Shown here in pieces: positions 1 to 64,000 of a stretch of DNA of 64,000 bases. Numbering within the stretch: position 1 is the stretch's first letter; each line of letters opens with the position of its first letter. The DNA lies in the NCBI GenBank assembly GCA_945904015.1, contig CAMDPK010000006.1:1-64000 (forward strand). The letters are read 5' to 3'. A program made the translations under genes and the position numbers. Below the pieces are notes generated by a model. It saw nothing but the letters and a program-made list of their open reading frames with translations, was not told the origin of the DNA and made no database searches. The stretch comes from Candidatus Kuenenia stuttgartensis (GTDB lineage Bacteria; Planctomycetota; Planctomycetia; Planctomycetales; Planctomycetaceae).

Positions 1-370
1 CTGGTCCTGCGAGTGCCAAGGTCAAAACCTGTTGCCGGATGCTGAGTCGGCGGAGTGTCGCGAGCATGTCGGCGAATGAGGGTTCTGTTTTTGACGTGTA
101 CCAACGACACAATAACGGACGCCAAGATTGATGACCTTCTCGCGCGAACTACAACACGATCAAGCGGTACAACAACATGGCCAGCGGGGCCGTGCGTTCG
201 ACCGAGCGCCGCGTCCAGCCTTGCGGTTCCTCGAACTCCAGGTGTTGCTGACTGTCGTGGTTCGTGACTTCGATGCTCCAACGCATCGCGTACCAACCGA
301 GGACTTGCTCGGCGGTCGCGTCCGAGCAGGTGGAAGAGAACACTTCTTGTCCGCGTCCCCTTTGAACGTG
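1..370 (-). pseudogene. Transposase remnant (DDE type, C-terminal part)
   Basis: Read on the minus strand, this stretch gives the C-terminal part of a DDE transposase of the IS701/IS4-like kind: WYAMRWSIEVT, FEEPQGWTRR, then VERTAPLAMLLY and LIVL. The frame is broken twice. FKGDAD near 350-370 lies in a different frame from VFSST just after it, and a TAG at 149-151 stands where the family has Trp (LIVLW). Beyond the stop the frame stays open to the window edge (FAREGHQSWRPL), so the element continues to the left. The N-terminal part with most of the catalytic core is absent, and at about 372 the sequence changes to a palindromic repeat. Clearly inactive; the family name comes from the motif only. 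Confidence 0.75.
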
Positions 371-371
371 G

Positions 372-416
372 CCCGGCGTCGCCGACACCGGGAGAGCGGG
401 TTTCGACGAAACCCGC
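372..416. repeat. Palindromic repeat (family R)
   Basis: Two adjacent hairpins: CCCGG/CCGGG around 372-392, and a near loop-less palindrome at 396-416 with 10-nt arms (GCGGGTTTCG / CGAAACCCGC). It sits exactly at the junction between the transposase remnant and the broken gene that follows. Confidence 0.7.
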
Positions 417-850
417 CTACACGATTTCGGCCGAGTTCCGCGCGACGGAACTTGATTTGCGCGTGCTGGCATCGCTCGGCACGTATCACGCCGAGAAGAA
501 GCTGGCGGCCACGGAACTGGCGTTCTTTGAATTGACTCACGAAGCCGGACGACTGGCCCGCGCGCTGCCGCACGCTCGCGGCGCGGCGGCGGCTTGGGAA
601 GAGATCGTGCGGCTGACGGAGGGGACGTATCACTCGAATCTCGTCTTCGGCTTTTCGCCGCAGCATGGCCGGAAGAATGGGCACCATCATTCGGGACATT
701 GGAAAGACCGGCTGGCCGAAGTGCGCGAGGACGTGACCGTCTTGGAAAAGCTGGTGGCCGAACATCCCGATGCGAAACCACCGCGACGGTTTCCTGGCGA
801 GCAACCGGCCGGGCCAGTGCCGAGCGTCAAGTCGGTGAGGATCAGCCGGA

Positions 851-936
851 ACGCGCTAGCGTCCGGTTCAACCGGGGCTAGCGCCCTGCGGCTCAGTGAT
901 GCGAACCACAAGGTCGGGACAGAGTCCCAACCTACG
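851..936. repeat. In-frame repeat pieces: CGCTAGCG palindrome and half of family D
   Basis: At 851-885 an imperfect palindrome with GCTAGCG ends (GCGCTAGCGTCCGG / CCGGGGCTAGCGC). At 911-936 comes a single arm (GGTCGGGACAGAGTCCCAAC) that matches one arm of the full family D element at 1138-1206. Both lie inside the broken reading frame without introducing a stop. Confidence 0.65.
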
Positions 937-1062
937 GAACTCGATCCGGCGGCGGATGCCACGTTCGTCGTTCAGCTCAGCAACGAATCGAATCTGCGAT
1001 CGGTGGTGCTGCACTTCCGGCCGCTGAATCAGACGCTGGATTGGAAGCAGGTTACGCTGAAA

Positions 1063-1278
1063 AAGACGGCGGACGGGTCGTTTCAAGGCACCGTGTCGAG
1101 CAAAGACATCCTGTCACGCGACGACTTTCAGTACTGACGTAGGTTGGGACTCCGTCCCGACCGCTCAGAAACGAACCCCAAAGTCGGGACGGAGTCCCAA
1201 TCTACGGAAGACGGCGGACGGGTCGTTTCAAGGCACGGTGTCGAGCAAAGACATCCTGTCGCGTGACGACTTTCAGTA
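1063..1278. repeat. 71-bp direct repeat flanking a palindromic element
   Basis: Bases 1063-1133 and 1208-1278 are the same gene segment (AAGACGGCGGACGGG ... GACTTTCAGTA) with three substitutions between copies. The 74 bp between them is essentially the family D palindrome. Confidence 0.9.
1138..1206. repeat. Palindromic element (family D)
   Basis: Arms GTAGGTTGGGACTCCGTCCC and GGGACGGAGTCCCAATCTAC with an internal loop of about 23 nt. A half copy lies upstream at 911-936. Confidence 0.85.
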
Positions 1279-1388
1279 TTTCGTCGAAGTGCTGACGAGC
1301 GACGGTGGCCGCCGATTTCCGTCCTACCTCGACGGCCAACCCTACTTCGTCGCGCGAGTGCGTCGTCCTTAGTTCGACGGCTACCCGC

Positions 1389-2027
1389 TCAATCCAGCAC
1401 GATGTCAGCGACCTTCGGAAGTCGCAACAACTCTCGCGCCCGGCGGATCACCGTCTCAATCCGGACACGGAAGCCGGGTATGTCCTCAAGTGCTATCGAA
1501 TACTCCCGAGCGAGCGATGCCGCCGCCTGTGCCCAATCTCGTTGGTCATCGGTGCCGGCGACTTCGCCGAAAAAGCGGCGAGCCTGAGTCGTGTCACCCG
1601 CAAGTCCGCACGCTACACCTGCGTGGAAGTTGTCCCAAAATCCCATCGGCGACTTCGAGGCCAATTGTTCGGCGGCGGACTGCACCGAAATGAAGCGTGA
1701 CCGAAGGCGAGCGACCTCCTCTGCTGCGCGCTGGGCCAAGTTCTCGGCGATTGGTGCAAACTGTGCTTCATCCTTATATGGGGCGAAGTTCTCGACACGC
1801 GAACCGTAGTCGAAGGAGAAGTAATCCTTCTCGGACCACAACCACATCGCCCCGACGTTCAAGTGGCTGCCCTTGCTCCAACTGGAGGGCTGGAACTCTA
1901 CGACGACAACCCACCACTCGTGATCGTCCAGCCACAGCCGACTGCGACCTCGCTGCTGGACTCCGAGAGGACGAAGGATGCGCCGCGCTGCTGCGGTCAG
2001 CAACTGTGTGTGGGGTGGCTGAGCCAC
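1389..2027 (-). CDS. Hypothetical protein, DUF4304-like
   Basis: About 212 residues if it starts at the GTG at 2025-2027. The frame stays open further upstream, so the start is uncertain. The N-terminal half (RRILRPLGVQQRGRSRLW, then HEWWVVVVEFQPSSWSKGSHLNVG) has the look of DUF4304-type proteins: a 'PLGF..RG..W' opening followed by a beta strand with a conserved SxxS...NVG. The C-terminal half is helical (AENLAQRAAEEVARL, then repeated Ala-rich helices) and resembles a TPR-like bundle. No signal peptide or membrane segment. It lies alone, opposite to its right-hand neighbours. Role unknown; the family link is a resemblance. Confidence 0.55.
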   Translation of the reverse strand: MAQPPHTQLLTAAARRILRPLGVQQRGRSRLWLDDHEWWVVVVEFQPSSWSKGSHLNVGAMWLWSEKDYFSFDYGSRVENFAPYKDEAQFAPIAENLAQRAAEEVARLRSRFISVQSAAEQLASKSPMGFWDNFHAGVACGLAGDTTQARRFFGEVAGTDDQRDWAQAAASLAREYSIALEDIPGFRVRIETVIRRARELLRLPKVADIVLD

Positions 2028-2288
2028 GACGAACCTTAGTGACGCCTCTGCCGTCGAACAGTTAAGTGAACCGCGCGTGACCTAACACGACAGGAACATG
2101 CGGCGAGCCACTTGGAAATCGGGGTGTGAGCATCTACGTTTTCCCACCAAATGCAAGCCAACGAGTTCTGAGAGTTGTTCGCTCTGAATTCGCGAGAGGC
2201 CGCGCGAGCCGAGGCTGGCAAGAATAATTGAGCGGGCGAGTTCATCGTTCTGGCATTCCTCTTTCTGTCGAACTTGGGAGCACTCGTC

Positions 2289-3701
2289 ATGGTTCAGCGA
2301 TGGTGGGTTCTGGGTTGTGCGTTGACGATTTTCTGCGTGGAGACTTCCACCTCTCACGCTCAAAAGGCCGCGGCGAGGAAGCCTGCCGCGAAGAAGGAAG
2401 CTCCGCCGCCACTAATATTCCCGCCGACGTTGCCCAACGGCGAACGAGTCGTCACCGACAAGAGCGAGGCGTTTCTCAAGCCGACCGAGACGATTGGCAA
2501 GGACATCGCGATTGCCAAGACGCCGCCGACGGTCGATTTCCTCTACTTCCCTCGGCAGGACTACGAGGGGAAGCCGTGGTCGAATTGGGGGGACAGCCTG
2601 GCGATCAACGGCAAGTATTACGCGTCGATCGGCGACCATTATTCGCAGTTGACGTCCAAGGGCGATCCGAATTTGATCGGCAATGCCTTCGTGTATGAGT
2701 ACGACCCGGAGAAAAAAACGTTTCGCGAGTTGGTCGAAGTTCGCAAGCTGCTCAACATGCCGGAGGGGCATTACGTCCCGGCGAAGATTCACGGGCGGCT
2801 CGACATGGATGACGAGGGCTGGCTGTATTTCTCGACGCACCGCGGTTCCACGACCGTGACCGTGGACAAGTTCCACTACAAAGGGGACTGGATCATTCGC
2901 GTGCATCCGGCGGACAGCCGCGCGGAAGTCATCGCACAAGGCCCGGTGCCGAAGCACTGCATCCCGAACAGCGTGCTCGATCCGAAGCGGAAGATTTTCT
3001 ATGGCGGCACCGCGGCCGGAGAGAAATCCGACGGCGGCAGCGTGCGGTTCTTCGCCTACGACGTCAACAAGAAGAAAGTCCTCTTCGACGGGCCGGACGG
3101 CCCCGCTCGGTACATGATCTTCGCCAAGTCCACTGGCAAGATTTATTACACGCCCGGCAAGGAAGACATGGTCGGTAAGTTGGTGCGCTTTGATCCCGAC
3201 AACCCCGGCCCGCCAACGCCGATCAACGCGGAACTCGGCTTGCGAGCCGCTACGCAAGAGACGCCGCAAGGGATCGTCTTCACGGTCTCGAAGGGAGGCC
3301 GCACGGGCGAGTCGTTGCTGTTCGCGTTCGACACGAAGACCGAGTACGTCACGGAGCTTGGTCCCGCGCAGGTCGGCTCGATGAACTACATCACGACGAT
3401 CGATGCCGATCCGACCGGCCGGTATCTCTACTACATCCCCGGCGCTCACGGCGGCAGCGAGAAAGATGGCAGCGCGGTCATCCAGTTCGACGTGAAGACC
3501 AAGACACGGAAAGTGATCGCGTTCCTGCATCCGCTCTATCAAGAGAAATACGGCGTCACGCTGGCCGGGACATTCAGCTCGGCAGTCGATCCCGACGGCA
3601 GCAAGCTCTACATCAATTGGAACTCCAATCGCGGCGGCAAAGTTTGGGACTGCTGTGCTCTGACCGTGATTCACATTCCCGAATCGGAGCGACGGCCGTG
3701 A
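2289..3701 (+). CDS. Exported beta-propeller protein
   Basis: ATG at 2289 gives 470 residues. It opens with a signal peptide (VLGCALTIFCVETSTSHA, cleavage near AQKAAARK) and a short Lys/Ala/Pro linker. The rest is a string of beta-propeller-like blades with recurring motifs: FVYEYDPEKKTFRELV, WIIRVHPADSRAEVIA, RFFAYDVNKKKVLF, AVIQFDVKTKTRKVI, and DADPTGRYLYYIPG with VDPDGSKLYI of the SMP-30/YVTN kind. It is presumably periplasmic and may bind a ligand or be a lactonase-like enzyme; no catalytic residues could be assigned. The next gene starts 40 bp downstream in the same direction, so the two may be cotranscribed. Confidence 0.75.
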   Translation: MVQRWWVLGCALTIFCVETSTSHAQKAAARKPAAKKEAPPPLIFPPTLPNGERVVTDKSEAFLKPTETIGKDIAIAKTPPTVDFLYFPRQDYEGKPWSNWGDSLAINGKYYASIGDHYSQLTSKGDPNLIGNAFVYEYDPEKKTFRELVEVRKLLNMPEGHYVPAKIHGRLDMDDEGWLYFSTHRGSTTVTVDKFHYKGDWIIRVHPADSRAEVIAQGPVPKHCIPNSVLDPKRKIFYGGTAAGEKSDGGSVRFFAYDVNKKKVLFDGPDGPARYMIFAKSTGKIYYTPGKEDMVGKLVRFDPDNPGPPTPINAELGLRAATQETPQGIVFTVSKGGRTGESLLFAFDTKTEYVTELGPAQVGSMNYITTIDADPTGRYLYYIPGAHGGSEKDGSAVIQFDVKTKTRKVIAFLHPLYQEKYGVTLAGTFSSAVDPDGSKLYINWNSNRGGKVWDCCALTVIHIPESERRP

Positions 3702-3741
3702 TTCGCTGGTCCTGCCGGACAAACAACTGAGGAGATTTGCG

Positions 3742-5394
3742 ATGCGACGAGCAATGTTGTGCGTGGCGATTTGGGTTTCGTTGTTGGCAGAGTTCGCGGT
3801 CAGTGCCGATCCGCCGTTTGTGTTTCGTGATGTCGGCGATGAAACCGGACTCTTTCCACATGTCGCCGGCATTCGTGGTCACGGGGCGGCATGGGGGGAC
3901 GTGGATGGCGATGGTTGGTCCGATCTGTTTGTGGCCACGTTTCACAACGCCGGATCAAAGCCGAGCCTGTTCGTGCGGAATGAAAAAGGAAAGTTCCGGC
4001 TCGATCCGCAAGAGCACTTACACACATCGGGCATGGGGAGCGGCGCGTTGTTTGCCGACTTCACGAACAGCGGGCGTCTGGACTTGTACGTCTCGAATTG
4101 TGCTCACGGAAAGAAGGGCGATCCGGCGTTCTCGGCTCCGAACGTGTTCTTTCGCAACGACGGCGGCGGAAAATTCACCGACATCTCGCAGGAGAGCGGG
4201 ACATGTCCGCCACTTTACGAAGGCCGCGGCGTTGCGGCACTCGACTTCGACGGTGACGGACTGCTCGATCTGCTGACGTGCGAGCAATACTACTCGCCGA
4301 AGGTGAAGGTCGGCCCGGTGCTGTATCGCAACAAAGGCGGGCATCGTTTTGAGAATGTCTCAGAAGCGGTGGGTCTGCCAGTGGGGTTCGGCGGCCTGTG
4401 TGCGCTCGCGACGGATTTCAACGCCGATGGCTTGCCGGATATTTTTCTCACGAGCGGCGCGGGAGAGCATCGGCTGTATTTGAACGACGGTCGCGGCCAG
4501 TTCCGCGAGGCGACCGGCGCGAGCGAGGTCTTGCGTTGGTCGAATGCGAAAGGGGAAGACACTCCGGCCGGAGCGTGTGTCACCGATGTGAATCGCGACG
4601 GTCTGCCGGACATCGTCATCGGACATCACTTCAAGACGCCGTGGATTTCTCCGATCCCGATTCGGCTGTACTTGAATCGTGGTGTGAAGAACGGCGAGCC
4701 GACCTTCGAGGACATTTCCGACGCGGCCGGTTTAGGTCCGCTGTTGATGAAGGCTCCACACGTCGAACTGCAAGACTTCGACAACGATGGCTGGCCTGAC
4801 ATTTTGGTGAGCATCGTGAAGTTCAAGGACGGCCAACCGCATCCGCTGATCTACAAGAATCTCGGTGTGCGAGATGGCCTGCCGCGGTTCAAAGAAGAGG
4901 TCTGGGCAATCAATGATTTTCCGGATGACGAGGATCGCAAACAGAAAAGCTCCGGCAAGCTGTTCGCCAAGATGCTGGAAGAACACAAGTTCGTTTACAT
5001 GGCTCCTGGCCCGACGTGCGACTTCGACCGCGACGGGCGTCTGGACATGTTCCTGCCGAACTGGTGGATCGAGTCCCGCTCACTGCTGCTCCGCAACGAG
5101 ACGCCCGGCGGCAACTGGTTACAGGTCAGCGTTGAGGGCAAGAGCGGCGTCAATCGGATGGGAGTCGGGGGCAAGGTGCATGTCTACCCGGCAGGGAAGC
5201 GGGACATGGCATCACGCATCGGCTTGCGAGAAATCTGCATCGGCTACGGATACTGCTCCGGGCAAGAGGCGGTCGCGCACTTCGGCTTGGGCAAGGCCGA
5301 GCGAGTCGATGTCGAAGTGGAGCTCCCGCACGGCAAAGGCAAGTTGACGAAGACCGATGTTTTGGCCAATCAGCGGATCGTTCTGAAGCCATGA
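3742..5394 (+). CDS. CRTAC1-family protein: FG-GAP/VCBS repeats with C-terminal ASPIC/UnbV domain
   Basis: ATG at 3742 with a good ribosome site (GAGGAG at 3729-3734); 550 residues. A signal peptide (AMLCVAIWVSLLAEFAVSA) is followed by at least six FG-GAP-type repeats with calcium-loop-like DxDxDG motifs: DVDGDGWSDLF, DFDGDGLLDLL, DFNADGLPDIF, DVNRDGLPDIV, DFDNDGWPDIL and DFDRDGRLDMF. These should build an extracellular beta-propeller. The last 100 residues (NETPGGNWLQVSVEG, VGGKVHVYPAG, GYCSGQEAVAHFGLG, VDVEVELPHGK) form an ASPIC/UnbV domain. Such proteins are very common in Planctomycetes; the role is usually unknown (surface binding or processing). Confidence 0.9.
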   Translation: MRRAMLCVAIWVSLLAEFAVSADPPFVFRDVGDETGLFPHVAGIRGHGAAWGDVDGDGWSDLFVATFHNAGSKPSLFVRNEKGKFRLDPQEHLHTSGMGSGALFADFTNSGRLDLYVSNCAHGKKGDPAFSAPNVFFRNDGGGKFTDISQESGTCPPLYEGRGVAALDFDGDGLLDLLTCEQYYSPKVKVGPVLYRNKGGHRFENVSEAVGLPVGFGGLCALATDFNADGLPDIFLTSGAGEHRLYLNDGRGQFREATGASEVLRWSNAKGEDTPAGACVTDVNRDGLPDIVIGHHFKTPWISPIPIRLYLNRGVKNGEPTFEDISDAAGLGPLLMKAPHVELQDFDNDGWPDILVSIVKFKDGQPHPLIYKNLGVRDGLPRFKEEVWAINDFPDDEDRKQKSSGKLFAKMLEEHKFVYMAPGPTCDFDRDGRLDMFLPNWWIESRSLLLRNETPGGNWLQVSVEGKSGVNRMGVGGKVHVYPAGKRDMASRIGLREICIGYGYCSGQEAVAHFGLGKAERVDVEVELPHGKGKLTKTDVLANQRIVLKP

Positions 5395-5519
5395 AGACGG
5401 GCCCGGTCAAACCCGTGAATCGCCGAAAATGCCGTCTTGTCCCGTTTCGGGGATCGAACTAGAGTGCAAAGCGTGGATTTTGAGGCATTTCCTCCGCTTT
5501 CAACGACGGTTCCTCCATC

Positions 5520-6089
5520 GTGGCACTCACGGAAATCGACCGCACTCTGCTGAAACGCTGCCTCTCCGAAGAACCCGGAGCGTGGAAGGATTTCGTCGAC
5601 CGCTTCATTGGGCTGTTCGTGCATGTGATCAATCACACGGCTCATTCGCGCAGCGTGCCGTTGTCGGCCGATGACGTCGAAGATTTGTGTGCCGAGGTCT
5701 TCGTCACTCTGCTGTCAAACAACTATGGAGCACTGCGGCAGTTTCGAGGCAAGAGTTCGCTGGCGACGTACCTCACCGTGATTGCCCGACGGATTGTCGT
5801 GAAAGAAATCACGCAGCGGCGTTTGTCCGAAGCGCTCGGACATGTGCCGGCTCATGGTTCCTCGCTGGACGCGGCGGGTGTTGGAGCAACGGAATCTCAA
5901 CGGATCGAAGATCGCGAAGAGGTCACTCGGCTGCTGCGCGTTCTGCCGCCGCGCGAAGCGGATGTGATCCGGCAGTTTCACCTCGAAGGCAAGTCGTATC
6001 GTGAGATCAGCGCGTCGCTGGGCATCCCCGAAAACTCAATCGGCCCGACTCTGAACCGCGCACTCGATCGGATGCGGCAGCGGACGTGA
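5520..6089 (+). CDS. ECF-type RNA polymerase sigma factor
   Basis: 189 residues from a GTG at 5520; no clear Shine-Dalgarno site. Region 2 (about 15-90) has DDVEDLCAEVFVTLL and FRGKSSLATYLTVIARRI, the usual sigma-2 core and -10 recognition pattern. Region 4 (about 130-187) has LPPREADVIRQFHLEGKSYREI and a helix-turn-helix with LGIPENSIGPTLNRALDRMR. It lies 36 bp upstream of the two GTPase genes on the same strand and could be cotranscribed with them. No anti-sigma gene is visible. Confidence 0.88.
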   Translation: MALTEIDRTLLKRCLSEEPGAWKDFVDRFIGLFVHVINHTAHSRSVPLSADDVEDLCAEVFVTLLSNNYGALRQFRGKSSLATYLTVIARRIVVKEITQRRLSEALGHVPAHGSSLDAAGVGATESQRIEDREEVTRLLRVLPPREADVIRQFHLEGKSYREISASLGIPENSIGPTLNRALDRMRQRT

Positions 6090-6125
6090 CGCCTTCGCCG
6101 AATTCTTGAAACAAGCTTCCCTCTG

Positions 6126-7985
6126 ATGAGCTCGACTTACGCCGCCTGTGCCGAACACGTCCGACGATTGCATTCGGCCGCGCGGCAGTTGGAAGTTCAG
6201 AGCCGTTTGTTGCAACTGCCGCCGCTGGCCGGACGTGAGTGGTTTGAGTTGCTCGAACGCAAGCTGCTGCCGCAAATGACCGACGACGCGTTTCTCGTCG
6301 TTGCGGTCGTCGGCGGAACCAACATCGGCAAGAGCGTGATCTTCAACCACCTCGCCGGTTGTCGAGCCAGTGCGACGTCGCCGTTCGCGTCGGGCACGAA
6401 ACATCCCGTGTGTCTCGTGCCTCCTGGTTTCGCAGAGCGACACGACCTCCCTTCGATCTTTCGTGGCTTCGATTTGCATGAGTGGTCGCAGGCTGACGCG
6501 GCTCTCGAAGATCACCCGGAACATCGCCTGTTCTGGAGGACCAGCGATGCGACACCGTCGAACTTGCTGATCCTCGATACTCCCGATATCGACGGCGACG
6601 TGCGCGTGAATTGGGAACGAGCCGACAATATCCGCCGATGTGCCGATGTGCTGGTCGCGGTGCTCACGCAACAGAAATACAACGACGCGGCCGTCAAACA
6701 ATTCTTCCGCAAGGCGGCCGAAGAAGACAAAGCGGTGCTGATCGTCTTCAACCAAGTGCTGATGCCGGACGATGAAAACTTCTGGCCCATCTGGCTGCGC
6801 ACGTTCTGCCAAGAAACTGGCGTGCAGCCGGAGTTCGTGTACCTAGCACCGGCCGACCGCCGTGCGGCGGAAGAGAATCGGTTGCCGTTCTACGTGGGGC
6901 AGGTTTCCAACCTGCCCGTCCTGTCCGGGCAGGTTGGAAACCTGCCCCACGAGACATGCAGCTTGAAAGACGACATCTCCGCCCTGCACTTTCGCGAGAT
7001 CAAATTGCGGACGCTGCGCGGTTCGTTGCGATCCGTGCTTAACCCAGAGTCCGGCTTGCCGGCATATCTCACGGAAATTGAGCGGCGTAGTGCGGAGTTC
7101 AAATCCGCGTCCGATCTGCTTTCGACGCACCAACTGGCCGAGAGCAAAGATTGGCCTCCGATGCCGAATTCGGTGGTCGTTCAAGAAGTCCGACTGTGGT
7201 GGCAGCAGCAGCGTGAAGGTTGGACGAAAAAGGTTCACAACTTCTACAACGCAATTGGCAGCGGAATGCTCAAGCCGTTTGCGATGCTGCGAAATCACTG
7301 GCAGGGAGAACGCACACCGCCGCTCGAACAGTACCGGCAGCGCGAGTGGCAAACGATTCTCGACACCGTGGAATCGGTCTACGAGCGTCTGCGTTGGTTC
7401 GCCGAGTTGGGTAATCCGCTGTTGCAACCGCGCATTGAAAAATTGCTCGGCGGCAAGTCGCGTGTCGAGTTGCTTGAACTGCTGAAGACTCGGCACGACC
7501 TCACCGATCTGGAATATGAGATCCGCGAACTTGTCGGCATCGAGATGGAAGGGTTCCGGCAGGACAGTCCGCAATCCTTTCAGTTCATGAAATGGATCGA
7601 CCACGGTGCGGCGGCGGTGCGGCCCGTGACCAGCGTCTGCTTGTTCGTCACCGGTTTCGGCCCTGCGGGGCACGCGGTCCATCAAGTCGCGGCGAGCACC
7701 GCGTTGCAGTTCGCGGTTGATATCGCGGGCGGCACGGTTTCGGCCGTCGCCGGAGAATCGGCGATCAGTGGGGCCGCAGCCACCAGCGCGGGATTCTTCG
7801 AGGCTCGGTTCCGGCGGCTGCACGCTCGGTTCGCGGCGAAACGAGCCAGTTGGCTGGCACGGATGCTCAAGGAACACCTCTTCGGCGATTTGCCGGACGA
7901 ACTACAAATGGCGACCGCGGTTCCGCAATCGGAAACATTTCAAACAGTGCGTGAGACGATGGGCTTGCTGCAATCCAGCCTTTAG
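6126..7985 (+). CDS. Dynamin-like/Era-like GTPase, first of a tandem pair
   Basis: 619 residues from ATG 6126. The G domain covers about 55-275. G1 is GGTNIGKS at 63-70 and G3 is DTPD at 151-154 (LLILDTPDIDGDVRVN). The G4 position reads VFNQVLMPDD, a departure from NKxD. Downstream is mostly helical. Residues about 495-560 are hydrophobic and Gly/Ala-rich (VTSVCLFVTGFGPAGHAV, AVDIAGGTVSAVAGESA), suggesting membrane insertion as in bacterial dynamin-like proteins. Residues 257-276 (VGQVSNLP...GQVGNLPH) are encoded by an inserted 59-bp palindrome, placed after the G4 region and before the helical part. A related GTPase starts 70 bp downstream; the two probably work together on a membrane. Confidence 0.8.
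   Translation: MSSTYAACAEHVRRLHSAARQLEVQSRLLQLPPLAGREWFELLERKLLPQMTDDAFLVVAVVGGTNIGKSVIFNHLAGCRASATSPFASGTKHPVCLVPPGFAERHDLPSIFRGFDLHEWSQADAALEDHPEHRLFWRTSDATPSNLLILDTPDIDGDVRVNWERADNIRRCADVLVAVLTQQKYNDAAVKQFFRKAAEEDKAVLIVFNQVLMPDDENFWPIWLRTFCQETGVQPEFVYLAPADRRAAEENRLPFYVGQVSNLPVLSGQVGNLPHETCSLKDDISALHFREIKLRTLRGSLRSVLNPESGLPAYLTEIERRSAEFKSASDLLSTHQLAESKDWPPMPNSVVVQEVRLWWQQQREGWTKKVHNFYNAIGSGMLKPFAMLRNHWQGERTPPLEQYRQREWQTILDTVESVYERLRWFAELGNPLLQPRIEKLLGGKSRVELLELLKTRHDLTDLEYEIRELVGIEMEGFRQDSPQSFQFMKWIDHGAAAVRPVTSVCLFVTGFGPAGHAVHQVAASTALQFAVDIAGGTVSAVAGESAISGAAATSAGFFEARFRRLHARFAAKRASWLARMLKEHLFGDLPDELQMATAVPQSETFQTVRETMGLLQSSL
6893..6951. repeat. In-frame palindromic element (family A, copy 1)
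   Basis: 59 bp: two perfectly complementary 25-nt arms (from CGTGGGGCAGG to CCTGCCCCACG) around the 9-nt loop GTCCTGTCC. It lies inside the GTPase gene and is read as VGQVSNLP-VLS-GQVGNLPH. All three forward frames of the arms are free of stops. Confidence 0.97.
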
Positions 7986-8054
7986 GCTGTTGCCGGCAAC
8001 CGAGATGACTTCGATGACCGGCAGCAGCCGAAGCTCCAACGACTGAACTCGAAC

Positions 8055-9860
8055 ATGGCTGATTCTGAACTGGCACAACTCGAACTGTTCGCGGAGATCG
8101 ACGAATTGGTCCGTCGACTGCGTGACTTCGTCGAAGCGGACTCGACCTGGGAGCCGCTCGGTCACTGCCGAGCGATCCTGCGTCGGCTACTTGGCCGAGT
8201 CGAGACGCTGCGAATTCGGTTGGAAGCTCCGTTAGTTGTGGCCACGTTCGGCGGCACCGGCGTCGGGAAGAGTTCGCTCGTCAACGCACTGGTCGGCCGC
8301 GATTGCACTCGCACTGGCCGTGAGCGACCAACCACAACGCTTCCGGTTTTGATCGCGAATCCGGACACGAATCTCGACTCGCTCGGACTACCGCTGCCGG
8401 AGTTTGAACTTGTTCGCATCGACTCGCCGATCTTGCGAGACATCGTCGTTGTCGATTGCCCGGACCCAGATACATCCGAAGGAGAAACTGCCGGATCGAA
8501 TCTGGCGCGGTTGCGAAAGATGCTGCCGCACTGCGATGTGTTGCTGTTCGTTTCGACGCAACAGAAGTATCGCTCGGCCCGCGTCAGCGACGAATTGCAG
8601 CAGGCGGCCGAAGGTTGCCGACTGCTGTTCGTCCAAACGCACGCCGACCGCGACAGCGACATCCGCGAGGACTGGCGTCGGCAACTCGCCGAGAAGTACG
8701 CCGTGCCGGACGTCTTTTTCGTGGACTCCGTGCGAGCGTTGCAGGATCAACAAGTGGGGCGGCGACCGTCAGGCGACTTCGCCCGATTGCAAGATTTGTT
8801 GACCAGCCGCATCGCGTCGTCACAGCGCATTCAAGTGCGACGAGCGAATTTGCTGGACTTGATTCACACCGCGATCGCTCACTGCCGCGAGCATGTCGCT
8901 GCGAACCTGCCGGCGATCGAAAAACTTGAGACGGCCCTGGAGACGCAGCGACAGCGACTGCACGACGCGATGACCGCGCGGCTGAGGGATGAATTGGTCG
9001 CCAGCCAAGGATTATGGGAACGGCGACTGCTGACCGCAGTCACCGAACGTTGGGGCGTCAGTCCATTTTCGTCGATCCTGCGGGTCTATTCGGGCCTCGG
9101 CAACTTGATCGCATCGGCGACGCTGTGGCGAGCACGCTCGTCCGTGCAGATGGCGTTGATCGGTGTCGTGCAAGGGACTCGCTGGCTGTCGAGCAAACAA
9201 CAGGAACGCGAAGCCGAATCCAGTCTGCAACGCGCCGCCAGTTCGCTCGGCCTGGAAGACGATTTGTTGCGTGAATCGCAATTGGTCCTGAGTGGTTTCC
9301 TGCGCGACGCGAAGCTGACGACGTTGTCGAGCAACTCAAAAACCGTGCAAGAACTGCGGCACGAAGCGGCTCGCGTTGAAGTTCAGTTTCTGGGCGATGC
9401 CGGCCAGCGCATCGACGGCATGGTGGAAGACGTTGCGAAGAGACGTTCGGGCAAACTGATTCGTGCGTGGTACGAAACGCTGTTGCTGTCGTTCATCGGC
9501 TTCGTCTTGTACCGCGTGCTGAAAAGCTTCTTCTACGACTCGATGTTCGCGGAAGACTTACGGCATGACCCGTATTTGTCGGGAGCGTTTTACATCAACG
9601 CTGGAGTGATCTTCCTGCTGTGGTCAACGCTACTGGTAATGATGTTCACTCGCCGTTTGCGTTGTGGATTGCAGCGGCAGGTCGATCAACTCGCGGCGGA
9701 TTTGGCTCGGCAGCGGATCAGCGAGGGCTTGTTCCCGGCGTGGGAGGAAGCCTGCCGAGACATCCATTTGCACTGTGAAACGCTCGACGTCCTCGCGACA
9801 AATGCGAGTTCGGTTCGCGACCGGATCGCCACTCCGGTTCAATTCGGCGCGGCTAGGTGA
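8055..9860 (+). CDS. Membrane-associated GTPase, second of the tandem pair
   Basis: 601 residues from ATG 8055. G1 is GGTGVGKS at 66-73, followed by a switch-I-like RPTTTLPVL (about 91-99). G3 is DCPD at 134-137 (DIVVVDCPDPDTSEGET), and the G4 position is THADRD at 195-200. A helical stalk follows (about 260-460), then two membrane segments near the C-terminus (LLLSFIGFVLYRVLKSFFY and YINAGVIFLLWSTLLVMMF), a hairpin like the paddle of dynamin-like proteins. It shares the architecture of the gene upstream (70 bp gap) but is well diverged and lacks the palindrome insert. The pair could form a heteromeric membrane-remodelling GTPase; the cargo is unknown. Confidence 0.82.
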   Translation: MADSELAQLELFAEIDELVRRLRDFVEADSTWEPLGHCRAILRRLLGRVETLRIRLEAPLVVATFGGTGVGKSSLVNALVGRDCTRTGRERPTTTLPVLIANPDTNLDSLGLPLPEFELVRIDSPILRDIVVVDCPDPDTSEGETAGSNLARLRKMLPHCDVLLFVSTQQKYRSARVSDELQQAAEGCRLLFVQTHADRDSDIREDWRRQLAEKYAVPDVFFVDSVRALQDQQVGRRPSGDFARLQDLLTSRIASSQRIQVRRANLLDLIHTAIAHCREHVAANLPAIEKLETALETQRQRLHDAMTARLRDELVASQGLWERRLLTAVTERWGVSPFSSILRVYSGLGNLIASATLWRARSSVQMALIGVVQGTRWLSSKQQEREAESSLQRAASSLGLEDDLLRESQLVLSGFLRDAKLTTLSSNSKTVQELRHEAARVEVQFLGDAGQRIDGMVEDVAKRRSGKLIRAWYETLLLSFIGFVLYRVLKSFFYDSMFAEDLRHDPYLSGAFYINAGVIFLLWSTLLVMMFTRRLRCGLQRQVDQLAADLARQRISEGLFPAWEEACRDIHLHCETLDVLATNASSVRDRIATPVQFGAAR

Positions 9861-9876
9861 AGCTCAATGGCTTGGA

Positions 9877-11412
9877 CTACTTGCCGAACAACGGGCTGTT
9901 TTGACCGCCCGAAGTGGTTGGCTTGATCCGCTTGTTGCCATTGATCGCTCCCGAGACTTGGCCCGAGACCTTGTCCACCGGTGGTTCTCGTTCGCCGGCC
10001 TTCAGCTTGTATCCCTTTTCAGCTCCCGGCACGAACAATCGGCGTTGTGGCTGGTAGCCAATCCACGACAAGAAGTCGTTGAGGTTCACGACTCGCACAC
10101 CTTGCTGTTTGGCTTCGTCACCGAGAATTTTTCGGTGCTTCAGAATCAGTCCGATGCGAGCCTTGTCTTCATCCTTGACTGCGAGTGCGATGTCAGGAAT
10201 CTCGCCGATGACCAGGAACTTCGTGTTCACGTCGATGCCGGGCACGCCTTCGCCGTGGTCAATGAACTCGTTGGGAAACTTCATGTACCGGATCCGTTTG
10301 CCGTCGTCATCGACTTCGTTATCGATCGTGGCACCCGCTCCCGAGACCAGTTCATGCAGCTTCTGTCGGTCACTCTTGCCATCGCCATCGAGGTCGATGA
10401 TGCCCACAAACGAAAAGTTCTCTTTGCGACCGGGGCTCCAAATTGGCGTGAAAATCGGGTCACCTTTGGCAATCGGCTGATAAAGATCGTCCTTGATGAT
10501 GCGTGCTTCAGCGGTGTGTGCGTCAATGATGCGGGTGACTTCGATCGCCCCCTTGATGTCATTGCTGCCACGAGCCACTCCATTGTGATTCTTGGTGTAG
10601 ATGCTGAAGGTCATTCTCTTCGGCAAGTTGTCTGCCTCACCGAGGTTGATCCAGACGCGGCCGTTTTGGTGATCGACCCAGCGAATCTCGCCGTCGGCGA
10701 TCTCGAAGCTGGTCTTCTTAATTTCGTCGATCTCGTCAGACAGCTTGCCGTTGATGGCGGCGAGCTTAGAAATTTGGGCGTCAAGAGCTTTGACTTCGGC
10801 CGCCCGCGCAGCCTTTTCGTTTTCGAGTTCCGCAGCCGCCTCGTTCGCGGCGGTGGTAAGGTCGTCGATCCGCTTCTGCTTGGCGCGAACCTCTTCATCC
10901 TTGTTCTTGATGGAGACGCTCAGATCACCTTCAGCCTTCACACGGCCGGCATCTTGTGTATCGACCCGCACTTGATACTGCTTTTGGAGGTCGATGATCA
11001 GTTTCTGCGCTTCGTCTAGCTTGGCGCGGGCTTCGTCGCGTTCTTGTTCGCGCGCGGTGGATCGCTGAACCAGAGTGTTGATCGCGGCTTTGTGAGTTGG
11101 TTCGGCGACAGCCGCCTTGGCGATGTCGGCCAGGTTGCTGCCACGGACTTTGCTGACGTTCTGATCGTCGCCCAATCCATAATCATCACCGGGGTTGCCG
11201 GTCAACTTTTTGAGGTCTTCGAACTCCTCTCGCACTTTTCGTTCGAGCGCCTCGATCTTCTGGCGATCCGCGGTAGATTTGAGATTTTCCGTCGTCACCT
11301 GCCGGATGTTTTTCTGGTCCATGTAGACCAGCGTGCCGAAAACCACCCAACCCATCAACAACACGCCGACAGAGACTTGATATCCGATCGGCTTATTTTG
11401 CGGCGCAGCCAT
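9877..11412 (-). CDS. Membrane-anchored coiled-coil protein, unknown function
   Basis: 511 residues from ATG 11412, with AGAGG 8 bp upstream. One membrane segment (VSVGVLLMGWVVFGTLVYM, about 14-32) is followed by a long coiled coil (about 40-235: heptad-like runs such as KIEALERKVREEFEDLKKL and DLTTAANEAAAELENEKAA). A beta-rich domain (about 240-400) begins with DGEIRWVDHQNGRVWINLG, reminiscent of domains that follow coiled coils in other planctomycete membrane proteins, and carries a calcium-loop-like DLDGDGKSDR. The last part (HRKILGDEAKQQGVRVVN, FLSWIGYQP) faintly recalls a BRCT fold; this is only a resemblance. The C-terminal tail is Lys/Pro-rich and disordered. Convergent with the GTPase gene, 16 bp apart. 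Confidence 0.75.
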   Translation of the reverse strand: MAAPQNKPIGYQVSVGVLLMGWVVFGTLVYMDQKNIRQVTTENLKSTADRQKIEALERKVREEFEDLKKLTGNPGDDYGLGDDQNVSKVRGSNLADIAKAAVAEPTHKAAINTLVQRSTAREQERDEARAKLDEAQKLIIDLQKQYQVRVDTQDAGRVKAEGDLSVSIKNKDEEVRAKQKRIDDLTTAANEAAAELENEKAARAAEVKALDAQISKLAAINGKLSDEIDEIKKTSFEIADGEIRWVDHQNGRVWINLGEADNLPKRMTFSIYTKNHNGVARGSNDIKGAIEVTRIIDAHTAEARIIKDDLYQPIAKGDPIFTPIWSPGRKENFSFVGIIDLDGDGKSDRQKLHELVSGAGATIDNEVDDDGKRIRYMKFPNEFIDHGEGVPGIDVNTKFLVIGEIPDIALAVKDEDKARIGLILKHRKILGDEAKQQGVRVVNLNDFLSWIGYQPQRRLFVPGAEKGYKLKAGEREPPVDKVSGQVSGAINGNKRIKPTTSGGQNSPLFGK

Positions 11413-11600
11413 GACACACCTCTAAGAGAGAATGGAGTGACCGGATTATCGGAAACGGAACGAATCGACGTGACGCCGGAACTCTACCCGGCCGTTGAGC
11501 CGGGTCAAGACGCGGCCAGAAGTGCGATCGTAGCAGTCGATTCGGCCGGAGCGCGGAGCGAACGTGCGGTGCGTGGCGATTGTAGTGGGAGAGGAAACAG

Positions 11601-11709
11601 ATTGGTGATTGGTGATTGGCTGTTGGTCATTGGTGATTTTGGAGGCGCACCGACTAGATTGCGGCTGAAATTCACCAATCTCCAATAGCCAATCACCAAT
11701 GACCAATCC
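11601..11709. repeat. Long inverted repeat (family K) overlapping the polA start
   Basis: Left part ATTGGTGATTGGTGATTGGC, TTGGTCATTGGTGATTTTGG; right part ATTCACCAATCTCC, AATAGCCAATCACCAATGACCAAT. The arms are themselves built of short iterations of TTGGTGA. The right arm ends on the polA start codon (ATG 11699) and its next two codons. Confidence 0.85.
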
Positions 11710-14560
11710 CACGCTGTTCCTCATCGACACCTTCTCCCTGTTGTTTCAGGTGTTCCACGCGATTCCTTCGATGACCAGTCCGAAGGGGCTGCCGTCGAAC
11801 GCGGTCTTTGGTTTCACTCGTGATCTGTTCAACATTTTGCAGACTCAGCGACCGACGCACTGGCTGTGTGCGATGGACTCGCCGGGTCCGGGAACTCGCG
11901 AGGCTCTGTATCCCAAATACAAAGCCAATCGCACTGAGATGCCGGAAGACTTGCGGCCGCAGATCGAGATGGTGCAGCAGGTCATGGACGGCTTCGGCAT
12001 CCCGAAGCTGCGTTGCGACGGCTGGGAAGCGGACGACGTGATCGCGACGCTGACTCGGCAAGCGGTCGAGCACGGCTTCGACGTCCGCATCGTCACCAAC
12101 GACAAGGACGCTCGCCAACTGCTCGGCCCGCGCGTGCGGATTTTCAACGTTCGCAAGAACACCTGGATTGACGAATCCGATTTGAAGGCGGACTGGGGCA
12201 TCCGCCCGGACCAAGCCATCGACTTCCAATCGTTGGTCGGCGACAGCGTGGACAACGTGCCGGGAGTACCACTGGTCGGTCCCAAAAAGGCGACCGCACT
12301 GCTGGAGCAATTCGGCTCGCTCGATGAGGTGCTGTTGAATGCTGACAAGGTTTCGGGAGACAAACTCAAATCGAATCTGAAAGAGTTCGCCGATCTCGCG
12401 CGTCTCAGCCGCACGTTGGTCACACTCAATCAGCATCTCGATTTGAAAATCGACTGGGACGCGATGCAGGTCGGCCGAGTCGATGTCGCTCGGTTGGCCG
12501 CTTTGTTCCAAGAGTTCGGCTTCCGCCGCTTCATCGACGACGCCAAGTCGCTACCGAGCGAGTTTAAGCTTGCCACACAGGACGATCCCACAACGACGTC
12601 TCAGCAAGCCAGCTTGTCGTTTGAGCCGACTCATCGCTGCGAGATCGTCGAGATCGACACTCAGCTCACGGCATTTATCAAGCAATTGCAGACGCAACGC
12701 GAGTTCTGCCTCGACGTGATCGCGTCATCGCCCAACCCCACGCAAGCCGACATCATCGCCCTCACGTTCGCGTGGGAAACTGGCAAGTCGTGGTTCATCC
12801 CAGTCTCCGAACCTGCCCCTCTCCCCTTGGGAGAGGGTGGCCGAAGGCCGGGTGAGGGTTCCGAGCAACAAATCGCCAACCCACTTCAAGCCTCACAACG
12901 CCGCCAACAATCGCTCTTCGATGACAACGTGGGGCAGGTTTCCAACCTGCCCGCGAGTTCCGGGCAGGTTGGAAACCTGCCCCACGATAAGACCTCGCAT
13001 ATTCTGCTCGCCCTTAAACCGATCCTCGAATCGCCCGACGTGCAAATCGCCAACCACGATCTCAAGTTCGACCTGTTGCTGCTGCACCGCGCCGGCATTC
13101 ATGTGACCGGACTCGGCGTCGATCCGATGGTCACCAGCTATCTGCTCGAAGCCGGAGCACGCGGGCACGACCTTCCGGCTCTGGTCGAGAAACATCTCCA
13201 AAAGGCTTTACCGCCATTTGATCCCGCGCTGTTCGTGGACCAACCGCGTCTCGCTGATTGGGCTGCGGAACGAGCCGATGTGGCCTGGCAGTTGTCGCGT
13301 CAGCTCGCGGACGAATTGCGTCGCGAAGGCTTGTGGGACTTGTACTGGAACCTCGAACGTCCGCTGATCGGCGTCCTCGCCGAAATGGAAACGGCCGGCA
13401 TTCGGGTCGATGTCGCAGAGTTGCGGCGGCAATCGGTCGAGATTTCACTGCGACTGACCGACCTCGTCGCCGAGATCCATCAAATTGCCGGCCACGAGTT
13501 CAATATCGACTCGCCGAAGCAACTCGCCAAGGTGCTGTTCGAGGAACTCAGCCTGCCGGTCATGAAGAAAACTAAGACTGGTCCCAGCACCGATCAGGAC
13601 GTGTTGGAAAAGCTCGCGCTCGTGCATCCGCTGCCGGCGAAGATCATCGAGCATCGGCAACTCAGCAAGCTGAAGGGGACGTACCTCGATTCGCTGCCGG
13701 AGCTGGTCAATCCACAGACCGGCAAGATTCATGCTCGCTTCAATCAGGTCGTCGCCGCTACCGGCCGGCTCAGCAGCAGCGATCCGAACATCCAGAACAT
13801 TCCGATCCGCACAACCGAGGGGCATCGCGTCCGCAAAGCGTTCATCCCCTCCGAACCGGGCTGGCGGTTCGTCTGTGCGGACTACTCGCAAATTGAGCTG
13901 CGAATTCTCGCGCACTTCTGCGGCGATCCCGTGCTTTGTGAAGCGTTTGAGAAGGGGATCGACATCCACACTTCGGTCGCCTGCGAAATCTTCAACGTCA
14001 CGCCCGACGTGGTCAGCTCCGAGCAACGCCGCATCGCCAAAGCGGTCAACTTCGGAGTGCTCTACGGCCAGAGCGCCTTCGGTCTGTCCGAGGCGCTGCA
14101 CATCGACCAAGACGAGGCCACACTATTCATCGACCAGTACTTCGCCAAGTACGCCGCCGTGGACGAGTACATCACGAGAACGCTGGCCGAAGTTGCTCAC
14201 ACTGGCTTTGCCACAACCATTCTCGGCCGACGACGAGCCATCAACGGCATCCGTCCGGAACGCAAACAACAACTCAATCTCTCCGAGCGGACCGCCATCA
14301 ACACTGTGATCCAAGGCTCGGCTGCCGACCTCATCAAGCAAGCGATGCTTGGCGTCCACGACCGGCTCGGCAAGACTCGGCATCCCGGTCGCCTGCTTTT
14401 GCAAATTCACGACGAACTGGTTTTTGAGACTCCCGCCGACGAAGTCAAATCGCTCGCCGCATTGGTCCGCGAAGAAATGATCAGCGCCATGTCGCTGCGT
14501 GTGCCGCTCGCGGTGGATGTCTCCGCCGGCGAGAACTGGCAAGAGTTGGAGAATCTCTGA
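11699..14560 (+). CDS. polA: DNA polymerase I
   Basis: 953 residues. The 5'-3' exonuclease is at about 1-290 (GWEADDVIATL, TNDKDARQLL, GDSVDNVPGVPLVGPKKA). The 3'-5' exonuclease-like domain is at about 315-545, and the polymerase at about 550-953, with motif A DYSQIELR (about 727), motif B AKAVNFGVLYGQS and motif C QIHDELVFE (902-910). In the proofreading domain, motif I reads LDVIASS (338-344) where active enzymes have DxE, so the metal-binding Glu is replaced by Ile; later Asp positions (KFDLLLL, ERADVAW) remain. Proofreading is probably weak or lost. Between exo motifs I and II the protein carries two repeat-derived inserts (about 373-388 and 411-429). The start codon lies inside repeat K and has no obvious ribosome site. 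Confidence 0.96.
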   Translation: MTNPTLFLIDTFSLLFQVFHAIPSMTSPKGLPSNAVFGFTRDLFNILQTQRPTHWLCAMDSPGPGTREALYPKYKANRTEMPEDLRPQIEMVQQVMDGFGIPKLRCDGWEADDVIATLTRQAVEHGFDVRIVTNDKDARQLLGPRVRIFNVRKNTWIDESDLKADWGIRPDQAIDFQSLVGDSVDNVPGVPLVGPKKATALLEQFGSLDEVLLNADKVSGDKLKSNLKEFADLARLSRTLVTLNQHLDLKIDWDAMQVGRVDVARLAALFQEFGFRRFIDDAKSLPSEFKLATQDDPTTTSQQASLSFEPTHRCEIVEIDTQLTAFIKQLQTQREFCLDVIASSPNPTQADIIALTFAWETGKSWFIPVSEPAPLPLGEGGRRPGEGSEQQIANPLQASQRRQQSLFDDNVGQVSNLPASSGQVGNLPHDKTSHILLALKPILESPDVQIANHDLKFDLLLLHRAGIHVTGLGVDPMVTSYLLEAGARGHDLPALVEKHLQKALPPFDPALFVDQPRLADWAAERADVAWQLSRQLADELRREGLWDLYWNLERPLIGVLAEMETAGIRVDVAELRRQSVEISLRLTDLVAEIHQIAGHEFNIDSPKQLAKVLFEELSLPVMKKTKTGPSTDQDVLEKLALVHPLPAKIIEHRQLSKLKGTYLDSLPELVNPQTGKIHARFNQVVAATGRLSSSDPNIQNIPIRTTEGHRVRKAFIPSEPGWRFVCADYSQIELRILAHFCGDPVLCEAFEKGIDIHTSVACEIFNVTPDVVSSEQRRIAKAVNFGVLYGQSAFGLSEALHIDQDEATLFIDQYFAKYAAVDEYITRTLAEVAHTGFATTILGRRRAINGIRPERKQQLNLSERTAINTVIQGSAADLIKQAMLGVHDRLGKTRHPGRLLLQIHDELVFETPADEVKSLAALVREEMISAMSLRVPLAVDVSAGENWQELENL
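12816..12858. repeat. In-frame repeat (family P) inside polA
   Basis: CCCCTCTCCCCTTGGGAGAG followed by GGTGGCCGAAGGCCGGGTGAGGG: a CTCTCCC/GGGAGAG hairpin, a GGCCGAAGGCC hairpin and a GGGTGAGGG tail. It is read in frame as PLPLGEGGRRPGEGS in the exonuclease-like domain of DNA polymerase I. Confidence 0.85.
12928..12986. repeat. In-frame palindromic element (family A, copy 2)
   Basis: 59 bp with the same perfect 25-nt arms as copy 1 and a different 9-nt loop (GCGAGTTCC). It encodes VGQVSNLP-ASS-GQVGNLPH at residues 411-429 of DNA polymerase I. Confidence 0.97.
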
Positions 14561-14573
14561 GCGGCTTCAAAAC

Positions 14574-14640
14574 CGTAGCCACGTTCGCCAGAACGTGGGA
14601 AGGTTCGAAAACACTCCACGTTCTGGCGAACGTGGCTACG
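14574..14640. repeat. Palindromic element (family C, copy 1)
   Basis: 67 bp: perfect 25-nt arms beginning CGTAGCCACGTTCGCC and ending GGCGAACGTGGCTACG around a 17-nt loop. Located between polA and the next gene; could form a strong hairpin downstream of polA. Confidence 0.93.
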
Positions 14641-14684
14641 ACGGAGTCGAGTTTAGAAATTGCTTCTCGCAAAAAGGACAAGCC

Positions 14685-15548
14685 ATGAAGGAACACCTCA
14701 TCACCGTCATCCTATCGGTCGCCACCACGTTGGGAGTCATGCAAGTCGGCACCGAGCGACCGAAAGTGCTCGAAGTCGATCGGTTGATCGTCCGCAAGGA
14801 ATTGATCGTGTCCGACACCGGCCAGCCGTGGGAGGCTGGCTTTGAAGCTCATCAGATCCCGCGTGGCATCTACGCGCGTTCGCTGTGGGACGGCCCGGGC
14901 GGATTGTGGGTTCGCAGCCGGCTGATCAAAGGTGAGATCGACGATCCCTTTGACGACCGATTTCACGCTCTCGAAAAAGATGGCAGCCGACGCGGTTCGC
15001 CCGGCCACATTTCCTGGAACGTGTGGCTCGATGGAGCGTGGCGGCAAATGGCAATCATCCAAGGGGAAGGACTGGAGCATTCCGAAGTCCCGCAAAAGGA
15101 GTGGTCGGGGCTGACTCATCCAGGGCGAATTCGCTTTCAATCGTTCCGGCCCGGGCACGGCGAACCCCTGACCGACGCGATCATCGGCCAGGGCATGATG
15201 TCGCTCGGCGGCGGCGGCTACGGCGGCGGCGGACTGCCGTATCCCAGTGAGGTTCTGCAACTCTGGGGAGGTGAACTGCGGCAGGCGGAAATTCCCACCC
15301 CGGCGGCTCCCACCGTCTTGAAAGACGACGGCTCAGGTGAGCATCACTACACGATCATGGCCATCGGCGTCCAAGGCCGTCGCACGGCCGCCTCGCGAGT
15401 CACGAAAGCCGGAGGCTTCGCGAAGCTCCGCTGGGACAGTGTTCCCGGTGCTGATGCCTACGTCGTTGTCCGCGACGGAAAAGAAATCACCGGCCCACTG
15501 CGAATCGAAGGCTCGCAGAAGGAATGGACGGACAAGGCGGCGCAATGA
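14685..15548 (+). CDS. Exported or membrane-anchored protein with C-terminal fibronectin-like domain
   Basis: 287 residues from ATG 14685, chosen because AAAAAGGA lies 7 bp upstream; an in-frame extension further upstream runs through the palindromic repeat and is unlikely. The N-terminus (LITVILSVATTLGVMQVG) is an uncleaved anchor or signal peptide. The middle is unrecognised, with a Gly-rich loop (LGGGGYGGGGLPYPS) at about 174-188. The last 80 residues (APTVLKDDGSGEHHYTIMAI ... LRWDSVPGADAYVVVRDGKEI) look like a fibronectin type III-like domain. Function unknown. Confidence 0.7.
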   Translation: MKEHLITVILSVATTLGVMQVGTERPKVLEVDRLIVRKELIVSDTGQPWEAGFEAHQIPRGIYARSLWDGPGGLWVRSRLIKGEIDDPFDDRFHALEKDGSRRGSPGHISWNVWLDGAWRQMAIIQGEGLEHSEVPQKEWSGLTHPGRIRFQSFRPGHGEPLTDAIIGQGMMSLGGGGYGGGGLPYPSEVLQLWGGELRQAEIPTPAAPTVLKDDGSGEHHYTIMAIGVQGRRTAASRVTKAGGFAKLRWDSVPGADAYVVVRDGKEITGPLRIEGSQKEWTDKAAQ

Positions 15549-15552
15549 GCCA

Positions 15553-17658
15553 CTACGGCAGAAAAATTTGCTCTTCGGGCTGATCTTGTGGTTGCTGCTG
15601 TGGCTGCTGGGGTTGTTGCGGTCTTTGCGGCGGCGGTTTTTGTTGAGGCTTCGTGAAGATTTTCTGGAGTCGCTTTTGTAATTCGGTGGAGTTGATTTTG
15701 CCGTCGAGCTTCACAACCTGCACCGAGTTGGTCGGACGCGCGGCGCGATCAAGTTGGTCGATCAACTCAGAGATGTTCTCCAGCAGGCTTTCGGGAGCCG
15801 AGACGATGATCGTGTTGGAGATGTCATCGACTCCCAACGAGACTAAGCCTTTGAATTTGATCGGAGTTTCCTGCTTGGATTTGTCGTCGCTTTCGGCGTT
15901 GCCGTAGACGAAGGTGTAGTTGCGTTCGGGAGGCTTCTGCCCTTCTTTGCCTTGTTGATTGTTCTGGTACGCCTTGTCGTTGGTGGAGAGCAGGTCGCGG
16001 TACACGTCTTTGACCGCCTCGGCGAGGACGGTCGCCTTGGAGTACTTGAGCGTGAAGACTTGCGTCTTGCGAACTTGCTTGCCATCGGTGGCGAGTGGTT
16101 TATCGTAGATGTTGATCAACTCTTCGATGACCTTGAGCTGCGCCGCGTCAGCTCCTTGAACGATGATCGTGCCGCTGTCGGAATCAGAGATGAACTTCAG
16201 CGGCTTCTTTTTGGAGAGTCGGCGCGAGGAATCCTGATTCGAGTTGCTCTCCATTCGGCCGAAATACGGATTGAAACTGCTGGTAGGCTTCTTTTTGTCT
16301 TCCTCGAAGAAATCCTTGAGGCTGAGTTCGACGGAATACGCCCAGGTCGTCGAGTGCTTGAGGTAGAAGACTTTGTAGTCGCGTTTCGGCGGCGCGGCTT
16401 CTTGCAGCAACTCTTCGAGTTGGTCGAGAGCGTTCGTGTCCTGCGATTCGAGGATCAGCCGACCGTCGGGACCACGTCGGATGTGGATCGGGGCGTGGGG
16501 TAGGTTTTCAACCTGCCCGGCTCGCTTGCGATTTTCGATTCGATTTGAGGGGACTGTCGGCGGATCTTCAGCAGCGGGCAGGTTGGAAACCTGCCCCACG
16601 TCGTCAGCGATGGCCAGAAGCACTTCGCGAGCCTGCGATGGCATTGCGGCACGAGCAGATGGAACGGGCTTCTTCGGAGTCGCAGCCTTCGAACCTTTGG
16701 CCTTGGCCGCGGGCTTTTCTTTCGCGGGTTCGTTTCGAGGCGCGGAGGTCTCCGGCGACTCGGTCGGTTCGGCCTGTCGGGGTCGTCGCGACGGGCCAGC
16801 GTCCTCGATGATGAGTTCATTGGGACTGATGCCGGGCCAGATGCGGCGGATGCGTTCCAGTAATTGCTCGGCGTCATCCGCGTCGAGGTTGTCGAGATAC
16901 CGCTGCGTGTTGCGATTTCCGCCGGGCGGAGCGATCTCGCCTAATTTCATCAGCAGGTTTTCGATCTCGCGAAGTTCGATCTCGTTGGCCCACAGCAGCA
17001 GGCGATTGTTCTCGACATCGGCATCGACTTTGAACTTGTCGCTGCTGTCGGTCTGCGACGATCGGCCGCCCATCATCGAGAAACCGTCGAAGTAACCGTA
17101 GTACGGATTTTGGCGGCCCTGGGTCTTCTCCTTTTCACCTCCGGCCATCATGAACTCGATCGTGCCGGCGACGTAATCGGCTCCGAGCTTGCGCAGCGGG
17201 ATCACCTGAAACTTGCGGCCGGTGCCGTCGAGCTTTTCGACCAGCATCTTGATCGTCAGGTGATCAGCCAGCGAAGCGTACGCGATGATCGACTTGTTCT
17301 TGGTGTCGATTTGCAGCTTGGTGGTTGGATCGAGATTGCCAACTTCCTCCAGCAGATCGACCAGCGATTGCGGTTCGATGCCGCTGAGTCGATGGACCTG
17401 CATTCGCGAGAGATTCTGCAGCAGATGCTCGTGCGAGGATTGGACATCGAGCGTCTTCACGGCTTGCGAGACGATCGCCATTTTGTCGGGAGGCGCGGTC
17501 GCGAGAATGCTGTTCTCCCGCTCGTTGGCCAACAGCCTGACTTCGCCTGGTTTGGCACTGGCTCCGCCACCCGGCTTCGCTTGCCCTGCGGCCTGCTGCA
17601 TTTGCTGCATCATCTGCTGCATTTGCTGCTGGAACTGCTGCATCATGTTGGGGTCCAT
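15553..17658 (-). CDS. Secretin-N-repeat protein, C-terminal part (frameshifted from the N-terminal part)
   Basis: 701 residues if begun at ATG 17658, but it has no signal peptide and starts inside a Gln/Met-rich stretch (MDPNMMQQFQQQMQQMMQQM). It is the continuation of the ORF ending at 17264, split by the nine-C run at 17663-17671. It contains several NolW/secretin-N-type modules: QVIPLRKLGADYVAGTIEFM, KVFYLKHSTTWAYSVELSL and QVFTLKYSKATVLAEAVKDV, each followed by a VDxxxNTIIVSAPE-like strand. A Ser/Pro/Lys-rich linker sits between. There is no secretin channel domain; the C-terminus is a Pro/Gln-rich tail. A family A palindrome (16494-16600) is translated in the middle. Probably periplasmic; role unknown. 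Confidence 0.85.
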   Translation of the reverse strand: MDPNMMQQFQQQMQQMMQQMQQAAGQAKPGGGASAKPGEVRLLANERENSILATAPPDKMAIVSQAVKTLDVQSSHEHLLQNLSRMQVHRLSGIEPQSLVDLLEEVGNLDPTTKLQIDTKNKSIIAYASLADHLTIKMLVEKLDGTGRKFQVIPLRKLGADYVAGTIEFMMAGGEKEKTQGRQNPYYGYFDGFSMMGGRSSQTDSSDKFKVDADVENNRLLLWANEIELREIENLLMKLGEIAPPGGNRNTQRYLDNLDADDAEQLLERIRRIWPGISPNELIIEDAGPSRRPRQAEPTESPETSAPRNEPAKEKPAAKAKGSKAATPKKPVPSARAAMPSQAREVLLAIADDVGQVSNLPAAEDPPTVPSNRIENRKRAGQVENLPHAPIHIRRGPDGRLILESQDTNALDQLEELLQEAAPPKRDYKVFYLKHSTTWAYSVELSLKDFFEEDKKKPTSSFNPYFGRMESNSNQDSSRRLSKKKPLKFISDSDSGTIIVQGADAAQLKVIEELINIYDKPLATDGKQVRKTQVFTLKYSKATVLAEAVKDVYRDLLSTNDKAYQNNQQGKEGQKPPERNYTFVYGNAESDDKSKQETPIKFKGLVSLGVDDISNTIIVSAPESLLENISELIDQLDRAARPTNSVQVVKLDGKINSTELQKRLQKIFTKPQQKPPPQRPQQPQQPQQQPQDQPEEQIFLP
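16494..16600. repeat. In-frame palindromic element (family A, copy 3, long loop)
   Basis: Arms 16494-16518 and 16576-16600 match family A with two mismatches, but the loop is 57 nt instead of 9. On the minus strand it is read in frame inside the secretin-N protein as VGQVSNLP, a spacer of about 18 residues, then GQVENLPH. Confidence 0.95.
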
Positions 17659-18628
17659 GCCACCCCCCCCCGCCGCTGCTGCCGCTCCGTTTCTTCTGTG
17701 AGTTCGGTTTGTTGATGCCCAACAGGGTGTGCAATTGGTCGAGCACCTCGGTGGCTTTCGTGTGCTTGAGCTTGAACTCGCGGACGAGCTGCTCTTGCTT
17801 GCCGCCGGATTGCTCCTCCTGAATGACGGTCCAAACTTCGCGGAGGTTCTTGACCGAATCCATCGCCTCCAGCCGATTCGTGTTCGTCAGGTGCGTCAGC
17901 TTGCCGTTGGGACTGAGCATCGGCTTGAGTTCGGTCTCGGCCTGGTCGGCCAGCAGCCATGCCAGCGGAAACGACGTCTTCACGAAGTCGTGATCGGGAA
18001 GCGTCGCGAGATCGTCCGGCTCGACGCGCGGCACCATGCCCGGATTGATCTTGGTCACGTTGACCACCGAGATCGTCTCGCCGTGCGTGAGCATGGTGAA
18101 ACCTCTCGACAGCAAGTGACGATTCAGCAAGTCGCGAGCTTCATCGATCGAGTAGCTCTGCTGCGTGACGAGGTTGAGGTAGTCGTTGGGCAGCTCTTGC
18201 CAGTCGAGACTCTTCTGCGAGGTCTCGCCCAGCCAATCGAGCACGTCCGGCCAAGGTTGCCCCTTGAGGTTGAACTTCACTTTGCCGTCCGCGTCCAGCT
18301 TGAGGTTCTTCAATTCGTCTGGGTTCGGTGGTGTCTGCGGTTTCGCCGGTCGAGTGGTCAGCGGTGACGGGCCGTCCTTTTTCTTCTCGCCCTCCTTCGG
18401 AGCGTTGGGATCGACTGGCTTCGCCGCGCCTGGAGGTGCATTGGGATTCGGCTGCCCCGGAACCACTGGTTGAGCTCCGGCGGGCGGAGCGTCGCCAACC
18501 ACTTGGACGGCTCCGCCTTCGGTGCGAATGACTCGCTTCGCTTGCCAAGCCATCGCCGGCACTGAGGCAGCACTCGCTGCAAATAACGCCAAGAGCACGA
18601 TTCGAATCGGTCGAGGAGCGCAGGTCAT
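17264..18628 (-). CDS. Secretin-N-repeat protein, N-terminal part (frameshifted)
   Basis: Starts at ATG 18628 with a clean signal peptide (IVLLALFAASAASVPAMA|WQAK). A Pro/Lys-rich linker follows, then an STN-like domain (about 115-190: VKFNLKGQPWPDVLDWLGE, YSIDEARDLLNRHLLSRGF) and a secretin-N module (FVKTSFPLAWLLADQAETEL, REFKLKHTKATEVLDQLHTL). The true coding frame ends at about residue 319, in the run of nine G (minus strand) at 17663-17671; the remaining 135 residues to 17264 are out of frame. With eight G the frame would continue as GGGGGMDPNMMQQ into the next entry, giving one protein of about 1,020 residues. Either a sequencing or assembly indel, a recent mutation, or a slippage switch. 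Confidence 0.85.
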   Translation of the reverse strand: MTCAPRPIRIVLLALFAASAASVPAMAWQAKRVIRTEGGAVQVVGDAPPAGAQPVVPGQPNPNAPPGAAKPVDPNAPKEGEKKKDGPSPLTTRPAKPQTPPNPDELKNLKLDADGKVKFNLKGQPWPDVLDWLGETSQKSLDWQELPNDYLNLVTQQSYSIDEARDLLNRHLLSRGFTMLTHGETISVVNVTKINPGMVPRVEPDDLATLPDHDFVKTSFPLAWLLADQAETELKPMLSPNGKLTHLTNTNRLEAMDSVKNLREVWTVIQEEQSGGKQEQLVREFKLKHTKATEVLDQLHTLLGINKPNSQKKRSGSSGGGGWHGPQHDAAVPAANAADDAANAAGRRASEAGWRSQCQTRRSQAVGQRAGEQHSRDRASRQNGDRLASREDARCPILARASAAESLANAGPSTQRHRTAIAGRSAGGSWQSRSNHQAANRHQEQVDHRVRFAG

Positions 18629-18968
18629 GAATAGCCCCAGTTCGCAGTGGCCGCAAGCGGCAAAACAACCATGACAACTTGTCTGGAATTATGCCCAAGC
18701 GATACGGAACAACGCAACACCTTGCTTGAGCGCAAGCGGCAGGGACACCGCTGTCGAACGAATCGTTCCGCAGAATCGGAAGGGTTGGATTTTCACGACA
18801 CCGGATGACGTGACCGAAGACGAATCGTGCGAATTCCCGCAATCTCTGTCGCACAGTCACACCCTCCGCGATAGCTGCTGACGAGGACTCACAGCGGGGG
18901 CTGCGGTGACCTAAACCAAGGGACTCCCGCAGTTTCAGGAGCTTTTTGCAACCTCTCAGGAATCGGAC
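18629..18968. other. Divergent intergenic region
   Basis: 340 bp between the secretin-N gene (minus) and the kinase gene (plus), expected to hold both promoters. I see no gene, no long palindrome of the kind found elsewhere, and no confident -35/-10 pair. Confidence 0.5.
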
Positions 18969-20756
18969 ATGCCAGCCAGCCATGTGGAAGAACCCGCGCT
19001 ACTTCGACCGAATCGGCCCGCCAAGCCGACTCCGCGACCGGAGCGAATTCCAAAGTCAACGACCTCCGCTTGCGTCACTCAGCCAACCGCTCCGAAGAGC
19101 CAACCGGTCGCCGCGAAAAAAATCAGTCGCGGAGCTGGCTCGGACATTCACCGCCTGATCGGGCCGTTCTTGATCGAAAAGAAACTGGGCGTCGGCGGCA
19201 TGGGGATCGTCTACAAGGCGAACTACACCAAGAACGGAGCCGAGGTCGCGGTCAAAGTGCTGCCGCTGGTTCTGTCCGCGAACAAGAAACTCGTCGATCG
19301 CTTCAACCGCGAGATGGCGATTCTGAAGAAACTGAAGCACCCGCGAATCGTGCAGTTCTACGGCGGCGGCGAACAAGACGGTCAGCATTTCTACGCGATG
19401 GAATTCATCGACGGCGGCACGCTGGCGGAGTTGCTCCAGGAAAAGGGCCGGCTGCCGTGGCAGCAGGTCATCGAGTTCGGCGTGCAAATTGCCGAAGCCC
19501 TCGAGCACGCGCACGATCACGGCATCGTGCATCGTGACCTCAAGCCGGCGAATTTGTTTCTCGGCCAAGACGGCAAGCTGCGGCTGGGAGATTTCGGAAT
19601 CGCTCGCGACTCCGATGCGACCGCGCTGACCGCTGCCGGATCGACGGTCGGCACGCAAGCCTACATGGCTCCCGAGCAAATCACCGGCAAGCAACTGATT
19701 AGCAACAAGACCGACTTGTACGCACTGGGCTGCGTCATGTTCGAGATGCTCACCGGCCGCGTCCCGTTCAAAGGGGCCGCCTCGATGGAAGTGCTGCTCA
19801 AGCACATCAACGAGGCTCCGGCGAAAATCCGTACCGAGGTCATGGACTGTCCGGTGTTCCTCGAACAGGTCGTCCTGCAACTGCTCGAAAAATCGCCGGA
19901 CAAACGCCCGCACGACGCGCTGATGGTGCAAATCGCCCTGGAGGAAGTCATCGAACGAGTCGCCGCCAAGACCAGCACGATGACGCAGATGACTGCAGGA
20001 GCCGGCCAAACCGCGATCGACATGTCGCAACTCTCCGATCCGGCCCAGTTGAAGAAACTGCTCGGCAAGAAAAAGAAGAAACGCAAAGCGACCGGCCCAA
20101 TCTGGGAACGCGGTTGGTTTCTGGCAAGTTGCCTGGCCGTGATGCTCGGCGGCGTTGCGTGGTCGCTGATGCCGCCGTCCGAAGAAAAACTCTTCGCTCA
20201 CGCGCTGCCGCTGATGCAAACCGACGACCCGGTCAAATGGCAAGAGGCCAACGATCGGTATCTGAAGTCGCTGCTGGAGCGTTTCCCGAATGGCCAGCAC
20301 GCCGACGAGGCTCGCGACCTGATCGACAAGCTGGAGATGCACCGCACCGAACGGGGCATCGAAACCCGCCTGCGACTCGGCCAAGATCCGAAGCACGAAG
20401 CCGAGCGGCTATTCCTGCAAGCTCGCGAACTCGAACGCTTCGGCGATTATCTTTCCGCGCGCGAGCAATACCGCGCCCTGATCGACTTGCTCAAAGATCG
20501 CGAGCAAGACCGCTCGTACCGCAACCTCGCCAAACAGCAACTCGCGGTGTTGGAAAACGCCGGAGACGGCAACGTCGATCGCAAACAAATCGTAAACGAC
20601 GCCCTAAAGAACGCGCGCGAACAGTTCCTCGGCGGCAAGACGCACGCCGCCGAGGAAACCTGGCGGAGCATCATCAAGCTCTACGACGGCAAAGCCGAAT
20701 TCGCCGAAGAAGTCACCGAAGCCCGCGCCGGCCGAGCAGGCCGGTTGAACGAGTAA
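18969..20756 (+). CDS. Membrane Ser/Thr protein kinase with C-terminal extracytoplasmic helical region
   Basis: 595 residues from ATG 18969. A Pro-rich N-terminal tail (1-60) precedes the kinase domain (about 63-330): Gly loop GVGGMGIVY (74-82), Lys96 in AVKVL, HRDLKPAN (188-195), DFG at 208-210 and APEQ at 235-238. A Lys-rich stretch (LGKKKKKRK) precedes the membrane segment (WFLASCLAVMLGGVAWSLM, 383-401). The last 190 residues are charged helices that look like TPR-type repeats (ERLFLQARELERFGDYLSAR, EQFLGGKTHAAEETWRSIIK). There are no PASTA repeats. All catalytic residues are present. The TAA stop at 20754-20756 is the first three bases of palindrome B1. Confidence 0.92.
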   Translation: MPASHVEEPALLRPNRPAKPTPRPERIPKSTTSACVTQPTAPKSQPVAAKKISRGAGSDIHRLIGPFLIEKKLGVGGMGIVYKANYTKNGAEVAVKVLPLVLSANKKLVDRFNREMAILKKLKHPRIVQFYGGGEQDGQHFYAMEFIDGGTLAELLQEKGRLPWQQVIEFGVQIAEALEHAHDHGIVHRDLKPANLFLGQDGKLRLGDFGIARDSDATALTAAGSTVGTQAYMAPEQITGKQLISNKTDLYALGCVMFEMLTGRVPFKGAASMEVLLKHINEAPAKIRTEVMDCPVFLEQVVLQLLEKSPDKRPHDALMVQIALEEVIERVAAKTSTMTQMTAGAGQTAIDMSQLSDPAQLKKLLGKKKKKRKATGPIWERGWFLASCLAVMLGGVAWSLMPPSEEKLFAHALPLMQTDDPVKWQEANDRYLKSLLERFPNGQHADEARDLIDKLEMHRTERGIETRLRLGQDPKHEAERLFLQARELERFGDYLSAREQYRALIDLLKDREQDRSYRNLAKQQLAVLENAGDGNVDRKQIVNDALKNAREQFLGGKTHAAEETWRSIIKLYDGKAEFAEEVTEARAGRAGRLNE

Positions 20757-20845
20757 CCCGAAGCGTCAGCGAGGGCGAACGCTAAACCGACGTGATTAGC
20801 GGCGAAGCGTTCTGGAGCGTTCGCCCTCGCTGACGCTTCGGGTTA
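20754..20845. repeat. Palindromic element (family B, copy 1)
   Basis: Arms TAACCCGAAGCGTCAGCGAG (continuing GGCGAACGCT) and the complement ending CGCTGACGCTTCGGGTTA, about 30 nt each, around a loop of about 32 nt. It lies between two convergent genes and supplies the stop codon of the kinase gene. Confidence 0.95.
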
Positions 20846-20868
20846 GTTTGCAACCGAACTCGATCGAG

Positions 20869-23835
20869 TCATTCGCTGCTCGGCTGCGGAGGCTCGATCA
20901 GCCAAATTCGAGCGGTGGCAAAAGCCTCGTTGAAGGTTATGCGGTTCCCATTGTGGTCCGTGAACCACCAATCTCCGTCACGTCCACGAGGACGCCGTCG
21001 CGGAATGCCAGTTCCGTTGGTCGTCACGAGGAAAGGAATCTCCTTCGGCACAATGACGTGAACACGTCCACCCACGTCTTGAGTCAATTCTTCCAGGACG
21101 CCGTGCGGAAAATAAACGAATTCCCCAGCGGTTAGGGGATCGCGCGGCACTTCTGCGAAGTAGGTTGGAGTCAACTCGGCCAGCGACTCCGGGTAGCGTC
21201 CCTGCTCGCGGTGGAAATCGGCGAGTGCGAGCAGCAACATCGTGGCTCGGAACGACTCCGCTCGCTTCAAGAATTCGGATTTCACGATCACGGAGACTCT
21301 CCAATTCATGTTCGGTGGAACGAGTGTGGTTTCCAGGAGAACTCCCTCCACGGAATTTTGGAAGTTACCGAGAGCGAGCAGCTTCGCCCTCTCCTCCGGC
21401 TGCAAGAGTTCGGCGAGGACGGCCAAGTCCTGAGCGGATAGAAATTGAGAATTTGAAAAGTACGGGAGCGGGCTATTCGCCTTCAGAATCCGTCCCAGCA
21501 ATTCCGCGCGCTCCAACGCGAGCGACGATTGCCAGCGAACGACGCGATCGGATCGCCAGCGTTCCCAGAACATCGTGCTCCAGACCGTCGACCACTTCCA
21601 GAACGTCTCAGCCGGCTCCCGACTTTGGACGGACCCGGCGTATCTCTTCCACGTTTCTCCGAGCTTCAGCCACTCTTGAGCTTGGAGGTACTCGTGATGC
21701 ACCGCGCGCCGAATCGACGTGCGGTCAGCGGAGATCTCCTCCAGCTTGCGGATCGCAATGAGGATACGGTCGCGAGTTTGTTCTTTGTGCCGCCCCCATC
21801 TGGCGACGGTCGCCAACAACAACGATTCGTGAACGAACGATGACGACGTGTTGGCGAATAAATCACGAACCGGTGCGGCTCGCAAATTGGATCGTCTCAG
21901 CAATTCGAACGCGATCAGGATGTCGTCCCAGGTCGCGTCGAGGTCTCCACTTTTCAAAGAATGCTCCGCCTGCTGAATCATCAGCCACGGCAACGTTTCC
22001 GGGCGATTTGCCATCGAATCGTCATTGGAGCGAGGCGAGAGGTCGGCCTCGACCAGAGCCAGCGGCACCGGCGACTTGTCATGTGCCTCGCGCAACAACG
22101 GCACTACCGCGACATGCTGTTGCAGCCAGTCGCGATGAAATCCCTTGAACACTTCGGCATGACTTTGCGTATCGGTCCAATCCGGGTGTTCCTGTTTGAG
22201 CCGTTCGATGCGATCGCCGTAGGACTCCAACTGCCCTTCACCCCGTTCGATCTCCGTCATCGCTCTGCGGTAAATGTCGAGCGTTTCCTTCTCAGCCGGT
22301 GTGAGCCGAGCCAGCACGCGCGAGTCTTCGTCCCATTCCGCAGGCAAAGTCACCACTGGGATTTGCACGACGCGATACGTCGCGCACGTCACGAGCAAGA
22401 GACCGATGGGAACTCCAAGTCCCAGCCACAACCTCCGGCGAGCCGCTCGATCACGGCGTTCCTCGACCCAGTCGTTCGCCTTGAGCCACGTCACGAACAG
22501 CGCGATCACCGGCAACGAACCGACCGACCACCACGTCGGAGCCAGCCACGAAGTCATCAATCCGCCCCACATGCCGCCGAACACCGTCAACGCGATCCCC
22601 ACGGCAATCGCCACCACCGAACTGCGAATCAACATGGCCGCGAATTGTCCGGCGGAATACGCAATCAACGGCACAACCCCCGCCAACATCACATCAAACG
22701 CCGCATGACCGGCTGAGTGCGGATACGCGACGTTTTCCAAATGCCGTTTCCACAACGTCCCGGCGCACATCAGCAGCACCGGCGGAATCCAAATCACTTG
22801 GCGACTCAGCCAGGCGAATCGCGGCGAACAACCTCGCTCGGTCAGGAAGCGAAACCGGCCGCCCCATTGCTCGGGCGCGAATGCAAACACACCAAAGAAG
22901 AAACTGCCGATGAACGACGGGAGCATCAACAGCTCCCATTCGCGAAAGTTTTTCAATCTGAGGAAATGAAATCCGTACCAAACCAAGAAGGCGATCATCA
23001 CCCAGCGGCCGTCTCGCCAGCTCAACCACAACAGCCGCGACCAGCCAATCTGGCGCTGACCGAGATACGGCGGCAGTTCGGCATCCGCTGGATAGCTCGA
23101 CACGGAGTCGCGCGTCAGTCGAATCCGCCAGCGCGGCAGCCGCAGCCGATCTTCAAACCACAGCTTGCCCAGCACGACATCGGCGGTCGTCAGCAGGACG
23201 AGAACTGCGAAACGACTCAACGTAAATCGAAAGTCTTCGTTGAGCAGATTGAAAACGTCGTTTCGACCGCTCGTGAAATACGGCAACACGACCTGAATCG
23301 TCAACGATTGCCACGCGATGGCGACGACCACGCCCCACAACGGCTGCCGCACCAACAGCGATGCGAAGACACTCCATGCGAAAATCTCTGCCATGTACAA
23401 CAGGCCGTAGGTTCCAAACCAAGTGCTCTCATGCGGTGCATCCCACAGAAACACTCCGCGCGTCACCAGCCACAGAATGGCAGTCAGCAGCAAGCTGCTC
23501 GCAGCAGCGAAACCAATCTTCGCCCAGAACACTCGCGGCTGATTTGTCGGCAGCACTCGTTGAAAATCAAACACGCCGGTTTCGTGCTCGACCGAGAACA
23601 TTGTCGCGCAGCAGCCCAGCAGATAGACAACCGAAGCGATGAAGCCAGTCGCCATCAACGAGTTAGCGATGCCTTCCGTCATTCCACCGGACGGCCGGAA
23701 ACCGTCGTTGATCCAAATCAGTCCGAGTAAGCCGACCTGCATCAGCGGCGTCGCGATCAGCAACGCCAGCCACAGCGGCCGCTGAGTGCGGTATTCCTTC
23801 CAGACCAAGCGCCAGAATGGAGTGTCTGAGAACAT
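20869..23835 (-). CDS. ABC-2-type exporter permease fused to a large C-terminal domain
   Basis: Start at ATG 23835 (AGGGAA 9 bp upstream), 988 residues; the frame also runs upstream through a palindromic repeat but that part is not protein-like. Residues 1-530 form a permease with about 10-12 membrane segments (LWLALLIATPLMQVGLLGLI, GFIASVVYLLGCCATMF, FAVLVLLTTADVVLG). It is followed by about 450 residues of mostly helices (LDIYRRAMTEIERGEGQLES, ALAELTP-like ends). The last 100 residues have FHREQGRYPESLAELTPTYF and PRDPLTAGEFVYFP, a module often seen in planctomycete proteins with a 'G.YP.SL..L.P.Y...P.DP' signature. Third gene of an operon with the ATPase at 24014 and the GntR regulator; presumably exports a lipid, peptide or drug. 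Confidence 0.8.
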   Translation of the reverse strand: MFSDTPFWRLVWKEYRTQRPLWLALLIATPLMQVGLLGLIWINDGFRPSGGMTEGIANSLMATGFIASVVYLLGCCATMFSVEHETGVFDFQRVLPTNQPRVFWAKIGFAAASSLLLTAILWLVTRGVFLWDAPHESTWFGTYGLLYMAEIFAWSVFASLLVRQPLWGVVVAIAWQSLTIQVVLPYFTSGRNDVFNLLNEDFRFTLSRFAVLVLLTTADVVLGKLWFEDRLRLPRWRIRLTRDSVSSYPADAELPPYLGQRQIGWSRLLWLSWRDGRWVMIAFLVWYGFHFLRLKNFREWELLMLPSFIGSFFFGVFAFAPEQWGGRFRFLTERGCSPRFAWLSRQVIWIPPVLLMCAGTLWKRHLENVAYPHSAGHAAFDVMLAGVVPLIAYSAGQFAAMLIRSSVVAIAVGIALTVFGGMWGGLMTSWLAPTWWSVGSLPVIALFVTWLKANDWVEERRDRAARRRLWLGLGVPIGLLLVTCATYRVVQIPVVTLPAEWDEDSRVLARLTPAEKETLDIYRRAMTEIERGEGQLESYGDRIERLKQEHPDWTDTQSHAEVFKGFHRDWLQQHVAVVPLLREAHDKSPVPLALVEADLSPRSNDDSMANRPETLPWLMIQQAEHSLKSGDLDATWDDILIAFELLRRSNLRAAPVRDLFANTSSSFVHESLLLATVARWGRHKEQTRDRILIAIRKLEEISADRTSIRRAVHHEYLQAQEWLKLGETWKRYAGSVQSREPAETFWKWSTVWSTMFWERWRSDRVVRWQSSLALERAELLGRILKANSPLPYFSNSQFLSAQDLAVLAELLQPEERAKLLALGNFQNSVEGVLLETTLVPPNMNWRVSVIVKSEFLKRAESFRATMLLLALADFHREQGRYPESLAELTPTYFAEVPRDPLTAGEFVYFPHGVLEELTQDVGGRVHVIVPKEIPFLVTTNGTGIPRRRPRGRDGDWWFTDHNGNRITFNEAFATARIWLIEPPQPSSE

Positions 23836-23847
23836 GATGGTCTTTCC

Positions 23848-24011
23848 CTGGAGTGCGGCGGCTTGACGCAGCCCTCCATTCATTTGGAATGACGGCGTTG
23901 ATTCGCCAGAAAACACTCTTTTGTCAGCCAACTTTCGCGACTGCGATTGTTGAACTTCAAAGGTCGCTATTTCAGATGAATGGAGGACGGTGTCGAGCCA
24001 CCGCACTCCAG
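23848..24011. repeat. Long inverted repeat (family G, copy 1)
   Basis: Outer arms CTGGAGTGCGGCGGCTTGAC and TCGAGCCACCGCACTCCAG, inner arms around CCTCCATTCAT / ATGAATGGAGG, loop about 100 nt. Placed between the ATPase and permease genes of the same operon. The second copy is at 51945-52055. Confidence 0.9.
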
Positions 24012-24013
24012 GA

Positions 24014-24907
24014 TCACTGCATGTACGCAGTGAAAATTTCTTCGAGGTTCGGTTTACGGACGGCAACTTCCGCGACGGATTCGTTCAGCCGCAGAGTCTC
24101 GATGTCGGGCGGAGCAATTCCGCGAGTCAGAATTTGCCACTGTCTTGCCCGGCGCGATTGACGCAAAACTTCGCCGACTATTTCCGGCGGCTGAGCGAAA
24201 CCCTCGGCGAGCGTCACGGTCAATTCGCTGATCTCGTCTTTCAGTCGTTCGAGCCGTTCGCACAGCAACAGCTTTCCGTGACGGAGGATCGCGACCATGT
24301 CAGCGACCCGCTCGACTTCGTGGATTTGGTGGCTCGACAGAAACACAGTCTTGCCGGTCGCGGTGCGGTCCACCATCCGTTCCAGAAACTCGCGCCGCAC
24401 CATCGGGTCGAGTCCTGAAGTCGGCTCGTCGAGAATGAGCAACTCCGGGTCATGTCCCAGTGACAGCGCGAGTGCGACTTTCGCCTTCATGCCCTTCGAC
24501 AACTCTTTGATCTTCCGCGTCGCCGGCAATTGGAATTGAGCGGCCAACTGCCGATACCTCGGCAAAAAACCGTCGCCGTAGAACCCGGACGTGTACCAGC
24601 CGATCTCGTCGACGGTCATCCATTCGTAGAGCGTCGGCTTCTCAAACACGCAGCCCGCTCGCTCGCGAATCTTCAGCCCGTCCCGCCGGCAGTCCAAACC
24701 GAGCACTTCGAGCTTCCCTTCATCGGGATGTCCCAAGCCGAGCAGTGCTCGAATGGCCGTCGTCTTGCCCGCTCCGTTCTCGCCGAGCAACGCGAACACC
24801 ACGCCGCGCGGCACCTCGAACGAGACGCCGTCGAGTGCCACCTCGCGGCCAAACCGTTTCGTCACGTTCTCCAGCCGAATCACCGGAACATCCTCAGTTG
24901 CAGGCAT
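24014..24907 (-). CDS. ABC transporter ATP-binding protein (ABC-2 exporter)
   Basis: 297 residues from ATG 24907 (AAGGAT upstream). Walker A is GENGAGKTT (42-50), the Q-loop region is CVFEKPTLYEWMTV, the signature is ELSKGMKAKVALAL (Lys for the usual Gly at its third position), Walker B with the D-loop is LLILDEPTSGLD, and the switch His is in LSSHQIHEV. The C-terminal 80 residues (ELTVTLAEGFAQPP, LEEIFTAYMQ) are typical of drug and lantibiotic exporter ATPases. It follows the GntR gene and precedes the permease; the pattern is that of ytr-type operons. Confidence 0.92.
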   Translation of the reverse strand: MPATEDVPVIRLENVTKRFGREVALDGVSFEVPRGVVFALLGENGAGKTTAIRALLGLGHPDEGKLEVLGLDCRRDGLKIRERAGCVFEKPTLYEWMTVDEIGWYTSGFYGDGFLPRYRQLAAQFQLPATRKIKELSKGMKAKVALALSLGHDPELLILDEPTSGLDPMVRREFLERMVDRTATGKTVFLSSHQIHEVERVADMVAILRHGKLLLCERLERLKDEISELTVTLAEGFAQPPEIVGEVLRQSRRARQWQILTRGIAPPDIETLRLNESVAEVAVRKPNLEEIFTAYMQ

Positions 24908-24928
24908 GATTGATCCTTTTCGGGATTG

Positions 24929-24985
24929 GTCAGTCGTCCGTTGTCAGTCGGTCAAAACAACGGACGACGAACAACGGACAAAACT
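24929..24985. repeat. Inverted repeat (family L)
   Basis: GTCGTCCGTTGTCAG on the left and ACAACGGACGACGAACAACGGACA on the right. A short hairpin-forming element of CGTCCGTTGT iterations between the GntR and ATPase genes. Confidence 0.7.
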
Positions 24986-25392
24986 CATTTGCCTCTCAAT
25001 TTCGCCGCCAGTTTCTTGTCGATCGCCGGCATCTCCGCAGCGATCAACTTTTGAATCTCGTCCGCATCGAGGCCGCTCTGCCGAGCTTCCCACAACGTCT
25101 CGCGAAGACGTTCTTGCACCAGTTTGATCCGCTCGGCCCGGCACAATTTGACCGCCCCCGAAGCGACAGCCAGTCCCATGCCGCGAACGTTTTCCAGCAC
25201 CGCTTCGACTTGAAGCTGCTGATACGCCTTCGAAACCGTGTTGAGATTCACCGCCAATTCGCGAGCCAACTCACGCACTGACGGAGCCATCTCGCCGGGC
25301 GGCAAGGCTCCGGTCGCCACCGCGAATTTGATCTGCCGCACGATCTGATCGTAGATCGCCAGCCCGTTGTCCGGATCGACGTGCAGGAACAT
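24985..25392 (-). CDS. GntR-family transcriptional regulator (YtrA type)
   Basis: 135 residues from ATG 25392. The N-terminal winged helix (about 9-75) has YDQIVRQIKFAVATGALPPG, PSVRELARELAVNLNTVSKAY and VENVRGMGLAV-like LENVRGMGLAV. The C-terminal part is only about 60 residues with no ligand domain, which is the YtrA subgroup. Such regulators repress the ABC transporter operon they lead, and here the next two genes on the same strand are an ABC ATPase and a permease. An inverted repeat just upstream of the start is the likely operator. Confidence 0.9.
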   Translation of the reverse strand: MFLHVDPDNGLAIYDQIVRQIKFAVATGALPPGEMAPSVRELARELAVNLNTVSKAYQQLQVEAVLENVRGMGLAVASGAVKLCRAERIKLVQERLRETLWEARQSGLDADEIQKLIAAEMPAIDKKLAAKLRGK

Positions 25393-25404
25393 GATTGTCT
25401 CCGT

Positions 25405-25422
25405 GTCATAGACGACTATGAC
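25405..25422. promoter_or_regulatory. Probable operator of the GntR/YtrA regulator
   Basis: GTCATAG-ACGA-CTATGAC: perfect 7-nt arms, 13 bp upstream of the regulator's start codon. It is followed at once by AGTATGAC, which repeats the half site. Size, symmetry and position fit an autoregulatory operator of a YtrA-type repressor (inference). Confidence 0.7.
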
Positions 25423-25469
25423 AGTATGACAATCCGTCCGAACAATTCAAGCGGATTGTGGAAAAAATT

Positions 25470-25527
25470 AGCACGACGCGCCAGCGAGTGGTTTCTCGGA
25501 CAAGACCACTCGCTGGCGCGTCGTGCT
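25470..25527. repeat. Palindromic element (family E, copy 1)
   Basis: 58 bp with perfect 23-nt arms (AGCACGACGCGCCAGCGAGT... / ...ACTCGCTGGCGCGTCGTGCT) and a 12-nt loop. It separates the end of one exporter operon from the promoter region of the GntR operon. Confidence 0.95.
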
Positions 25528-25547
25528 GGTGTGGCGGGAGGTGACGC

Positions 25548-27191
25548 TCACGCCGGCGTATCTACGCTCGGATCGAAGCGGTGGAAGGCGTAAGTCAGCA
25601 GCGGGACTAAGCCGGCGCATTCGGCGATCAGCACAATCGCGGCCGGGATCACAGCCAGCAGCGGTGATTGCAGCATCGCTCCGGGAATGACCGCGACGCC
25701 GACAATCGCCAGGCCGCCGCCGAGCAGCAACATCTTCAAAAACACGAACAACATTTGCCGGCCGGCATTCTGAAAGTCACCGGGCGCGCCTTTCATCATG
25801 CGTGTCGGATACCAGTAAAAAATCAGCTTGTCGATTCCAAACAACAAAAAATTGAGCGGCAGCGACAGCACCGCCGCGCAGATCAACCAGCCGGCGATCG
25901 ACGGCAGCAGGCCGCACAACGCCAGAAAAAACGTGCCTTGCACCGCCGACAGCAGCCCGACGAAGCCGAGTAGCTCGCCTAACACGATTGCGGCCGGACG
26001 CAGCGGGAGCGATTTGAGATAGCCGACTCGTTCAATGTCGTTTTGCAGCGACATGCAGATCAGAAAGCTGACGTAGACCATCACTCCGATTCCCGCCGCT
26101 GCGGCGGCGAACGGTTGTTCGGGAGTCTTGCGATGAATCGTGAACGCCATCCCACTCGCCAGCAGCACGGCACCACCGAGCAACCAAAACAGCTTGAGCG
26201 ACGTGCGGAAGTTGGTCGTCAATCGCTGCCAAACGATCGGGCCAATGCCGTTCCAAAATGGCAGAGTCGGTAGCCGACGTCGAGCGACTTGCGAAGTCGG
26301 CGCGCTGAACATGTGCCACGCCCCTTTCGTCTGAGCCGCCTTGATCCGAGCCGACAACTTTTCGCTGATCGCGAGGGCGGCTTCCAACGACAGGCCATCC
26401 AGTCGATACGCGACCGCCAGCAGAATCGCGTCGAGCAGCAGCACCAAGCCTGTTGAGATGCCGAAGCTGACTGGATCGCTCGCGAAGATCATCCGCGCGA
26501 ACACGTCAAACGGCGCGAGCAACCAGCGTCCGGCCGGTGAACTACGGAATGAACTCGCCAGGGCGACGAAGTTGCCGCTCGGAGCATTCAGCACCATCTG
26601 CGTGACCGCGACCAAGACCCACACGCTGACGCTGTATCCAAGCACTCGGCGCAGCAACACGTTCGATTTGGCTTCGAGCACTTGCCGCACGAAGGCGACA
26701 TTCATCGTCAGCAATTGGATGAACGACAGCGTCAGCACACCGCCAACGAATCCGCCGATCCACAACAGCACGCCGCGCGCCAGGAACAGCGACAAGAACA
26801 GACTGAGAAGTACTAAGCCGAAGAGACTTTGCAACAGCTTGTACGTCAGCAAGTGCCGGCGTTGAAACGGGGCCGGAAACAGGAACGCGACTTCGCTCGC
26901 CGTGAAGAAGACGGTGGCCTCACCGGTCGAGAACAGCATTGCCCAAGTCGTGAACGCGAACATCGCGAAGGCTGCGATGCTGCGAAACTGCTCGATCATC
27001 CCGGCAGCCACTTCCGGTGCGGCCGACTGCATCCGGCCGGCAAAAACCATCGACCCAAGGCCCAAGACGACCATCAGCAAGATAAACCCGACCTGCACGA
27101 ATCCGCGCAGCGTCTTCAAGCTCCGCCAAAACTGGCGAAACCCGCCACGCCATTTCAAGCGAATCAGCTTCCACAGGGCGGAGTGAAACAT
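25548..27191 (-). CDS. Putative ABC exporter permease, multi-spanning
   Basis: Start ATG 27191 (AGGA 5 bp upstream), 547 residues; the upstream extension falls in repeat M and the preceding gene. About ten to twelve hydrophobic segments are visible: FVQVGFILLMVVLGLGSMV, LFGLVLLSLFLSLFLARGVL, LFWLLGGAVLLASGMAFTI and others. A short cytosolic loop with FPAPFQRRHLLTYKL near 110-125 is a pattern of the PF16949-type 'putative ABC exporter' family. It pairs with the ATPase gene immediately upstream (61 bp gap). Substrate unknown. Confidence 0.82.
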   Translation of the reverse strand: MFHSALWKLIRLKWRGGFRQFWRSLKTLRGFVQVGFILLMVVLGLGSMVFAGRMQSAAPEVAAGMIEQFRSIAAFAMFAFTTWAMLFSTGEATVFFTASEVAFLFPAPFQRRHLLTYKLLQSLFGLVLLSLFLSLFLARGVLLWIGGFVGGVLTLSFIQLLTMNVAFVRQVLEAKSNVLLRRVLGYSVSVWVLVAVTQMVLNAPSGNFVALASSFRSSPAGRWLLAPFDVFARMIFASDPVSFGISTGLVLLLDAILLAVAYRLDGLSLEAALAISEKLSARIKAAQTKGAWHMFSAPTSQVARRRLPTLPFWNGIGPIVWQRLTTNFRTSLKLFWLLGGAVLLASGMAFTIHRKTPEQPFAAAAAGIGVMVYVSFLICMSLQNDIERVGYLKSLPLRPAAIVLGELLGFVGLLSAVQGTFFLALCGLLPSIAGWLICAAVLSLPLNFLLFGIDKLIFYWYPTRMMKGAPGDFQNAGRQMLFVFLKMLLLGGGLAIVGVAVIPGAMLQSPLLAVIPAAIVLIAECAGLVPLLTYAFHRFDPSVDTPA

Positions 27192-27210
27192 GGGTGTCCT
27201 AGAAGGAGGA

Positions 27211-27250
27211 TGGGCACTCTTGCCCGTCATTCGTCGGGCAGGAGTGCCCA
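27211..27250. repeat. Palindromic element (family M)
   Basis: TGGGCACTCTTGCCCG / CGGGCAGGAGTGCCCA with an 8-nt loop, between the ATPase stop and the permease start. Confidence 0.85.
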
Positions 27251-27252
27251 AC

Positions 27253-27981
27253 TTACGTCGGACGTTCCGTGAGTTGAAAAAAGAAATCTTCCAGCGAGGC
27301 ATCCGCACCGAGTTCCGCCAATTTGTTTTTGGCTTCAGAAATCGTCCCTTGAAACAAGCACTGACCGCGGTGCATCAGCAGCAAATGGCTGCACAAGTCT
27401 TCGATCAGATCGAGCAGGTGCGAACTGACCATCACCGCCGCTCCGGCCGCCGCTCGTTCGCGGATCGACTCTTTCAACGTCCGAATGCCGCGCGGGTCGA
27501 GGCCGGTCAGCGGCTCGTCGAACAGGATCGCTTCCGGCTGATGCAGGTACGCGCAGCAGATCGCCACCTTCTGCCGCATCCCGCGTGAGAGTTCTTGAGC
27601 GATCGTGTCCCGTTTTTCGGTCAGCTCAAACTGCGTGAGCAATCGCTCGGCCTCGGCTTCAAAGGCCGACACACGATAGACCGACGCGGTGAATTCCAGG
27701 TGTCCCCAAACCGTCAGCACGTCGAAGAGTTGCGGCTCGTCCGGGATGAACGCCAGCCGACTCTTCGCCGCGATCGGGTCTTGGACGATGTCATGCCCCG
27801 CGACGGTCAATCGCCCGCGAGTCGGCGGAATGATCCCAGCGAGCGCTCGCAACGTCGTCGTCTTGCCGGCACCGTTCGGCCCAACCAGTCCGACGATGGA
27901 GCCGGCGGGAACCTCAAAGCTGAGTCCCCGAACCGCCACCGTCTCGCGATACGTTTTCTCGTAGCCTTCGACTCGGATCAT
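27253..27981 (-). CDS. ABC transporter ATP-binding protein
   Basis: 242 residues from ATG 27981; the longer upstream frame is repeat F. Walker A GPNGAGKTT (34-42), signature LSRGMRQKVAICCAYL (Arg for Gly), Walker B AILFDEPLTGLD, switch His in VSSHLLDL. The C-terminus (LEDFFFQLTERP) is typical of ABC-2 exporter ATPases. It forms a two-gene exporter with the next gene on the same strand. Confidence 0.93.
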   Translation of the reverse strand: MIRVEGYEKTYRETVAVRGLSFEVPAGSIVGLVGPNGAGKTTTLRALAGIIPPTRGRLTVAGHDIVQDPIAAKSRLAFIPDEPQLFDVLTVWGHLEFTASVYRVSAFEAEAERLLTQFELTEKRDTIAQELSRGMRQKVAICCAYLHQPEAILFDEPLTGLDPRGIRTLKESIRERAAAGAAVMVSSHLLDLIEDLCSHLLLMHRGQCLFQGTISEAKNKLAELGADASLEDFFFQLTERPT

Positions 27982-28004
27982 CAGCGACTCCCGTGACTCA
28001 GTTT

Positions 28005-28131
28005 GTAGCCCTGTCGCTCCGCGACAGGAAAGCCGAACACTTCCAACGGCGTCGATCGCGCGATCAATCCACAAGCACCAATTCACGACATTCTCACGCC
28101 CGGCTGTCCTGTCGCGGAGTGACAGGGCTAC
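28005..28131. repeat. Long inverted repeat (family F)
   Basis: Arms GTAGCCCTGTCGCTCCGCGA (then CAGGAAAGCC) and the near complement GGCTGTCCTGTC, GCGGAGTGACAGGGCTAC around a loop of about 65 nt. It occupies the divergent intergenic region between an ABC ATPase gene and moxR. Confidence 0.9.
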
Positions 28132-28274
28132 GTGAGGCGGACATTCAAACCAACCTGATGGTTTCAAGCAAAGCACTGCCGAGGAGTTCGTTGACTCCGC
28201 GTTAAGGGCGGCTAGCCTACGCATCGACGTTCGCCGATCACCAGGCTTCTCCAAATCCACGACGAGGAACAACG

Positions 28275-29297
28275 ATGTCGAAGACCACTGGCAACGAACG
28301 CATGGACGACGCCGACCTGCGTGCGGCCGAGGAATTGACGGCCGCGTACCACAAAATGACTCGCGAATTGGAGCGGGTCATTATCGGCCAAAGCGACGTG
28401 CTCAAGCAGATTCTGATCGCGTTGTTTTCTCGCGGACACTGCTTGCTGGAAGGGGTGCCGGGGCTGGCGAAGACGCTGATGGTTTCGACCGTCGCCGATC
28501 TGCTGTCGCTGAAGTTCAGCCGCATCCAGTTCACGCCCGACTTGATGCCCTCGGACATCACCGGCACCGAAATCCTGGAGACCGAAGAAGGGACCGGGCA
28601 TCGTCGGATGAAATTCGTGAAGGGGCCGATCTTCGGCAACATTCTGCTCGGCGACGAAATCAACCGCACGCCGCCCAAGACGCAGGCCGCGCTGCTGCAA
28701 GCGATGCAGGAATACAAGGTCACGATCGCCGGTCAAGACTTTCCGCTCGAACGGCCGTTCCTGGTGCTCGGTACGCAGAACCCGATCGAACAGGAAGGGA
28801 CGTACCCGTTGCCCGAAGCGCAGCTCGATCGTTTCATGTTCCGCATCTTTGTCGATTACCCCAAGTACGAAGACGAATTGAAAGTCGCCGAGACGACGAC
28901 GTCGGGAGAACTTCCCAAGCTGCAACCGATTCTTGATCGCAACGAAATCGTGCGGCTGCAACAAGTCGTCTTGAAAGTGCTGGTCGGCAAATCCGTCTCG
29001 GCCTACGCCGTGCAGTTGGTCCGAGCGACTCGGCCGAAAACCGACGAGGCTCCCGACTTCGTCAAGAAGTATCTCACCTGGGGAGCCGGTACTCGCGCGT
29101 GCATGGCGCTCCTGCTGGCCGCGAAGTCTCACGCACTGCTCGACGGCCGAGTCCATGTCTCCGGTGACGACATCCGCGCGATCGCGAAGCCCGTGCTCCG
29201 CCATCGGCTCGTCACCAGCTTCGCCGCCGAAAGTGACGGCATCACGACCGATCACATCGTCGAGAAACTATTCGAGGTCATCCGCGAGCCGGAGTAA
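28275..29297 (+). CDS. MoxR-type AAA+ ATPase
   Basis: 340 residues from ATG 28275. Walker A GVPGLAKT (60-67), Walker B ILLGDEINR (123-131), then RTPPKTQAALLQAMQE, sensor TQNPIEQEGTYPLPEAQLDR and a C-terminal lid. MoxR proteins act as chaperone-like ATPases with DUF58/VWA partners, and a DUF58 gene follows 6 bp downstream. Length and motifs are complete. Confidence 0.95.
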   Translation: MSKTTGNERMDDADLRAAEELTAAYHKMTRELERVIIGQSDVLKQILIALFSRGHCLLEGVPGLAKTLMVSTVADLLSLKFSRIQFTPDLMPSDITGTEILETEEGTGHRRMKFVKGPIFGNILLGDEINRTPPKTQAALLQAMQEYKVTIAGQDFPLERPFLVLGTQNPIEQEGTYPLPEAQLDRFMFRIFVDYPKYEDELKVAETTTSGELPKLQPILDRNEIVRLQQVVLKVLVGKSVSAYAVQLVRATRPKTDEAPDFVKKYLTWGAGTRACMALLLAAKSHALLDGRVHVSGDDIRAIAKPVLRHRLVTSFAAESDGITTDHIVEKLFEVIREPE

Positions 29298-29303
29298 GTT
29301 TTC

Positions 29304-30203
29304 ATGTCCTACCTCGATCCCGCTGGCCTCGCTCGCATTGGCAATCTCGAACTGATTGCCAAGCAAGTCGTCGAGGGGTTTCTGACCGGCAAGCATCGCA
29401 GTCCGTATCACGGGTTCTCGGTCGAGTATCTCGATCACCGGTCGTACACGCCGGGGGATGAGATGCGGATGCTCGACTGGAAGGTGCTCGCGCGCACGGA
29501 CAAGTACTACGTCAAGCTGTACGAGGACGAGACGAACCTCCGAGCCACGATCCTGCTGGATTGCTCGAAGTCGATGGACTTCGGCAAGGGAGGGGAAGCC
29601 GGCGATCAAGGACTGAGCAAGCTGCAATGGGGCAGCTATCTGGCGGCGGCGCTCGCGTACTTGCTGATCCGCCAAAACGACGCGGTCGGACTGATGCTGT
29701 TCGACACGAAAGTCCGCACCTACATCCCGCCCAAGGCCCATCCGACGCAGTACCGCCGCATCCTCGACGCGCTTGATGGCGTCGAACCGGGAGGCGAGAC
29801 CGACTGCGGCACCGTCCTGCACGAAGCGGCCGAGCGGATGAAACGGCGCGGCTTGGTCATCGTCATCAGCGACTTGATCGACAACGAGGACAACGTCGCC
29901 AGCGGCCTGCAACACTTCCGGCACAACAACCACGAAGTGATCGCCTTCCACACGCTCGACGATGCGGAACTCAACTTCCCGTTCGAGCGGATCACGCGCT
30001 TCCAAGACATGGAAGGTGCCGGCCGAGTCGTCGTGAATCCAAACAGCCTGCGGAAGAAATACCTCGAACGAATCAAAGCCTTCACGCAGCGACTGGAAGA
30101 CGACTGCCACGAGCGAAAGATTAGCTACAACCTCGCCAACACCAAAGAGGGCTACTCGAAGTACCTCGCCGCGTACCTCGACAAGCGGCACCGGCTGGGG
30201 TGA
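29304..30203 (+). CDS. DUF58 domain-containing protein (VWA-like)
   Basis: 299 residues from ATG 29304. The DUF58 signature is near the N-terminus (KHRSPYHGFSVEYLDHRSYT, PGDEMRMLDWKVLARTDKYY). A von Willebrand factor A-like part follows with LLDCSKSMDF (a DxSxS-type metal site), DAVGLMLFD and GLVIVISDLIDN. No membrane segment. It forms the usual operon pair with moxR; the complex is thought to assemble or activate partner proteins. Confidence 0.93.
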   Translation: MSYLDPAGLARIGNLELIAKQVVEGFLTGKHRSPYHGFSVEYLDHRSYTPGDEMRMLDWKVLARTDKYYVKLYEDETNLRATILLDCSKSMDFGKGGEAGDQGLSKLQWGSYLAAALAYLLIRQNDAVGLMLFDTKVRTYIPPKAHPTQYRRILDALDGVEPGGETDCGTVLHEAAERMKRRGLVIVISDLIDNEDNVASGLQHFRHNNHEVIAFHTLDDAELNFPFERITRFQDMEGAGRVVVNPNSLRKKYLERIKAFTQRLEDDCHERKISYNLANTKEGYSKYLAAYLDKRHRLG

Positions 30204-30242
30204 AAGATTGCATGAAGCTGGCCAATCCAGTCAGGTCCATTG

Positions 30243-31142
30243 ATGTCCGCCGTCGAAACGCAGCCACCTGAATCGAGACCGTGGATCACGGGGATCGCCG
30301 CTGTGATCTGCGTCGTCATTTTTCTTGGTCTCGCAGCGGAAGGCAGGTACGAATCTTGGGAAACCTTGGCTCGTTGGGGCCACTACTCCTCAAATGCGAT
30401 TTGGAGCGGAGCCTATTGGGCTTTGCTGACGACGACCTTCGTCCACATTGACCTGTTGCATGTCGTGTTCAATGTGTATTGGCTGTGGGTCTTGGGCAGC
30501 CGTTGCGAGCGCGTCGTCGGTTCTGTTCGATTCCTGATTTTTTTCGTCGTGTCCGCGATGGTGAGTTCCGCATTTCAGTTAGCGCTGTCCGATACGACTG
30601 GCATCGGAATGTCCGGCGTCGTGTACGCGATCTTCGGACTGATGTGGTCCTGCCGTTCAACATTCCCACAGTTCCAAGACGTGCTCACACGGAGGACCAT
30701 TCAATTGTTCGTGTGGTGGTTCTTTGGCTGCGTCGTCGTCACATATCTCAAAATTTGGGAGGTTGGCAACGCGGCGCACCTTTCGGGTGCATTGTTCGGT
30801 GGTGCAGTCGCAGGATATTTCGTCTTGCGACACCGCCCGCGATTGATGTTGTGCGGGCTCACGACGCTGGTTGTCTTGGCCGCAGTGCCGCTGGTCTGGT
30901 GTCCGTGGTCGCCGACGTGGCTGGCCGAGAAAGCGTTTCAAGCCCATTCGGCCGAGCGGTTGGAAGAGGCCGAACGCTTGTATTCGACACTCATTCGACG
31001 CAATCCACAAAACGCTTGGGCTTACATCAATCGCAGCGCGGTCTATCAAGCTCTCGGCAAGCCAGCGCAAGCGAGCGCGGACTACGAGCACGCGATCAAA
31101 CTGAATCCGGCCTACCTGCAACCCAATGCCAAGAACCCGTAG
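30243..31142 (+). CDS. Rhomboid-family intramembrane protease with C-terminal TPR region
   Basis: 299 residues from ATG 30243 (a TTG precedes it). About six membrane segments (15-220). Catalytic Ser124 is in GIGMSGVVYAIFG and His179 in GNAAHLSGALFGG, with the HxxxN motif HVVFN (73-77), so the dyad is complete. Residues about 230-290 contain tetratricopeptide-like helices (ERLEEAERLYSTLIRRNPQN, INRSAVYQALGKPAQASADY) on the C-terminal side. The fusion may present substrates to the protease (inference). Confidence 0.92.
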   Translation: MSAVETQPPESRPWITGIAAVICVVIFLGLAAEGRYESWETLARWGHYSSNAIWSGAYWALLTTTFVHIDLLHVVFNVYWLWVLGSRCERVVGSVRFLIFFVVSAMVSSAFQLALSDTTGIGMSGVVYAIFGLMWSCRSTFPQFQDVLTRRTIQLFVWWFFGCVVVTYLKIWEVGNAAHLSGALFGGAVAGYFVLRHRPRLMLCGLTTLVVLAAVPLVWCPWSPTWLAEKAFQAHSAERLEEAERLYSTLIRRNPQNAWAYINRSAVYQALGKPAQASADYEHAIKLNPAYLQPNAKNP

Positions 31143-31171
31143 CCTGATTTGTGACGGCTCAGCGTACCTCG

Positions 31172-31864
31172 TCACGACTGCCAGCGGACGTACTTCAACA
31201 GGTCCAGACTGGAGAGTTCTTCTTCCAGTTCTTCCGGCGTCGCGTTTCTCATCGTGCGAGCCACTTCGTCGATCAGCAGCTCGCCGAACTTTCGCCGGGC
31301 GCGGCTGAGCTGTTTGCGGAATGCCTGAGCGGAGAGGTCTTGCCCCGTAGCGCTGGAAACTCGCACAGCCAGCATCGTTGAATCTTCGTCGCCATGTTTG
31401 ACCGAAGTTCGCAGGACGGTGTGGAACAGGTTGCCGCCGTTGCGTAGCTCGTGATTACGCAGAGCCAACCAAGCGTCTTTCATCACGCACTCGCGCCAGG
31501 AACGGTCCCACGCGCGATCTGCAATCTGAGCGGCCGGTATCGACGACAGGTCGGCGACGGTCACTGGTCGGCGGCTTTTTTTGCGGAAGTACGCCAAGGC
31601 GGCGTTGCGCACGACGGTCATCAAGTAGTACCGAAATTTGCCGCGTCGCCCCATGCCGTCGGGAAAGCCTCGTTCAACCACTTGCAGCAGCAGGTCTTGC
31701 TCAACTTCGTCAGCGTCGTGCTCGTTGGAAATCAAAGCTTGCAGGTAGGCTCGAATCGCCGTGCCGTAGCGTTTCACGAACTTCGACGGATCCGCCAGGA
31801 TCGACGTGTTGGTCGTGATCGCGTGAAAATTTCGCTGCAAACCGGGGCTAACGATCGACGTCAT
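31172..31864 (-). CDS. ECF-like sigma-70 family protein
   Basis: 230 residues from ATG 31864. Residues 25-105 resemble sigma region 2 (FVKRYGTAIRAYLQALISN, VEQDLLLQVVERGF, RGKFRYYLMTVVRNAALAYF). Instead of a normal region 4, the C-terminal half has a longer helical stretch ending in an HTH-like segment (LSAQAFRKQLSRARRKFGEL) and an acidic tail. This matches planctomycete-type sigma factors with atypical C-termini. Convergent with the rhomboid gene; no anti-sigma factor adjacent. Confidence 0.78.
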   Translation of the reverse strand: MTSIVSPGLQRNFHAITTNTSILADPSKFVKRYGTAIRAYLQALISNEHDADEVEQDLLLQVVERGFPDGMGRRGKFRYYLMTVVRNAALAYFRKKSRRPVTVADLSSIPAAQIADRAWDRSWRECVMKDAWLALRNHELRNGGNLFHTVLRTSVKHGDEDSTMLAVRVSSATGQDLSAQAFRKQLSRARRKFGELLIDEVARTMRNATPEELEEELSSLDLLKYVRWQS

Positions 31865-31956
31865 GATCCACTTTCATCTGGCCAAGCGAGAGTGCACCGA
31901 CACAAACAGTCCGCAGCGGCCGTTTTGTGACACATGACGGTAATTTTTGGCCGGAC

Positions 31957-32817
31957 TTACGCGGCTTCAGAGGCCGTCGATTCGCAAGTCGCGGAGTACG
32001 ACAATTCGATCTCGGCCGGCTCGTCGCTCGATTCTCGTTTCAAATCGACTCGCATGCCGTAGGCATACACGACCGACAGCTTCCAGCGAGCCGGATCGTC
32101 GCCAACGGTTTCGCATTCGACTTGCGGCACGGCGGCGAATGGCGGGCTGAACGGGACGTGGACCGAGGCCGCTCGTTGGCCAGGTGCGAAGGAGACGTGA
32201 ATCGACCCCTCGATCTGCTCCGCTCCATCGGACAGCAATTGCCGAGTCATCCACTGAGTCGTCGATTCGTCGGGACGCTCGTCGGTGACCGGGTCGAAAA
32301 CGGACAAGTCAGACGGTGCCGCTGACGTAGCCCGGACGCCTACGTCCGGGTCCGCCGAAGGCGTCCGATCTACGGCCGCAGACAAGTGACCGACCTCGCC
32401 AGCACGACGCGCGAGCGAGTGAACTTCCGCTGCAACCCCTCGCTCGCGCGTCGGGCTGGTTGAAACACTCAATGCCAAGGCGGCGGCCGACAACGCCGCG
32501 ATCCCAAACAGCCAGCCGCGTGCGAGCGGCGAATCAGTCGGCAGCAGAGCGACACCGCTCAGCCAGGTCGGCAGCCAAGACACAACCGCTGCGATTTGTT
32601 CGGTGCGAAGCGATCTGCCGACGGCTTGTTGCTGAAACGAGGCCCAGCCGAAGCCGCTCAACAACGTCGTCAGTGAGCTGATCAGAACGCAGGGCCATGC
32701 GGATGCGATGCCGTCAATTCCTCCCGCCACTCGACGCGACAGCAGCAAGACCGTGACGACGATCAGGCTGCTCCAAATCAAGACGGCGGCTTGGCGATTC
32801 CGTTCGACAGTCGTCAT
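31957..32817 (-). CDS. Membrane protein of unknown function with repeat-derived linker
   Basis: ATG 32817 gives 286 residues. Four hydrophobic segments at the N-terminus (AAVLIWSSLIVVTVLLLS, AWPCVLISSLTTLLSGFG, EQIAAVVSWLPTWLSGVALL, LFGIAALSAAALALSV) are followed by a linker of about 60 residues encoded by two in-frame repeats (32327-32458). A soluble beta-rich domain (about 195-286: STTQWMTRQLLSDGAEQIEG, VHVPFSPPFAAVPQVECETV) ends the protein. It lies between the sigma gene and metK on the same strand. Function not recognised. Confidence 0.72.
   Translation of the reverse strand: MTTVERNRQAAVLIWSSLIVVTVLLLSRRVAGGIDGIASAWPCVLISSLTTLLSGFGWASFQQQAVGRSLRTEQIAAVVSWLPTWLSGVALLPTDSPLARGWLFGIAALSAAALALSVSTSPTRERGVAAEVHSLARRAGEVGHLSAAVDRTPSADPDVGVRATSAAPSDLSVFDPVTDERPDESTTQWMTRQLLSDGAEQIEGSIHVSFAPGQRAASVHVPFSPPFAAVPQVECETVGDDPARWKLSVVYAYGMRVDLKRESSDEPAEIELSYSATCESTASEAA
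32327..32373. repeat. In-frame palindromic repeat (family Q)
   Basis: GTAGCCCGGACGCC on the left and GGCGTCCGATCTAC on the right. Read on the minus strand in frame as VDRTPSADPDVGVRAT within the linker of the membrane protein. Confidence 0.75.
32401..32458. repeat. In-frame palindromic repeat (family E, copy 2, diverged)
   Basis: AGCACGACGCGCGAGCGAGT / ACCCCTCGCTCGCGCGTCGG: the arms and 58-bp length match family E copy 1 with substitutions. Read in frame on the minus strand as SPTRERGVAAEVHSLARRA. Confidence 0.85.
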
Positions 32818-32840
32818 GTCAGCGATCCTTCGCTGTGTTC

Positions 32841-32861
32841 TGAGATTTGAAATTTCAAATC

Positions 32862-32864
<3 letters not shown>
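32841..32864. repeat. Perfect 24-nt palindrome (family T) containing the metK stop
   Basis: TGAGATTTGAAA / TTTCAAATCTCA without a loop. Its right end is the TGA stop codon of metK (minus strand, 32862-32864). It lies between metK and the downstream membrane protein gene. Confidence 0.9.
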
Positions 32865-34004
<1,140 letters not shown>

Positions 34005-34309
34005 TTCGCTGTGGTTCCGTCGTTTGTCAGGAAAGAACAGGCCCGTCTTCACGCGAGGCTTCCGAACCTCGACCGGCCAAAGTCGGGCGGGATTGTAGGC
34101 CCGGCGGCGTGATGCCTCAACGCCGGTTGGAAAGCGTTGGCCACGGCATACCAACCCGAAGCGTCAGCGAGGGCGAACGCTGCAAAGTGCCTCCAAATCC
34201 ACGTCTGCTGGAGCGCTCGCCCTCGCTGACGCTTCGGGTTAGTGTGTCGCCACTCGACGGACTTGAGATTGCACACGGAGTGTGCCTGCTAGGATTTGGA
34301 GAATTCGCG
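34005..34309. other. Divergent intergenic region holding palindrome B2
   Basis: 305 bp between metK and the amidase gene. About 90 bp is the family B palindrome; the rest should hold the two promoters, which I cannot assign. Confidence 0.5.
34153..34240. repeat. Palindromic element (family B, copy 2)
   Basis: AACCCGAAGCGTCAGCGAGG ... GCCCTCGCTGACGCTTCGGGTT, about 28-nt arms around a loop of about 32 nt, in the metK-amidase intergenic region. Confidence 0.95.
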
Positions 34310-35644
34310 ATGCCCTTGTCGCTCATCCCGAAATTCGAGACCACAATTCGCGGCCAATCGCTCGCGATTCAAAGCCACCAGACGACCTGCAGCGAACTAT
34401 TTGAACGCTGCCGTTCGGTCGTTGCGGAACACGAGTTGAAAATCACGGCTTGGATCAACTTCGACGGAGACGTCGTTGAGCAGGCGGTTGCGGATCGCGA
34501 CGCCGAGTTGTGGCGAGGCATCTGGCGTGGGCCTCTGCACGGCATTCCGGTTGGTGTGAAGGACATCTACGACGTTGCCGGCTGGCCGACGCTGGCTGGG
34601 ATTCCGAATCGCTCGTCGCCGCTGGCCGATGCCGATTCGACGATGGTCCGGCGTCTGCGCTATGCGGGAGCGGTCATCGTGGGCAAGACGGTGACGACGC
34701 CGTATGCCTTCTTCGATCCGCCGCCGACTCGCAATCCGTGGAACCTCGAACGCACGCCGGGCGGATCATCGAGCGGCTCGGCAGCAGCGGTCGCGAGCGG
34801 CATGTGCCTGGGAGCACTTGGCTCGCAGACGGGTGGCTCGATCACTCGGCCGGCCGCGTTCTGTGGCGTCGCGGGGTACAAGCCGTCCTTCGGATTGCTC
34901 AGCCGATGCGGGATGTTTCCGTTCGCGCCGAGTCTCGATCACCCCGGCCCGATGGCGCGCACGGTTGATGATTTGATTTGCCTGATGACCGCACTGGCTC
35001 CGAAATGGTTGCGAGCCGATTTCTACTCGCTGCTCAGCGAGCCGGTTGTGTTCGACATCGACGAACTGCCGAGATTCGCGGTCCTTGGTGGAGTGTTCAA
35101 CGAGAAGACCGAATCCGCGATGCACAACGCACTCGAGGCGACGACGAAACGACTCAGCGTCGCCGGCGCGATGATCTCAGAATCGGATGCTGCCGAGTTG
35201 GAGTTGCCAAATCTTTGGCAGCGTCATCGCTGCGTCATGGCAGTTGAGATCGCTGCCTCTCAGGCCGAGCGGTTGCAGCAGCGGCCAGAGGAATTCACTC
35301 CGGCCGTGCGGTCGTTGATTGAGGAAGGGTTGGCTGCACGCTCGGTCGATTACGCGGTGGCGATTCAGTTTCAACGCTCGCTGCGACGCCGCGTGTCTCG
35401 TGCGATTGGCGACTCGATCTGGTTGATGCCCGCCTCTCGCGGAGCCGCTCCGACATCGGAGACGACCGGCGATCCCTGCATGAATTCACCGTGGAGTTTC
35501 ATCGGATTCCCGACCATCACGATTCCGATGGCGCTATCGCCAGAAGGGCTGCCGCTCGGATTGCAGTTGGTGGCGGGTCCAGGACGCGATCTCGATTTAT
35601 TCCGCGTGGCGCGGTGGTGCGAGTCTGTTTTGGCTCGTCGGTGA
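34310..35644 (+). CDS. Amidase (amidase signature family)
   Basis: Start ATG 34310 gives 444 residues. The catalytic triad of the amidase signature family is present: Lys84 in GVKDIYDV, the cis-Ser in TPGGSSSGSAAA (153-155) and nucleophile Ser177 in SQTGGSITRPA. Cytosolic, with no signal peptide. It is shorter than GatA and is not next to gatB/gatC, so it is more likely a catabolic amide hydrolase than the tRNA amidotransferase subunit; the substrate cannot be predicted. Confidence 0.9.
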   Translation: MPLSLIPKFETTIRGQSLAIQSHQTTCSELFERCRSVVAEHELKITAWINFDGDVVEQAVADRDAELWRGIWRGPLHGIPVGVKDIYDVAGWPTLAGIPNRSSPLADADSTMVRRLRYAGAVIVGKTVTTPYAFFDPPPTRNPWNLERTPGGSSSGSAAAVASGMCLGALGSQTGGSITRPAAFCGVAGYKPSFGLLSRCGMFPFAPSLDHPGPMARTVDDLICLMTALAPKWLRADFYSLLSEPVVFDIDELPRFAVLGGVFNEKTESAMHNALEATTKRLSVAGAMISESDAAELELPNLWQRHRCVMAVEIAASQAERLQQRPEEFTPAVRSLIEEGLAARSVDYAVAIQFQRSLRRRVSRAIGDSIWLMPASRGAAPTSETTGDPCMNSPWSFIGFPTITIPMALSPEGLPLGLQLVAGPGRDLDLFRVARWCESVLARR

Positions 35645-35668
35645 TGTCGCCACTCAAACACAAAAACA

Positions 35669-35742
35669 GTATCACGGCTGTCGGCAAACGGCTGTCGGCG
35701 TTCGGCCGAATGCCGACAGCCGTTCGCCGACAGCCGTGATAC
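35669..35742. repeat. Palindromic element (family H, copy 1)
   Basis: Long imperfect hairpin: GTATCACGGCTGTCGGC, then ACGGCTGTCGGC, mirrored by GCCGACAGCCG and GCCGACAGCCGTGATAC. Lies between the amidase and M20 genes. Diverged copy at 55690-55799. Confidence 0.92.
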
Positions 35743-35768
35743 CATTTTTCCAAATCTGAAAGGCAATC

Positions 35769-37250
35769 ATGCGACTTCATCACGGCTCATGGGCCACCGA
35801 CGTTGTTCGTGTTGCGATCGCGGCAATGCTTGTCAGTGCGAACTCCCTGCCGGCGATGACGGCAGAGGAATCGCAGCCGGTGTTAGAGCGCATCGACGCT
35901 CAGCGGCCGAAGTATGTTGAGATCGCTTCAAAGATCTGGCGGTGGGCCGAAGTCGGCTATCGCGAGGTGCAGAGTTCATCGTTGTTGGCGGATGAACTTG
36001 AATCGGCTGGCTTTGAGGTTAAACGCGGAGTCGCTGACATCCCGACCGCGTTCGTGGCCGAATTCGGCAGCGGCAAGCCGGTCATCGGCATCCTCGCCGA
36101 GTACGACGCTCTGCCAGGCATGGAACAAGAGGCGGTCCCCGCGAAACAGCCGATCAAGTCGAACAAGGCAGGACATGCTTGCGGGCATCACTTGTTCGGG
36201 ACGGCTTCGACGTGGGCGGCGATCACAGTCAAAGACGAGATGGTCGCGAAGAACCTGAAGGGGACGCTGCGGCTGTACGGCTGCCCGGCCGAGGAGGGAG
36301 GCAGCGGCAAGGTCTTCATGGTGCGAGCGGGATTGTTCAACGATTGCGATGTCGTGCTGCACTGGCATCCGGGGTCGGAGAATCGAGCGGGACTCGAAAC
36401 CAATCTGGCGAACATCAGTGGCAAGTTTCGATTTCGTGGCAAGGCAGCACACGCGGCTGGAGCACCGCATCAGGCGCGATCGGCGCTCGATGCTGTGATG
36501 CTGTTCGCTCACGGAGTCGATCTGCTGCGCGAGCATGTGCCGCAGGAGACTCGGCTGCATTACGTCATCACCAACGGTGGCAACGCACCGAACATCGTCC
36601 CCGACTTCGCCGAGGTTTACATGTATGCTCGGCATCCCGATCCGAAAACGCTCGACGGCATTTGGAGCCGTATCGAAAAGTGCGCGGAGGGAGGCGCGAT
36701 CGCGACCGAGACGACACGGTCATTGGAACTCGTCGGCAACACGGCGAACCTGCTGCCGAACGACGCGATCGCAAAGTTGCTCGATAAACATTTGCGGGCG
36801 ATTGGCGGGGTGACCTACACCGCCGAAGAAACCGCTTTCGCCGAAACGCTGCGTCCGAGCTTGCTGCGTCCCGAATTGCCGCCGTTGACTGAGGCATCCC
36901 AAGTGAAGTCTGTCAGCGAGGGCCAACGCTACGGCTCGACCGACGTCGGCGACGTGAGCTGGGCGGTGCCGACCGGTGGCTTCTCGACCGCGTGCGTTTT
37001 CCCTGGAGTGCCAATGCACTCGTGGCAAGCGGTTGCCTGCGGTGGCACGACGGTCGGCCACAAGGGCATGGTGATCGCCGCCAAGACATTGACACTGGCA
37101 ACACTGGAATTGCTGACCAAACCGAACGAGATCGTCGCGGCCAAAGAGAGTTTCGACAAACGCCGCGCCGGCAAGAGCTATCAGACTCGCTTTCCGAAAG
37201 ACCAACGACCCGCTCTCAACTATCGCGACAATGCCGCCGTCGAGCCGTAG
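35769..37250 (+). CDS. M20-family amidohydrolase, AbgB-like, exported
   Basis: 493 residues from ATG 35769 with a signal peptide (VVRVAIAAMLVSANSLPAMTA). Metal and active-site motifs of the M20D/AbgB group are EYDALPGM (111-118), GHACGHHLFG (135-144) and CPAEEGGSGK (172-181), with a dimerisation domain in the middle (GKAAHAAGAPHQARSALDA) and GSTDVGDVSW near the end. Such enzymes cleave N-acyl amino acids or aminobenzoyl-glutamate-like amides; the signal peptide puts this one in the periplasm. The segment KSVSEGQR at about 382-389 resembles half of a family B palindrome. Confidence 0.9.
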   Translation: MRLHHGSWATDVVRVAIAAMLVSANSLPAMTAEESQPVLERIDAQRPKYVEIASKIWRWAEVGYREVQSSSLLADELESAGFEVKRGVADIPTAFVAEFGSGKPVIGILAEYDALPGMEQEAVPAKQPIKSNKAGHACGHHLFGTASTWAAITVKDEMVAKNLKGTLRLYGCPAEEGGSGKVFMVRAGLFNDCDVVLHWHPGSENRAGLETNLANISGKFRFRGKAAHAAGAPHQARSALDAVMLFAHGVDLLREHVPQETRLHYVITNGGNAPNIVPDFAEVYMYARHPDPKTLDGIWSRIEKCAEGGAIATETTRSLELVGNTANLLPNDAIAKLLDKHLRAIGGVTYTAEETAFAETLRPSLLRPELPPLTEASQVKSVSEGQRYGSTDVGDVSWAVPTGGFSTACVFPGVPMHSWQAVACGGTTVGHKGMVIAAKTLTLATLELLTKPNEIVAAKESFDKRRAGKSYQTRFPKDQRPALNYRDNAAVEP

Positions 37251-37278
37251 CGATCACTGCGGAGGTTGTCACTGTTCC

Positions 37279-37947
37279 ATGAATTATTTCGCTCATGCTT
37301 TGCGATTCCTCAACCGGCCGTACTTCGTGGCCGGGACGGCTGTGCCGGATTGGCTGTCGGTCGCGGATCGGCAGGTGCGTGTGCGAGCGAAATTGATCGA
37401 GCCGCATCTCCTCGGAGACGGCTCACCGCAGTCCGAGGTTGCGGCCGGAGCTTGGCAGCATCTGCACGACGACGGCTGGTTCCATTCCACGCGAGCCTTC
37501 TTTGAAGTCAGCACGACGCTGGCCGTGAGATTTCGCGAGGTGCTCGGCCCAGACGACAGCCATCGCACGAGCTTTCTCGGCCACATCGTCACGGAATTGC
37601 TGATCGACGCCGAACTCATCGAACGACATCCCGGCCAGATCGAGCGATATTACGAGGTGCTTCGCGGCATCGAACCGCTCGCCGTGCAACAGGCGGTCAA
37701 CGCGATGGTCAAGACTCCGACGGAGAATCTCGTGCCGCTGATTCCGCGATACATTGCCGAACGCTTCCTGCCCGACTACCTCAGCGACGAGCGATTGTTG
37801 CATCGCTTGAACCAAGTGCTGCGGCGGGTCAAACTGCCGCCTCTTCCGGCGGAGGCGGAGAGCGTCTTGAACCGTGCCCGCCCGCTCATCCGCGACCGGC
37901 TGAGCGACCTGCTGCCGGAGGAGCACTTTCACGTCACCGGCATCTAA
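37279..37947 (+). CDS. Conserved protein, ACP phosphodiesterase-like opening
   Basis: 222 residues from ATG 37279. The N-terminus (MNYFAHALRFLNRPYFVAGT) and the following AWQHLHDDGWFHSTRAFFEV with FLGHIVTELLIDAEL recall the all-helical acyl carrier protein phosphodiesterase (AcpH) family, with conserved His/Asp residues (H6, HxxDDxWFH, HIVTELLID). The match is by eye and the overall length is a little larger than AcpH. No signal peptide. The next small gene starts 21 bp downstream. Function uncertain. Confidence 0.65.
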   Translation: MNYFAHALRFLNRPYFVAGTAVPDWLSVADRQVRVRAKLIEPHLLGDGSPQSEVAAGAWQHLHDDGWFHSTRAFFEVSTTLAVRFREVLGPDDSHRTSFLGHIVTELLIDAELIERHPGQIERYYEVLRGIEPLAVQQAVNAMVKTPTENLVPLIPRYIAERFLPDYLSDERLLHRLNQVLRRVKLPPLPAEAESVLNRARPLIRDRLSDLLPEEHFHVTGI

Positions 37948-37968
37948 TCTCACCATCAGAACTTCATC

Positions 37969-38277
37969 ATGCAGGGAAACGTCATACGCAAAATTGGACA
38001 GGCCGTTTGCATATTCGCCATCGCGCTCGGTGCGGGCTTGTTCTCATTCGGCGGTTATTTGGACCCGCGAGTCGATGTGAAGGATCCCTCCACGATCGCT
38101 CGGCAAATTGACCCCTATCGCGCCTCCGAGGAACATTTCACGGCCTCGATCTGTCGTGGCGTGGGCGTCGGCTTTCTGACGTTGGGGTCGCTGGGCTTGA
38201 TCGTTCCCTGGATCAACGTCTTCGTCTTGAGATCGCGTGCGCAGGAACCTTCTCCTGCCACCTCGAATCCGACCTAA
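37969..38277 (+). CDS. Small two-span membrane protein
   Basis: 102 residues from ATG 37969. Two membrane segments (AVCIFAIALGAGLFSFGGYL and GVGFLTLGSLGLIVPWINVF) are separated by a short polar loop with an acidic start (LDPRVDVKDPSTIARQIDPY). Unrecognised family. Confidence 0.6.
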   Translation: MQGNVIRKIGQAVCIFAIALGAGLFSFGGYLDPRVDVKDPSTIARQIDPYRASEEHFTASICRGVGVGFLTLGSLGLIVPWINVFVLRSRAQEPSPATSNPT

Positions 38278-38334
38278 CGAGCCAACATCGTCAATCCTCT
38301 TGCAACTTTTATTCTTCAACCAGGAGCCATCACC

Positions 38335-39177
38335 ATGAAGTACGGAATGAATATGCTGCTGTGGACGACCGACGTGAACGAGTCGCACTACGGCCTTCTC
38401 GATTCGCTGAAGAAGATCGGCTACGACGGCGTCGAGCTGCCGATCTTCGAGATGAACACGGCCAACTTCGCGACACTCGGCCGCAAGCTGAGTGACACGG
38501 GCTTGCAACGGACGGCCGTCACGATCTGCACCGACACCGAGAACCCGATCTCCCCAGATGCGGCGATTCGGCAGGCGGGACTCGACCGGCTCAAGAAGGC
38601 GATCGACTGCTGCCAGGCCGTGGGGGCCACGCACTTGTGCGGACCGATTCACTCCGCGATCGGAAGTTTCTCCGGCCAAGGCCCGACCGCCGATGAATGG
38701 AGCCGCGGCAAGGAGATTCTGACCAAGGCAGCCGACTACGCGAAGCAGGCGAACGTCACGCTGGTCGTCGAGTACCTCAATCGCTTCGAGTGCTACTTCC
38801 TGACCTGCGCCGCCGACGTCGGCCGCTTCTGCCGCGAGATCAATCACTCGCACTGCAAGACGATGTACGACACCTTCCACGCCAACATCGAAGAGAAATC
38901 GATCACCGGCGCGATCAAGAGCTACGCCGACCAGTTCGTCCACGTCCACATTTCCGAGAACGACCGCTCGACCCCCGGCGAAGGAGACGTCAAATGGGAC
39001 GAAACCTTCGCGGCCTTGAAGGAAGTCAAATACGACGGCTGGTTCGTAGTCGAAGCCTTCGGCTTGTCGCTCCCTGCCCTCGCCGCCGCCACCAAAATCT
39101 GGCGGCGAATGTTCACCGACGAACTGACGCTCGCCACCAACGCGCTGAAGTTCATGAAGTCGCGGTGGCAAGGGTAG
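38335..39177 (+). CDS. Sugar epimerase of the D-tagatose/D-psicose 3-epimerase family (TIM barrel)
   Basis: 280 residues from ATG 38335 with AGGAG upstream. Xylose isomerase-like TIM barrel. The four metal ligands of D-tagatose 3-epimerase can be placed with the same spacing: Glu146 (VVEYLNRFECY), Asp179 (MYDTFHAN), His205 (VHVHISENDR) and Glu240 (VVEAFG). The motif HISENDRSTPGEGDVKWD is typical of the family. Probably interconverts ketoses at C3; the KDPG aldolase and other sugar genes nearby fit carbohydrate use. Confidence 0.9.
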   Translation: MKYGMNMLLWTTDVNESHYGLLDSLKKIGYDGVELPIFEMNTANFATLGRKLSDTGLQRTAVTICTDTENPISPDAAIRQAGLDRLKKAIDCCQAVGATHLCGPIHSAIGSFSGQGPTADEWSRGKEILTKAADYAKQANVTLVVEYLNRFECYFLTCAADVGRFCREINHSHCKTMYDTFHANIEEKSITGAIKSYADQFVHVHISENDRSTPGEGDVKWDETFAALKEVKYDGWFVVEAFGLSLPALAAATKIWRRMFTDELTLATNALKFMKSRWQG

Positions 39178-39235
39178 GTGCGAGCGAGACCTTTCTGCAC
39201 TTCTCAGCGCACCACGCACTTGAGGGAGGTCATCC

Positions 39236-40144
39236 GTGTTCGTCCGCCTTTTGATTGCGGTGGTTTGGATTGTGGTCGCTCCGATCGGACTCGGTGCCGC
39301 CGAGAAAGAGATCGGAACCAAGGACCGGTTTGAGGTGGTCGAGACAAAGCTGACGCCAATCGCAACGGCTCTCGGCAAGCCGGGGCCGGGTGATTGGTTG
39401 GCGAATCATCGCGAGCCGGGGCAGACGTTCGCTCAGTACCTGCGTGCGAACCCCGTGGTGAAGAGCGACCGACTGACAACGATGTATCTCTGCTTGATCG
39501 GCGACTTCACGCGTGACCAAGAGCGAGTGCTCAAACTGACGATGGAATACCTCGGCCTCGTCTACGCAGTGCCGGTGAAAGTTCACCGGCGGCTGAGCCT
39601 CGACAAGATTCCCGATGAGGCGCGTCGCACGCATCCGACTTTGGGCGACAAGCAGATTCTCACGACTCATGTGCTTGACCAAGTCCTCGCTCCTGAACGC
39701 CCCGAGGACGCTCTAGCCTACTTGGCCTTCACATCGAGTGATCTGTGGCCCGGCGAGAATTGGAACTTCGTGTTCGGGCAGGCGAAGCTCCGGCAGCGAC
39801 TCGGCGTCTGGTCGATCTATCGCAATGGCGACCCGTCGAAGGACGAAGATGCATTTCGGCTCTGCCTGCGTCGCACGCTGGCGACAGCCGCTCACGAGAC
39901 TGGTCACATCCTGACCATCAAGCATTGCACGGCGTTTCAATGTGGCATGAACGGTTCGAACAATCTCACTGAAAGCGATCGCCAGCCGCTGCATTTCTGC
40001 CCGGTCTGCCTGCGCAAAGTCTGCTGGAATCTGCGTGTCGAGCCGGTCGAGTATCTGACGTCGCTGGAGAAATTCTGCCGCCGTGAGAAGCTCACCGACG
40101 AAGCCGACTGGTATCGCGGCGCGGTCGAGTTACTCCAAAAATAG
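39236..40144 (+). CDS. Archaemetzincin-type zinc metalloprotease (M54), with N-terminal hydrophobic segment
   Basis: 302 residues from GTG 39236, supported by GAGGGAGGT at 39222-39230. The catalytic motif HETGHILTIKH (220-230) is followed by Cys231, FQCGMNGSNN (Cys236), and FCPVCLRKVCW (Cys255, Cys258), the HExxHxxGxxHC-x4-C...CxxC arrangement that binds catalytic and structural zinc in archaemetzincins. The first 21 residues (LLIAVVWIVVAPIGLGAA) look like a signal peptide, unusual for this normally cytosolic family. The pro-region (about 30-120) includes DRLTTMYLCLIGDF, also typical of M54. Confidence 0.9.
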   Translation: MFVRLLIAVVWIVVAPIGLGAAEKEIGTKDRFEVVETKLTPIATALGKPGPGDWLANHREPGQTFAQYLRANPVVKSDRLTTMYLCLIGDFTRDQERVLKLTMEYLGLVYAVPVKVHRRLSLDKIPDEARRTHPTLGDKQILTTHVLDQVLAPERPEDALAYLAFTSSDLWPGENWNFVFGQAKLRQRLGVWSIYRNGDPSKDEDAFRLCLRRTLATAAHETGHILTIKHCTAFQCGMNGSNNLTESDRQPLHFCPVCLRKVCWNLRVEPVEYLTSLEKFCRREKLTDEADWYRGAVELLQK

Positions 40145-40150
40145 CGCGGA

Positions 40151-40525
40151 CTACGGGATCAAATATCCCCGCAGGATCTGCGGCAACGTCGCTGACAACT
40201 GACTTCGCGGCATGACCTCCGCGCCGGCGGAGCGGGCGGATTCCAGCAACTCGACATTCACATGCGAGCCGAAGGCAATGATCGGCACTCGTGCCGAATC
40301 AGGCATCGCAGAGAGGAGGTCGGCGACCGACACTCGTGGGGCCGCAAGGTCGAGCAGGACACAGCCGATGTCTCCCGCTTGCAGTCGCAATGTCGCCCTG
40401 GCGATGTCATCGACCGAGTCGACACGCAGGCCCAAGGCCTGAGCGGTGCCGGTGACTTTGCTCGTGAAGAACAAGTCGGGAGAGATCAGCAAGCCGACGC
40501 GCGATGCCGGTTTATCAGTCGTCAT
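40151..40525 (-). CDS. Stand-alone receiver-like protein (degenerate response regulator)
   Basis: 124 residues from ATG 40525. A receiver-like alternation of strands and helices: RVGLLISPDLFFTSKV, IGCVLLDLAAPRVSVADLL (Asp at the phosphorylation position), VPIIAFGSHV and SAGAEVMPRSQL. The conserved acidic pair after strand 1 is missing (SPD) and the conserved Lys near strand 5 is replaced by Arg, so phosphorylation may be lost. No output domain. It lies 10 bp downstream of the next gene on the same strand. Confidence 0.75.
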   Translation of the reverse strand: MTTDKPASRVGLLISPDLFFTSKVTGTAQALGLRVDSVDDIARATLRLQAGDIGCVLLDLAAPRVSVADLLSAMPDSARVPIIAFGSHVNVELLESARSAGAEVMPRSQLSATLPQILRGYLIP

Positions 40526-40534
40526 GGCAGCGAT

Positions 40535-40921
40535 CTACGCCGGGATCGAGCGGTGGAAATGGACGTGTTTCCAAGCACCGTTCTGCTTTTGCCAGACGCG
40601 AGTTTCTTCGCTGGCGAACGTGGCCGGGTTGCCGTCGGCTTCGACTCGTTGGGTCAGACGGATGTACGAGACGATGGCGGTGTCGCCGATCAGGCGGACG
40701 TGCGGCGAGGCCATGATTGACTGCTTCGGGCGGCCGGAGGCTTCCAGCTTGAAATAGAAATGGTGGAAGTCCATGCCTTGCACGACGTGACCCAAGGCTT
40801 CCGGCTCAAAGCAGGTCAGGCTGGGGTCGCACAACTCGGCGTAGGCGTTCCAATTTTGCGTGTTGATCGCATCGAGCAGTTTCTTGTTGACGAGCAAAAC
40901 TTCGGTAGTGGCATCGGCCAT
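40535..40921 (-). CDS. CaMKII-association-domain-like / SnoaL-like protein
   Basis: 128 residues from ATG 40921 (AAGGAA 8 bp upstream). The whole protein matches the NTF2-like CaMKII association domain pattern: LLDAINTQNWNAYAELCDPS, FHHFYFKLEASGR, PHVRLIGDTAIVSYIRLTQR, ASEETRVWQKQNGAWKHVHF, HRS. Such domains oligomerise; bacterial copies have no kinase attached. Probably cotranscribed with the receiver-like gene. Confidence 0.88.
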   Translation of the reverse strand: MADATTEVLLVNKKLLDAINTQNWNAYAELCDPSLTCFEPEALGHVVQGMDFHHFYFKLEASGRPKQSIMASPHVRLIGDTAIVSYIRLTQRVEADGNPATFASEETRVWQKQNGAWKHVHFHRSIPA

Positions 40922-40991
40922 GAGGATGTTCCTTCGGTGTCGTTCGAGATTCGCAGCCCAGTGCCGCGCGGGGCGGGATGATAGACAGAAC

Positions 40992-41078
40992 TAACCCGAA
41001 GCGTCAGCGAGGGCGGGCGCTCCGATCGACGATGATAGACAGCGTGTGAAGCGCTCGCCCTCGCTGACGCTTCGGGTT
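40992..41078. repeat. Palindromic element (family B, copy 3)
   Basis: TAACCCGAAGCGTCAGCGAG ... GCTCGCCCTCGCTGACGCTT, CGGGTT: arms of about 27 nt, loop about 33 nt. It lies just after the stop codon of the FGE-like gene at 41081-41083. Confidence 0.95.
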
Positions 41079-41080
41079 GG

Positions 41081-41956
41081 TTATTTTTTCGCTTTCACGC
41101 AGCGAAGGCCGATGGCGTCGTCGAGTACATCGACGGAGACGGCTCGGCGAGCGGAGCTGGTCAGTTTCGAGTGGTTGTCTTTCCACGATCCACTGCGGAC
41201 GACGACTTTCTTGGGAGTCGTCTCGGACCAGGCGCGGCCGTCGGTTGGAGCGCCGTCGTAGTTGTCGTGCCAACTGTCTTCGACGAATTCCCAGAGATAG
41301 CCGTGGACATCGTACAAGCCCCAGGCGTTGGGCTTCTTGGCTCCGACGGGCGGATCGTTGCCCGCCGCGTTGCCGGTGTGCCAACCGAATTCGTCGAGCA
41401 CCGAGGCTTTGTTTCCAGCGTCGCCTTCTTTTGTTGCCTTGTCACCGAAGCTGTAGATGGTCGTCGTTCCCGCTCGGCAGCAGTATTCCCATTCGGCTTC
41501 GGTCGGCAGGCGGATGACTTCGTCGTCGGAGAGCAGCTTCTCGGCACGCAGTAACTCCGTCAGTTTGTTGCAGAAGTCGCGAGCCTCTTGCCACGAGAAC
41601 ATCTCGACCGAGTTGCGTGGCCCCTTCCACTTGCTGGGATTCGCTCCTGTCACGGCCTCCCAAAGATTCTGCGGCACCTCGTACTTGGCGATCGAGAATT
41701 TTTTCGTGAGCGTGACTTCGTGGATTGGCATTTCGGAGCCAGTCTGGTCGCTCCCCATGCGGAACGATTTCGGAAACGTGATCGAGCCGTCGCGAGATTT
41801 CTCACCGGGAGCAATCTCGATGAACTCGTCGTTGAATCGCTTGAGGAGTTCTGACTTGGTTGGCTTCGCAGTCGTTTTCACAGTCTTGTCCTCCGAACGT
41901 ACTGCGATGGCGCAACACAGCAGCAAACCGAGAGCGGGAAGAGCGAATCGAAGCAT
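41081..41956 (-). CDS. Exported FGE-sulfatase (SUMF1-like) domain protein
   Basis: 291 residues from ATG 41956 (AAAGGAAA upstream), with a signal peptide (ALPALGLLLCCAIAVRS). The formylglycine-generating-enzyme fold is recognised by SFRMGSDQTGSEMPIHEVTL, KYEVPQNLWEAVTG, WQEARDFCNKL, RLPTEAEWEYCCRAGTTT, NAWGLYDVHGYLWEFVEDSW, RSGSWKDN and AIGLRCV. The Cys pair needed for sulfatase activation in aerobic FGE is not evident; most bacterial relatives of this length are of unknown function. KDPG aldolase lies 16 bp upstream on the same strand. Confidence 0.9.
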   Translation of the reverse strand: MLRFALPALGLLLCCAIAVRSEDKTVKTTAKPTKSELLKRFNDEFIEIAPGEKSRDGSITFPKSFRMGSDQTGSEMPIHEVTLTKKFSIAKYEVPQNLWEAVTGANPSKWKGPRNSVEMFSWQEARDFCNKLTELLRAEKLLSDDEVIRLPTEAEWEYCCRAGTTTIYSFGDKATKEGDAGNKASVLDEFGWHTGNAAGNDPPVGAKKPNAWGLYDVHGYLWEFVEDSWHDNYDGAPTDGRAWSETTPKKVVVRSGSWKDNHSKLTSSARRAVSVDVLDDAIGLRCVKAKK

Positions 41957-41972
41957 GATTTCCTTTCAAAAA

Positions 41973-42614
41973 TTACGCTTGGCTGCGAGTCTGTTTGACG
42001 AGGGCGACGTACTGAGCAGCGAGTTCGCGGATGCGAGTCATGTTGCCGGACTCGATGGCGGATTTCTCGACCAGTTGGCCGCCGAGTCCGACAGCACAGG
42101 CTCCGGCCTTGAAGAAGTCGGGGAGGGTTTTCAAATCCACTCCGCCGGTCGGCAAGATGCGAACTTGAGGCAGCGGGCCGCGGAGAGCTTTCAAATAATT
42201 CGGCCCGACGCAATCGGCCGGGAAGAGCTTGACGATGTCCGCTCCGGCTTCCCAAGCGGTGATAATCTCGGTCGGAGTGAAGGCTCCGGGCATCACCAGC
42301 TTGCCGTAGCGTTTGCAAAGTTTGATGACTTCCAGGTTCAGCGACGGCGAGACGATGAATTCGGCTCCGGCCAGAAGTGCCGCTCGGCAGGTTTCCGGAT
42401 CGAGCACCGTGCCGGCTCCGAGCAGAATCTTGTTGCCGAGGTCTTTGCGGACTGCGGCGAGGATTTCCAAGACATTCGGCACGGTAAACGTCACTTCGAT
42501 GACGTCGATGCCGCCCTCATGCAGGGCGCGAGCGACGTTGACCAGTTGCTCGCCGGAGGTGGCGCGAATGATGGCTACGATGCCGCCGTCGAGGACTCGT
42601 TGCAGGTCGGGCAT
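41973..42614 (-). CDS. eda: 2-dehydro-3-deoxyphosphogluconate (KDPG) aldolase
   Basis: 213 residues from ATG 42614 with AGGAG 6 bp upstream. TIM-barrel aldolase with GIVAIIRA, VIEVTFTVPN, LLGAGTVLDP, FIVSPSLN, MPGAFTPTEI, the Schiff-base Lys in ADIVKLFPADCVG and LPTGGVDLKT. It splits KDPG (or the galactonate analogue) to pyruvate and glyceraldehyde-3-phosphate in Entner-Doudoroff-type sugar acid breakdown. No other pathway gene is adjacent. Confidence 0.93.
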   Translation of the reverse strand: MPDLQRVLDGGIVAIIRATSGEQLVNVARALHEGGIDVIEVTFTVPNVLEILAAVRKDLGNKILLGAGTVLDPETCRAALLAGAEFIVSPSLNLEVIKLCKRYGKLVMPGAFTPTEIITAWEAGADIVKLFPADCVGPNYLKALRGPLPQVRILPTGGVDLKTLPDFFKAGACAVGLGGQLVEKSAIESGNMTRIRELAAQYVALVKQTRSQA

Positions 42615-42815
42615 GGTGACTCCTGGGTTGGGGCGAAGATGTTAGCCACGTCCTCGGAAAAATCCGACCTTTGCGATTCGAGCTTTGTCATTCCTTTGGA
42701 TTTCGAGTTTCGGAATTCGGGAGTCCAATCGCGGTCTTGTCGCAATTTTGGCCGGTGCCAATAATCCGCGTCATTGAAGTTGAAGTCGTTGATTCGTTCG
42801 GAAAGGAACCATCGC

Positions 42816-43169
42816 GTGATTCTGGCCCAGATGAAACGCCTGAATCCGCAGGCTGATTGGGAGACTTTCTCGAAGGGGGGCGGCTGGATTTACTTCGCCA
42901 TCGCCGCCGTGGTGCTCGTGGTTTTGTTTGCGATTGTGCTGAAAATCAAGGAGTGGCTGCGGCCGAATGGTTTGGCGGAGAACTCACCGGAACAGTTGCT
43001 GATGCAGTTTCGAGACATCCACAAACAAGGTGATCTTTCGGCCGACGAATACAAAAACATCCGTGAGCGGTTGACGAAAAAGTCCGGTCAGTCGGGTCGT
43101 GCGGGGGATGCCTCAAGCGGACCCTCTGCCGATGATTCGGCGGGAAGCTCATCGGCGATTCAACAGTGA
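42816..43169 (+). CDS. Small single-span membrane protein
   Basis: GTG 42816 was chosen because GGAAAGGAA lies about 7 bp upstream; 117 residues. An in-frame ATG at 42831 is the alternative. One membrane segment (WIYFAIAAVVLVVLFAIVLK) is followed by a cytosolic SHOCT-like helical stretch (SPEQLLMQFRDIHKQGDLSA, EYKNIRERL) and a Ser/Gly-rich tail. It lies 290 bp ahead of clpX on the same strand. Unrecognised. Confidence 0.7.
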   Translation: MILAQMKRLNPQADWETFSKGGGWIYFAIAAVVLVVLFAIVLKIKEWLRPNGLAENSPEQLLMQFRDIHKQGDLSADEYKNIRERLTKKSGQSGRAGDASSGPSADDSAGSSSAIQQ

Positions 43170-43230
43170 TGACCCCCAACAAGGGGTGCCGATACCGGTG
43201 GAGACTCGCCGCCCAGCGAGCCAACCATCG

Positions 43231-43360
43231 TCTTTCAAAACCCCACCGGGCTTGCCCCGGTGGCTCGCGGGCTTTTGCATTACTCATCAACGACCCAAGT
43301 CGCGAACACGTAATGCAGAGGCCCGTAAACCACTGGGACAAGCCCAGTGGGGTTGAAAGA
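43231..43360. repeat. Long inverted repeat (family N)
   Basis: TCTTTCAAAACCCCACCGGG, CTTGCC at the left and GGACAAGCCC, AGTGGGGTTGAAAGA at the right, with inner CGGGCTTTTGCATTAC / GTAATGCAGAGGCCCG. About 130 bp between the small membrane protein gene and clpX. Confidence 0.85.
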
Positions 43361-43462
43361 TGAGTTTCCAGGAGACCACGGACGCTGTCTCCTCAGCAGG
43401 CGAATGATTGTTTCGCCGTCCCAAGGTGTTGAGGTTTGACCGACAACGTTGAAGGAACCCAC

Positions 43463-44749
<1,287 letters not shown>

Positions 44750-44758
44750 ATTTGACAA

Positions 44759-44835
44759 GGTGACAAGGTGAGGGGGTGACACGGTGAAGAGGCAACAGTT
44801 GCCTTCTCACCGTGTCACCCCCTCACCTTGTCACC
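44759..44835. terminator. Palindromic element (family I), terminator-like, after clpX
   Basis: GGTGACAAGGTGAGGGGGTG (then ACACGGTGA) mirrored by TCACCGTGTCACCCCCTCAC, CTTGTCACC, around a loop of about 20 nt. Sits 9 bp after the clpX stop and ends 12 bp before the convergent gene, so it could end transcription from both sides. It has no T-run and belongs to the repeat class seen throughout. Confidence 0.75.
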
Positions 44836-44847
44836 AAGTCATTTCTC

Positions 44848-46356
44848 TCACGCCCAGCGCAACAAGTCCGCTTTGCGGACGTCCTCGCCAACGAACTCGT
44901 GCGCGATGCGACCGCGCTGGAAGACCAGAATTCGATCCGCATGAGCCAGCACCAACTCTGGCTCGGTTGAAGCGAGCACGACGGCCGCTCCCGATTTCTT
45001 CAATCCTGCGACCAGACGCATGACTTCGCCTTTCGCGCCGACGTCCATGCCGCGAGTCGGCTCTTCCAAGACCAGCACGCGCACCGGGCCGAGCAGCCAC
45101 TTCGCCAAGACAACTTTTTGTTGATTTCCACCGGAGAGATTGCCGGCCAACAACTCCGGTCGAGCGGGCCGGCAGCCGACCTGCTCAAGCAACGGCTGCA
45201 CGAGCGTGTGCTCGCGACGTCGATACAGCCACTCCCCCATCGAACGTCGCAGATGGGCAAGCGTCGTGTTGCGAGCGATCGAACTCCGTCGCACCAGGGT
45301 TTTCGCTCGATCGGCCGCGACCATGACGATTCCACGACGCACGGCCGTCGAAACATTGCCACTGGGCAACGCCGACTGATCCAGCGACACCGATCCCGCA
45401 TCGACTGACGCGGCCCCGGCCACCGCGTAAGCCAGTTCCTGATGCCCCGCGCCGACGAAGCCGTACAGCCCGACACACTCACCGGGAGCGACGTCAAAGC
45501 TCACGTCGTTGAACTCACCCTTGCGAGACAGTCCGGCCACTCGCAGAGCAGCAACCGCCGTTGACCGAGCGGGAAGCGTGACCGACTCATCGAGTTCCGC
45601 CCCCGTCGCACCGGCGTCACGACCGAGCATTCGCGAGATGACCTCCGGCTTCGTCAGCTCACTCGCTCGTGAAGTCGAGACTTTGCGACCGTCTTTTAGC
45701 ACCGTCACACGGTCGCAGATTTCGAGCACGTCTTCCAAAAAATGGCTGATGAAAATCACCGCCACGCCGTTCCGTTTGAGCTGCCGAATCAACTCGAATA
45801 GCCGCCGAGTCTCCGGCGGGCTGAGTGCGCTGGTTGGCTCGTCGAGGATCAGCACTCGCGCCCCGCTGTGCAGCCCGCGAGCGATCTCGACCATCTGCCG
45901 AATCACCAGCGGAAATCGATCCAGCCGACGACGCACATCCACGTCGATCTGCATCTCGTTCAAGAATTCCTGAGCCTGTCGGCGCATCGCACCCCAATCG
46001 ATTCGCCCGGCTCGTGTCGGTTGCCGACCGAGAAAAAGATTCTCCGCGACCGACAACGCTCCGATTCCCGACAACTCTTGAAAGACCATCGCGATCCCAC
46101 ACGCCTGAGACTCCCGCGGCGACGACAACGAAACCTCGCGTCCGTCGATCAGCACGGAGCCATCGTGATCGGGATGCGCACCCGCCAGAATCTTCATCAG
46201 CGTGCTCTTGCCAGCTCCGTTGCAACCGACGACTCCATGCACCTCACTCGGTTGAAGATCGAAGTCCACCTCCTCGAGCGCAGCGACTCCCCCAAAACTT
46301 TTGCCGATCGCTCGGCACTCCAACAACGACTTTTCTTCGACGGCAACCGCAGACAT
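44848..46356 (-). CDS. Sugar ABC importer ATP-binding protein with two ABC domains (RbsA/MglA type)
   Basis: 502 residues from ATG 46356. First ABC domain: Walker A GCNGAGKST (44-52, Cys replacing the common Glu), MVFQELSGIGALSVAENLFL, LILDEPTSALSPPE and SHFLEDVLEICDRVTVLKDG. The second domain has the degenerate Walker A typical of the family (GFVGAGHQEL), then LSGGNQQKVVLAKWL and LVLEEPTRGMDVGAKGE. It energises uptake of ribose-, galactose- or nucleoside-like substrates. No permease or binding protein gene lies on either side, so it is an orphan here. Confidence 0.9.
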   Translation of the reverse strand: MSAVAVEEKSLLECRAIGKSFGGVAALEEVDFDLQPSEVHGVVGCNGAGKSTLMKILAGAHPDHDGSVLIDGREVSLSSPRESQACGIAMVFQELSGIGALSVAENLFLGRQPTRAGRIDWGAMRRQAQEFLNEMQIDVDVRRRLDRFPLVIRQMVEIARGLHSGARVLILDEPTSALSPPETRRLFELIRQLKRNGVAVIFISHFLEDVLEICDRVTVLKDGRKVSTSRASELTKPEVISRMLGRDAGATGAELDESVTLPARSTAVAALRVAGLSRKGEFNDVSFDVAPGECVGLYGFVGAGHQELAYAVAGAASVDAGSVSLDQSALPSGNVSTAVRRGIVMVAADRAKTLVRRSSIARNTTLAHLRRSMGEWLYRRREHTLVQPLLEQVGCRPARPELLAGNLSGGNQQKVVLAKWLLGPVRVLVLEEPTRGMDVGAKGEVMRLVAGLKKSGAAVVLASTEPELVLAHADRILVFQRGRIAHEFVGEDVRKADLLRWA

Positions 46357-46422
46357 TCGAGGATTCCTCTCAAGATCGGCAGCGAACTCTACCCAACCAT
46401 TCGACCGCCGCAACCGAACTCC

Positions 46423-46497
46423 CTTTGGGTCTTCGTGCCTTTGTGGTCCAAAGCCGTTTCCATCACGAAGGCACCAAGACGACAAAGCGATCTTGGT
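46423..46497. repeat. Inverted repeat (family S)
   Basis: CTTTGGGTCTTCGTGCCTTT, GTGGT at left; ATCACGAAGGCACCAAGACG, ACAAAG at right. Imperfect arms, loop about 24 nt, in the divergent region between the ABC ATPase and DUF374 genes. Confidence 0.8.
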
Positions 46498-46559
46498 CTC
46501 GTTTTTCGGCTTGGCTATAAATCAACAACATCTGGACGACATCGAAATTCCAAGGATGG

Positions 46560-47276
46560 ATGACCGTGAAGATTCGCAGTGTGTGGCTGACGAAGTGGGT
46601 GGCGCGGTTTATTGTCGCCACCATGAAACTGCTATTCGCAACGAGTCGCAAAGAGTTCGTCATCTTCCCCGGCACGAATGGCTGGGATCCCAATGTGCCG
46701 GATCGTTTTCTGTTCTCGGTCTGGCACGACGTGCTGCTCTTCCCGTTGCTCGTGTCGAGACCGCAAAACATGTCGGCGCTGACCAGCCGGCACCAAGACG
46801 GTGCGTATGTCGCCGAGATTCTGCGGCTGCTGAATGTCGAACCGTATCGAGGTTCCAGCACACGCGGCGGTGCGCAGGCCGTGAAACAACTCCTCAACGT
46901 CGCCAGCCAATTGCACATCACGCTCACTCCCGATGGCCCACGCGGGCCTCGACGCGAGATGAAAGATGGACTCGTGTTTTTGAGTTCGCGCACCGGCCTG
47001 CCGATTGTTCCCGCGGCATTCAGTTGCCGGCGTGGAGTGCGGATCAAAGGGACTTGGACCGACATGCTGCTCCCCCTCCCCTTCACGACGACGTACTGCA
47101 TTCTCGGCGAGCCGATCCACATCCCGGCGAATCTGACTCGTGAAGAGATCGACCACAACAAGCAGCGAGTTCAAGAAGCGATGGACCGACTGTATGCTCG
47201 CGTCGACGACTGGGCAGCCGGCCGCATTGGGCGGTTCGAAACGGAGGAGGCGACGCTCATTCGCGATGCTGCTTGA
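46560..47276 (+). CDS. Lysophospholipid acyltransferase-like protein (DUF374)
   Basis: 238 residues from ATG 46560 (AAGGATGG upstream). DUF374 acyltransferase pattern: FSVWHDVLLFPLLV (the HxxxxD-like H..D), LTSRHQDGAYVAEILRLLNV, RGSSTRGGAQAVKQL and LTPDGPRGPRREMKDGLVFL. Related to late acyltransferases of lipid A or phospholipid synthesis; N-terminal hydrophobic stretch. The D-aminoacylase start lies 14 bp downstream. Confidence 0.88.
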   Translation: MTVKIRSVWLTKWVARFIVATMKLLFATSRKEFVIFPGTNGWDPNVPDRFLFSVWHDVLLFPLLVSRPQNMSALTSRHQDGAYVAEILRLLNVEPYRGSSTRGGAQAVKQLLNVASQLHITLTPDGPRGPRREMKDGLVFLSSRTGLPIVPAAFSCRRGVRIKGTWTDMLLPLPFTTTYCILGEPIHIPANLTREEIDHNKQRVQEAMDRLYARVDDWAAGRIGRFETEEATLIRDAA

Positions 47277-47282
47277 AGGGGG

Positions 47283-47395
47283 ATTGCAAAATGAAAATTG
47301 CAAATTGCAAATTGCAAATTGGACAAGCCAAGCGACTCACTCGTTTCAGGTGCCTTCAATTTGCAATTTGCATTTTTCAACTTGCAATTTGCAAT
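47283..47395. repeat. Inverted repeat (family J, copy 1) forming the 5' end of a gene
   Basis: Iterated ATTGCAAATTGCAAATTGC on the left and ATTTGCAATTTGC, ACTTGCAATTTGCAAT on the right around a loop of about 30 nt. It contains the start codon and encodes the first 35 or so residues of the D-aminoacylase. Confidence 0.93.
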
Positions 47396-48922
47396 GCCCT
47401 TTTTGCCGCTGAGCCAATCGAGGCCGACATCCTGCTCAAAGGTGGAACCGTCTTTGACGGCACCAACTCGGACGGCAAAGTTGGCGACGTCGCAATCAAA
47501 GGAGACCGCATCGTCGGCGTCGGCAAGTTCGAGGTGAAGTCGGCCGAGTGGGAGGTCGACTGCACTGGTCTCGTCGTCTGCCCCGGCTTCATTGATCTGC
47601 ACAATCACAGCGACTCGCAGATCGTGTCGCCGAAAACGCGAGCTAACGTCAACTTCATCATGCAGGGCTGCACGACGATCGTCACCGGCAACTGCGGATC
47701 AGGACCGGTCGATTGCAGTGAGTACCTCTCGAAGATCGACTCAGCCGGCGCGGGGACGAATGTAGCTCACTTGCTGCCGCAGGGATCACTGCGAGGCAAA
47801 GTGCTCGGCAGCGCTCAACGAAAGGCGACGGCCGACGAAATCAAGCAGATGCGAGAACTGGCCGACAAGGCGATGCGAGACGGCGCGTTCGGGATGTCCA
47901 CCGGTTTAATCTATGTCCCCAGCAGTTACGCCGACACCACCGAGTTGATCGAGATCGCAAAGGTCGTTGGTAAGCACGGCGGCATCTACGCCAGTCACAT
48001 TCGAGGCGAAGGCAAAGACCTACTCGATTCGGTCAGCGAGGCGATCAAGATCGGTCGCGACGGCGGCTGCCCGATTCATGTCTCGCACTTCAAAGCCAGC
48101 GGCCAGGATGCTTGGGGTCTAATTCGTCCCGCGGCGCAGCTCATCGAAGACGCTCGCAAGATGGGCCTGAAGGTCACGGCCGACCAATACCCGTACATCG
48201 CGTCGAGCACCTCGCTGGACGCGACTGTGTTGCCAACTTGGTCGCTCGCCGGAGGCCGAGAAAAACTGCTTGAAAGGCTGAAGGACAAAGAGCAGTCCGC
48301 TCGCATCATCAAGTTCGTGACTGACCGAGTGGAGAAGGCCGATGACGGCGAACGCATTCGCATCTCGTCCTGTGCGAAACATCCGAAGTACGTCGGCCGC
48401 AGCCTGGCCGACATCGCGAAGTCCGAAAAAACGAAGCCGCTCGACGTGACCTTGAAAATCATCCGCGACGGCGGGGCCGGCATCGTCAGTTTCAGCATGA
48501 GCGAAGAGGACGTGCGCTACGCGATGACGCTGCCGTGGGTTGCGACCGCGTCCGACGGCCGAGCCTATCTTCCCTCCGCCGACAAACCGCACCCGCGCAG
48601 CTACGGCACCTTCCCGCGCAAGATCGGCGAATACTCGGTGAAGGAAAACGTCCTGCCACTCGCCGCCGCGATCCGCTCCTGCACGTCGCTCCCCGCCGAC
48701 ATCCTCGGCCTCCCCGACCGAGGCCGACTCGCCGTCGATCACTTCGCCGACATCGTCGTCTTCGACCCGAAAAAAATCCGAGACACCGCCACCTTCGACA
48801 AACCCCACCAATACGCCACCGGCATTCAATTCGTCTTCGTCAACGGCGAACCCGCCGTGAAAGAGGGCGAGGCAACCGGTGCGCTGGCGGGGCGAGCGTT
48901 AAAGCGTGTGGATGGAAAGTAA
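47291..48922 (+). CDS. N-acyl-D-amino-acid deacylase (D-aminoacylase family), exported
   Basis: ATG 47291 gives 543 residues, with GGGGG 8 bp upstream. Amidohydrolase fold: ADILLKGGTVFDGT, metal motif GFIDLHNHSD, zinc Cys in VTGNCGSGP, then IYASHIRGEGKDLLDS, CPIHVSHFKASG and catalytic Asp in TASDGRAYLP. It hydrolyses N-acyl-D-amino acids or related amides. The N-terminus (FRCLQFAICIFQLAICNALF|AAEP) acts as a plausible signal peptide but is encoded entirely by repeat J1; the conserved enzyme begins at about residue 45. Confidence 0.9.
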   Translation: MKIANCKLQIGQAKRLTRFRCLQFAICIFQLAICNALFAAEPIEADILLKGGTVFDGTNSDGKVGDVAIKGDRIVGVGKFEVKSAEWEVDCTGLVVCPGFIDLHNHSDSQIVSPKTRANVNFIMQGCTTIVTGNCGSGPVDCSEYLSKIDSAGAGTNVAHLLPQGSLRGKVLGSAQRKATADEIKQMRELADKAMRDGAFGMSTGLIYVPSSYADTTELIEIAKVVGKHGGIYASHIRGEGKDLLDSVSEAIKIGRDGGCPIHVSHFKASGQDAWGLIRPAAQLIEDARKMGLKVTADQYPYIASSTSLDATVLPTWSLAGGREKLLERLKDKEQSARIIKFVTDRVEKADDGERIRISSCAKHPKYVGRSLADIAKSEKTKPLDVTLKIIRDGGAGIVSFSMSEEDVRYAMTLPWVATASDGRAYLPSADKPHPRSYGTFPRKIGEYSVKENVLPLAAAIRSCTSLPADILGLPDRGRLAVDHFADIVVFDPKKIRDTATFDKPHQYATGIQFVFVNGEPAVKEGEATGALAGRALKRVDGK

Positions 48923-48931
48923 ATATCAACG

Positions 48932-49717
48932 ATGAGTAGATCCACGCAGTCGATTGACTCAGCAGCAGAATTGGCACGTCGATTTCAGTCGCTGCTCTTG
49001 GAGTTCGCGGAACATCGCACCGCCGAGGCATCGCGGCTGTCGAAGTTGCTCGATGTGTTTCAGAGCGGGCGAATGAAGTGGGCAGAATCTCAGCGAGAGA
49101 CGGCTGATGACTTCAACCTTTTCGGCGTCATGGGCGTTGACGGTAATGAGCTTTGCCACTCGAACGTACTTGCTTGGCTGCTCGATCGCCGGATTGAGCA
49201 TGGAACTCACGCTCAAGAAAAACTAGGTTTTCGTTTATTCCTCGAAGAACTGGCCCCCGACTTTCAACAAGGAGATGCTAGCCGAGTTCTCGATTATGCG
49301 GACGAGCCGAGTTACTGGGTTTGCCGTGAGGTATCCGGCGACGAATCGAGAGTCGATGTTGAGGTCGCTGCACGCAACAAGTTTCTAATCCATATCGAGA
49401 ACAAAATCGGCTCAAGTGAAGGGAAACGACAAACTCATCGTGAGTGGCAAGACTTGCAAGCTCGCGGGAAAGAGTTGGGTGTTCCTGAATTCGCATGTCA
49501 CGGAGTTTTTCTAACGTTAGATGGAACGCCGCCAAAGAATAATAACTTTGTCGCAGTAAGTTGGAGCCGGATCGCACAGGTGTTTGCACGGTTTGCGGAT
49601 GAAGCAAAACCACACGACGTGAAACTATTCGCTCGCCATTATTCCTCCAAGGTCTTCCGAATGCTGATTAAGGCCGAGCGTCAGAAAGCCGAGGTGATCA
49701 ATGACGATGTTCAATGA
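48932..49717 (+). CDS. PD-(D/E)XK nuclease superfamily protein (PDDEXK_4-like)
   Basis: 261 residues from ATG 48932. The pattern of the PDDEXK_4 family is clear: ELCHSNVLAWLLD (73-85), WVCREVSG, RVDVEVAARNKFLIHIENKI with Asp142, Glu156 and Lys158 as the (D/E)xK core, followed by a Gln (RQTHREW). Likely a nuclease that acts together with the next gene, whose ATG overlaps its 3' end by 17 bp. Base composition of this gene and the next is visibly AT-richer than the neighbours, suggesting recent acquisition; the repeats so common elsewhere are absent here. Confidence 0.85.
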   Translation: MSRSTQSIDSAAELARRFQSLLLEFAEHRTAEASRLSKLLDVFQSGRMKWAESQRETADDFNLFGVMGVDGNELCHSNVLAWLLDRRIEHGTHAQEKLGFRLFLEELAPDFQQGDASRVLDYADEPSYWVCREVSGDESRVDVEVAARNKFLIHIENKIGSSEGKRQTHREWQDLQARGKELGVPEFACHGVFLTLDGTPPKNNNFVAVSWSRIAQVFARFADEAKPHDVKLFARHYSSKVFRMLIKAERQKAEVINDDVQ

Positions 49718-50333
49718 GCCAGAAGTTGTGCTGATCCGCAGGTGGGCGGACGTACGACTACTTGAAGATGGGGTAAAATCGATACGCGGTAAATACGCCG
49801 AGATTTTTGAAGAGGTGCTTCAAACGGTACAGAAGAAACGTCGCGACCTTAATTCCCCGTCAAGCAAAAATCTGCGACGGTACGGCAGTGTAGGAATAGC
49901 GAAAAAGGCGTGGCTCTCTGAAACCAATTCTCGGCACTCAGCAATGTGGATCTATAACATTGGGATAGAAAATCTGATCGAGCAGGACCAAGAAGCACCG
50001 CAGATGTCGGTGCAAATTTATGATCCAGATGTTGACCTTCAAGAGGCGACAAATCGACTCCGTGAGTACGCAGAAGGGCTTGTAGCTAAAAAGTCTATTA
50101 GCGAGGACGAGTTTCATAGGATCGGTTTTGATTGTGATAAATCCGAAGCGTATCTCTGGTCTCCGTTGAAGGAATCACGCGACGAGTTACTTGAACTACT
50201 CCTCAAAGATGAAGCTCGCGGCTTTATCGACCATATGGTTCAGCATTTCGAGTGGTTGGCAATGTTTGCTCCAGTTGTGGACGAATTTCATTTGGCTAAG
50301 ACAAAGACAGCAAGTCCGAAGAGATCGCCATGA
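49701..50333 (+). CDS. Unrecognised protein, partner of the PDDEXK nuclease
   Basis: 210 residues, starting at ATG 49701 inside the nuclease gene (17-bp overlap); ATG 49707 is an alternative. Soluble, no signal peptide. The N-terminus is helical with a basic stretch (IFEEVLQTVQKKRRDLNSPS), the middle has strands and aromatic residues (HSAMWIYNIGIENLIEQDQE), and the C-terminus is an acidic helix (ESRDELLELLLKDEARGFID). The overlap points to translational coupling with the nuclease. Function unknown; possibly a regulator, target-recognition or immunity partner. Confidence 0.75.
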   Translation: MTMFNEPEVVLIRRWADVRLLEDGVKSIRGKYAEIFEEVLQTVQKKRRDLNSPSSKNLRRYGSVGIAKKAWLSETNSRHSAMWIYNIGIENLIEQDQEAPQMSVQIYDPDVDLQEATNRLREYAEGLVAKKSISEDEFHRIGFDCDKSEAYLWSPLKESRDELLELLLKDEARGFIDHMVQHFEWLAMFAPVVDEFHLAKTKTASPKRSP

Positions 50334-50353
50334 TGTCGAGCGGGACGTGTGAT

Positions 50354-50926
50354 CTATGGGCCTTTAATGAGTTGGCTGAGTCGTTTGAACTCTGGCGAAC
50401 CGGCGTCAGCGCACCATTCGAACATCACGGATTCGGTGGTGGTGATGATCGCTCCGCTGGCGGCCAGGCGGCGGAGGGCGATTTTCCAGTCGAGTTTGGC
50501 TCGGCTGGCGAGGGCGTCGGCGGGGACGAAGACTTGATAGCCGCTCGATAGCAGGTCGAGCACCGTTTGCAGCACGCAGACGTGAGCTTCGATGCCCGCC
50601 ACGACGATTTGAAAACGGCCGTCGGGATGCTCGGCCGCCGTGCCCCAACCCAGACACTCGGCCGCGCTGAAGCAGACTTTGTCCGGGATCGTCACGCCGT
50701 CGAGCAACTCACGCAGTTGCGGCACCGTCGGGCCGAGTCCCTTTGCGTACTGCTCGGTCGCGGAGACCGGCACGCCGAACAGCTTCGCCGTGTCGATCAG
50801 CTTGCGGCAGTTCGCGATCAGCGACTCGCGCACGGGGATCGCCGGCATCAGCTTTTCTTGCACATCGACGATCAGCAATCGGCTCTCGCCGCGACCGATC
50901 AGTTCGTGGCTGCGTTCGTAAGACAT
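50354..50926 (-). CDS. Isochorismatase-family cysteine hydrolase
   Basis: 190 residues from ATG 50926 with AGGAG 8 bp upstream. Catalytic Asp in LLIVDVQEKLMPAI, Lys near PDKVCFSAAEC and nucleophile Cys in GIEAHVCVLQTVLDLL, followed by the cis-peptide-like VFVPADALASRAKLDWKIAL. Typical size for nicotinamidase/isochorismatase-like hydrolases; the substrate is unknown. Same strand as beta-RFAP synthase, with palindrome C2 between. Confidence 0.9.
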   Translation of the reverse strand: MSYERSHELIGRGESRLLIVDVQEKLMPAIPVRESLIANCRKLIDTAKLFGVPVSATEQYAKGLGPTVPQLRELLDGVTIPDKVCFSAAECLGWGTAAEHPDGRFQIVVAGIEAHVCVLQTVLDLLSSGYQVFVPADALASRAKLDWKIALRRLAASGAIITTTESVMFEWCADAGSPEFKRLSQLIKGP

Positions 50927-50937
50927 GCGATCTCCTC

Positions 50938-51004
50938 GTAGCCACGCTCGCCAGAGCATGGGTCGTTGCGTTTCACTCGCCCACGCTCTGGCGAGCGTGG
51001 CTAC
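50938..51004. repeat. Palindromic element (family C, copy 2) overlapping a gene end
   Basis: GTAGCCACGCTCGCCAGAGC / GCTCTGGCGAGCGTGGCTAC with a loop of about 19 nt: the C1 sequence with TT changed to CT on both arms, so pairing is kept. The 3' end of the beta-RFAP synthase gene, including its TGA, lies inside it. Confidence 0.93.
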
Positions 51005-51944
51005 CGCTGTTTTGTGCCGCAGTGAGATGAATCGTGCAAGCTTCGGCAGACGAATGCGACGCGATCTGTTCGCGATAGCGGATGGCTTCGAGTTCGTCGC
51101 GATACAGAACCCACAGCGTCGGGCCCCACGAGGATTGGCCGACTCCGACACAGTCTTGATCGATGAGCCACTTGGCCAACGCGGCCATCTGCGGATCAGC
51201 GAAGATGCCGCCTTGGACCGGCGCGAAATGTGAACCGTTTAGCTGCCCGAATTCTCGGAGGGCGGCGGCGGCGGACGAAAACTCAGCGTTCGCAACTGCG
51301 GGCAGCAATTCCATGAGCACGATTCGGCAAAGCGTCTCGGTCAACGAGGCAGGCATCGGAGTCAGTTGCGAGAATGCGGCGCGTTCGGCATCCCCCGACA
51401 AACCTCGACGGTCGTTGGGTGAGACAAGTAACACTCGCCATTCCGATGGAAAGTCGAGCCGCGCGACGAGCGGACTGATTTCGTCGGACTGCCGTTTGCC
51501 TCCCTCGACCAACAAACCGCCGTGTTCAAAGCCGTGAATGCCGAGCGCGGATCGCGCGCCGCGGCCGACTCGACGAGCCAATTCTGGGGCGGACACGTTG
51601 TCTTCGCCGCTCAACCGAGCCAGCGCGGCGGCCAAGGCGAGTGACGTTTGGGTTCCCGAACCCAGACCGGCGTGCGACGGGATGGTCTGCGAAAGTTGAA
51701 TACGACAGGCGTGTGGCCGATGTTCGACGGGACATCGTTTGCGATACTCGTCTCGCCAAGAGGTCAATCGCGAGGCGATCTCCGGTTCGGCCAAACATTC
51801 GTCGCGTTCGGCGGCCTCCACCGAAACCAAACAGCCGGGCGAATCGACCATCAATCCCACGCCACCGAAGTTGCGGCCGTTGGCTGCCTGCACGGCAAGC
51901 AATCCGAAATGCAGTCGCGCGCCGGTTTGAACTGTGATGGTCAT
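50973..51944 (-). CDS. Beta-ribofuranosylaminobenzene 5'-phosphate synthase (beta-RFAP synthase)
   Basis: 323 residues from ATG 51944. GHMP-kinase-like fold with TGARLHFGLLAVQ, FGGVGLMVDSPG, SQTIPSHAGLGSGTQTSLAL and RVGRGARSALGIHGFEHGGL, the signature of the family, plus FSQLTPMP and QSSWGPTLWVL near the end. It condenses PRPP with p-hydroxybenzoate or p-aminobenzoate in (tetrahydro)methanopterin synthesis, a pathway known in Planctomycetes for C1 transfer. The last dozen residues (NSGSHARQSVGE) come from palindrome C2, and the start codon abuts palindrome G2. Confidence 0.9.
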   Translation of the reverse strand: MTITVQTGARLHFGLLAVQAANGRNFGGVGLMVDSPGCLVSVEAAERDECLAEPEIASRLTSWRDEYRKRCPVEHRPHACRIQLSQTIPSHAGLGSGTQTSLALAAALARLSGEDNVSAPELARRVGRGARSALGIHGFEHGGLLVEGGKRQSDEISPLVARLDFPSEWRVLLVSPNDRRGLSGDAERAAFSQLTPMPASLTETLCRIVLMELLPAVANAEFSSAAAALREFGQLNGSHFAPVQGGIFADPQMAALAKWLIDQDCVGVGQSSWGPTLWVLYRDELEAIRYREQIASHSSAEACTIHLTAAQNSGSHARQSVGE

Positions 51945-52055
51945 CTTGGAGTGCGGCGGCTTGACGCCGCCTTCCATTCGTTTGGAAAACGGATTCTCGT
52001 GGGCAGGATCAATCGCGCTGTAATGGAGCGCGGCGTCAAGCCGCCGCACTCCAAG
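51945..52055. repeat. Long inverted repeat (family G, copy 2)
   Basis: CTTGGAGTGCGGCGGCTTGA, CGCCGCCTTCCATTC at left; AATGGAGCGCGGCGTCAAGC, CGCCGCACTCCAAG at right. Fills the whole gap between the cytochrome b stop codon (52057-52059) and the start codon of beta-RFAP synthase (51944). The first copy is at 23848-24011. Confidence 0.95.
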
Positions 52056-52056
52056 G

Positions 52057-53931
52057 TTAGTCGTAATCTCCGACCATCCAGCGGACGAGGAGGTCGAGTT
52101 CTTTGTCGAGCAGGCGTCCACCGAAAGCCGGCATGGCGTTGTTGGAACCGTAGTACTTTTCGTGGCCGGGATTGGTGAGGAACTCGCGCAGCCAACGCTC
52201 GCCGCCGTAGTTCGTCAGTGTTGGGCCGGCTCCGATTTCGCCGAGCAGCATGTCTTCGCCGATCGGATGGAGCGAGTGGCAGTCGATGCAATTCGTTTCA
52301 AACTTGCCGACCGGGAGTTTTCCGGTCTCGAAGATTTGCCGTCCACGTTTCGGAGCTTCGTCCGAGATGCCCGGTATGCCGCGGCGTTGGCTTTGCGAGT
52401 GCAAGAAGGCGACGAGATCGGAGAGAGCTTGTTCGTTCTCTTTCACTCGCCAGTGTTGAGCGTGTGATGTGGACCAGCTCGCCATTTCTCCTTCGAGGAA
52501 ATGCTTCGACGATTCGGCGACGTTGCCCTCTTTGTCTTTGACGTTCTCCAGCGCGGCAAACGTCCCTTTGAAGTCGGTGATGACCGACTTGATCCATTCG
52601 GGCGAACCGAAGTTGCCGAGATCGGTGGCGGTCGGATTTTCGACAATGCGTTCCTTCGGGCCGTGTTTTTCTTTCTCGACGATCTTCACGACTTCATGGC
52701 CCGTCGCGTCGTGGCCGTTGTAGCGGTGGCAGGGAGCACAGTTGCGAGCGAACAGACGCGGGCCTTGCGTCTTCGGATCGTTCCGTAGCAACGAGACCGC
52801 ACCTTCGAGCGGGATACCTGCGGGACGTTCGGCGAGTTCTTCGACGCGGATCGCCTCGACGTGAGCTTGCTTGACTGACGCCTGAAAGTCCGGATCGTTG
52901 GTGTCGTTGTACAACGCCAACCCCGTCAGGCCGACGATGCCGAGCATCATCACCATCATGAAGAGCACATTCAGGACGTGGCCGGCTCGCCAACGGCCAA
53001 TGATTGGCAGTGCCGCGAGGATCGCCATCAAGGCTCCGGGGACGTAGATCGCACCGAATGGGATGCCGAGCTTCTCGACCCACGTGAACCGCAGGAATTG
53101 GAACAGGAACAAGAAATACCATTCCGGCCGCGCGGCCGAGTACGCCTCGGACGGATCGGCCGGGGCCGCGAGTTCGGCTCCCTTCCAGATTGTCAGCGTG
53201 AGCACCGTGCCCAGCACGGCGAGGCAGGCCACCGCATCTTTCAACACTTGGTCGGGCCAGAACGTCGCGGCCGGTGCGCGATCAGGATCGGGAACCGTGA
53301 TCCCATGCCGCCGGAAGACGGCGATGTGCAGCACCAGAAATGCGATCAATGTGCCGGGCAGGATCCCCGCGTGCATCGCAAAGAAACGAGTCAGCGTGTG
53401 ATGCCCGTATTCGGGACCGCCTTGAGCGAGTTGCTGCAACTGCGAGCCGACGACCGGCGTCGCGCCCATGATTTTGGTAGAAACTTGCGTCGCGTAGTAG
53501 CCCTTCTGATCCCACGGCAGCAGATAGCCGGTCAGGCCGAGGCCCAGCACGATCTGCATCAAGATCAGGCCGAGCCAGAAATTGATCTCGCGCGGAGCTT
53601 TGTAGGCACCGTCGATGACGACCTGCATGAGATGCAACGCCAGCAGCACGGTCATCGCCTGCGCGGAGAAATGATGCAGCCCGCGCACCAGCCAACCGTA
53701 CTGCATGTGGTTCTGGATGTAGTACACACTCTCCCAAGCGGTCGTCGTGCTGGGGCTGTAAGCGGTCCACAGAAAAAGGCCGGTGATGACCTGAATGGAG
53801 AAGGTGAAGACGAGCGTGCTGCCCCAAACGTATCGCCAGCGTGCTCCGCCGGGGATGTTTTCGTAGAGCGCCTCGTGCATCAGCTTTTTGAAGCCGGTGC
53901 GGTCGTCGAGCCAGTTGATAAGTGCGTTCAT
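52057..53931 (-). CDS. Cytochrome b (bc-type complex) fused to two c-type haem domains
   Basis: 624 residues from ATG 53931. Residues 1-215 are the cytochrome b N-terminal part, with four haem His in the two helices bearing HHFSAQAMTVLLALH and FAMHAGILPGTLIAFLVLH. About 225-370 corresponds to subunit IV, including the Qo-site PEWYF. After the last helix come two haem c motifs, CAPCH (about 397) and CIDCH (about 550), the second in a class I-like cytochrome c (NNAMPAFGGRLLDKELDLL). The Rieske protein is encoded just upstream on the same strand. It forms a quinol oxidase-cytochrome c reductase in the inner membrane with its own attached c haems. Confidence 0.95.
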   Translation of the reverse strand: MNALINWLDDRTGFKKLMHEALYENIPGGARWRYVWGSTLVFTFSIQVITGLFLWTAYSPSTTTAWESVYYIQNHMQYGWLVRGLHHFSAQAMTVLLALHLMQVVIDGAYKAPREINFWLGLILMQIVLGLGLTGYLLPWDQKGYYATQVSTKIMGATPVVGSQLQQLAQGGPEYGHHTLTRFFAMHAGILPGTLIAFLVLHIAVFRRHGITVPDPDRAPAATFWPDQVLKDAVACLAVLGTVLTLTIWKGAELAAPADPSEAYSAARPEWYFLFLFQFLRFTWVEKLGIPFGAIYVPGALMAILAALPIIGRWRAGHVLNVLFMMVMMLGIVGLTGLALYNDTNDPDFQASVKQAHVEAIRVEELAERPAGIPLEGAVSLLRNDPKTQGPRLFARNCAPCHRYNGHDATGHEVVKIVEKEKHGPKERIVENPTATDLGNFGSPEWIKSVITDFKGTFAALENVKDKEGNVAESSKHFLEGEMASWSTSHAQHWRVKENEQALSDLVAFLHSQSQRRGIPGISDEAPKRGRQIFETGKLPVGKFETNCIDCHSLHPIGEDMLLGEIGAGPTLTNYGGERWLREFLTNPGHEKYYGSNNAMPAFGGRLLDKELDLLVRWMVGDYD

Positions 53932-53960
53932 GGTGCTTGATTTTTGGTTGGATTGTTCAA

Positions 53961-54071
53961 CGTAGCCGCCTCGTTCCGCGAGGCGGAGCGAATTGCAGGC
54001 GATGATTGATTGTTTGTTCGTTGGAAGTCGATGAAGCGTTCGCTCCTCCTCGCGGGAGCGAGGAGGCTACG
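53961..54071. repeat. Long inverted repeat (family O)
   Basis: CGTAGCCGCCTCGTTCCGCG, AGGCGGAGCG at left; GTTCGCTCCTCCTCGCGGGA, GCGAGGAGGCTACG at right. Occupies the gap between the Rieske and cytochrome b genes within one operon. Confidence 0.9.
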
Positions 54072-54072
54072 T

Positions 54073-54642
54073 TCACCCGACCGGAATCTTGTCCGGCGTC
54101 GTCGCTCGGAAGTTTTGGAATTTGACCCAGACTTCGGTGCCGTTGCGGATTTCAACTTTGAGCGTATCGAGGCCTCGTGGCGGGATGTCGTTTTGCATCT
54201 CGCCGTCTTCGTCGAAGGTGCTCGTGTGGCAGGGGCAGAAATAGTTTTTGTCCGCCGCCTTATAATCCACCATGCAACCCAGATGCGGGCAAATGGAGTT
54301 AAACGCCACGACTTTGTCTGTGTCCGTCCGCCGCAGATAGACCGATCCGACGGGCTGATTGAGATACGTGTTCCAGGCATCGACCCGGTCCATGATGATC
54401 TTCACCAACTGTGGTTGGCCGTTGATTTCCAGAGCCTCCAGCGTGACCGGCATTTTCAGGAAGCCATCGCCGCTGCCGCTTTTCTTCTTTCGCATGATCG
54501 GATCAAGAAAGAAGGCCAGCCCAGCAAAGGCCGGCACCGTTCCGACGAGCAGGCCGATGCCAGCGGCGAGAATGTGTGTCATGAAACCTCGCCGAGGTTC
54601 GCCCGGCGGGTGCTCGTGGAGTTCGAGATGAGGTTGAGACAT
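54073..54642 (-). CDS. Rieske iron-sulfur protein of the bc-type complex
   Basis: 189 residues from ATG 54642. One membrane anchor near the N-terminus (FMTHILAAGIGLLVGTVPAF, with RRGF before it). The [2Fe-2S] ligands are in CPHLGC (about 117-122) and CPCHTSTFD (about 136-144), with the following PPRGL turn. First gene of the two-gene Rieske/cytochrome b operon. Confidence 0.95.
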   Translation of the reverse strand: MSQPHLELHEHPPGEPRRGFMTHILAAGIGLLVGTVPAFAGLAFFLDPIMRKKKSGSGDGFLKMPVTLEALEINGQPQLVKIIMDRVDAWNTYLNQPVGSVYLRRTDTDKVVAFNSICPHLGCMVDYKAADKNYFCPCHTSTFDEDGEMQNDIPPRGLDTLKVEIRNGTEVWVKFQNFRATTPDKIPVG

Positions 54643-54682
54643 CGCGTGACTCTCTTTTCAAAGGCGGGAGTTGAGGAAGGAC

Positions 54683-55669
54683 TCAGGTGGCCAAAGCCGC
54701 TTTGATCGCGGTCAGCACTTGAGCAATCGCGGTTGGCACAGGTCCAGGGAGGATTGCACCGGCGGCTTGTTTGTGGCCTCCGCCGCCGAAACGTTCGGCG
54801 ATCTCGGCAACATTCAAACCGACTCGGCTGCGGAAACTGATCTTCACGGATTTGGTGGGTTGTTCGATGGCGATGAACGCGGCTTTGGTCCCTGAAATCT
54901 TCAAGCACTCATTGACGAGGTCTTCGGTGTCAGCCGGGACCGCACCGGTTTCGGCGAAGTCTTGCTGAGTCACCGTGATGTACGCCAGTTGGCCGTCGAA
55001 ATCGAGCTTCACAGTGCCGAGTACTCGGCCCGCCAATTTGGTTCTGCCGAGGGTCGTCTGCTCGTACAACACTTGGAACAGTAAATTCGGTTGCGCACCG
55101 GCGTCAATCAGGTCGCCAGCAATGCGGAGCGTGTTCGCAGTTGTCGACGGAAATCGAAACCAACCGGTGTCAGTCGCGATCGCACAAAACAGAGCGTCGG
55201 CGGCGGCCTTCGAAATCGGCACGTCGAAGAAACGGAACAATTGAAAGACGAGTGCGCCGGTTGCCTCAGCGTTGGTGTCTTTGAACTCGACCGCGCCCAA
55301 ATCATCCGAACTGACGTGGTGGTCGATCAGCACTTTCTTCGCTTTGGTGTGCTTGATGACGCTGCCGAGTTCTGTGAGCTGTCCCCACGCGCTGGTGTCC
55401 AGAATCATGTGGATTTCGGTATCGAGCGCTTCGGCCGAGGTCATCCCCTCACCGAATTTTTTAACTCGCTGTGTCGGGTCCAAGAACAGCAAATTGGCCG
55501 GTGAACTCGAGGGGTTGACGATCCGCACTTCCTTGCCCATCGCTTCGAGCAATGCCGCCATGCCAAGTTCCGAACCCAGCGCGTCGGCATCGGGCCGCAC
55601 ATGGCTGGAGAGCACGAAGCGTTGGTGCTCGGCAATGATCGGACGCAGCGGTTCCCAGTTGATCGGCAT
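54683..55669 (-). CDS. DHH-family phosphoesterase, NrnA-like (oligoribonuclease / pAp phosphatase)
   Basis: 328 residues from ATG 55669. DHH domain motifs: LSSHVRPDADALGSELGM, MILDTSAWGQL, VLIDHHVSSDDLG, and the DHHA1 end FGGGGHKQAAGA. These are the metal and substrate motifs of bifunctional oligoribonuclease/pAp phosphatases. Cytosolic. Separated from ribF by palindrome H2. Confidence 0.92.
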   Translation of the reverse strand: MPINWEPLRPIIAEHQRFVLSSHVRPDADALGSELGMAALLEAMGKEVRIVNPSSSPANLLFLDPTQRVKKFGEGMTSAEALDTEIHMILDTSAWGQLTELGSVIKHTKAKKVLIDHHVSSDDLGAVEFKDTNAEATGALVFQLFRFFDVPISKAAADALFCAIATDTGWFRFPSTTANTLRIAGDLIDAGAQPNLLFQVLYEQTTLGRTKLAGRVLGTVKLDFDGQLAYITVTQQDFAETGAVPADTEDLVNECLKISGTKAAFIAIEQPTKSVKISFRSRVGLNVAEIAERFGGGGHKQAAGAILPGPVPTAIAQVLTAIKAALAT

Positions 55670-55689
55670 GTGTCAGTTTCCGTTTTCTT

Positions 55690-55799
55690 GTCTGGCCGAA
55701 TGCCGTGAGTCGAAAGCCGATGGCCGCGATACCGATTTTCGGACTTCAGAAAAACGGTACCACGGCCATCGGCAGACGGCCGACGGTGATCGGCCAGAC
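55690..55799. repeat. Inverted repeat (family H, copy 2, diverged)
   Basis: Outer ends TCTGGCCGA and TCGGCCAGA; inner part GGTACCACGGCCATCGGCAG, ACGGCCGACGG is a diverged version of H1 (GTATCACGGCTGTCGGCAAA). Loop about 30 nt. Lies between nrnA and ribF. Confidence 0.85.
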
Positions 55800-55803
55800 C
55801 AAA

Positions 55804-56736
55804 CTACAGCCCGATTGCCGCGTTCGCCAGAGCACGCACGGCTTCCAGGTCACGATTGAGCTGTTGCTTTAGGGCATCACTCGACTCAAACCGCACAACA
55901 TCCCTGACCCGCGCGAGCAAATCGACATCCAACGTCTGCCCGTACAAGTCACCGATGAAGCCGAGGATGTGGACTTCAAACTTTCGGCCCGCCTCGCCGA
56001 ATGTGGGATTTGGGCCGAGGTTGATTCCAGCCGGATAGGTCTTCTCAGCGACAGTGCAAATGCCCGCATAAACTCCGTCCGGTGGCAGCAGTGTCGTGAT
56101 CTCTTCCAAGTTGGCCGTCGGGAATCCGATGGTTCTGCCACGCATCGCCCCCACACTGACGACGCCCCGTACTCGATACGGATGGCCGAGCATCTCGACG
56201 GCTTCGGTGATTCGTCCGGAAGCAATTCGAGTTCGGACTTCGCTCGAGGAAATCATTTGGCCATTCACGATCACCGCCGGGACGACTTCAAGTGAGCAGC
56301 CAGAAGCATCGCACAGCGTTCGTAGCGTCTGCACGTTGCCAGCTCGGTGGTGACCGAAGAAAAAGTTCGGACCTTCGACCAAGCCGATCGCACTGAGCTT
56401 GCCCAACACGATCTCGTGAAAGAACTCGTCCGGCGTGAGTTGCAACAGCGCGTGATCGGTTGGATAGACGACGACCGTGTCGATGCCGTGCTGCGCAAAC
56501 AGTTCGAGTTTGTGGTCGAGCAGACTCAGTGCCGGGGGTGTCTGAAGTGGTCGCAGCAGCGTGATGGGATGCGGATCAAACGTCATCACGACTGCTGGCG
56601 TGTTTGCGGCATCAGCTCTCGCGACGAGCGTGGCCAACATGCTCTGGTGGCCGCGATGCACGCCGTCGAAGTTGCCGATGGCGACCCAGCCGCCGCGGTA
56701 TTGGTCAGGTTTTTGAAAGCCGCGTTGGATGTGCAT
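55804..56736 (-). CDS. ribF: Bifunctional riboflavin kinase / FAD synthetase
   Basis: ATG 56736 gives 310 residues, the family's usual length; the frame runs further upstream through repeat J2 but those residues are not conserved-looking. FAD synthetase domain: VAIGNFDGVHRGHQSM, VMTFDPHP, FGHHRAGNVQTL and ISSSEVRTRI. Riboflavin kinase domain: IGFPTANLE and DGVYAG, with the end around DALKQQLNRDLEAVR. The start codon follows a C-rich stretch with no Shine-Dalgarno site. Confidence 0.95.
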   Translation of the reverse strand: MHIQRGFQKPDQYRGGWVAIGNFDGVHRGHQSMLATLVARADAANTPAVVMTFDPHPITLLRPLQTPPALSLLDHKLELFAQHGIDTVVVYPTDHALLQLTPDEFFHEIVLGKLSAIGLVEGPNFFFGHHRAGNVQTLRTLCDASGCSLEVVPAVIVNGQMISSSEVRTRIASGRITEAVEMLGHPYRVRGVVSVGAMRGRTIGFPTANLEEITTLLPPDGVYAGICTVAEKTYPAGINLGPNPTFGEAGRKFEVHILGFIGDLYGQTLDVDLLARVRDVVRFESSDALKQQLNRDLEAVRALANAAIGL

Positions 56737-56750
56737 CGGGGCCGGGGGGG

Positions 56751-56883
56751 GAATTGCAAATTGCAAGTTGCAAATTGGCGAGACAGAGAACTCAGTCAAA
56801 CCGGCATCAAACAAGTTGCCGGCCAGCGGCACAACCCTGCCGCTCAACTCGCAATTTGAAATTTGCAATTTGCAATTTGCAAT
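56751..56883. repeat. Inverted repeat (family J, copy 2)
   Basis: GAATTGCAAATTGCAAGTTG, CAAATTGGCGAG at left; CAATTTGAAATTTGCAATTT, GCAATTTGCAAT at right. Lies directly between the phoU stop and the ribF start. Confidence 0.93.
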
Positions 56884-56896
56884 CGCCCGACCGTAA

Positions 56897-57559
56897 TCAG
56901 CGGAAATGTGCCCGATGCCGGATGATTTCGCCTTCCACCAGATAGACCACATCCTCGGCAATGTTCGTGGCGTGGTCGGCAACCCGCTCGATGTGGCGAG
57001 TCGCGGAGAAGAGACTCATGGCCGGTTCGATAAGTTCGGGGTGCTGCTGCATCGTGTCCATCAATTCGTAGATGATCTCGCGGTTGAGTTCGTCGACGGC
57101 GTTGTCGGATTCGACGATGTTTCTCGCAAGCTGGCTGTCGAGGCCGACGTAGGCGTCAATCGCCTTGTGCAGCATCTCGACGGCTCGGCTGGCCATCTCT
57201 TGGAGCTTCTCCGGAACTTCGATTCCCGGCTGGTTGACGAGGCTGCAAGCCCGCTCGGCGATATGAACGCTGATGTCGGCGACACGTTCCAGTTCGCCGG
57301 AGATTTTCAGCACGGTTGTGATGCGTCGCAGGTCGGTCGCCACCGGCTGATGCAGCGCGAGGATCTTGAGGCACTCTTCCTCGATGCTGACGTCGAAGCG
57401 ATCGACCTCGTCGTCCTGTTTGGCAAGCTCGCGAGCGCGGTCGATGTTCGGGTCGGCCAACTCGTCGACCGCTTTGTGAACCAACTCCTCGACCGTCGCG
57501 CACATCGACAGCAGGTTGCGGTGCAGAACGCCAAGGTCGCAGGTGAGATGAGTGCTCAT
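56897..57559 (-). CDS. phoU: Phosphate transport regulator PhoU
   Basis: ATG 57559 gives 220 residues. Two PhoU three-helix repeats with the metal-binding D/E patterns: ELADPNIDRARELAKQDDEV, RRITTVLKISGELERVADIS (first), and ARNIVESDNAVDELNREIIY, SATRHIERVADHATNIAEDV (second). It modulates Pst transport and the PhoR kinase. Last gene of the pst operon; repeat J3 separates it from pstB and leaves no ribosome site directly before its ATG. Confidence 0.95.
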   Translation of the reverse strand: MSTHLTCDLGVLHRNLLSMCATVEELVHKAVDELADPNIDRARELAKQDDEVDRFDVSIEEECLKILALHQPVATDLRRITTVLKISGELERVADISVHIAERACSLVNQPGIEVPEKLQEMASRAVEMLHKAIDAYVGLDSQLARNIVESDNAVDELNREIIYELMDTMQQHPELIEPAMSLFSATRHIERVADHATNIAEDVVYLVEGEIIRHRAHFR

Positions 57560-57565
57560 GTGGGG

Positions 57566-57660
57566 GATTGCAAATTGAAAGTTGAAAATTGCAAATTTGA
57601 AGACAGAAAGTGCAGCGACCAATTTGCAATTTGCAATTTTCATTTTGCAATTTGCAATCT
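57566..57660. repeat. Inverted repeat (family J, copy 3)
   Basis: ATTGCAAATTGAAAGTTGAA, AATTGCAAATTTG at left; CAATTTGCAATTTGCAATTT, TCATTTTGCAATTTGCAAT at right. Lies between pstB and phoU, 6 bp before the phoU start codon. Confidence 0.93.
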
Positions 57661-57672
57661 CCGACTTGGCAA

Positions 57673-58512
57673 TCAGCCGAACCGCCCCGTGATGTAGTCT
57701 TCCGTCTGCTTCTTCTTCGGCGTCGTGAACAGCTTCTGGGTGTGGTCCTTCTCGATCAAATAGCCTTGATAAAAGAACGCGGTCCAGTCGCTGATGCGGG
57801 CGGCTTGTTGCATGTTGTGGGTGACGATGACGATTGTGTAGTTCTGCTTCAACTCGAAGATCAAGTCTTCGATGCGGGCGGTCGAGGCCGGATCAAGCGC
57901 GGAGGCCGGCTCGTCCATCAGGATCACATCCGGATTGGTGGCGAGTGCTCGCGCGATGCAGAGGCGTTGCTGTTGGCCGCCGGAGAGTGCGAGTGCGGAG
58001 TCTTGCAAGCGATCTTTGACCTCGTCCCACAACGCGGCCCGCTTGAGTGACTGTTCGACGATTTCCGAGAGTGTTTTGTAGTTGCGCTGCCCGGCGATCT
58101 TCGGGCCGTAGGCGACGTTGTCGAAGATCGACTTCGGAAACGGTGTCGACTTTTGGAAGACCATGCCGACTCGTTTGCGGAGGGCGACGACATCGACGTC
58201 GGGAGCGTAAATCTCTTGTCCTTCGAGCAGCACTGTGCCGTTGTGGTGTGCTCCTTCGATGATGTCGTTCATCCGGTTGAGCGCCCGCAGAAACGTGCTC
58301 TTGCCGCAGCCGGAGGGGCCGATGAAAGCGGTCACGGCGCGTTCGGCGACGGTCATCGACACATCGAACAGCGCCTGCTTCTCGCCGTAGAAGAAGTTGA
58401 GATTGCGAACGTCGAGTTTCGTGACCTCGGTTTCCACGGGACGGATCCTTTTGGCCGACTCGCGTTGCTGCCGCTGATGCACCAGTTCGTTGAAACTTTG
58501 CATGATGGTCAT
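57673..58512 (-). CDS. pstB: Phosphate ABC transporter ATP-binding protein
   Basis: 279 residues from ATG 58512. Walker [11 protein letters not shown]-loop [20 protein letters not shown] (the PstB-typical P.PFP.SI..N...G), signature [15 protein letters not shown], Walker [14 protein letters not shown], switch [12 protein letters not shown]. The first 30 residues are an extra polar extension. Part of the pstS-C-A-B-phoU operon on the minus strand. Confidence 0.97.
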
Positions 58513-58564
58513 GACAGCCGAGCCTCGGAGCGGAATGCGTTTTAGTCTGTCGAAATTGGGTTGG

Positions 58565-59635
58565 CTACCAGCGAGTACTCTTTTGGAATTTGTGTCGAAT
58601 CACGATCGCAGCGGTGTTCATCAGCAACAGAATCGTCAGCAGCACGACGATGCCAGCGGCGGCGACGTGCTGGTAATCGGCCTGCGGGCGGTTGATCCAG
58701 TTGTAGACTTGCAACGGCAGCGCGGTGAATTTGTCGAACGGAGCGTCCACCAAACCGTGCGGGTTGCGAAAGATGTCGCCGACGTTTGTGATCTCGCCGG
58801 GGCAATAGGCAATGAACGTCAAAGCTCCGATCATCATCAGCGGCGCGGCTTCACCCATCGCTCGCGAGAGAGCCAGGATCACACCGGTCATGATCCCCGG
58901 CATTGCGGCGGGCAGCACTTGGTGACGGATCGTTTGCCACTGCGTCGCTCCCAAGGCATACGACGCGATGCGAATCGACGACGGCACGGCTCGCAACGCT
59001 TCCTGAGCCGCGACGATCACCGTCGGTAGCACGAGCAGCGCCAGCGTCAGAGCGCCGGCGATCAGCGATCGCTCGAACGGCAGCGGCACGTCTAGCGTCG
59101 TGAAGCCGAGGTTCAGCACCAACGTCTTCCCACCTTTGCCGAACAGGCCAAACATTCGCACGAAGGCCGTCAAGCCGAGAATGCCATACACGACGGACGG
59201 CACGCCCGCGAGGTTCGACAAGTTGATTTGGATGAGCCGCTTGAAGTGGCCTTCGTTGGCATACTCTTCGAGATAAATTGCCGAGCCAACTCCGATCGGC
59301 ACCGACAGCAACGCCACCAATCCGATCAGCCACAGGCTGCCCCAAATCGGAGCGAGAATGCCCGCCCGACGCGGGTGTCGCGAGTCATAGTTGGTGAAGA
59401 ATTGTTTGCTCAATGGAATTGCCGAGTCCTCGGCTTTGGCGACCGTTGGCCCCGATGCGCCGGGCTTCACTTTTGGAGCCGGCCACGTCAGGGCTTGCCA
59501 CAAGACACTGACCAGCAGCACCGCCAGCACGACGAGTCCGAACCACGTCGAACCGCAACACAGCCACTCGAACACCTTGCCGATGCGGTGCCGCCGAGCC
59601 AATTCAGGTTCCTGAAGTTTCGCCGGGGCGCTCAT
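58565..59635 (-). CDS. pstA: Phosphate ABC transporter permease PstA
   Basis: 356 residues from ATG 59635, which overlaps the pstC stop by 4 bp (ATGA). Six or more membrane segments and the PstA permease loop ([37 protein letters not shown]). Periplasmic loops include a Pro/Gly-rich stretch near 40-75. Works with PstC and PstB in high-affinity phosphate uptake. Confidence 0.95.
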
Positions 59636-60648
59636 TCGTAGACCTCCCGGAAACGCTTCATGACTCGTTGAGCCAGCACGTTCATCCCCAATGTAATGAG
59701 GAACAACGTGAACCCGACGGCGTACAGGCTCTTGTATTCAATCGTCCCGGCTGGCGTGTCCCCCAGGCTGATGTTGACGATGTAGGCCGTCATGGTCTCC
59801 ATGCTGCGGAACGGATTGAGTGATAGCCGCGGCATCTGTCCCGCCGCGATGCTGACCGCCATCGTCTCGCCGATGGCTCGTGAGATCGCCAGCAGGAAAG
59901 ACGCGACGATCCCGGAGAGCGCCGCGGGCACGACCACTTTCAGCGACACGTCATATTTTGTCGAACCGAGCGCGTAGCCCGCCTCGCGCAGCCCACGCGG
60001 CACCGCTCGGAGTGCGTCTTCGCTGAGCGAACAAACCGTCGGAATGATCATGACTCCGAGGACCACGCCCGCACTCATCGCGTTGAAGATGTCCACGTCG
60101 ATGTGCAGCAGACTTTGAAAGATCGGCCGCAGGACATACGGCGTCACGAACACCAGCGCGAAGTAGCCGTAGACGACCGACGGAATCCCGGCCAAGACTT
60201 CCAGCACCGGCTTCATGGCTCGGCGGAAGCGTGGCTTGGCGTATTCGCTGAGGTAGATCGCCGCCGCCAAGCCGATCGGCAGGCCGATCAAACTGCCGAT
60301 GCCGGCGATGACAAACGTGCCACACAACAGCGGCAAAATGCCGAAATGTTTGTCGGCGAATTGCGGACTCCATTCGGTGTCGGTCAAGAAGTCCCACAGC
60401 GACACGTCCTGGAAGAATGCCGTCGAGCCAGGCGCGACCGCATAGACCGCCTCAGTGAAAAACATGTAGACGATCGCCAGCGTCGTGATCAGCGATAGCG
60501 ACGCGCAACTCACCAGCACCGCGCGCACTCCGGCTTCCCGAGCACGAACCCACGAAAACTGCTTTTGCAGTCGCAGGCCGACCTTCGGCGGAGTCAGTGG
60601 CGAGGCAACATTCGCGAGCGACAAGCGGTGTTCCTTGAAAGGGGTCAA
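59632..60648 (-). CDS. pstC: Phosphate ABC transporter permease PstC
   Basis: 338 residues from a TTG at 60648; no ATG or GTG is available before the first membrane segment, so the start is uncertain by a few codons. Permease motif [20 protein letters not shown] with [20 protein letters not shown] and the PstC-type loop [20 protein letters not shown]. The stop overlaps the pstA start; the pstS stop lies 17 bp upstream. Confidence 0.93.
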
Positions 60649-60665
60649 TCCACAGCCGCGCTCGG

Positions 60666-61703
60666 CTACTTCGCCGACAGAGCCTCGGTCAGTCGTTGCT
60701 GGGATTCCTTCAGGTCGTTCTCTGGCAACTGGATGTAATGAACATCTTTGACGTAGTCCTGGCCTTGGGCGATGTAGTACTTCACGAATTCAGCGACCTG
60801 CGGCTTCGCGAGCGACTTCAAGTTGATGTGAATGAACAGCGGCCGAGACAACGGTTTGTAAGTGCCGCTGAGAATCGTCTCGTCGGTCGGCAGCACTGCC
60901 TGCGAAGCATCATCTCCGTCGGCGATCGCCACCAGTTTCACCTTGTCCTGATTGTCGGCGTAGTAGGCGTAGCCGAAGTAGCCCAGCGAGTTCTTGTCGC
61001 CGTTGACTCCTTGCACCAGCACGTTGTCGTCCTCGCTGGGGGTGTAGTCCGAGCGGCATTCTTTCGCTTTGCCGTTGATCGCTTCGGTGAAGTAATCGAA
61101 CGTGCCCGAATCTGAGCCGGGGCCATACAGCCGAATCTCGGCATCCGGCCAAGCCGGGTCGAGTTCATTCCACTTCTTGAGCTTGCTGCCGGTGTTCCAA
61201 AGCTTCTTGAGCTGCGCGACGGTCAGAGCCTTGCACCAATCGTTCTTGGGATTGACCACGACCGACAAGCCGTCGATCGCGACCTTCAGTTCGAGGTACT
61301 CGATGCCATTCTTTTTGCAGGCTTCGATTTCCTTCGCCGAAATCGCTCGCGACGAGTCATTGATGTCCGTCTCGCCGGCCACAAACCGCTTGAACCCACC
61401 GCCAGTCCCGGCGATACCGACGCTGACCTTCACATCCTTGTGGACCTTCATGAACTCTTCAGCGACCGCCTGAGTAATCGGGAACACGGTGCTGGACCCG
61501 TCCGCGAGTACTTCGCCTGCCAGCTTCTCGGCGGGAGCAACCACTTTCGGAGGGCTTGCCGGGTCATCCGTCTTGGAGCCATTCGTCTTCGGCGGTGGAG
61601 TGGCACCGGAGCCGCTGGATTTGCTGTCCTCCACCGAACAACCCGTCGCCAATGCCAACAAAAGTGAAGAAGTCAGGAGCGTTCGTCTCGAGAATGTCGT
61701 CAT
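60666..61703 (-). CDS. pstS: Phosphate-binding lipoprotein PstS
   Basis: 345 residues from ATG 61703. Signal peptide with a lipobox ([10 protein letters not shown]), then a Ser/Gly-rich linker (about 24-55). Phosphate-binding fold: [52 protein letters not shown] and [20 protein letters not shown]. First gene of the pst operon; a weak Pho-box-like pair of repeats is seen about 110 bp upstream. Confidence 0.95.
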
Positions 61704-62018
61704 GGAAACCTCTGGAAGGGGAGCGTCAAGAGCTTCAGCCAGCTCGGAATTCGGTGGCTCAATTTGAGCGGCGAAACGCTACGAAGGTGCCATGAAGATG
61801 GGAACTCAGTCCTGTTAAGAAACGATGAAGACGATCGCTTCGCCGCGCACGGGCACGACAAATCGCATCGTGGGATCATGGCCGCAATTGCTTGGCCGAT
61901 GCCCAGTACAGGCCGCCGCCCATCACGATGGTGCTCAGCAGCGTGAAGACCCGCGCGAGCACGATCTTTTCGCCCAGCCTCCAGCCACCGACAGCCGAAC
62001 CGATCGCAATGGCTGAAT
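61704..62018. other. Intergenic region between pit and pstS with a membrane-protein-like open frame
   Basis: 315 bp. On the minus strand an open frame ending at 61876 reads LNSAIAIGSAVGGWRLGEKI, VLARVFTLLSTIVMGGGLYW, ASAKQLRP. It is hydrophobic and protein-like, but without ATG, GTG or TTG in a sensible place, and it overlaps the end of the pit gene. It may be a frameshifted tail or the remnant of a small membrane protein. The rest (61704-61870) should hold the pstS promoter. Confidence 0.4.
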
Positions 62019-63107
62019 TCAGTGCGCTGCAAACCAGGACTGAATGACCACAATCACTCCGTACGACAACGCGGCAACAATCCCAGACGCCGGGATTGTC
62101 AGGATCCACGCCCAAATCACACGACGGGCAATCCCCCACTGGACTGCTGAGAATCGTTGAACGGCGCCGACTCCGATAATCGCCCCCGTAATCGTGTGCG
62201 TCGTGCTGACAGGAATCCCCATGTAGGCCGTGCCGAACAGCGCCACGGCAGCGGCCGTTTCGGCGCAGGCACCGCTGTACGGCCGCAGCTTGGCGATCTT
62301 CAGGCCCATCGTCTTCACGATGCGCCAGCCGCCGCACAACGTCCCGAGGCCGATCGCCAGGTGGCAGACCAGCACGATCCAAAATGGAAACGTCTCTTTG
62401 CCAGATTCAAAGCCGAGCTGCCGTTCCTTCCACAGCGTCGCGTACAGCAACGCGGCGACGATGCCCATTGTCTTTTGTGCGTCGTTGGTGCCGTGTCCCA
62501 GACTGAATGCGGCGGCAGAACCGAGTTGCACAACTCGAAACCACCGATCCACTCTGGAGGGAAGTGCCCGCCGAAATGTCCACAGCAAAGCCACGATGAA
62601 GATTAAGGCCAGCACCAGTCCCACGAACGGCGAGATCACAATGTATTGCACCGTCTTGATAAAACGGTCCCATTGCAACACGCCGGAAAACTTCGCCGCG
62701 TGGGCCATTGCCGCTCCGCCGAACCCACCCAGCAATGCGTGCGATGAACTGGTGGGAAGACCGACATACCATGTGATCAGATCCCATACGATGGCCCCGA
62801 TCAATCCGGCCAAGATCACGTCGGGCGTCACAAACTCCTTATGCACCATCTTGCCGACGGTGTTGGCGATCGCGACGCCAAACACCCATGCGGCTGCAAA
62901 ATTCCACCACGCCGCCCACAACACCGCCGGCAGCGGCCGAAGCACCCGCGTGCCGACCACCGTCGCGATCGAGTTGGCCGCATCGTGAAAACCGTTGATG
63001 AAATCGAACGCCAGAGCCACCACGAGAATGAACAGCACATACGGATTCTGCGCGATTTGCCCCATATCGCGCACGAATTCTCCAAAGACCTGATCAATCA
63101 CTTCCAT
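62019..63107 (-). CDS. pit: PiT-family inorganic phosphate transporter
   Basis: 362 residues from ATG 63107. Both family signatures are present: GFHDAANSIATVVGTRVL near the N-terminus and GHGTNDAQKTMGIVAALL in the second half, with TSSSHALLGGFGGA and VSTTHTITGAIIG as the repeated S/T-S/T-H motifs. About ten membrane segments. Low-affinity phosphate uptake coupled to protons or sodium. The DUF47 partner gene lies 39 bp upstream. Confidence 0.96.
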   Translation of the reverse strand: MEVIDQVFGEFVRDMGQIAQNPYVLFILVVALAFDFINGFHDAANSIATVVGTRVLRPLPAVLWAAWWNFAAAWVFGVAIANTVGKMVHKEFVTPDVILAGLIGAIVWDLITWYVGLPTSSSHALLGGFGGAAMAHAAKFSGVLQWDRFIKTVQYIVISPFVGLVLALIFIVALLWTFRRALPSRVDRWFRVVQLGSAAAFSLGHGTNDAQKTMGIVAALLYATLWKERQLGFESGKETFPFWIVLVCHLAIGLGTLCGGWRIVKTMGLKIAKLRPYSGACAETAAAVALFGTAYMGIPVSTTHTITGAIIGVGAVQRFSAVQWGIARRVIWAWILTIPASGIVAALSYGVIVVIQSWFAAH

Positions 63108-63146
63108 TCGCAGTCGCTCCAGTTTGGCAAGGTGCAGTCGAATCGC

Positions 63147-63779
63147 TCAACTTGCCTTCACGACGATCTCGTTGATCACGTGCGCCACGTCGCGGCAGGC
63201 ATCAACGGTGTTTTCCAGCCACGCATACACTTCTCGCTGTTTGATGAACGTCATGATCTCCGGCGGGGCGGCGAACAAGTCCGCCTCGACGTTGCGATAC
63301 ACTTCGTCGGCCATGTTCTCCAGCCGGCTGATCTCGCGCAACTCGATAGCCATCTTCTCTGAACTGATTTGCTTGTTCTTGCGGAGCATACTCACGGCCC
63401 GTTGCACATGGTTGCACGACTCTTGAATGATGAGCGCCATCTTGACCGCTTCAGGCGTCGGCTTTTCGATGCCGAACGCGGTCAGCCGAAACGCGGCCTC
63501 TTCCATGTTGTCGAGCACGTCATCGAGGCTCGTGGCGAGCGTGTGAATGCCCTCGCGGTCGAACGGCGTAATGAACGTACGGCCGAGCGACGTCAGAATT
63601 CCCGCGACGGCGATATCGCACTTGTGCTCCAGCTCGCGAATCTCGTTCATGCGCCGTTCGCGGTGATCGAAGTGGTCCACGAGTTCCGCAAACGTCTGTG
63701 CCGCAGTGACGATGATCTTGGTCACAGCATCGAACTGGTCGAAGAATTTCTGTTCCCGCGGAATCAAAGAGAATCGCAT
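63147..63779 (-). CDS. DUF47 / PhoU-like accessory protein of the Pit transporter
   Basis: ATG 63779 with AAGGAG 6 bp upstream; 210 residues. All-helical DUF47 (TIGR00153) protein: REQKFFDQFDAVTKIIVTAA, EIRELEHKCDIAVAGILTSL, TPFDREGIHTLATSLDDVLD and NMEEAAFRL. Members sit next to pit genes and modulate them. Forms an operon with pit; upstream are four 11-bp-spaced repeats like a Pho box. Confidence 0.95.
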   Translation of the reverse strand: MRFSLIPREQKFFDQFDAVTKIIVTAAQTFAELVDHFDHRERRMNEIRELEHKCDIAVAGILTSLGRTFITPFDREGIHTLATSLDDVLDNMEEAAFRLTAFGIEKPTPEAVKMALIIQESCNHVQRAVSMLRKNKQISSEKMAIELREISRLENMADEVYRNVEADLFAAPPEIMTFIKQREVYAWLENTVDACRDVAHVINEIVVKAS

Positions 63780-63828
63780 GGTGCTCCTTGAGAGTACAAC
63801 AAAGTTAAATAGCGGCCTTCGATAGGTC

Positions 63829-63867
63829 TTCACGCAAACTTTACGAGTTTTTCACGAAAACTTCACG
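63829..63867. promoter_or_regulatory. Probable Pho box: four direct repeats at 11-bp spacing
   Basis: TTCACG at 63829, TTTACG at 63840, TTCACG at 63851 and TTCACG at 63862, each separated by exactly 5 bp of A/T-rich or mixed sequence. An 11-bp period with a TTnAC core is the arrangement bound by PhoP/PhoB response regulators. It lies 50-88 bp ahead of the DUF47-pit operon and just after the PhoR-like gene. Confidence 0.8.
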
Positions 63868-63900
63868 AGCCACAATCTACTCGGACGGCGAACCGACTCG

Positions 63901-63924
63901 CAACTCGGTCACACCGACGAGTTG
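63901..63924. terminator. Hairpin at the end of the PhoR-like gene
   Basis: CAACTCG (63901-63907) pairs with CGAGTTG (63918-63924) around a 10-nt loop. It overlaps the stop codon of the minus-strand kinase gene. No T-run; a terminator role is tentative. Confidence 0.45.
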
Positions 63925-64000
63925 TTCACTGCGGGCAGTCGAACAGCGAAAGTGCTGCCGCGTCCGAGTTCGCTGGCGACTTCCACCGAGCCGGCGAAAA
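63909..64000 (-). CDS. Sensor histidine kinase, C-terminal end only (PhoR-like)
   Basis: The last 29 codons of a minus-strand gene that enters from beyond the window: FAGSVEVASELGRGSTFAVR, LPAVNNSSV, stop at 63909-63911. GSVEVxSELGxGSTFxVxLP is the G2 box and final strand of a histidine kinase ATPase domain. Position next to the pit and pst genes suggests PhoR; the rest of the protein is not visible. Confidence 0.85.
   Translation of the reverse strand, partial: FAGSVEVASELGRGSTFAVRLPAVNNSSV

Follow-up and report, generated by a model that had tools for sequence, protein, structure and literature searches.

GTAG-tagged REPs, the closest described counterparts of the repeat analysed here, have stems of mostly 6-9 bp, short loops (many of them TY) and head-to-head dimers with outward tags and variable spacers, and complementary stem subfamilies are found among them (Di Nocera et al., 2013; PMC3733652). 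Most of the GTAG-20 elements in Opitutus terrae are tagged with GTGG, and intragenic dimers or groups of REPs encode 20-30 residues in frame, DNA polymerase I being among the hosts; recB offers a single example of different REPs at approximately the same site in two Xanthomonas species (Di Nocera et al., 2013). A GT[AG]G foot is canonical for TnpA-REP (PMC6006769). Palindromes within genes are also known from Rickettsia, where the elements (RPEs), given as 100-150 bp, lie at the same sites of orthologues and in solvent-exposed regions (PMC3767692); the tag of RPE-4 and RPE-6 is CGTC (Di Nocera et al., 2013).

The window considered here, which is the whole stretch of 64,000 nt that was analysed, contains three intragenic palindromes that belong, by their anatomy, to a new family of GTGG-tagged REPs arranged as head-to-head dimers. 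With the GTRG-tagged REPs of Di Nocera et al. (2013) the family shares the tag, the stem size, the short loop, the dimeric arrangement, variable spacers, stem subfamilies and intragenic copies, and in-frame GTRG-tagged REP dimers in genes are already in print in that study. It differs in its stem, of which no description was found in the available text of the same study, in a measured bias of frame and length, in a Ser/Phe shift, in its many shared slots and in that a cognate RAYT was not found in the surroundings of the 91 Y1 matches listed. New here are the frame and length bias, the Ser/Phe bias of the hairpin loop, the frequent sharing of slots and the combination of identical arms with site-specific spacers; no earlier report of the loop bias or of systematic slot sharing was found in the literature searched, in which Di Nocera et al. 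(2013) is the nearest report, and this falls short of proof that none exists. The parallel with Rickettsia drawn in a preliminary description of the window holds as an analogy, since both kinds of element are dispersed palindromes that are accommodated in frame by genes, which they do not destroy, and that recur at the same orthologue sites, but not as an identity, since the GTGG tag, the GTRG-REP anatomy and the different phylum stand against the CGTC tag of RPE-4 and RPE-6 and the 100-150 bp given for RPEs.

Anatomy and distribution of the repeat

Table 1. Head-to-head dimers in the window and the genes that contain them
Feature	Position	Strand	Description
Copy 1	6893..6951		head-to-head REP dimer; arms 6893-6918 and 6926-6951
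Copy 2	12928..12986		head-to-head REP dimer; arms 12928-12953 and 12961-12986; DNA polymerase I residues 411-429
Copy 3	16494..16600		head-to-head REP dimer; arms 16494-16519 and 16575-16600; 57-nt spacer
Host gene 1	6126..7985	+	GTPase (PF01926), 619 aa; ORF and domain match
Host gene 2	11699..14560	+	DNA polymerase I, 953 aa; ORF and domain match
Host gene 3	15553..17658	-	protein with Secretin_N domains, 701 aa; ORF and domain match

The positions of the three copies in the preliminary description were borne out (Table 1), as were its loops of 9, 9 and 57 nt if arms of 25 nt are taken; measured here, the arms are 26 nt long. Copy 1, which comprises 24-nt units with a 9-nt spacer between them, accounts for residues 257-275 of the GTPase, and copy 3 for residues 354-388 of the secretin-N protein. 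Every arm also forms a small hairpin of its own, made up of GTGG, the stem GGCAGGTT, a loop TCC or TTC and the stem AACCTGCC. Complementarity of the 26-nt arms is complete (100%) in copies 1 and 2 and reaches 92% in copy 3; folded as single-stranded DNA, the copies have z-scores of -11.6 (-36.7 kcal/mol), -11.8 and -6.6, respectively. Six stem matches at up to three mismatches occur in the window against a mean of 0.19 in shuffles, none of 100 of which reached six. The hairpin internal to the arm and its one-sided GTGG tag are absent from the preliminary description.

The genome from which the window comes (G000) is a draft of 7.43 Mb in 286 contigs, 91.7% complete, and the dispersal implied by the preliminary description was confirmed in it: 318 exact stems (8-bp stem and 3-nt loop) are present, against 0 for a reversed-pattern control. 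Among the 58 relatives searched in all, exact stems occur in 10 of the 11 other genomes of the genus (G001 to G011; 1 to 177 each) and in three of 25 genomes from other genera of the same family (17, 2 and 1), and they are absent from all 22 genomes of other families. A GTRG tag, mostly GTGG, directly precedes the stem on its 5′ side in 310 matches in G000 (149 and 161 by strand) and thus marks one side of nearly every hairpin.

The unit is GTGG-GGCAGGTT-TYC-AACCTGCC; almost all units form inverted pairs that have their tags on the outside. At up to two mismatches, 122 units (102 exact) were found in the window and 55 fetched stretches, where they form 56 dimers with tags outside and 10 singles; close pairs in any other orientation number zero in this material. 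The tag is missing in three of the 122 units, the orientation of which was taken from the loop, and is on both sides in one (C31:9180). As the fetched stretches were picked in contig order by listed copies or Y1 genes, they are not a random sample, and they cover 102 of the 318 exact stems. A second subfamily with the compensated stem GGCACGTT/AACGTGCC has 55 matches in G000 and 239 in G004 and is present in 11 of the 12 genomes of the genus, and the compensated stem variants AGCACGTT and AGCACGAT were seen in one stretch (L201). The marks of a GTRG-REP, namely a short palindrome in high copy, a tag at one end, head-to-head dimers and compensated stem subfamilies, are all found here.

MITEs are defined by a target-site duplication and a conserved internal sequence. 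Movement of dimer and spacer as one such unit, by a transposase recognising long terminal inverted repeats, would fit the strictly outward arrangement of the pairs, the perfect 26-nt arms of copies 1 and 2 and the bases that flank the dimers (C before GTGG in 52 of 56, G after CCAC in 52 of 56). A mobile unit of this kind should, however, take its spacer along. The spacers are 5 to 62 nt long in the 56 dimers, and among the 39 in G000 of at least 12 nt no between-site pair stands clearly above shuffled sequence (best scores 24, 21 and 20 against 22, 20 and 18 in one shuffled set), whereas 73 of the 112 arms are one of two sequences (51 and 22) that differ in the loop alone. Because the arms are largely identical and spacers from different sites hardly alike, the arms appear to have spread or been homogenised apart from the spacers; an autonomous parent was not found in the search, which was of Y1 genes, and a MITE is a rather improbable source. 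The commoner of the two arm sequences genome-wide (51 against 22) is the TTC-loop arm, also present in copy 3, and it has a TGA in one frame (RAG*KPAPR), so that the arm described earlier as free of stops in all three frames is so only in its TCC-loop form.

Frame, length and loop bias of the coding copies

All three copies in the window read VGQVSNLP..GQV(G/E)NLPH, in frame inside ORFs on both strands, and the single common frame reported for them was found again; three of three is weak by itself, and the claim gains its weight from the larger set of dimers. Genes were called with a home-made hexamer model at a score threshold of 0.12, a soft one in that it lies below the 95th percentile of out-of-frame stretches (0.17), and a dimer was taken as strictly coding if both flanks were coding in one frame, stop-free, with an open frame of at least 60 nt on each side. 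In the part of the genome examined, 24 of the 56 dimers are strictly coding, and frame 0 is the starting frame of every one of them (p 2e-8 when tested against CG-dinucleotide phase). Their length is a multiple of three in 22 of 24, against 12 of the remaining 32 (Fisher p 3e-5). The idea that the frame bias is a by-product of insertion at CG dinucleotides was rejected because 48% of the CGs in long ORFs are in the fitting phase, too few for 24 of 24.

Other definitions were applied as well. A looser coding class comprises 27 dimers, 25 of them in frame 0, and its two off-frame dimers, as well as one more copy, start within 6 nt of the edge of the open frame; of the 29 dimers outside this class, 17 have a coding signal to either side that does not continue through the dimer, 11 have one on a single side and one has none on either side. 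At a threshold of 0.25, 18 of 18 dimers are in frame 0 and 16 of 18 have lengths divisible by three, against 18 of 38 others, and when open frames of at least 300 aa are used with the score ignored the figures are 26 of 32 for frame 0 and 24 of 32 against 10 of 24 for length. The analysis was repeated in sister species, for which 20 stretches with listed GGCAGG copies were taken from G007 and 20 with listed GGCACG copies from G006; they contained 17 and 18 dimers, respectively. Five of these in G007 and eight in G006 are coding, with 11 of the 13 in frame 0 and two of the eight in G006 in other frames; lengths divisible by three were found in 5/5 coding against 9/12 noncoding dimers in G007 and in 6/8 against 3/10 in G006. 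The off-frame dimers of G006 and the high noncoding share in G007 weigh against the preferred explanation given below.

Read in frame 0, the loop of the upstream arm encodes Phe (TTC) or Ser (TCC) and that of the downstream arm Glu (GAA) or Gly (GGA), the loop bases being the unpaired bases of the arm. The ratio of TCC to TTC in G000 is 17:7 in upstream coding arms, 8:16 in downstream coding arms and 3:54 in noncoding arms, seven noncoding arms with other triplets having been set aside; upstream arms differ from noncoding arms with p 2e-9 and from downstream arms with p 0.02. With other thresholds the first comparison stays at p 3e-5 or below and the second ranges from p 0.02 to 0.07, the latter value being that for open frames of at least 300 aa. 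In G006 and G007 together, again with other triplets set aside, the ratios are 10:3 upstream, 0:12 downstream and 9:30 noncoding (p 9e-4 upstream against noncoding; p 1e-4 upstream against downstream), a replication that is not fully independent, because some of the sites may share descent with those of G000. In G000 TCC is more frequent in downstream coding arms, too, than in noncoding arms (8:16 against 3:54, p 0.002), an excess that is not explained by selection against Phe and that is missing in the sister species.

The spacers show a related bias. In the 20 of 24 coding dimers in which they are long enough, the mean Kyte-Doolittle value is -1.26 in the sense frame against 0.26 in antisense (p 0.001), and coding spacers are more hydrophilic than noncoding ones (-1.26 against -0.38, p 0.0025). 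The loop-triplet bias points to translation and selection of the inserts, and together the biases of frame, length and triplet suggest that coding copies are expressed as part of their host proteins and are subject to selection there.

Protein context and sharing of sites between species

In an AlphaFold2 model of the GTPase (41 sequences, mean pLDDT 78.7) the insert is predicted as coil, with a strand on one side, a helix on the other and pLDDT below 50 at residues 261-274, and in 80 planctomycete orthologues the site is a length-variable loop between two conserved blocks. The low-confidence coil at this site, the one of the three that was modelled, is in keeping with the tolerance at surface loops proposed in the preliminary description. 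The PolA insert (411-429) ends where the matched part of the 3′-5′ exonuclease domain begins (428-502, profile positions 57-130), and the secretin-N insert (354-388) lies in a stretch poorly conserved across species. Most of the 11 nearest GTPase orthologues (75-95% identity) have the element or remnants of it, and VGQV-type residues were found in none of 69 more distant GTPase loci, which supports the view of an inserted palindrome. Among records with names, the nearest come from planctomycete metagenome assemblies, and isolate names such as LacPavin and Erken suggest lakes.

The occurrence of one peptide in unrelated proteins would also be expected if VGQVSNLP were a conserved functional motif and the palindrome its by-product. 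This reading was rejected as most improbable, being contradicted by the noncoding copies (32 of the 56 dimers are not strictly coding) as well as by the collapse or replacement of the element in sister species and its absence from the 69 more distant GTPase loci.

At the GTPase site, three genomes of the genus (G000, G006 and G010) have arms of the GGCAGG type and three (G002, G004 and, in degenerate form, G009) arms of the GGCACG type; G005, G007 and G011 have shortened remnants. Different palindromes are found at the same site in G008 (CCGAAGCGTGAGCGAGGG..CCCTCGCTGGCGCTTCGGG) and G003 (GCGAGCGGAGG..CCTCCGCTCGC), and in the genus alignment neither the repeat family nor an alternative palindrome is present in G001. 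The 9-nt spacer of G000, GTCCTGTCC, is the exact reverse complement of that in G006 and G010, and the spacer between the inverted arms has thus been flipped. The PolA element is present in G000, G002, G004, G005 (degenerate), G007 and G010 and absent from G003, G009 and G011; the G006 gene is split over two contigs, the available parts of which are without the element, and the PolA linker of G001 and G008 has a degenerate form of the CCGAAGCGT family. At the secretin-N site, for which the comparison excludes G003 and G008, the element is present in G000, G002, G004, G005, G007 and G010, with its left part degenerate in G002 and G010 and its left arm partly lost in G005, and is absent from G001, G006, G009 and G011.

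That several other draft genomes of the genus have copies at these sites contradicts an origin by misassembly or contamination, for which the fragmentation of the draft into 286 contigs could be adduced and which was rejected as having next to no probability; the named GTPase records add little here, since they seem in part to be the same genomes (L292 shares its contig number and match position with G008:C1346). Genome-wide copies and presence or absence between sister species agree with the earlier view of a dispersed palindrome inserted in frame without loss of the gene. That the segment is a clean insertion was not borne out by the orthologues, as element-free sites are too variable to show exact boundaries. 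The possibility that the spacer is pre-existing target DNA was considered and set aside: no clear match was found between spacers and element-free orthologous sites, and the best cases were reached by 5% of unrelated comparisons. Two separate insertions around an old sequence are therefore not supported there, and neither boundaries nor target are proved, because the element-free sites are not clean empty sites.

At 21 further coding sites, the joined flanks were searched in five sister genomes and the sequence between them was compared. Three sites gave no comparison and the remaining 18 yielded 66 site-by-genome cases: the same family in eight, a form of it reduced to roughly a single hairpin in five (both by a loose match, with up to six mismatches), a different palindrome (inverted-repeat score of at least 36) in 11 and none at threshold in 42, of which five score 31 to 35 and so exceed the control maximum. 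None of the 132 flanking stretches used as that control, each up to 100 nt long, reached a score of 36, the maximum being 29. A sister with a different palindrome in the same slot was found at nine of the 18 sites with the strict threshold and at ten with the lower one, the 11 cases being spread unevenly over G006 (7), G009 (2), G005 (1), G003 (1) and G011 (0), which weakens the observation; one alternative family, GTRGGATGGGCACTCYTGCCCGTCC, is GTAG-tagged and occurs in all 12 genomes of the genus, with 56 matches in G000, and at C2:15562 one palindrome is nested inside another in G006. The control sets the slots apart from better-conserved neighbouring coding sequence and does not separate a hotspot from mere tolerance.

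Turnover in place and the route of spread

Spacers are clearly homologous between species at several shared sites, namely C13:49475, C15:35121 and C19:11827 (with G005) and C16:9218 (with G005 and G011); homology is weak at C1:18841 with G005 and not clear at C13:49475 with G009. At C15:50224 the G006 spacer is homologous to that of the CAGG copy in G000 though both G006 arms are of the CACG type, and the left hairpin of the G011 copy at C16:9218 shows stem changes that compensate each other. A swap of arms between families with the spacer kept was also suspected at C15:10440 and was rejected, the similarity of the spacers not being significant.

Template switching or gene conversion between hairpins, in which arms are copied onto arms with the spacers as bystanders, would account for such changes, for the spacer inversion at the GTPase site and for the concentration of 73 of 112 arms in two sequences around site-specific spacers. 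As the main means of spread and upkeep it is unlikely, if less so than a MITE: it explains turnover in place but not the arrival of dimers (56 seen) at new sites, and the other palindromes in shared slots are different families.

The Y1 transposase matches listed number 91 in the genus, eight of them in G000, and in the surroundings examined, some of them cut by contig ends, none of the 91 genes is directly flanked by the GTGG-GGCAGG family. The family lies 0.5 to 2 kb from a Y1 gene in four stretches (L185, L201, L208 and L213), never directly on both sides. Other GTAG-tagged hairpins flank or adjoin Y1 genes in L178, L172 and L213; in L178 the gene encodes a REP-associated tyrosine transposase (NF047646) and is accompanied by GTAGGGCAGGC and GTAGGGTCGGC hairpins. 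The GT[AG]G foot 5′ of the hairpin is shared with REPtrons and their RAYTs (PMC6006769), which differ from the present family in that it is without a directly flanked Y1 gene; because no RAYT gene is flanked by the same REP family it is not classed as a REPtron-linked REP. A RAYT route for GTGG-GGCAGG is plausible by anatomy and, because only other GTAG hairpins adjoin the Y1 genes, unproved.

The explanation preferred here, which as a whole is very probable, is that dimers of a GTGG-tagged REP have spread, been kept in frame in loops and translated, and then been trimmed and turned over in place. Each copy is a head-to-head dimer with the stem GGCAGGTT/AACCTGCC, a TYC loop and a site-specific spacer of 5-62 nt. 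The family may have spread in the ancestor of part of the planctomycete genus and then within its species, probably moving as single-stranded hairpins by means of a candidate HUH/Y1 transposase, as the anatomy of the family suggests. Genic copies would survive if a length-variable surface loop can take up some 20 additional residues, the length is divisible by three and the frame in which the copy is read yields VGQV(S/F)NLP..GQV(E/G)NLPH. Once fixed, the insert would be translated and trimmed by selection, with Phe giving way to Ser in the upstream hairpin loop and spacers becoming hydrophilic, and the DNA would remain a palindrome during turnover, through coordinated stem changes (CAGG to CACG), inversion of the spacer and collapse to one hairpin; in sister lineages other palindromic families may replace it. 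The sequences themselves show the anatomy, the copy number, the biases of frame, length and triplet, the shared slots, the collapsed forms and the inverted spacer, whereas translation and selection are deduced from the biases, and the mechanism of transposition and the sequence of events are likewise deduced. The analysis is bounded by draft assemblies, home-made gene calls, a sample in contig order and sites that lack a clean empty form.

A more far-reaching proposal, tentative and somewhat doubtful, is that a few surface loops in ordinary proteins of the genus act as standing slots which unrelated REP-type palindromes repeatedly enter, rewrite and replace, so that hairpin parasites and selection at the level of translation would be a main generator of these loops, with arms evolving in concert within a genome and spacers inherited vertically and able to flip.

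In-frame palindromes have been known from Rickettsia and from REPs, and whether such inserts are tolerated or shaped by selection has so far been hard to test. Here a single genus supplies many copies, with coding copies and noncoding controls in the same genome and the same sites in sister species, and the shift from Phe to Ser, which affects the only bases left unpaired in the upstream hairpin and is seldom seen in noncoding copies, offers a genomic test of translation and selection. Since different palindromes occupy the same slots, selfish DNA may quite generally be a supplier of protein loops.

Additional palindromic families in the window

Besides the GTGG-GGCAGG dimers of the main family, the 64-kb window contains three dimers of a second palindromic family, each formed by AACCCGAAGCGTCAGCGAGGGCG and an inverted copy, and other copies of this family read NPKRERG or TRSVSEG. 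Another REP family is represented by two GTAG-tagged dimers (GTAGCCACGTTCGCCAGAACGTGG and a relative), one of which is located just 3′ of polA. In total, 38 inverted-repeat pairs were detected in the window, 25 of which were listed; three further pairs are included in the table and have in some cases CGTAGG or GTAGCC ends.

Palindromic dimers, inverted-repeat pairs and Y1 transposase matches
Feature	Location	Remarks
Second-family dimer	window 20754-20845	
Second-family dimer	window 34144-34249	
Second-family dimer	window 40989-41082	
GTAG-tagged dimer	window 14574-14640	tags outside
GTAG-tagged dimer	window 50938-51004	tags outside
Inverted-repeat pair	window 1138-1206	
Inverted-repeat pair	window 28005-28131	
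Inverted-repeat pair	window 35662-35749	
IS200-like Y1 gene	L021:1309-1974	own genome, contig 69; weak NF033573 match
Partial Y1 match	L022:1365-1880	own genome, contig 5

Inserts at the GTPase and PolA sites

A relative of the second family is present at the GTPase site of sister genome G008 and at the PolA site of both G001 and G008. At the same GTPase loop, a distant orthologue (L344) encodes EGEAPAEP, and the sequence concerned (GGGAGGGCGAGGCTCCCGCCGAGCC) resembles the palindrome found in sister genome G009 at the coding site C27:46238.

The PolA gene contains another insert-like stretch 5′ of copy 2 (window about 12812-12866), PLPLGEGGRRPGEGS, which is of the CTCTCCC..GGGAGAGGG type and can also be detected in G003, G005, G006, G009, and G011.

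Y1 transposase matches

The partial Y1 match of locus L022 is adjoined by the palindrome GTGG-CACAGGTT-CGCAG-AACCTGTG, which may have broken the gene. The open frame of the Y1 gene in locus L021 ends in repeated TRSVSEGE units, a repeat type with six copies within the locus, and this gene may encode the enzyme linked to the second family.
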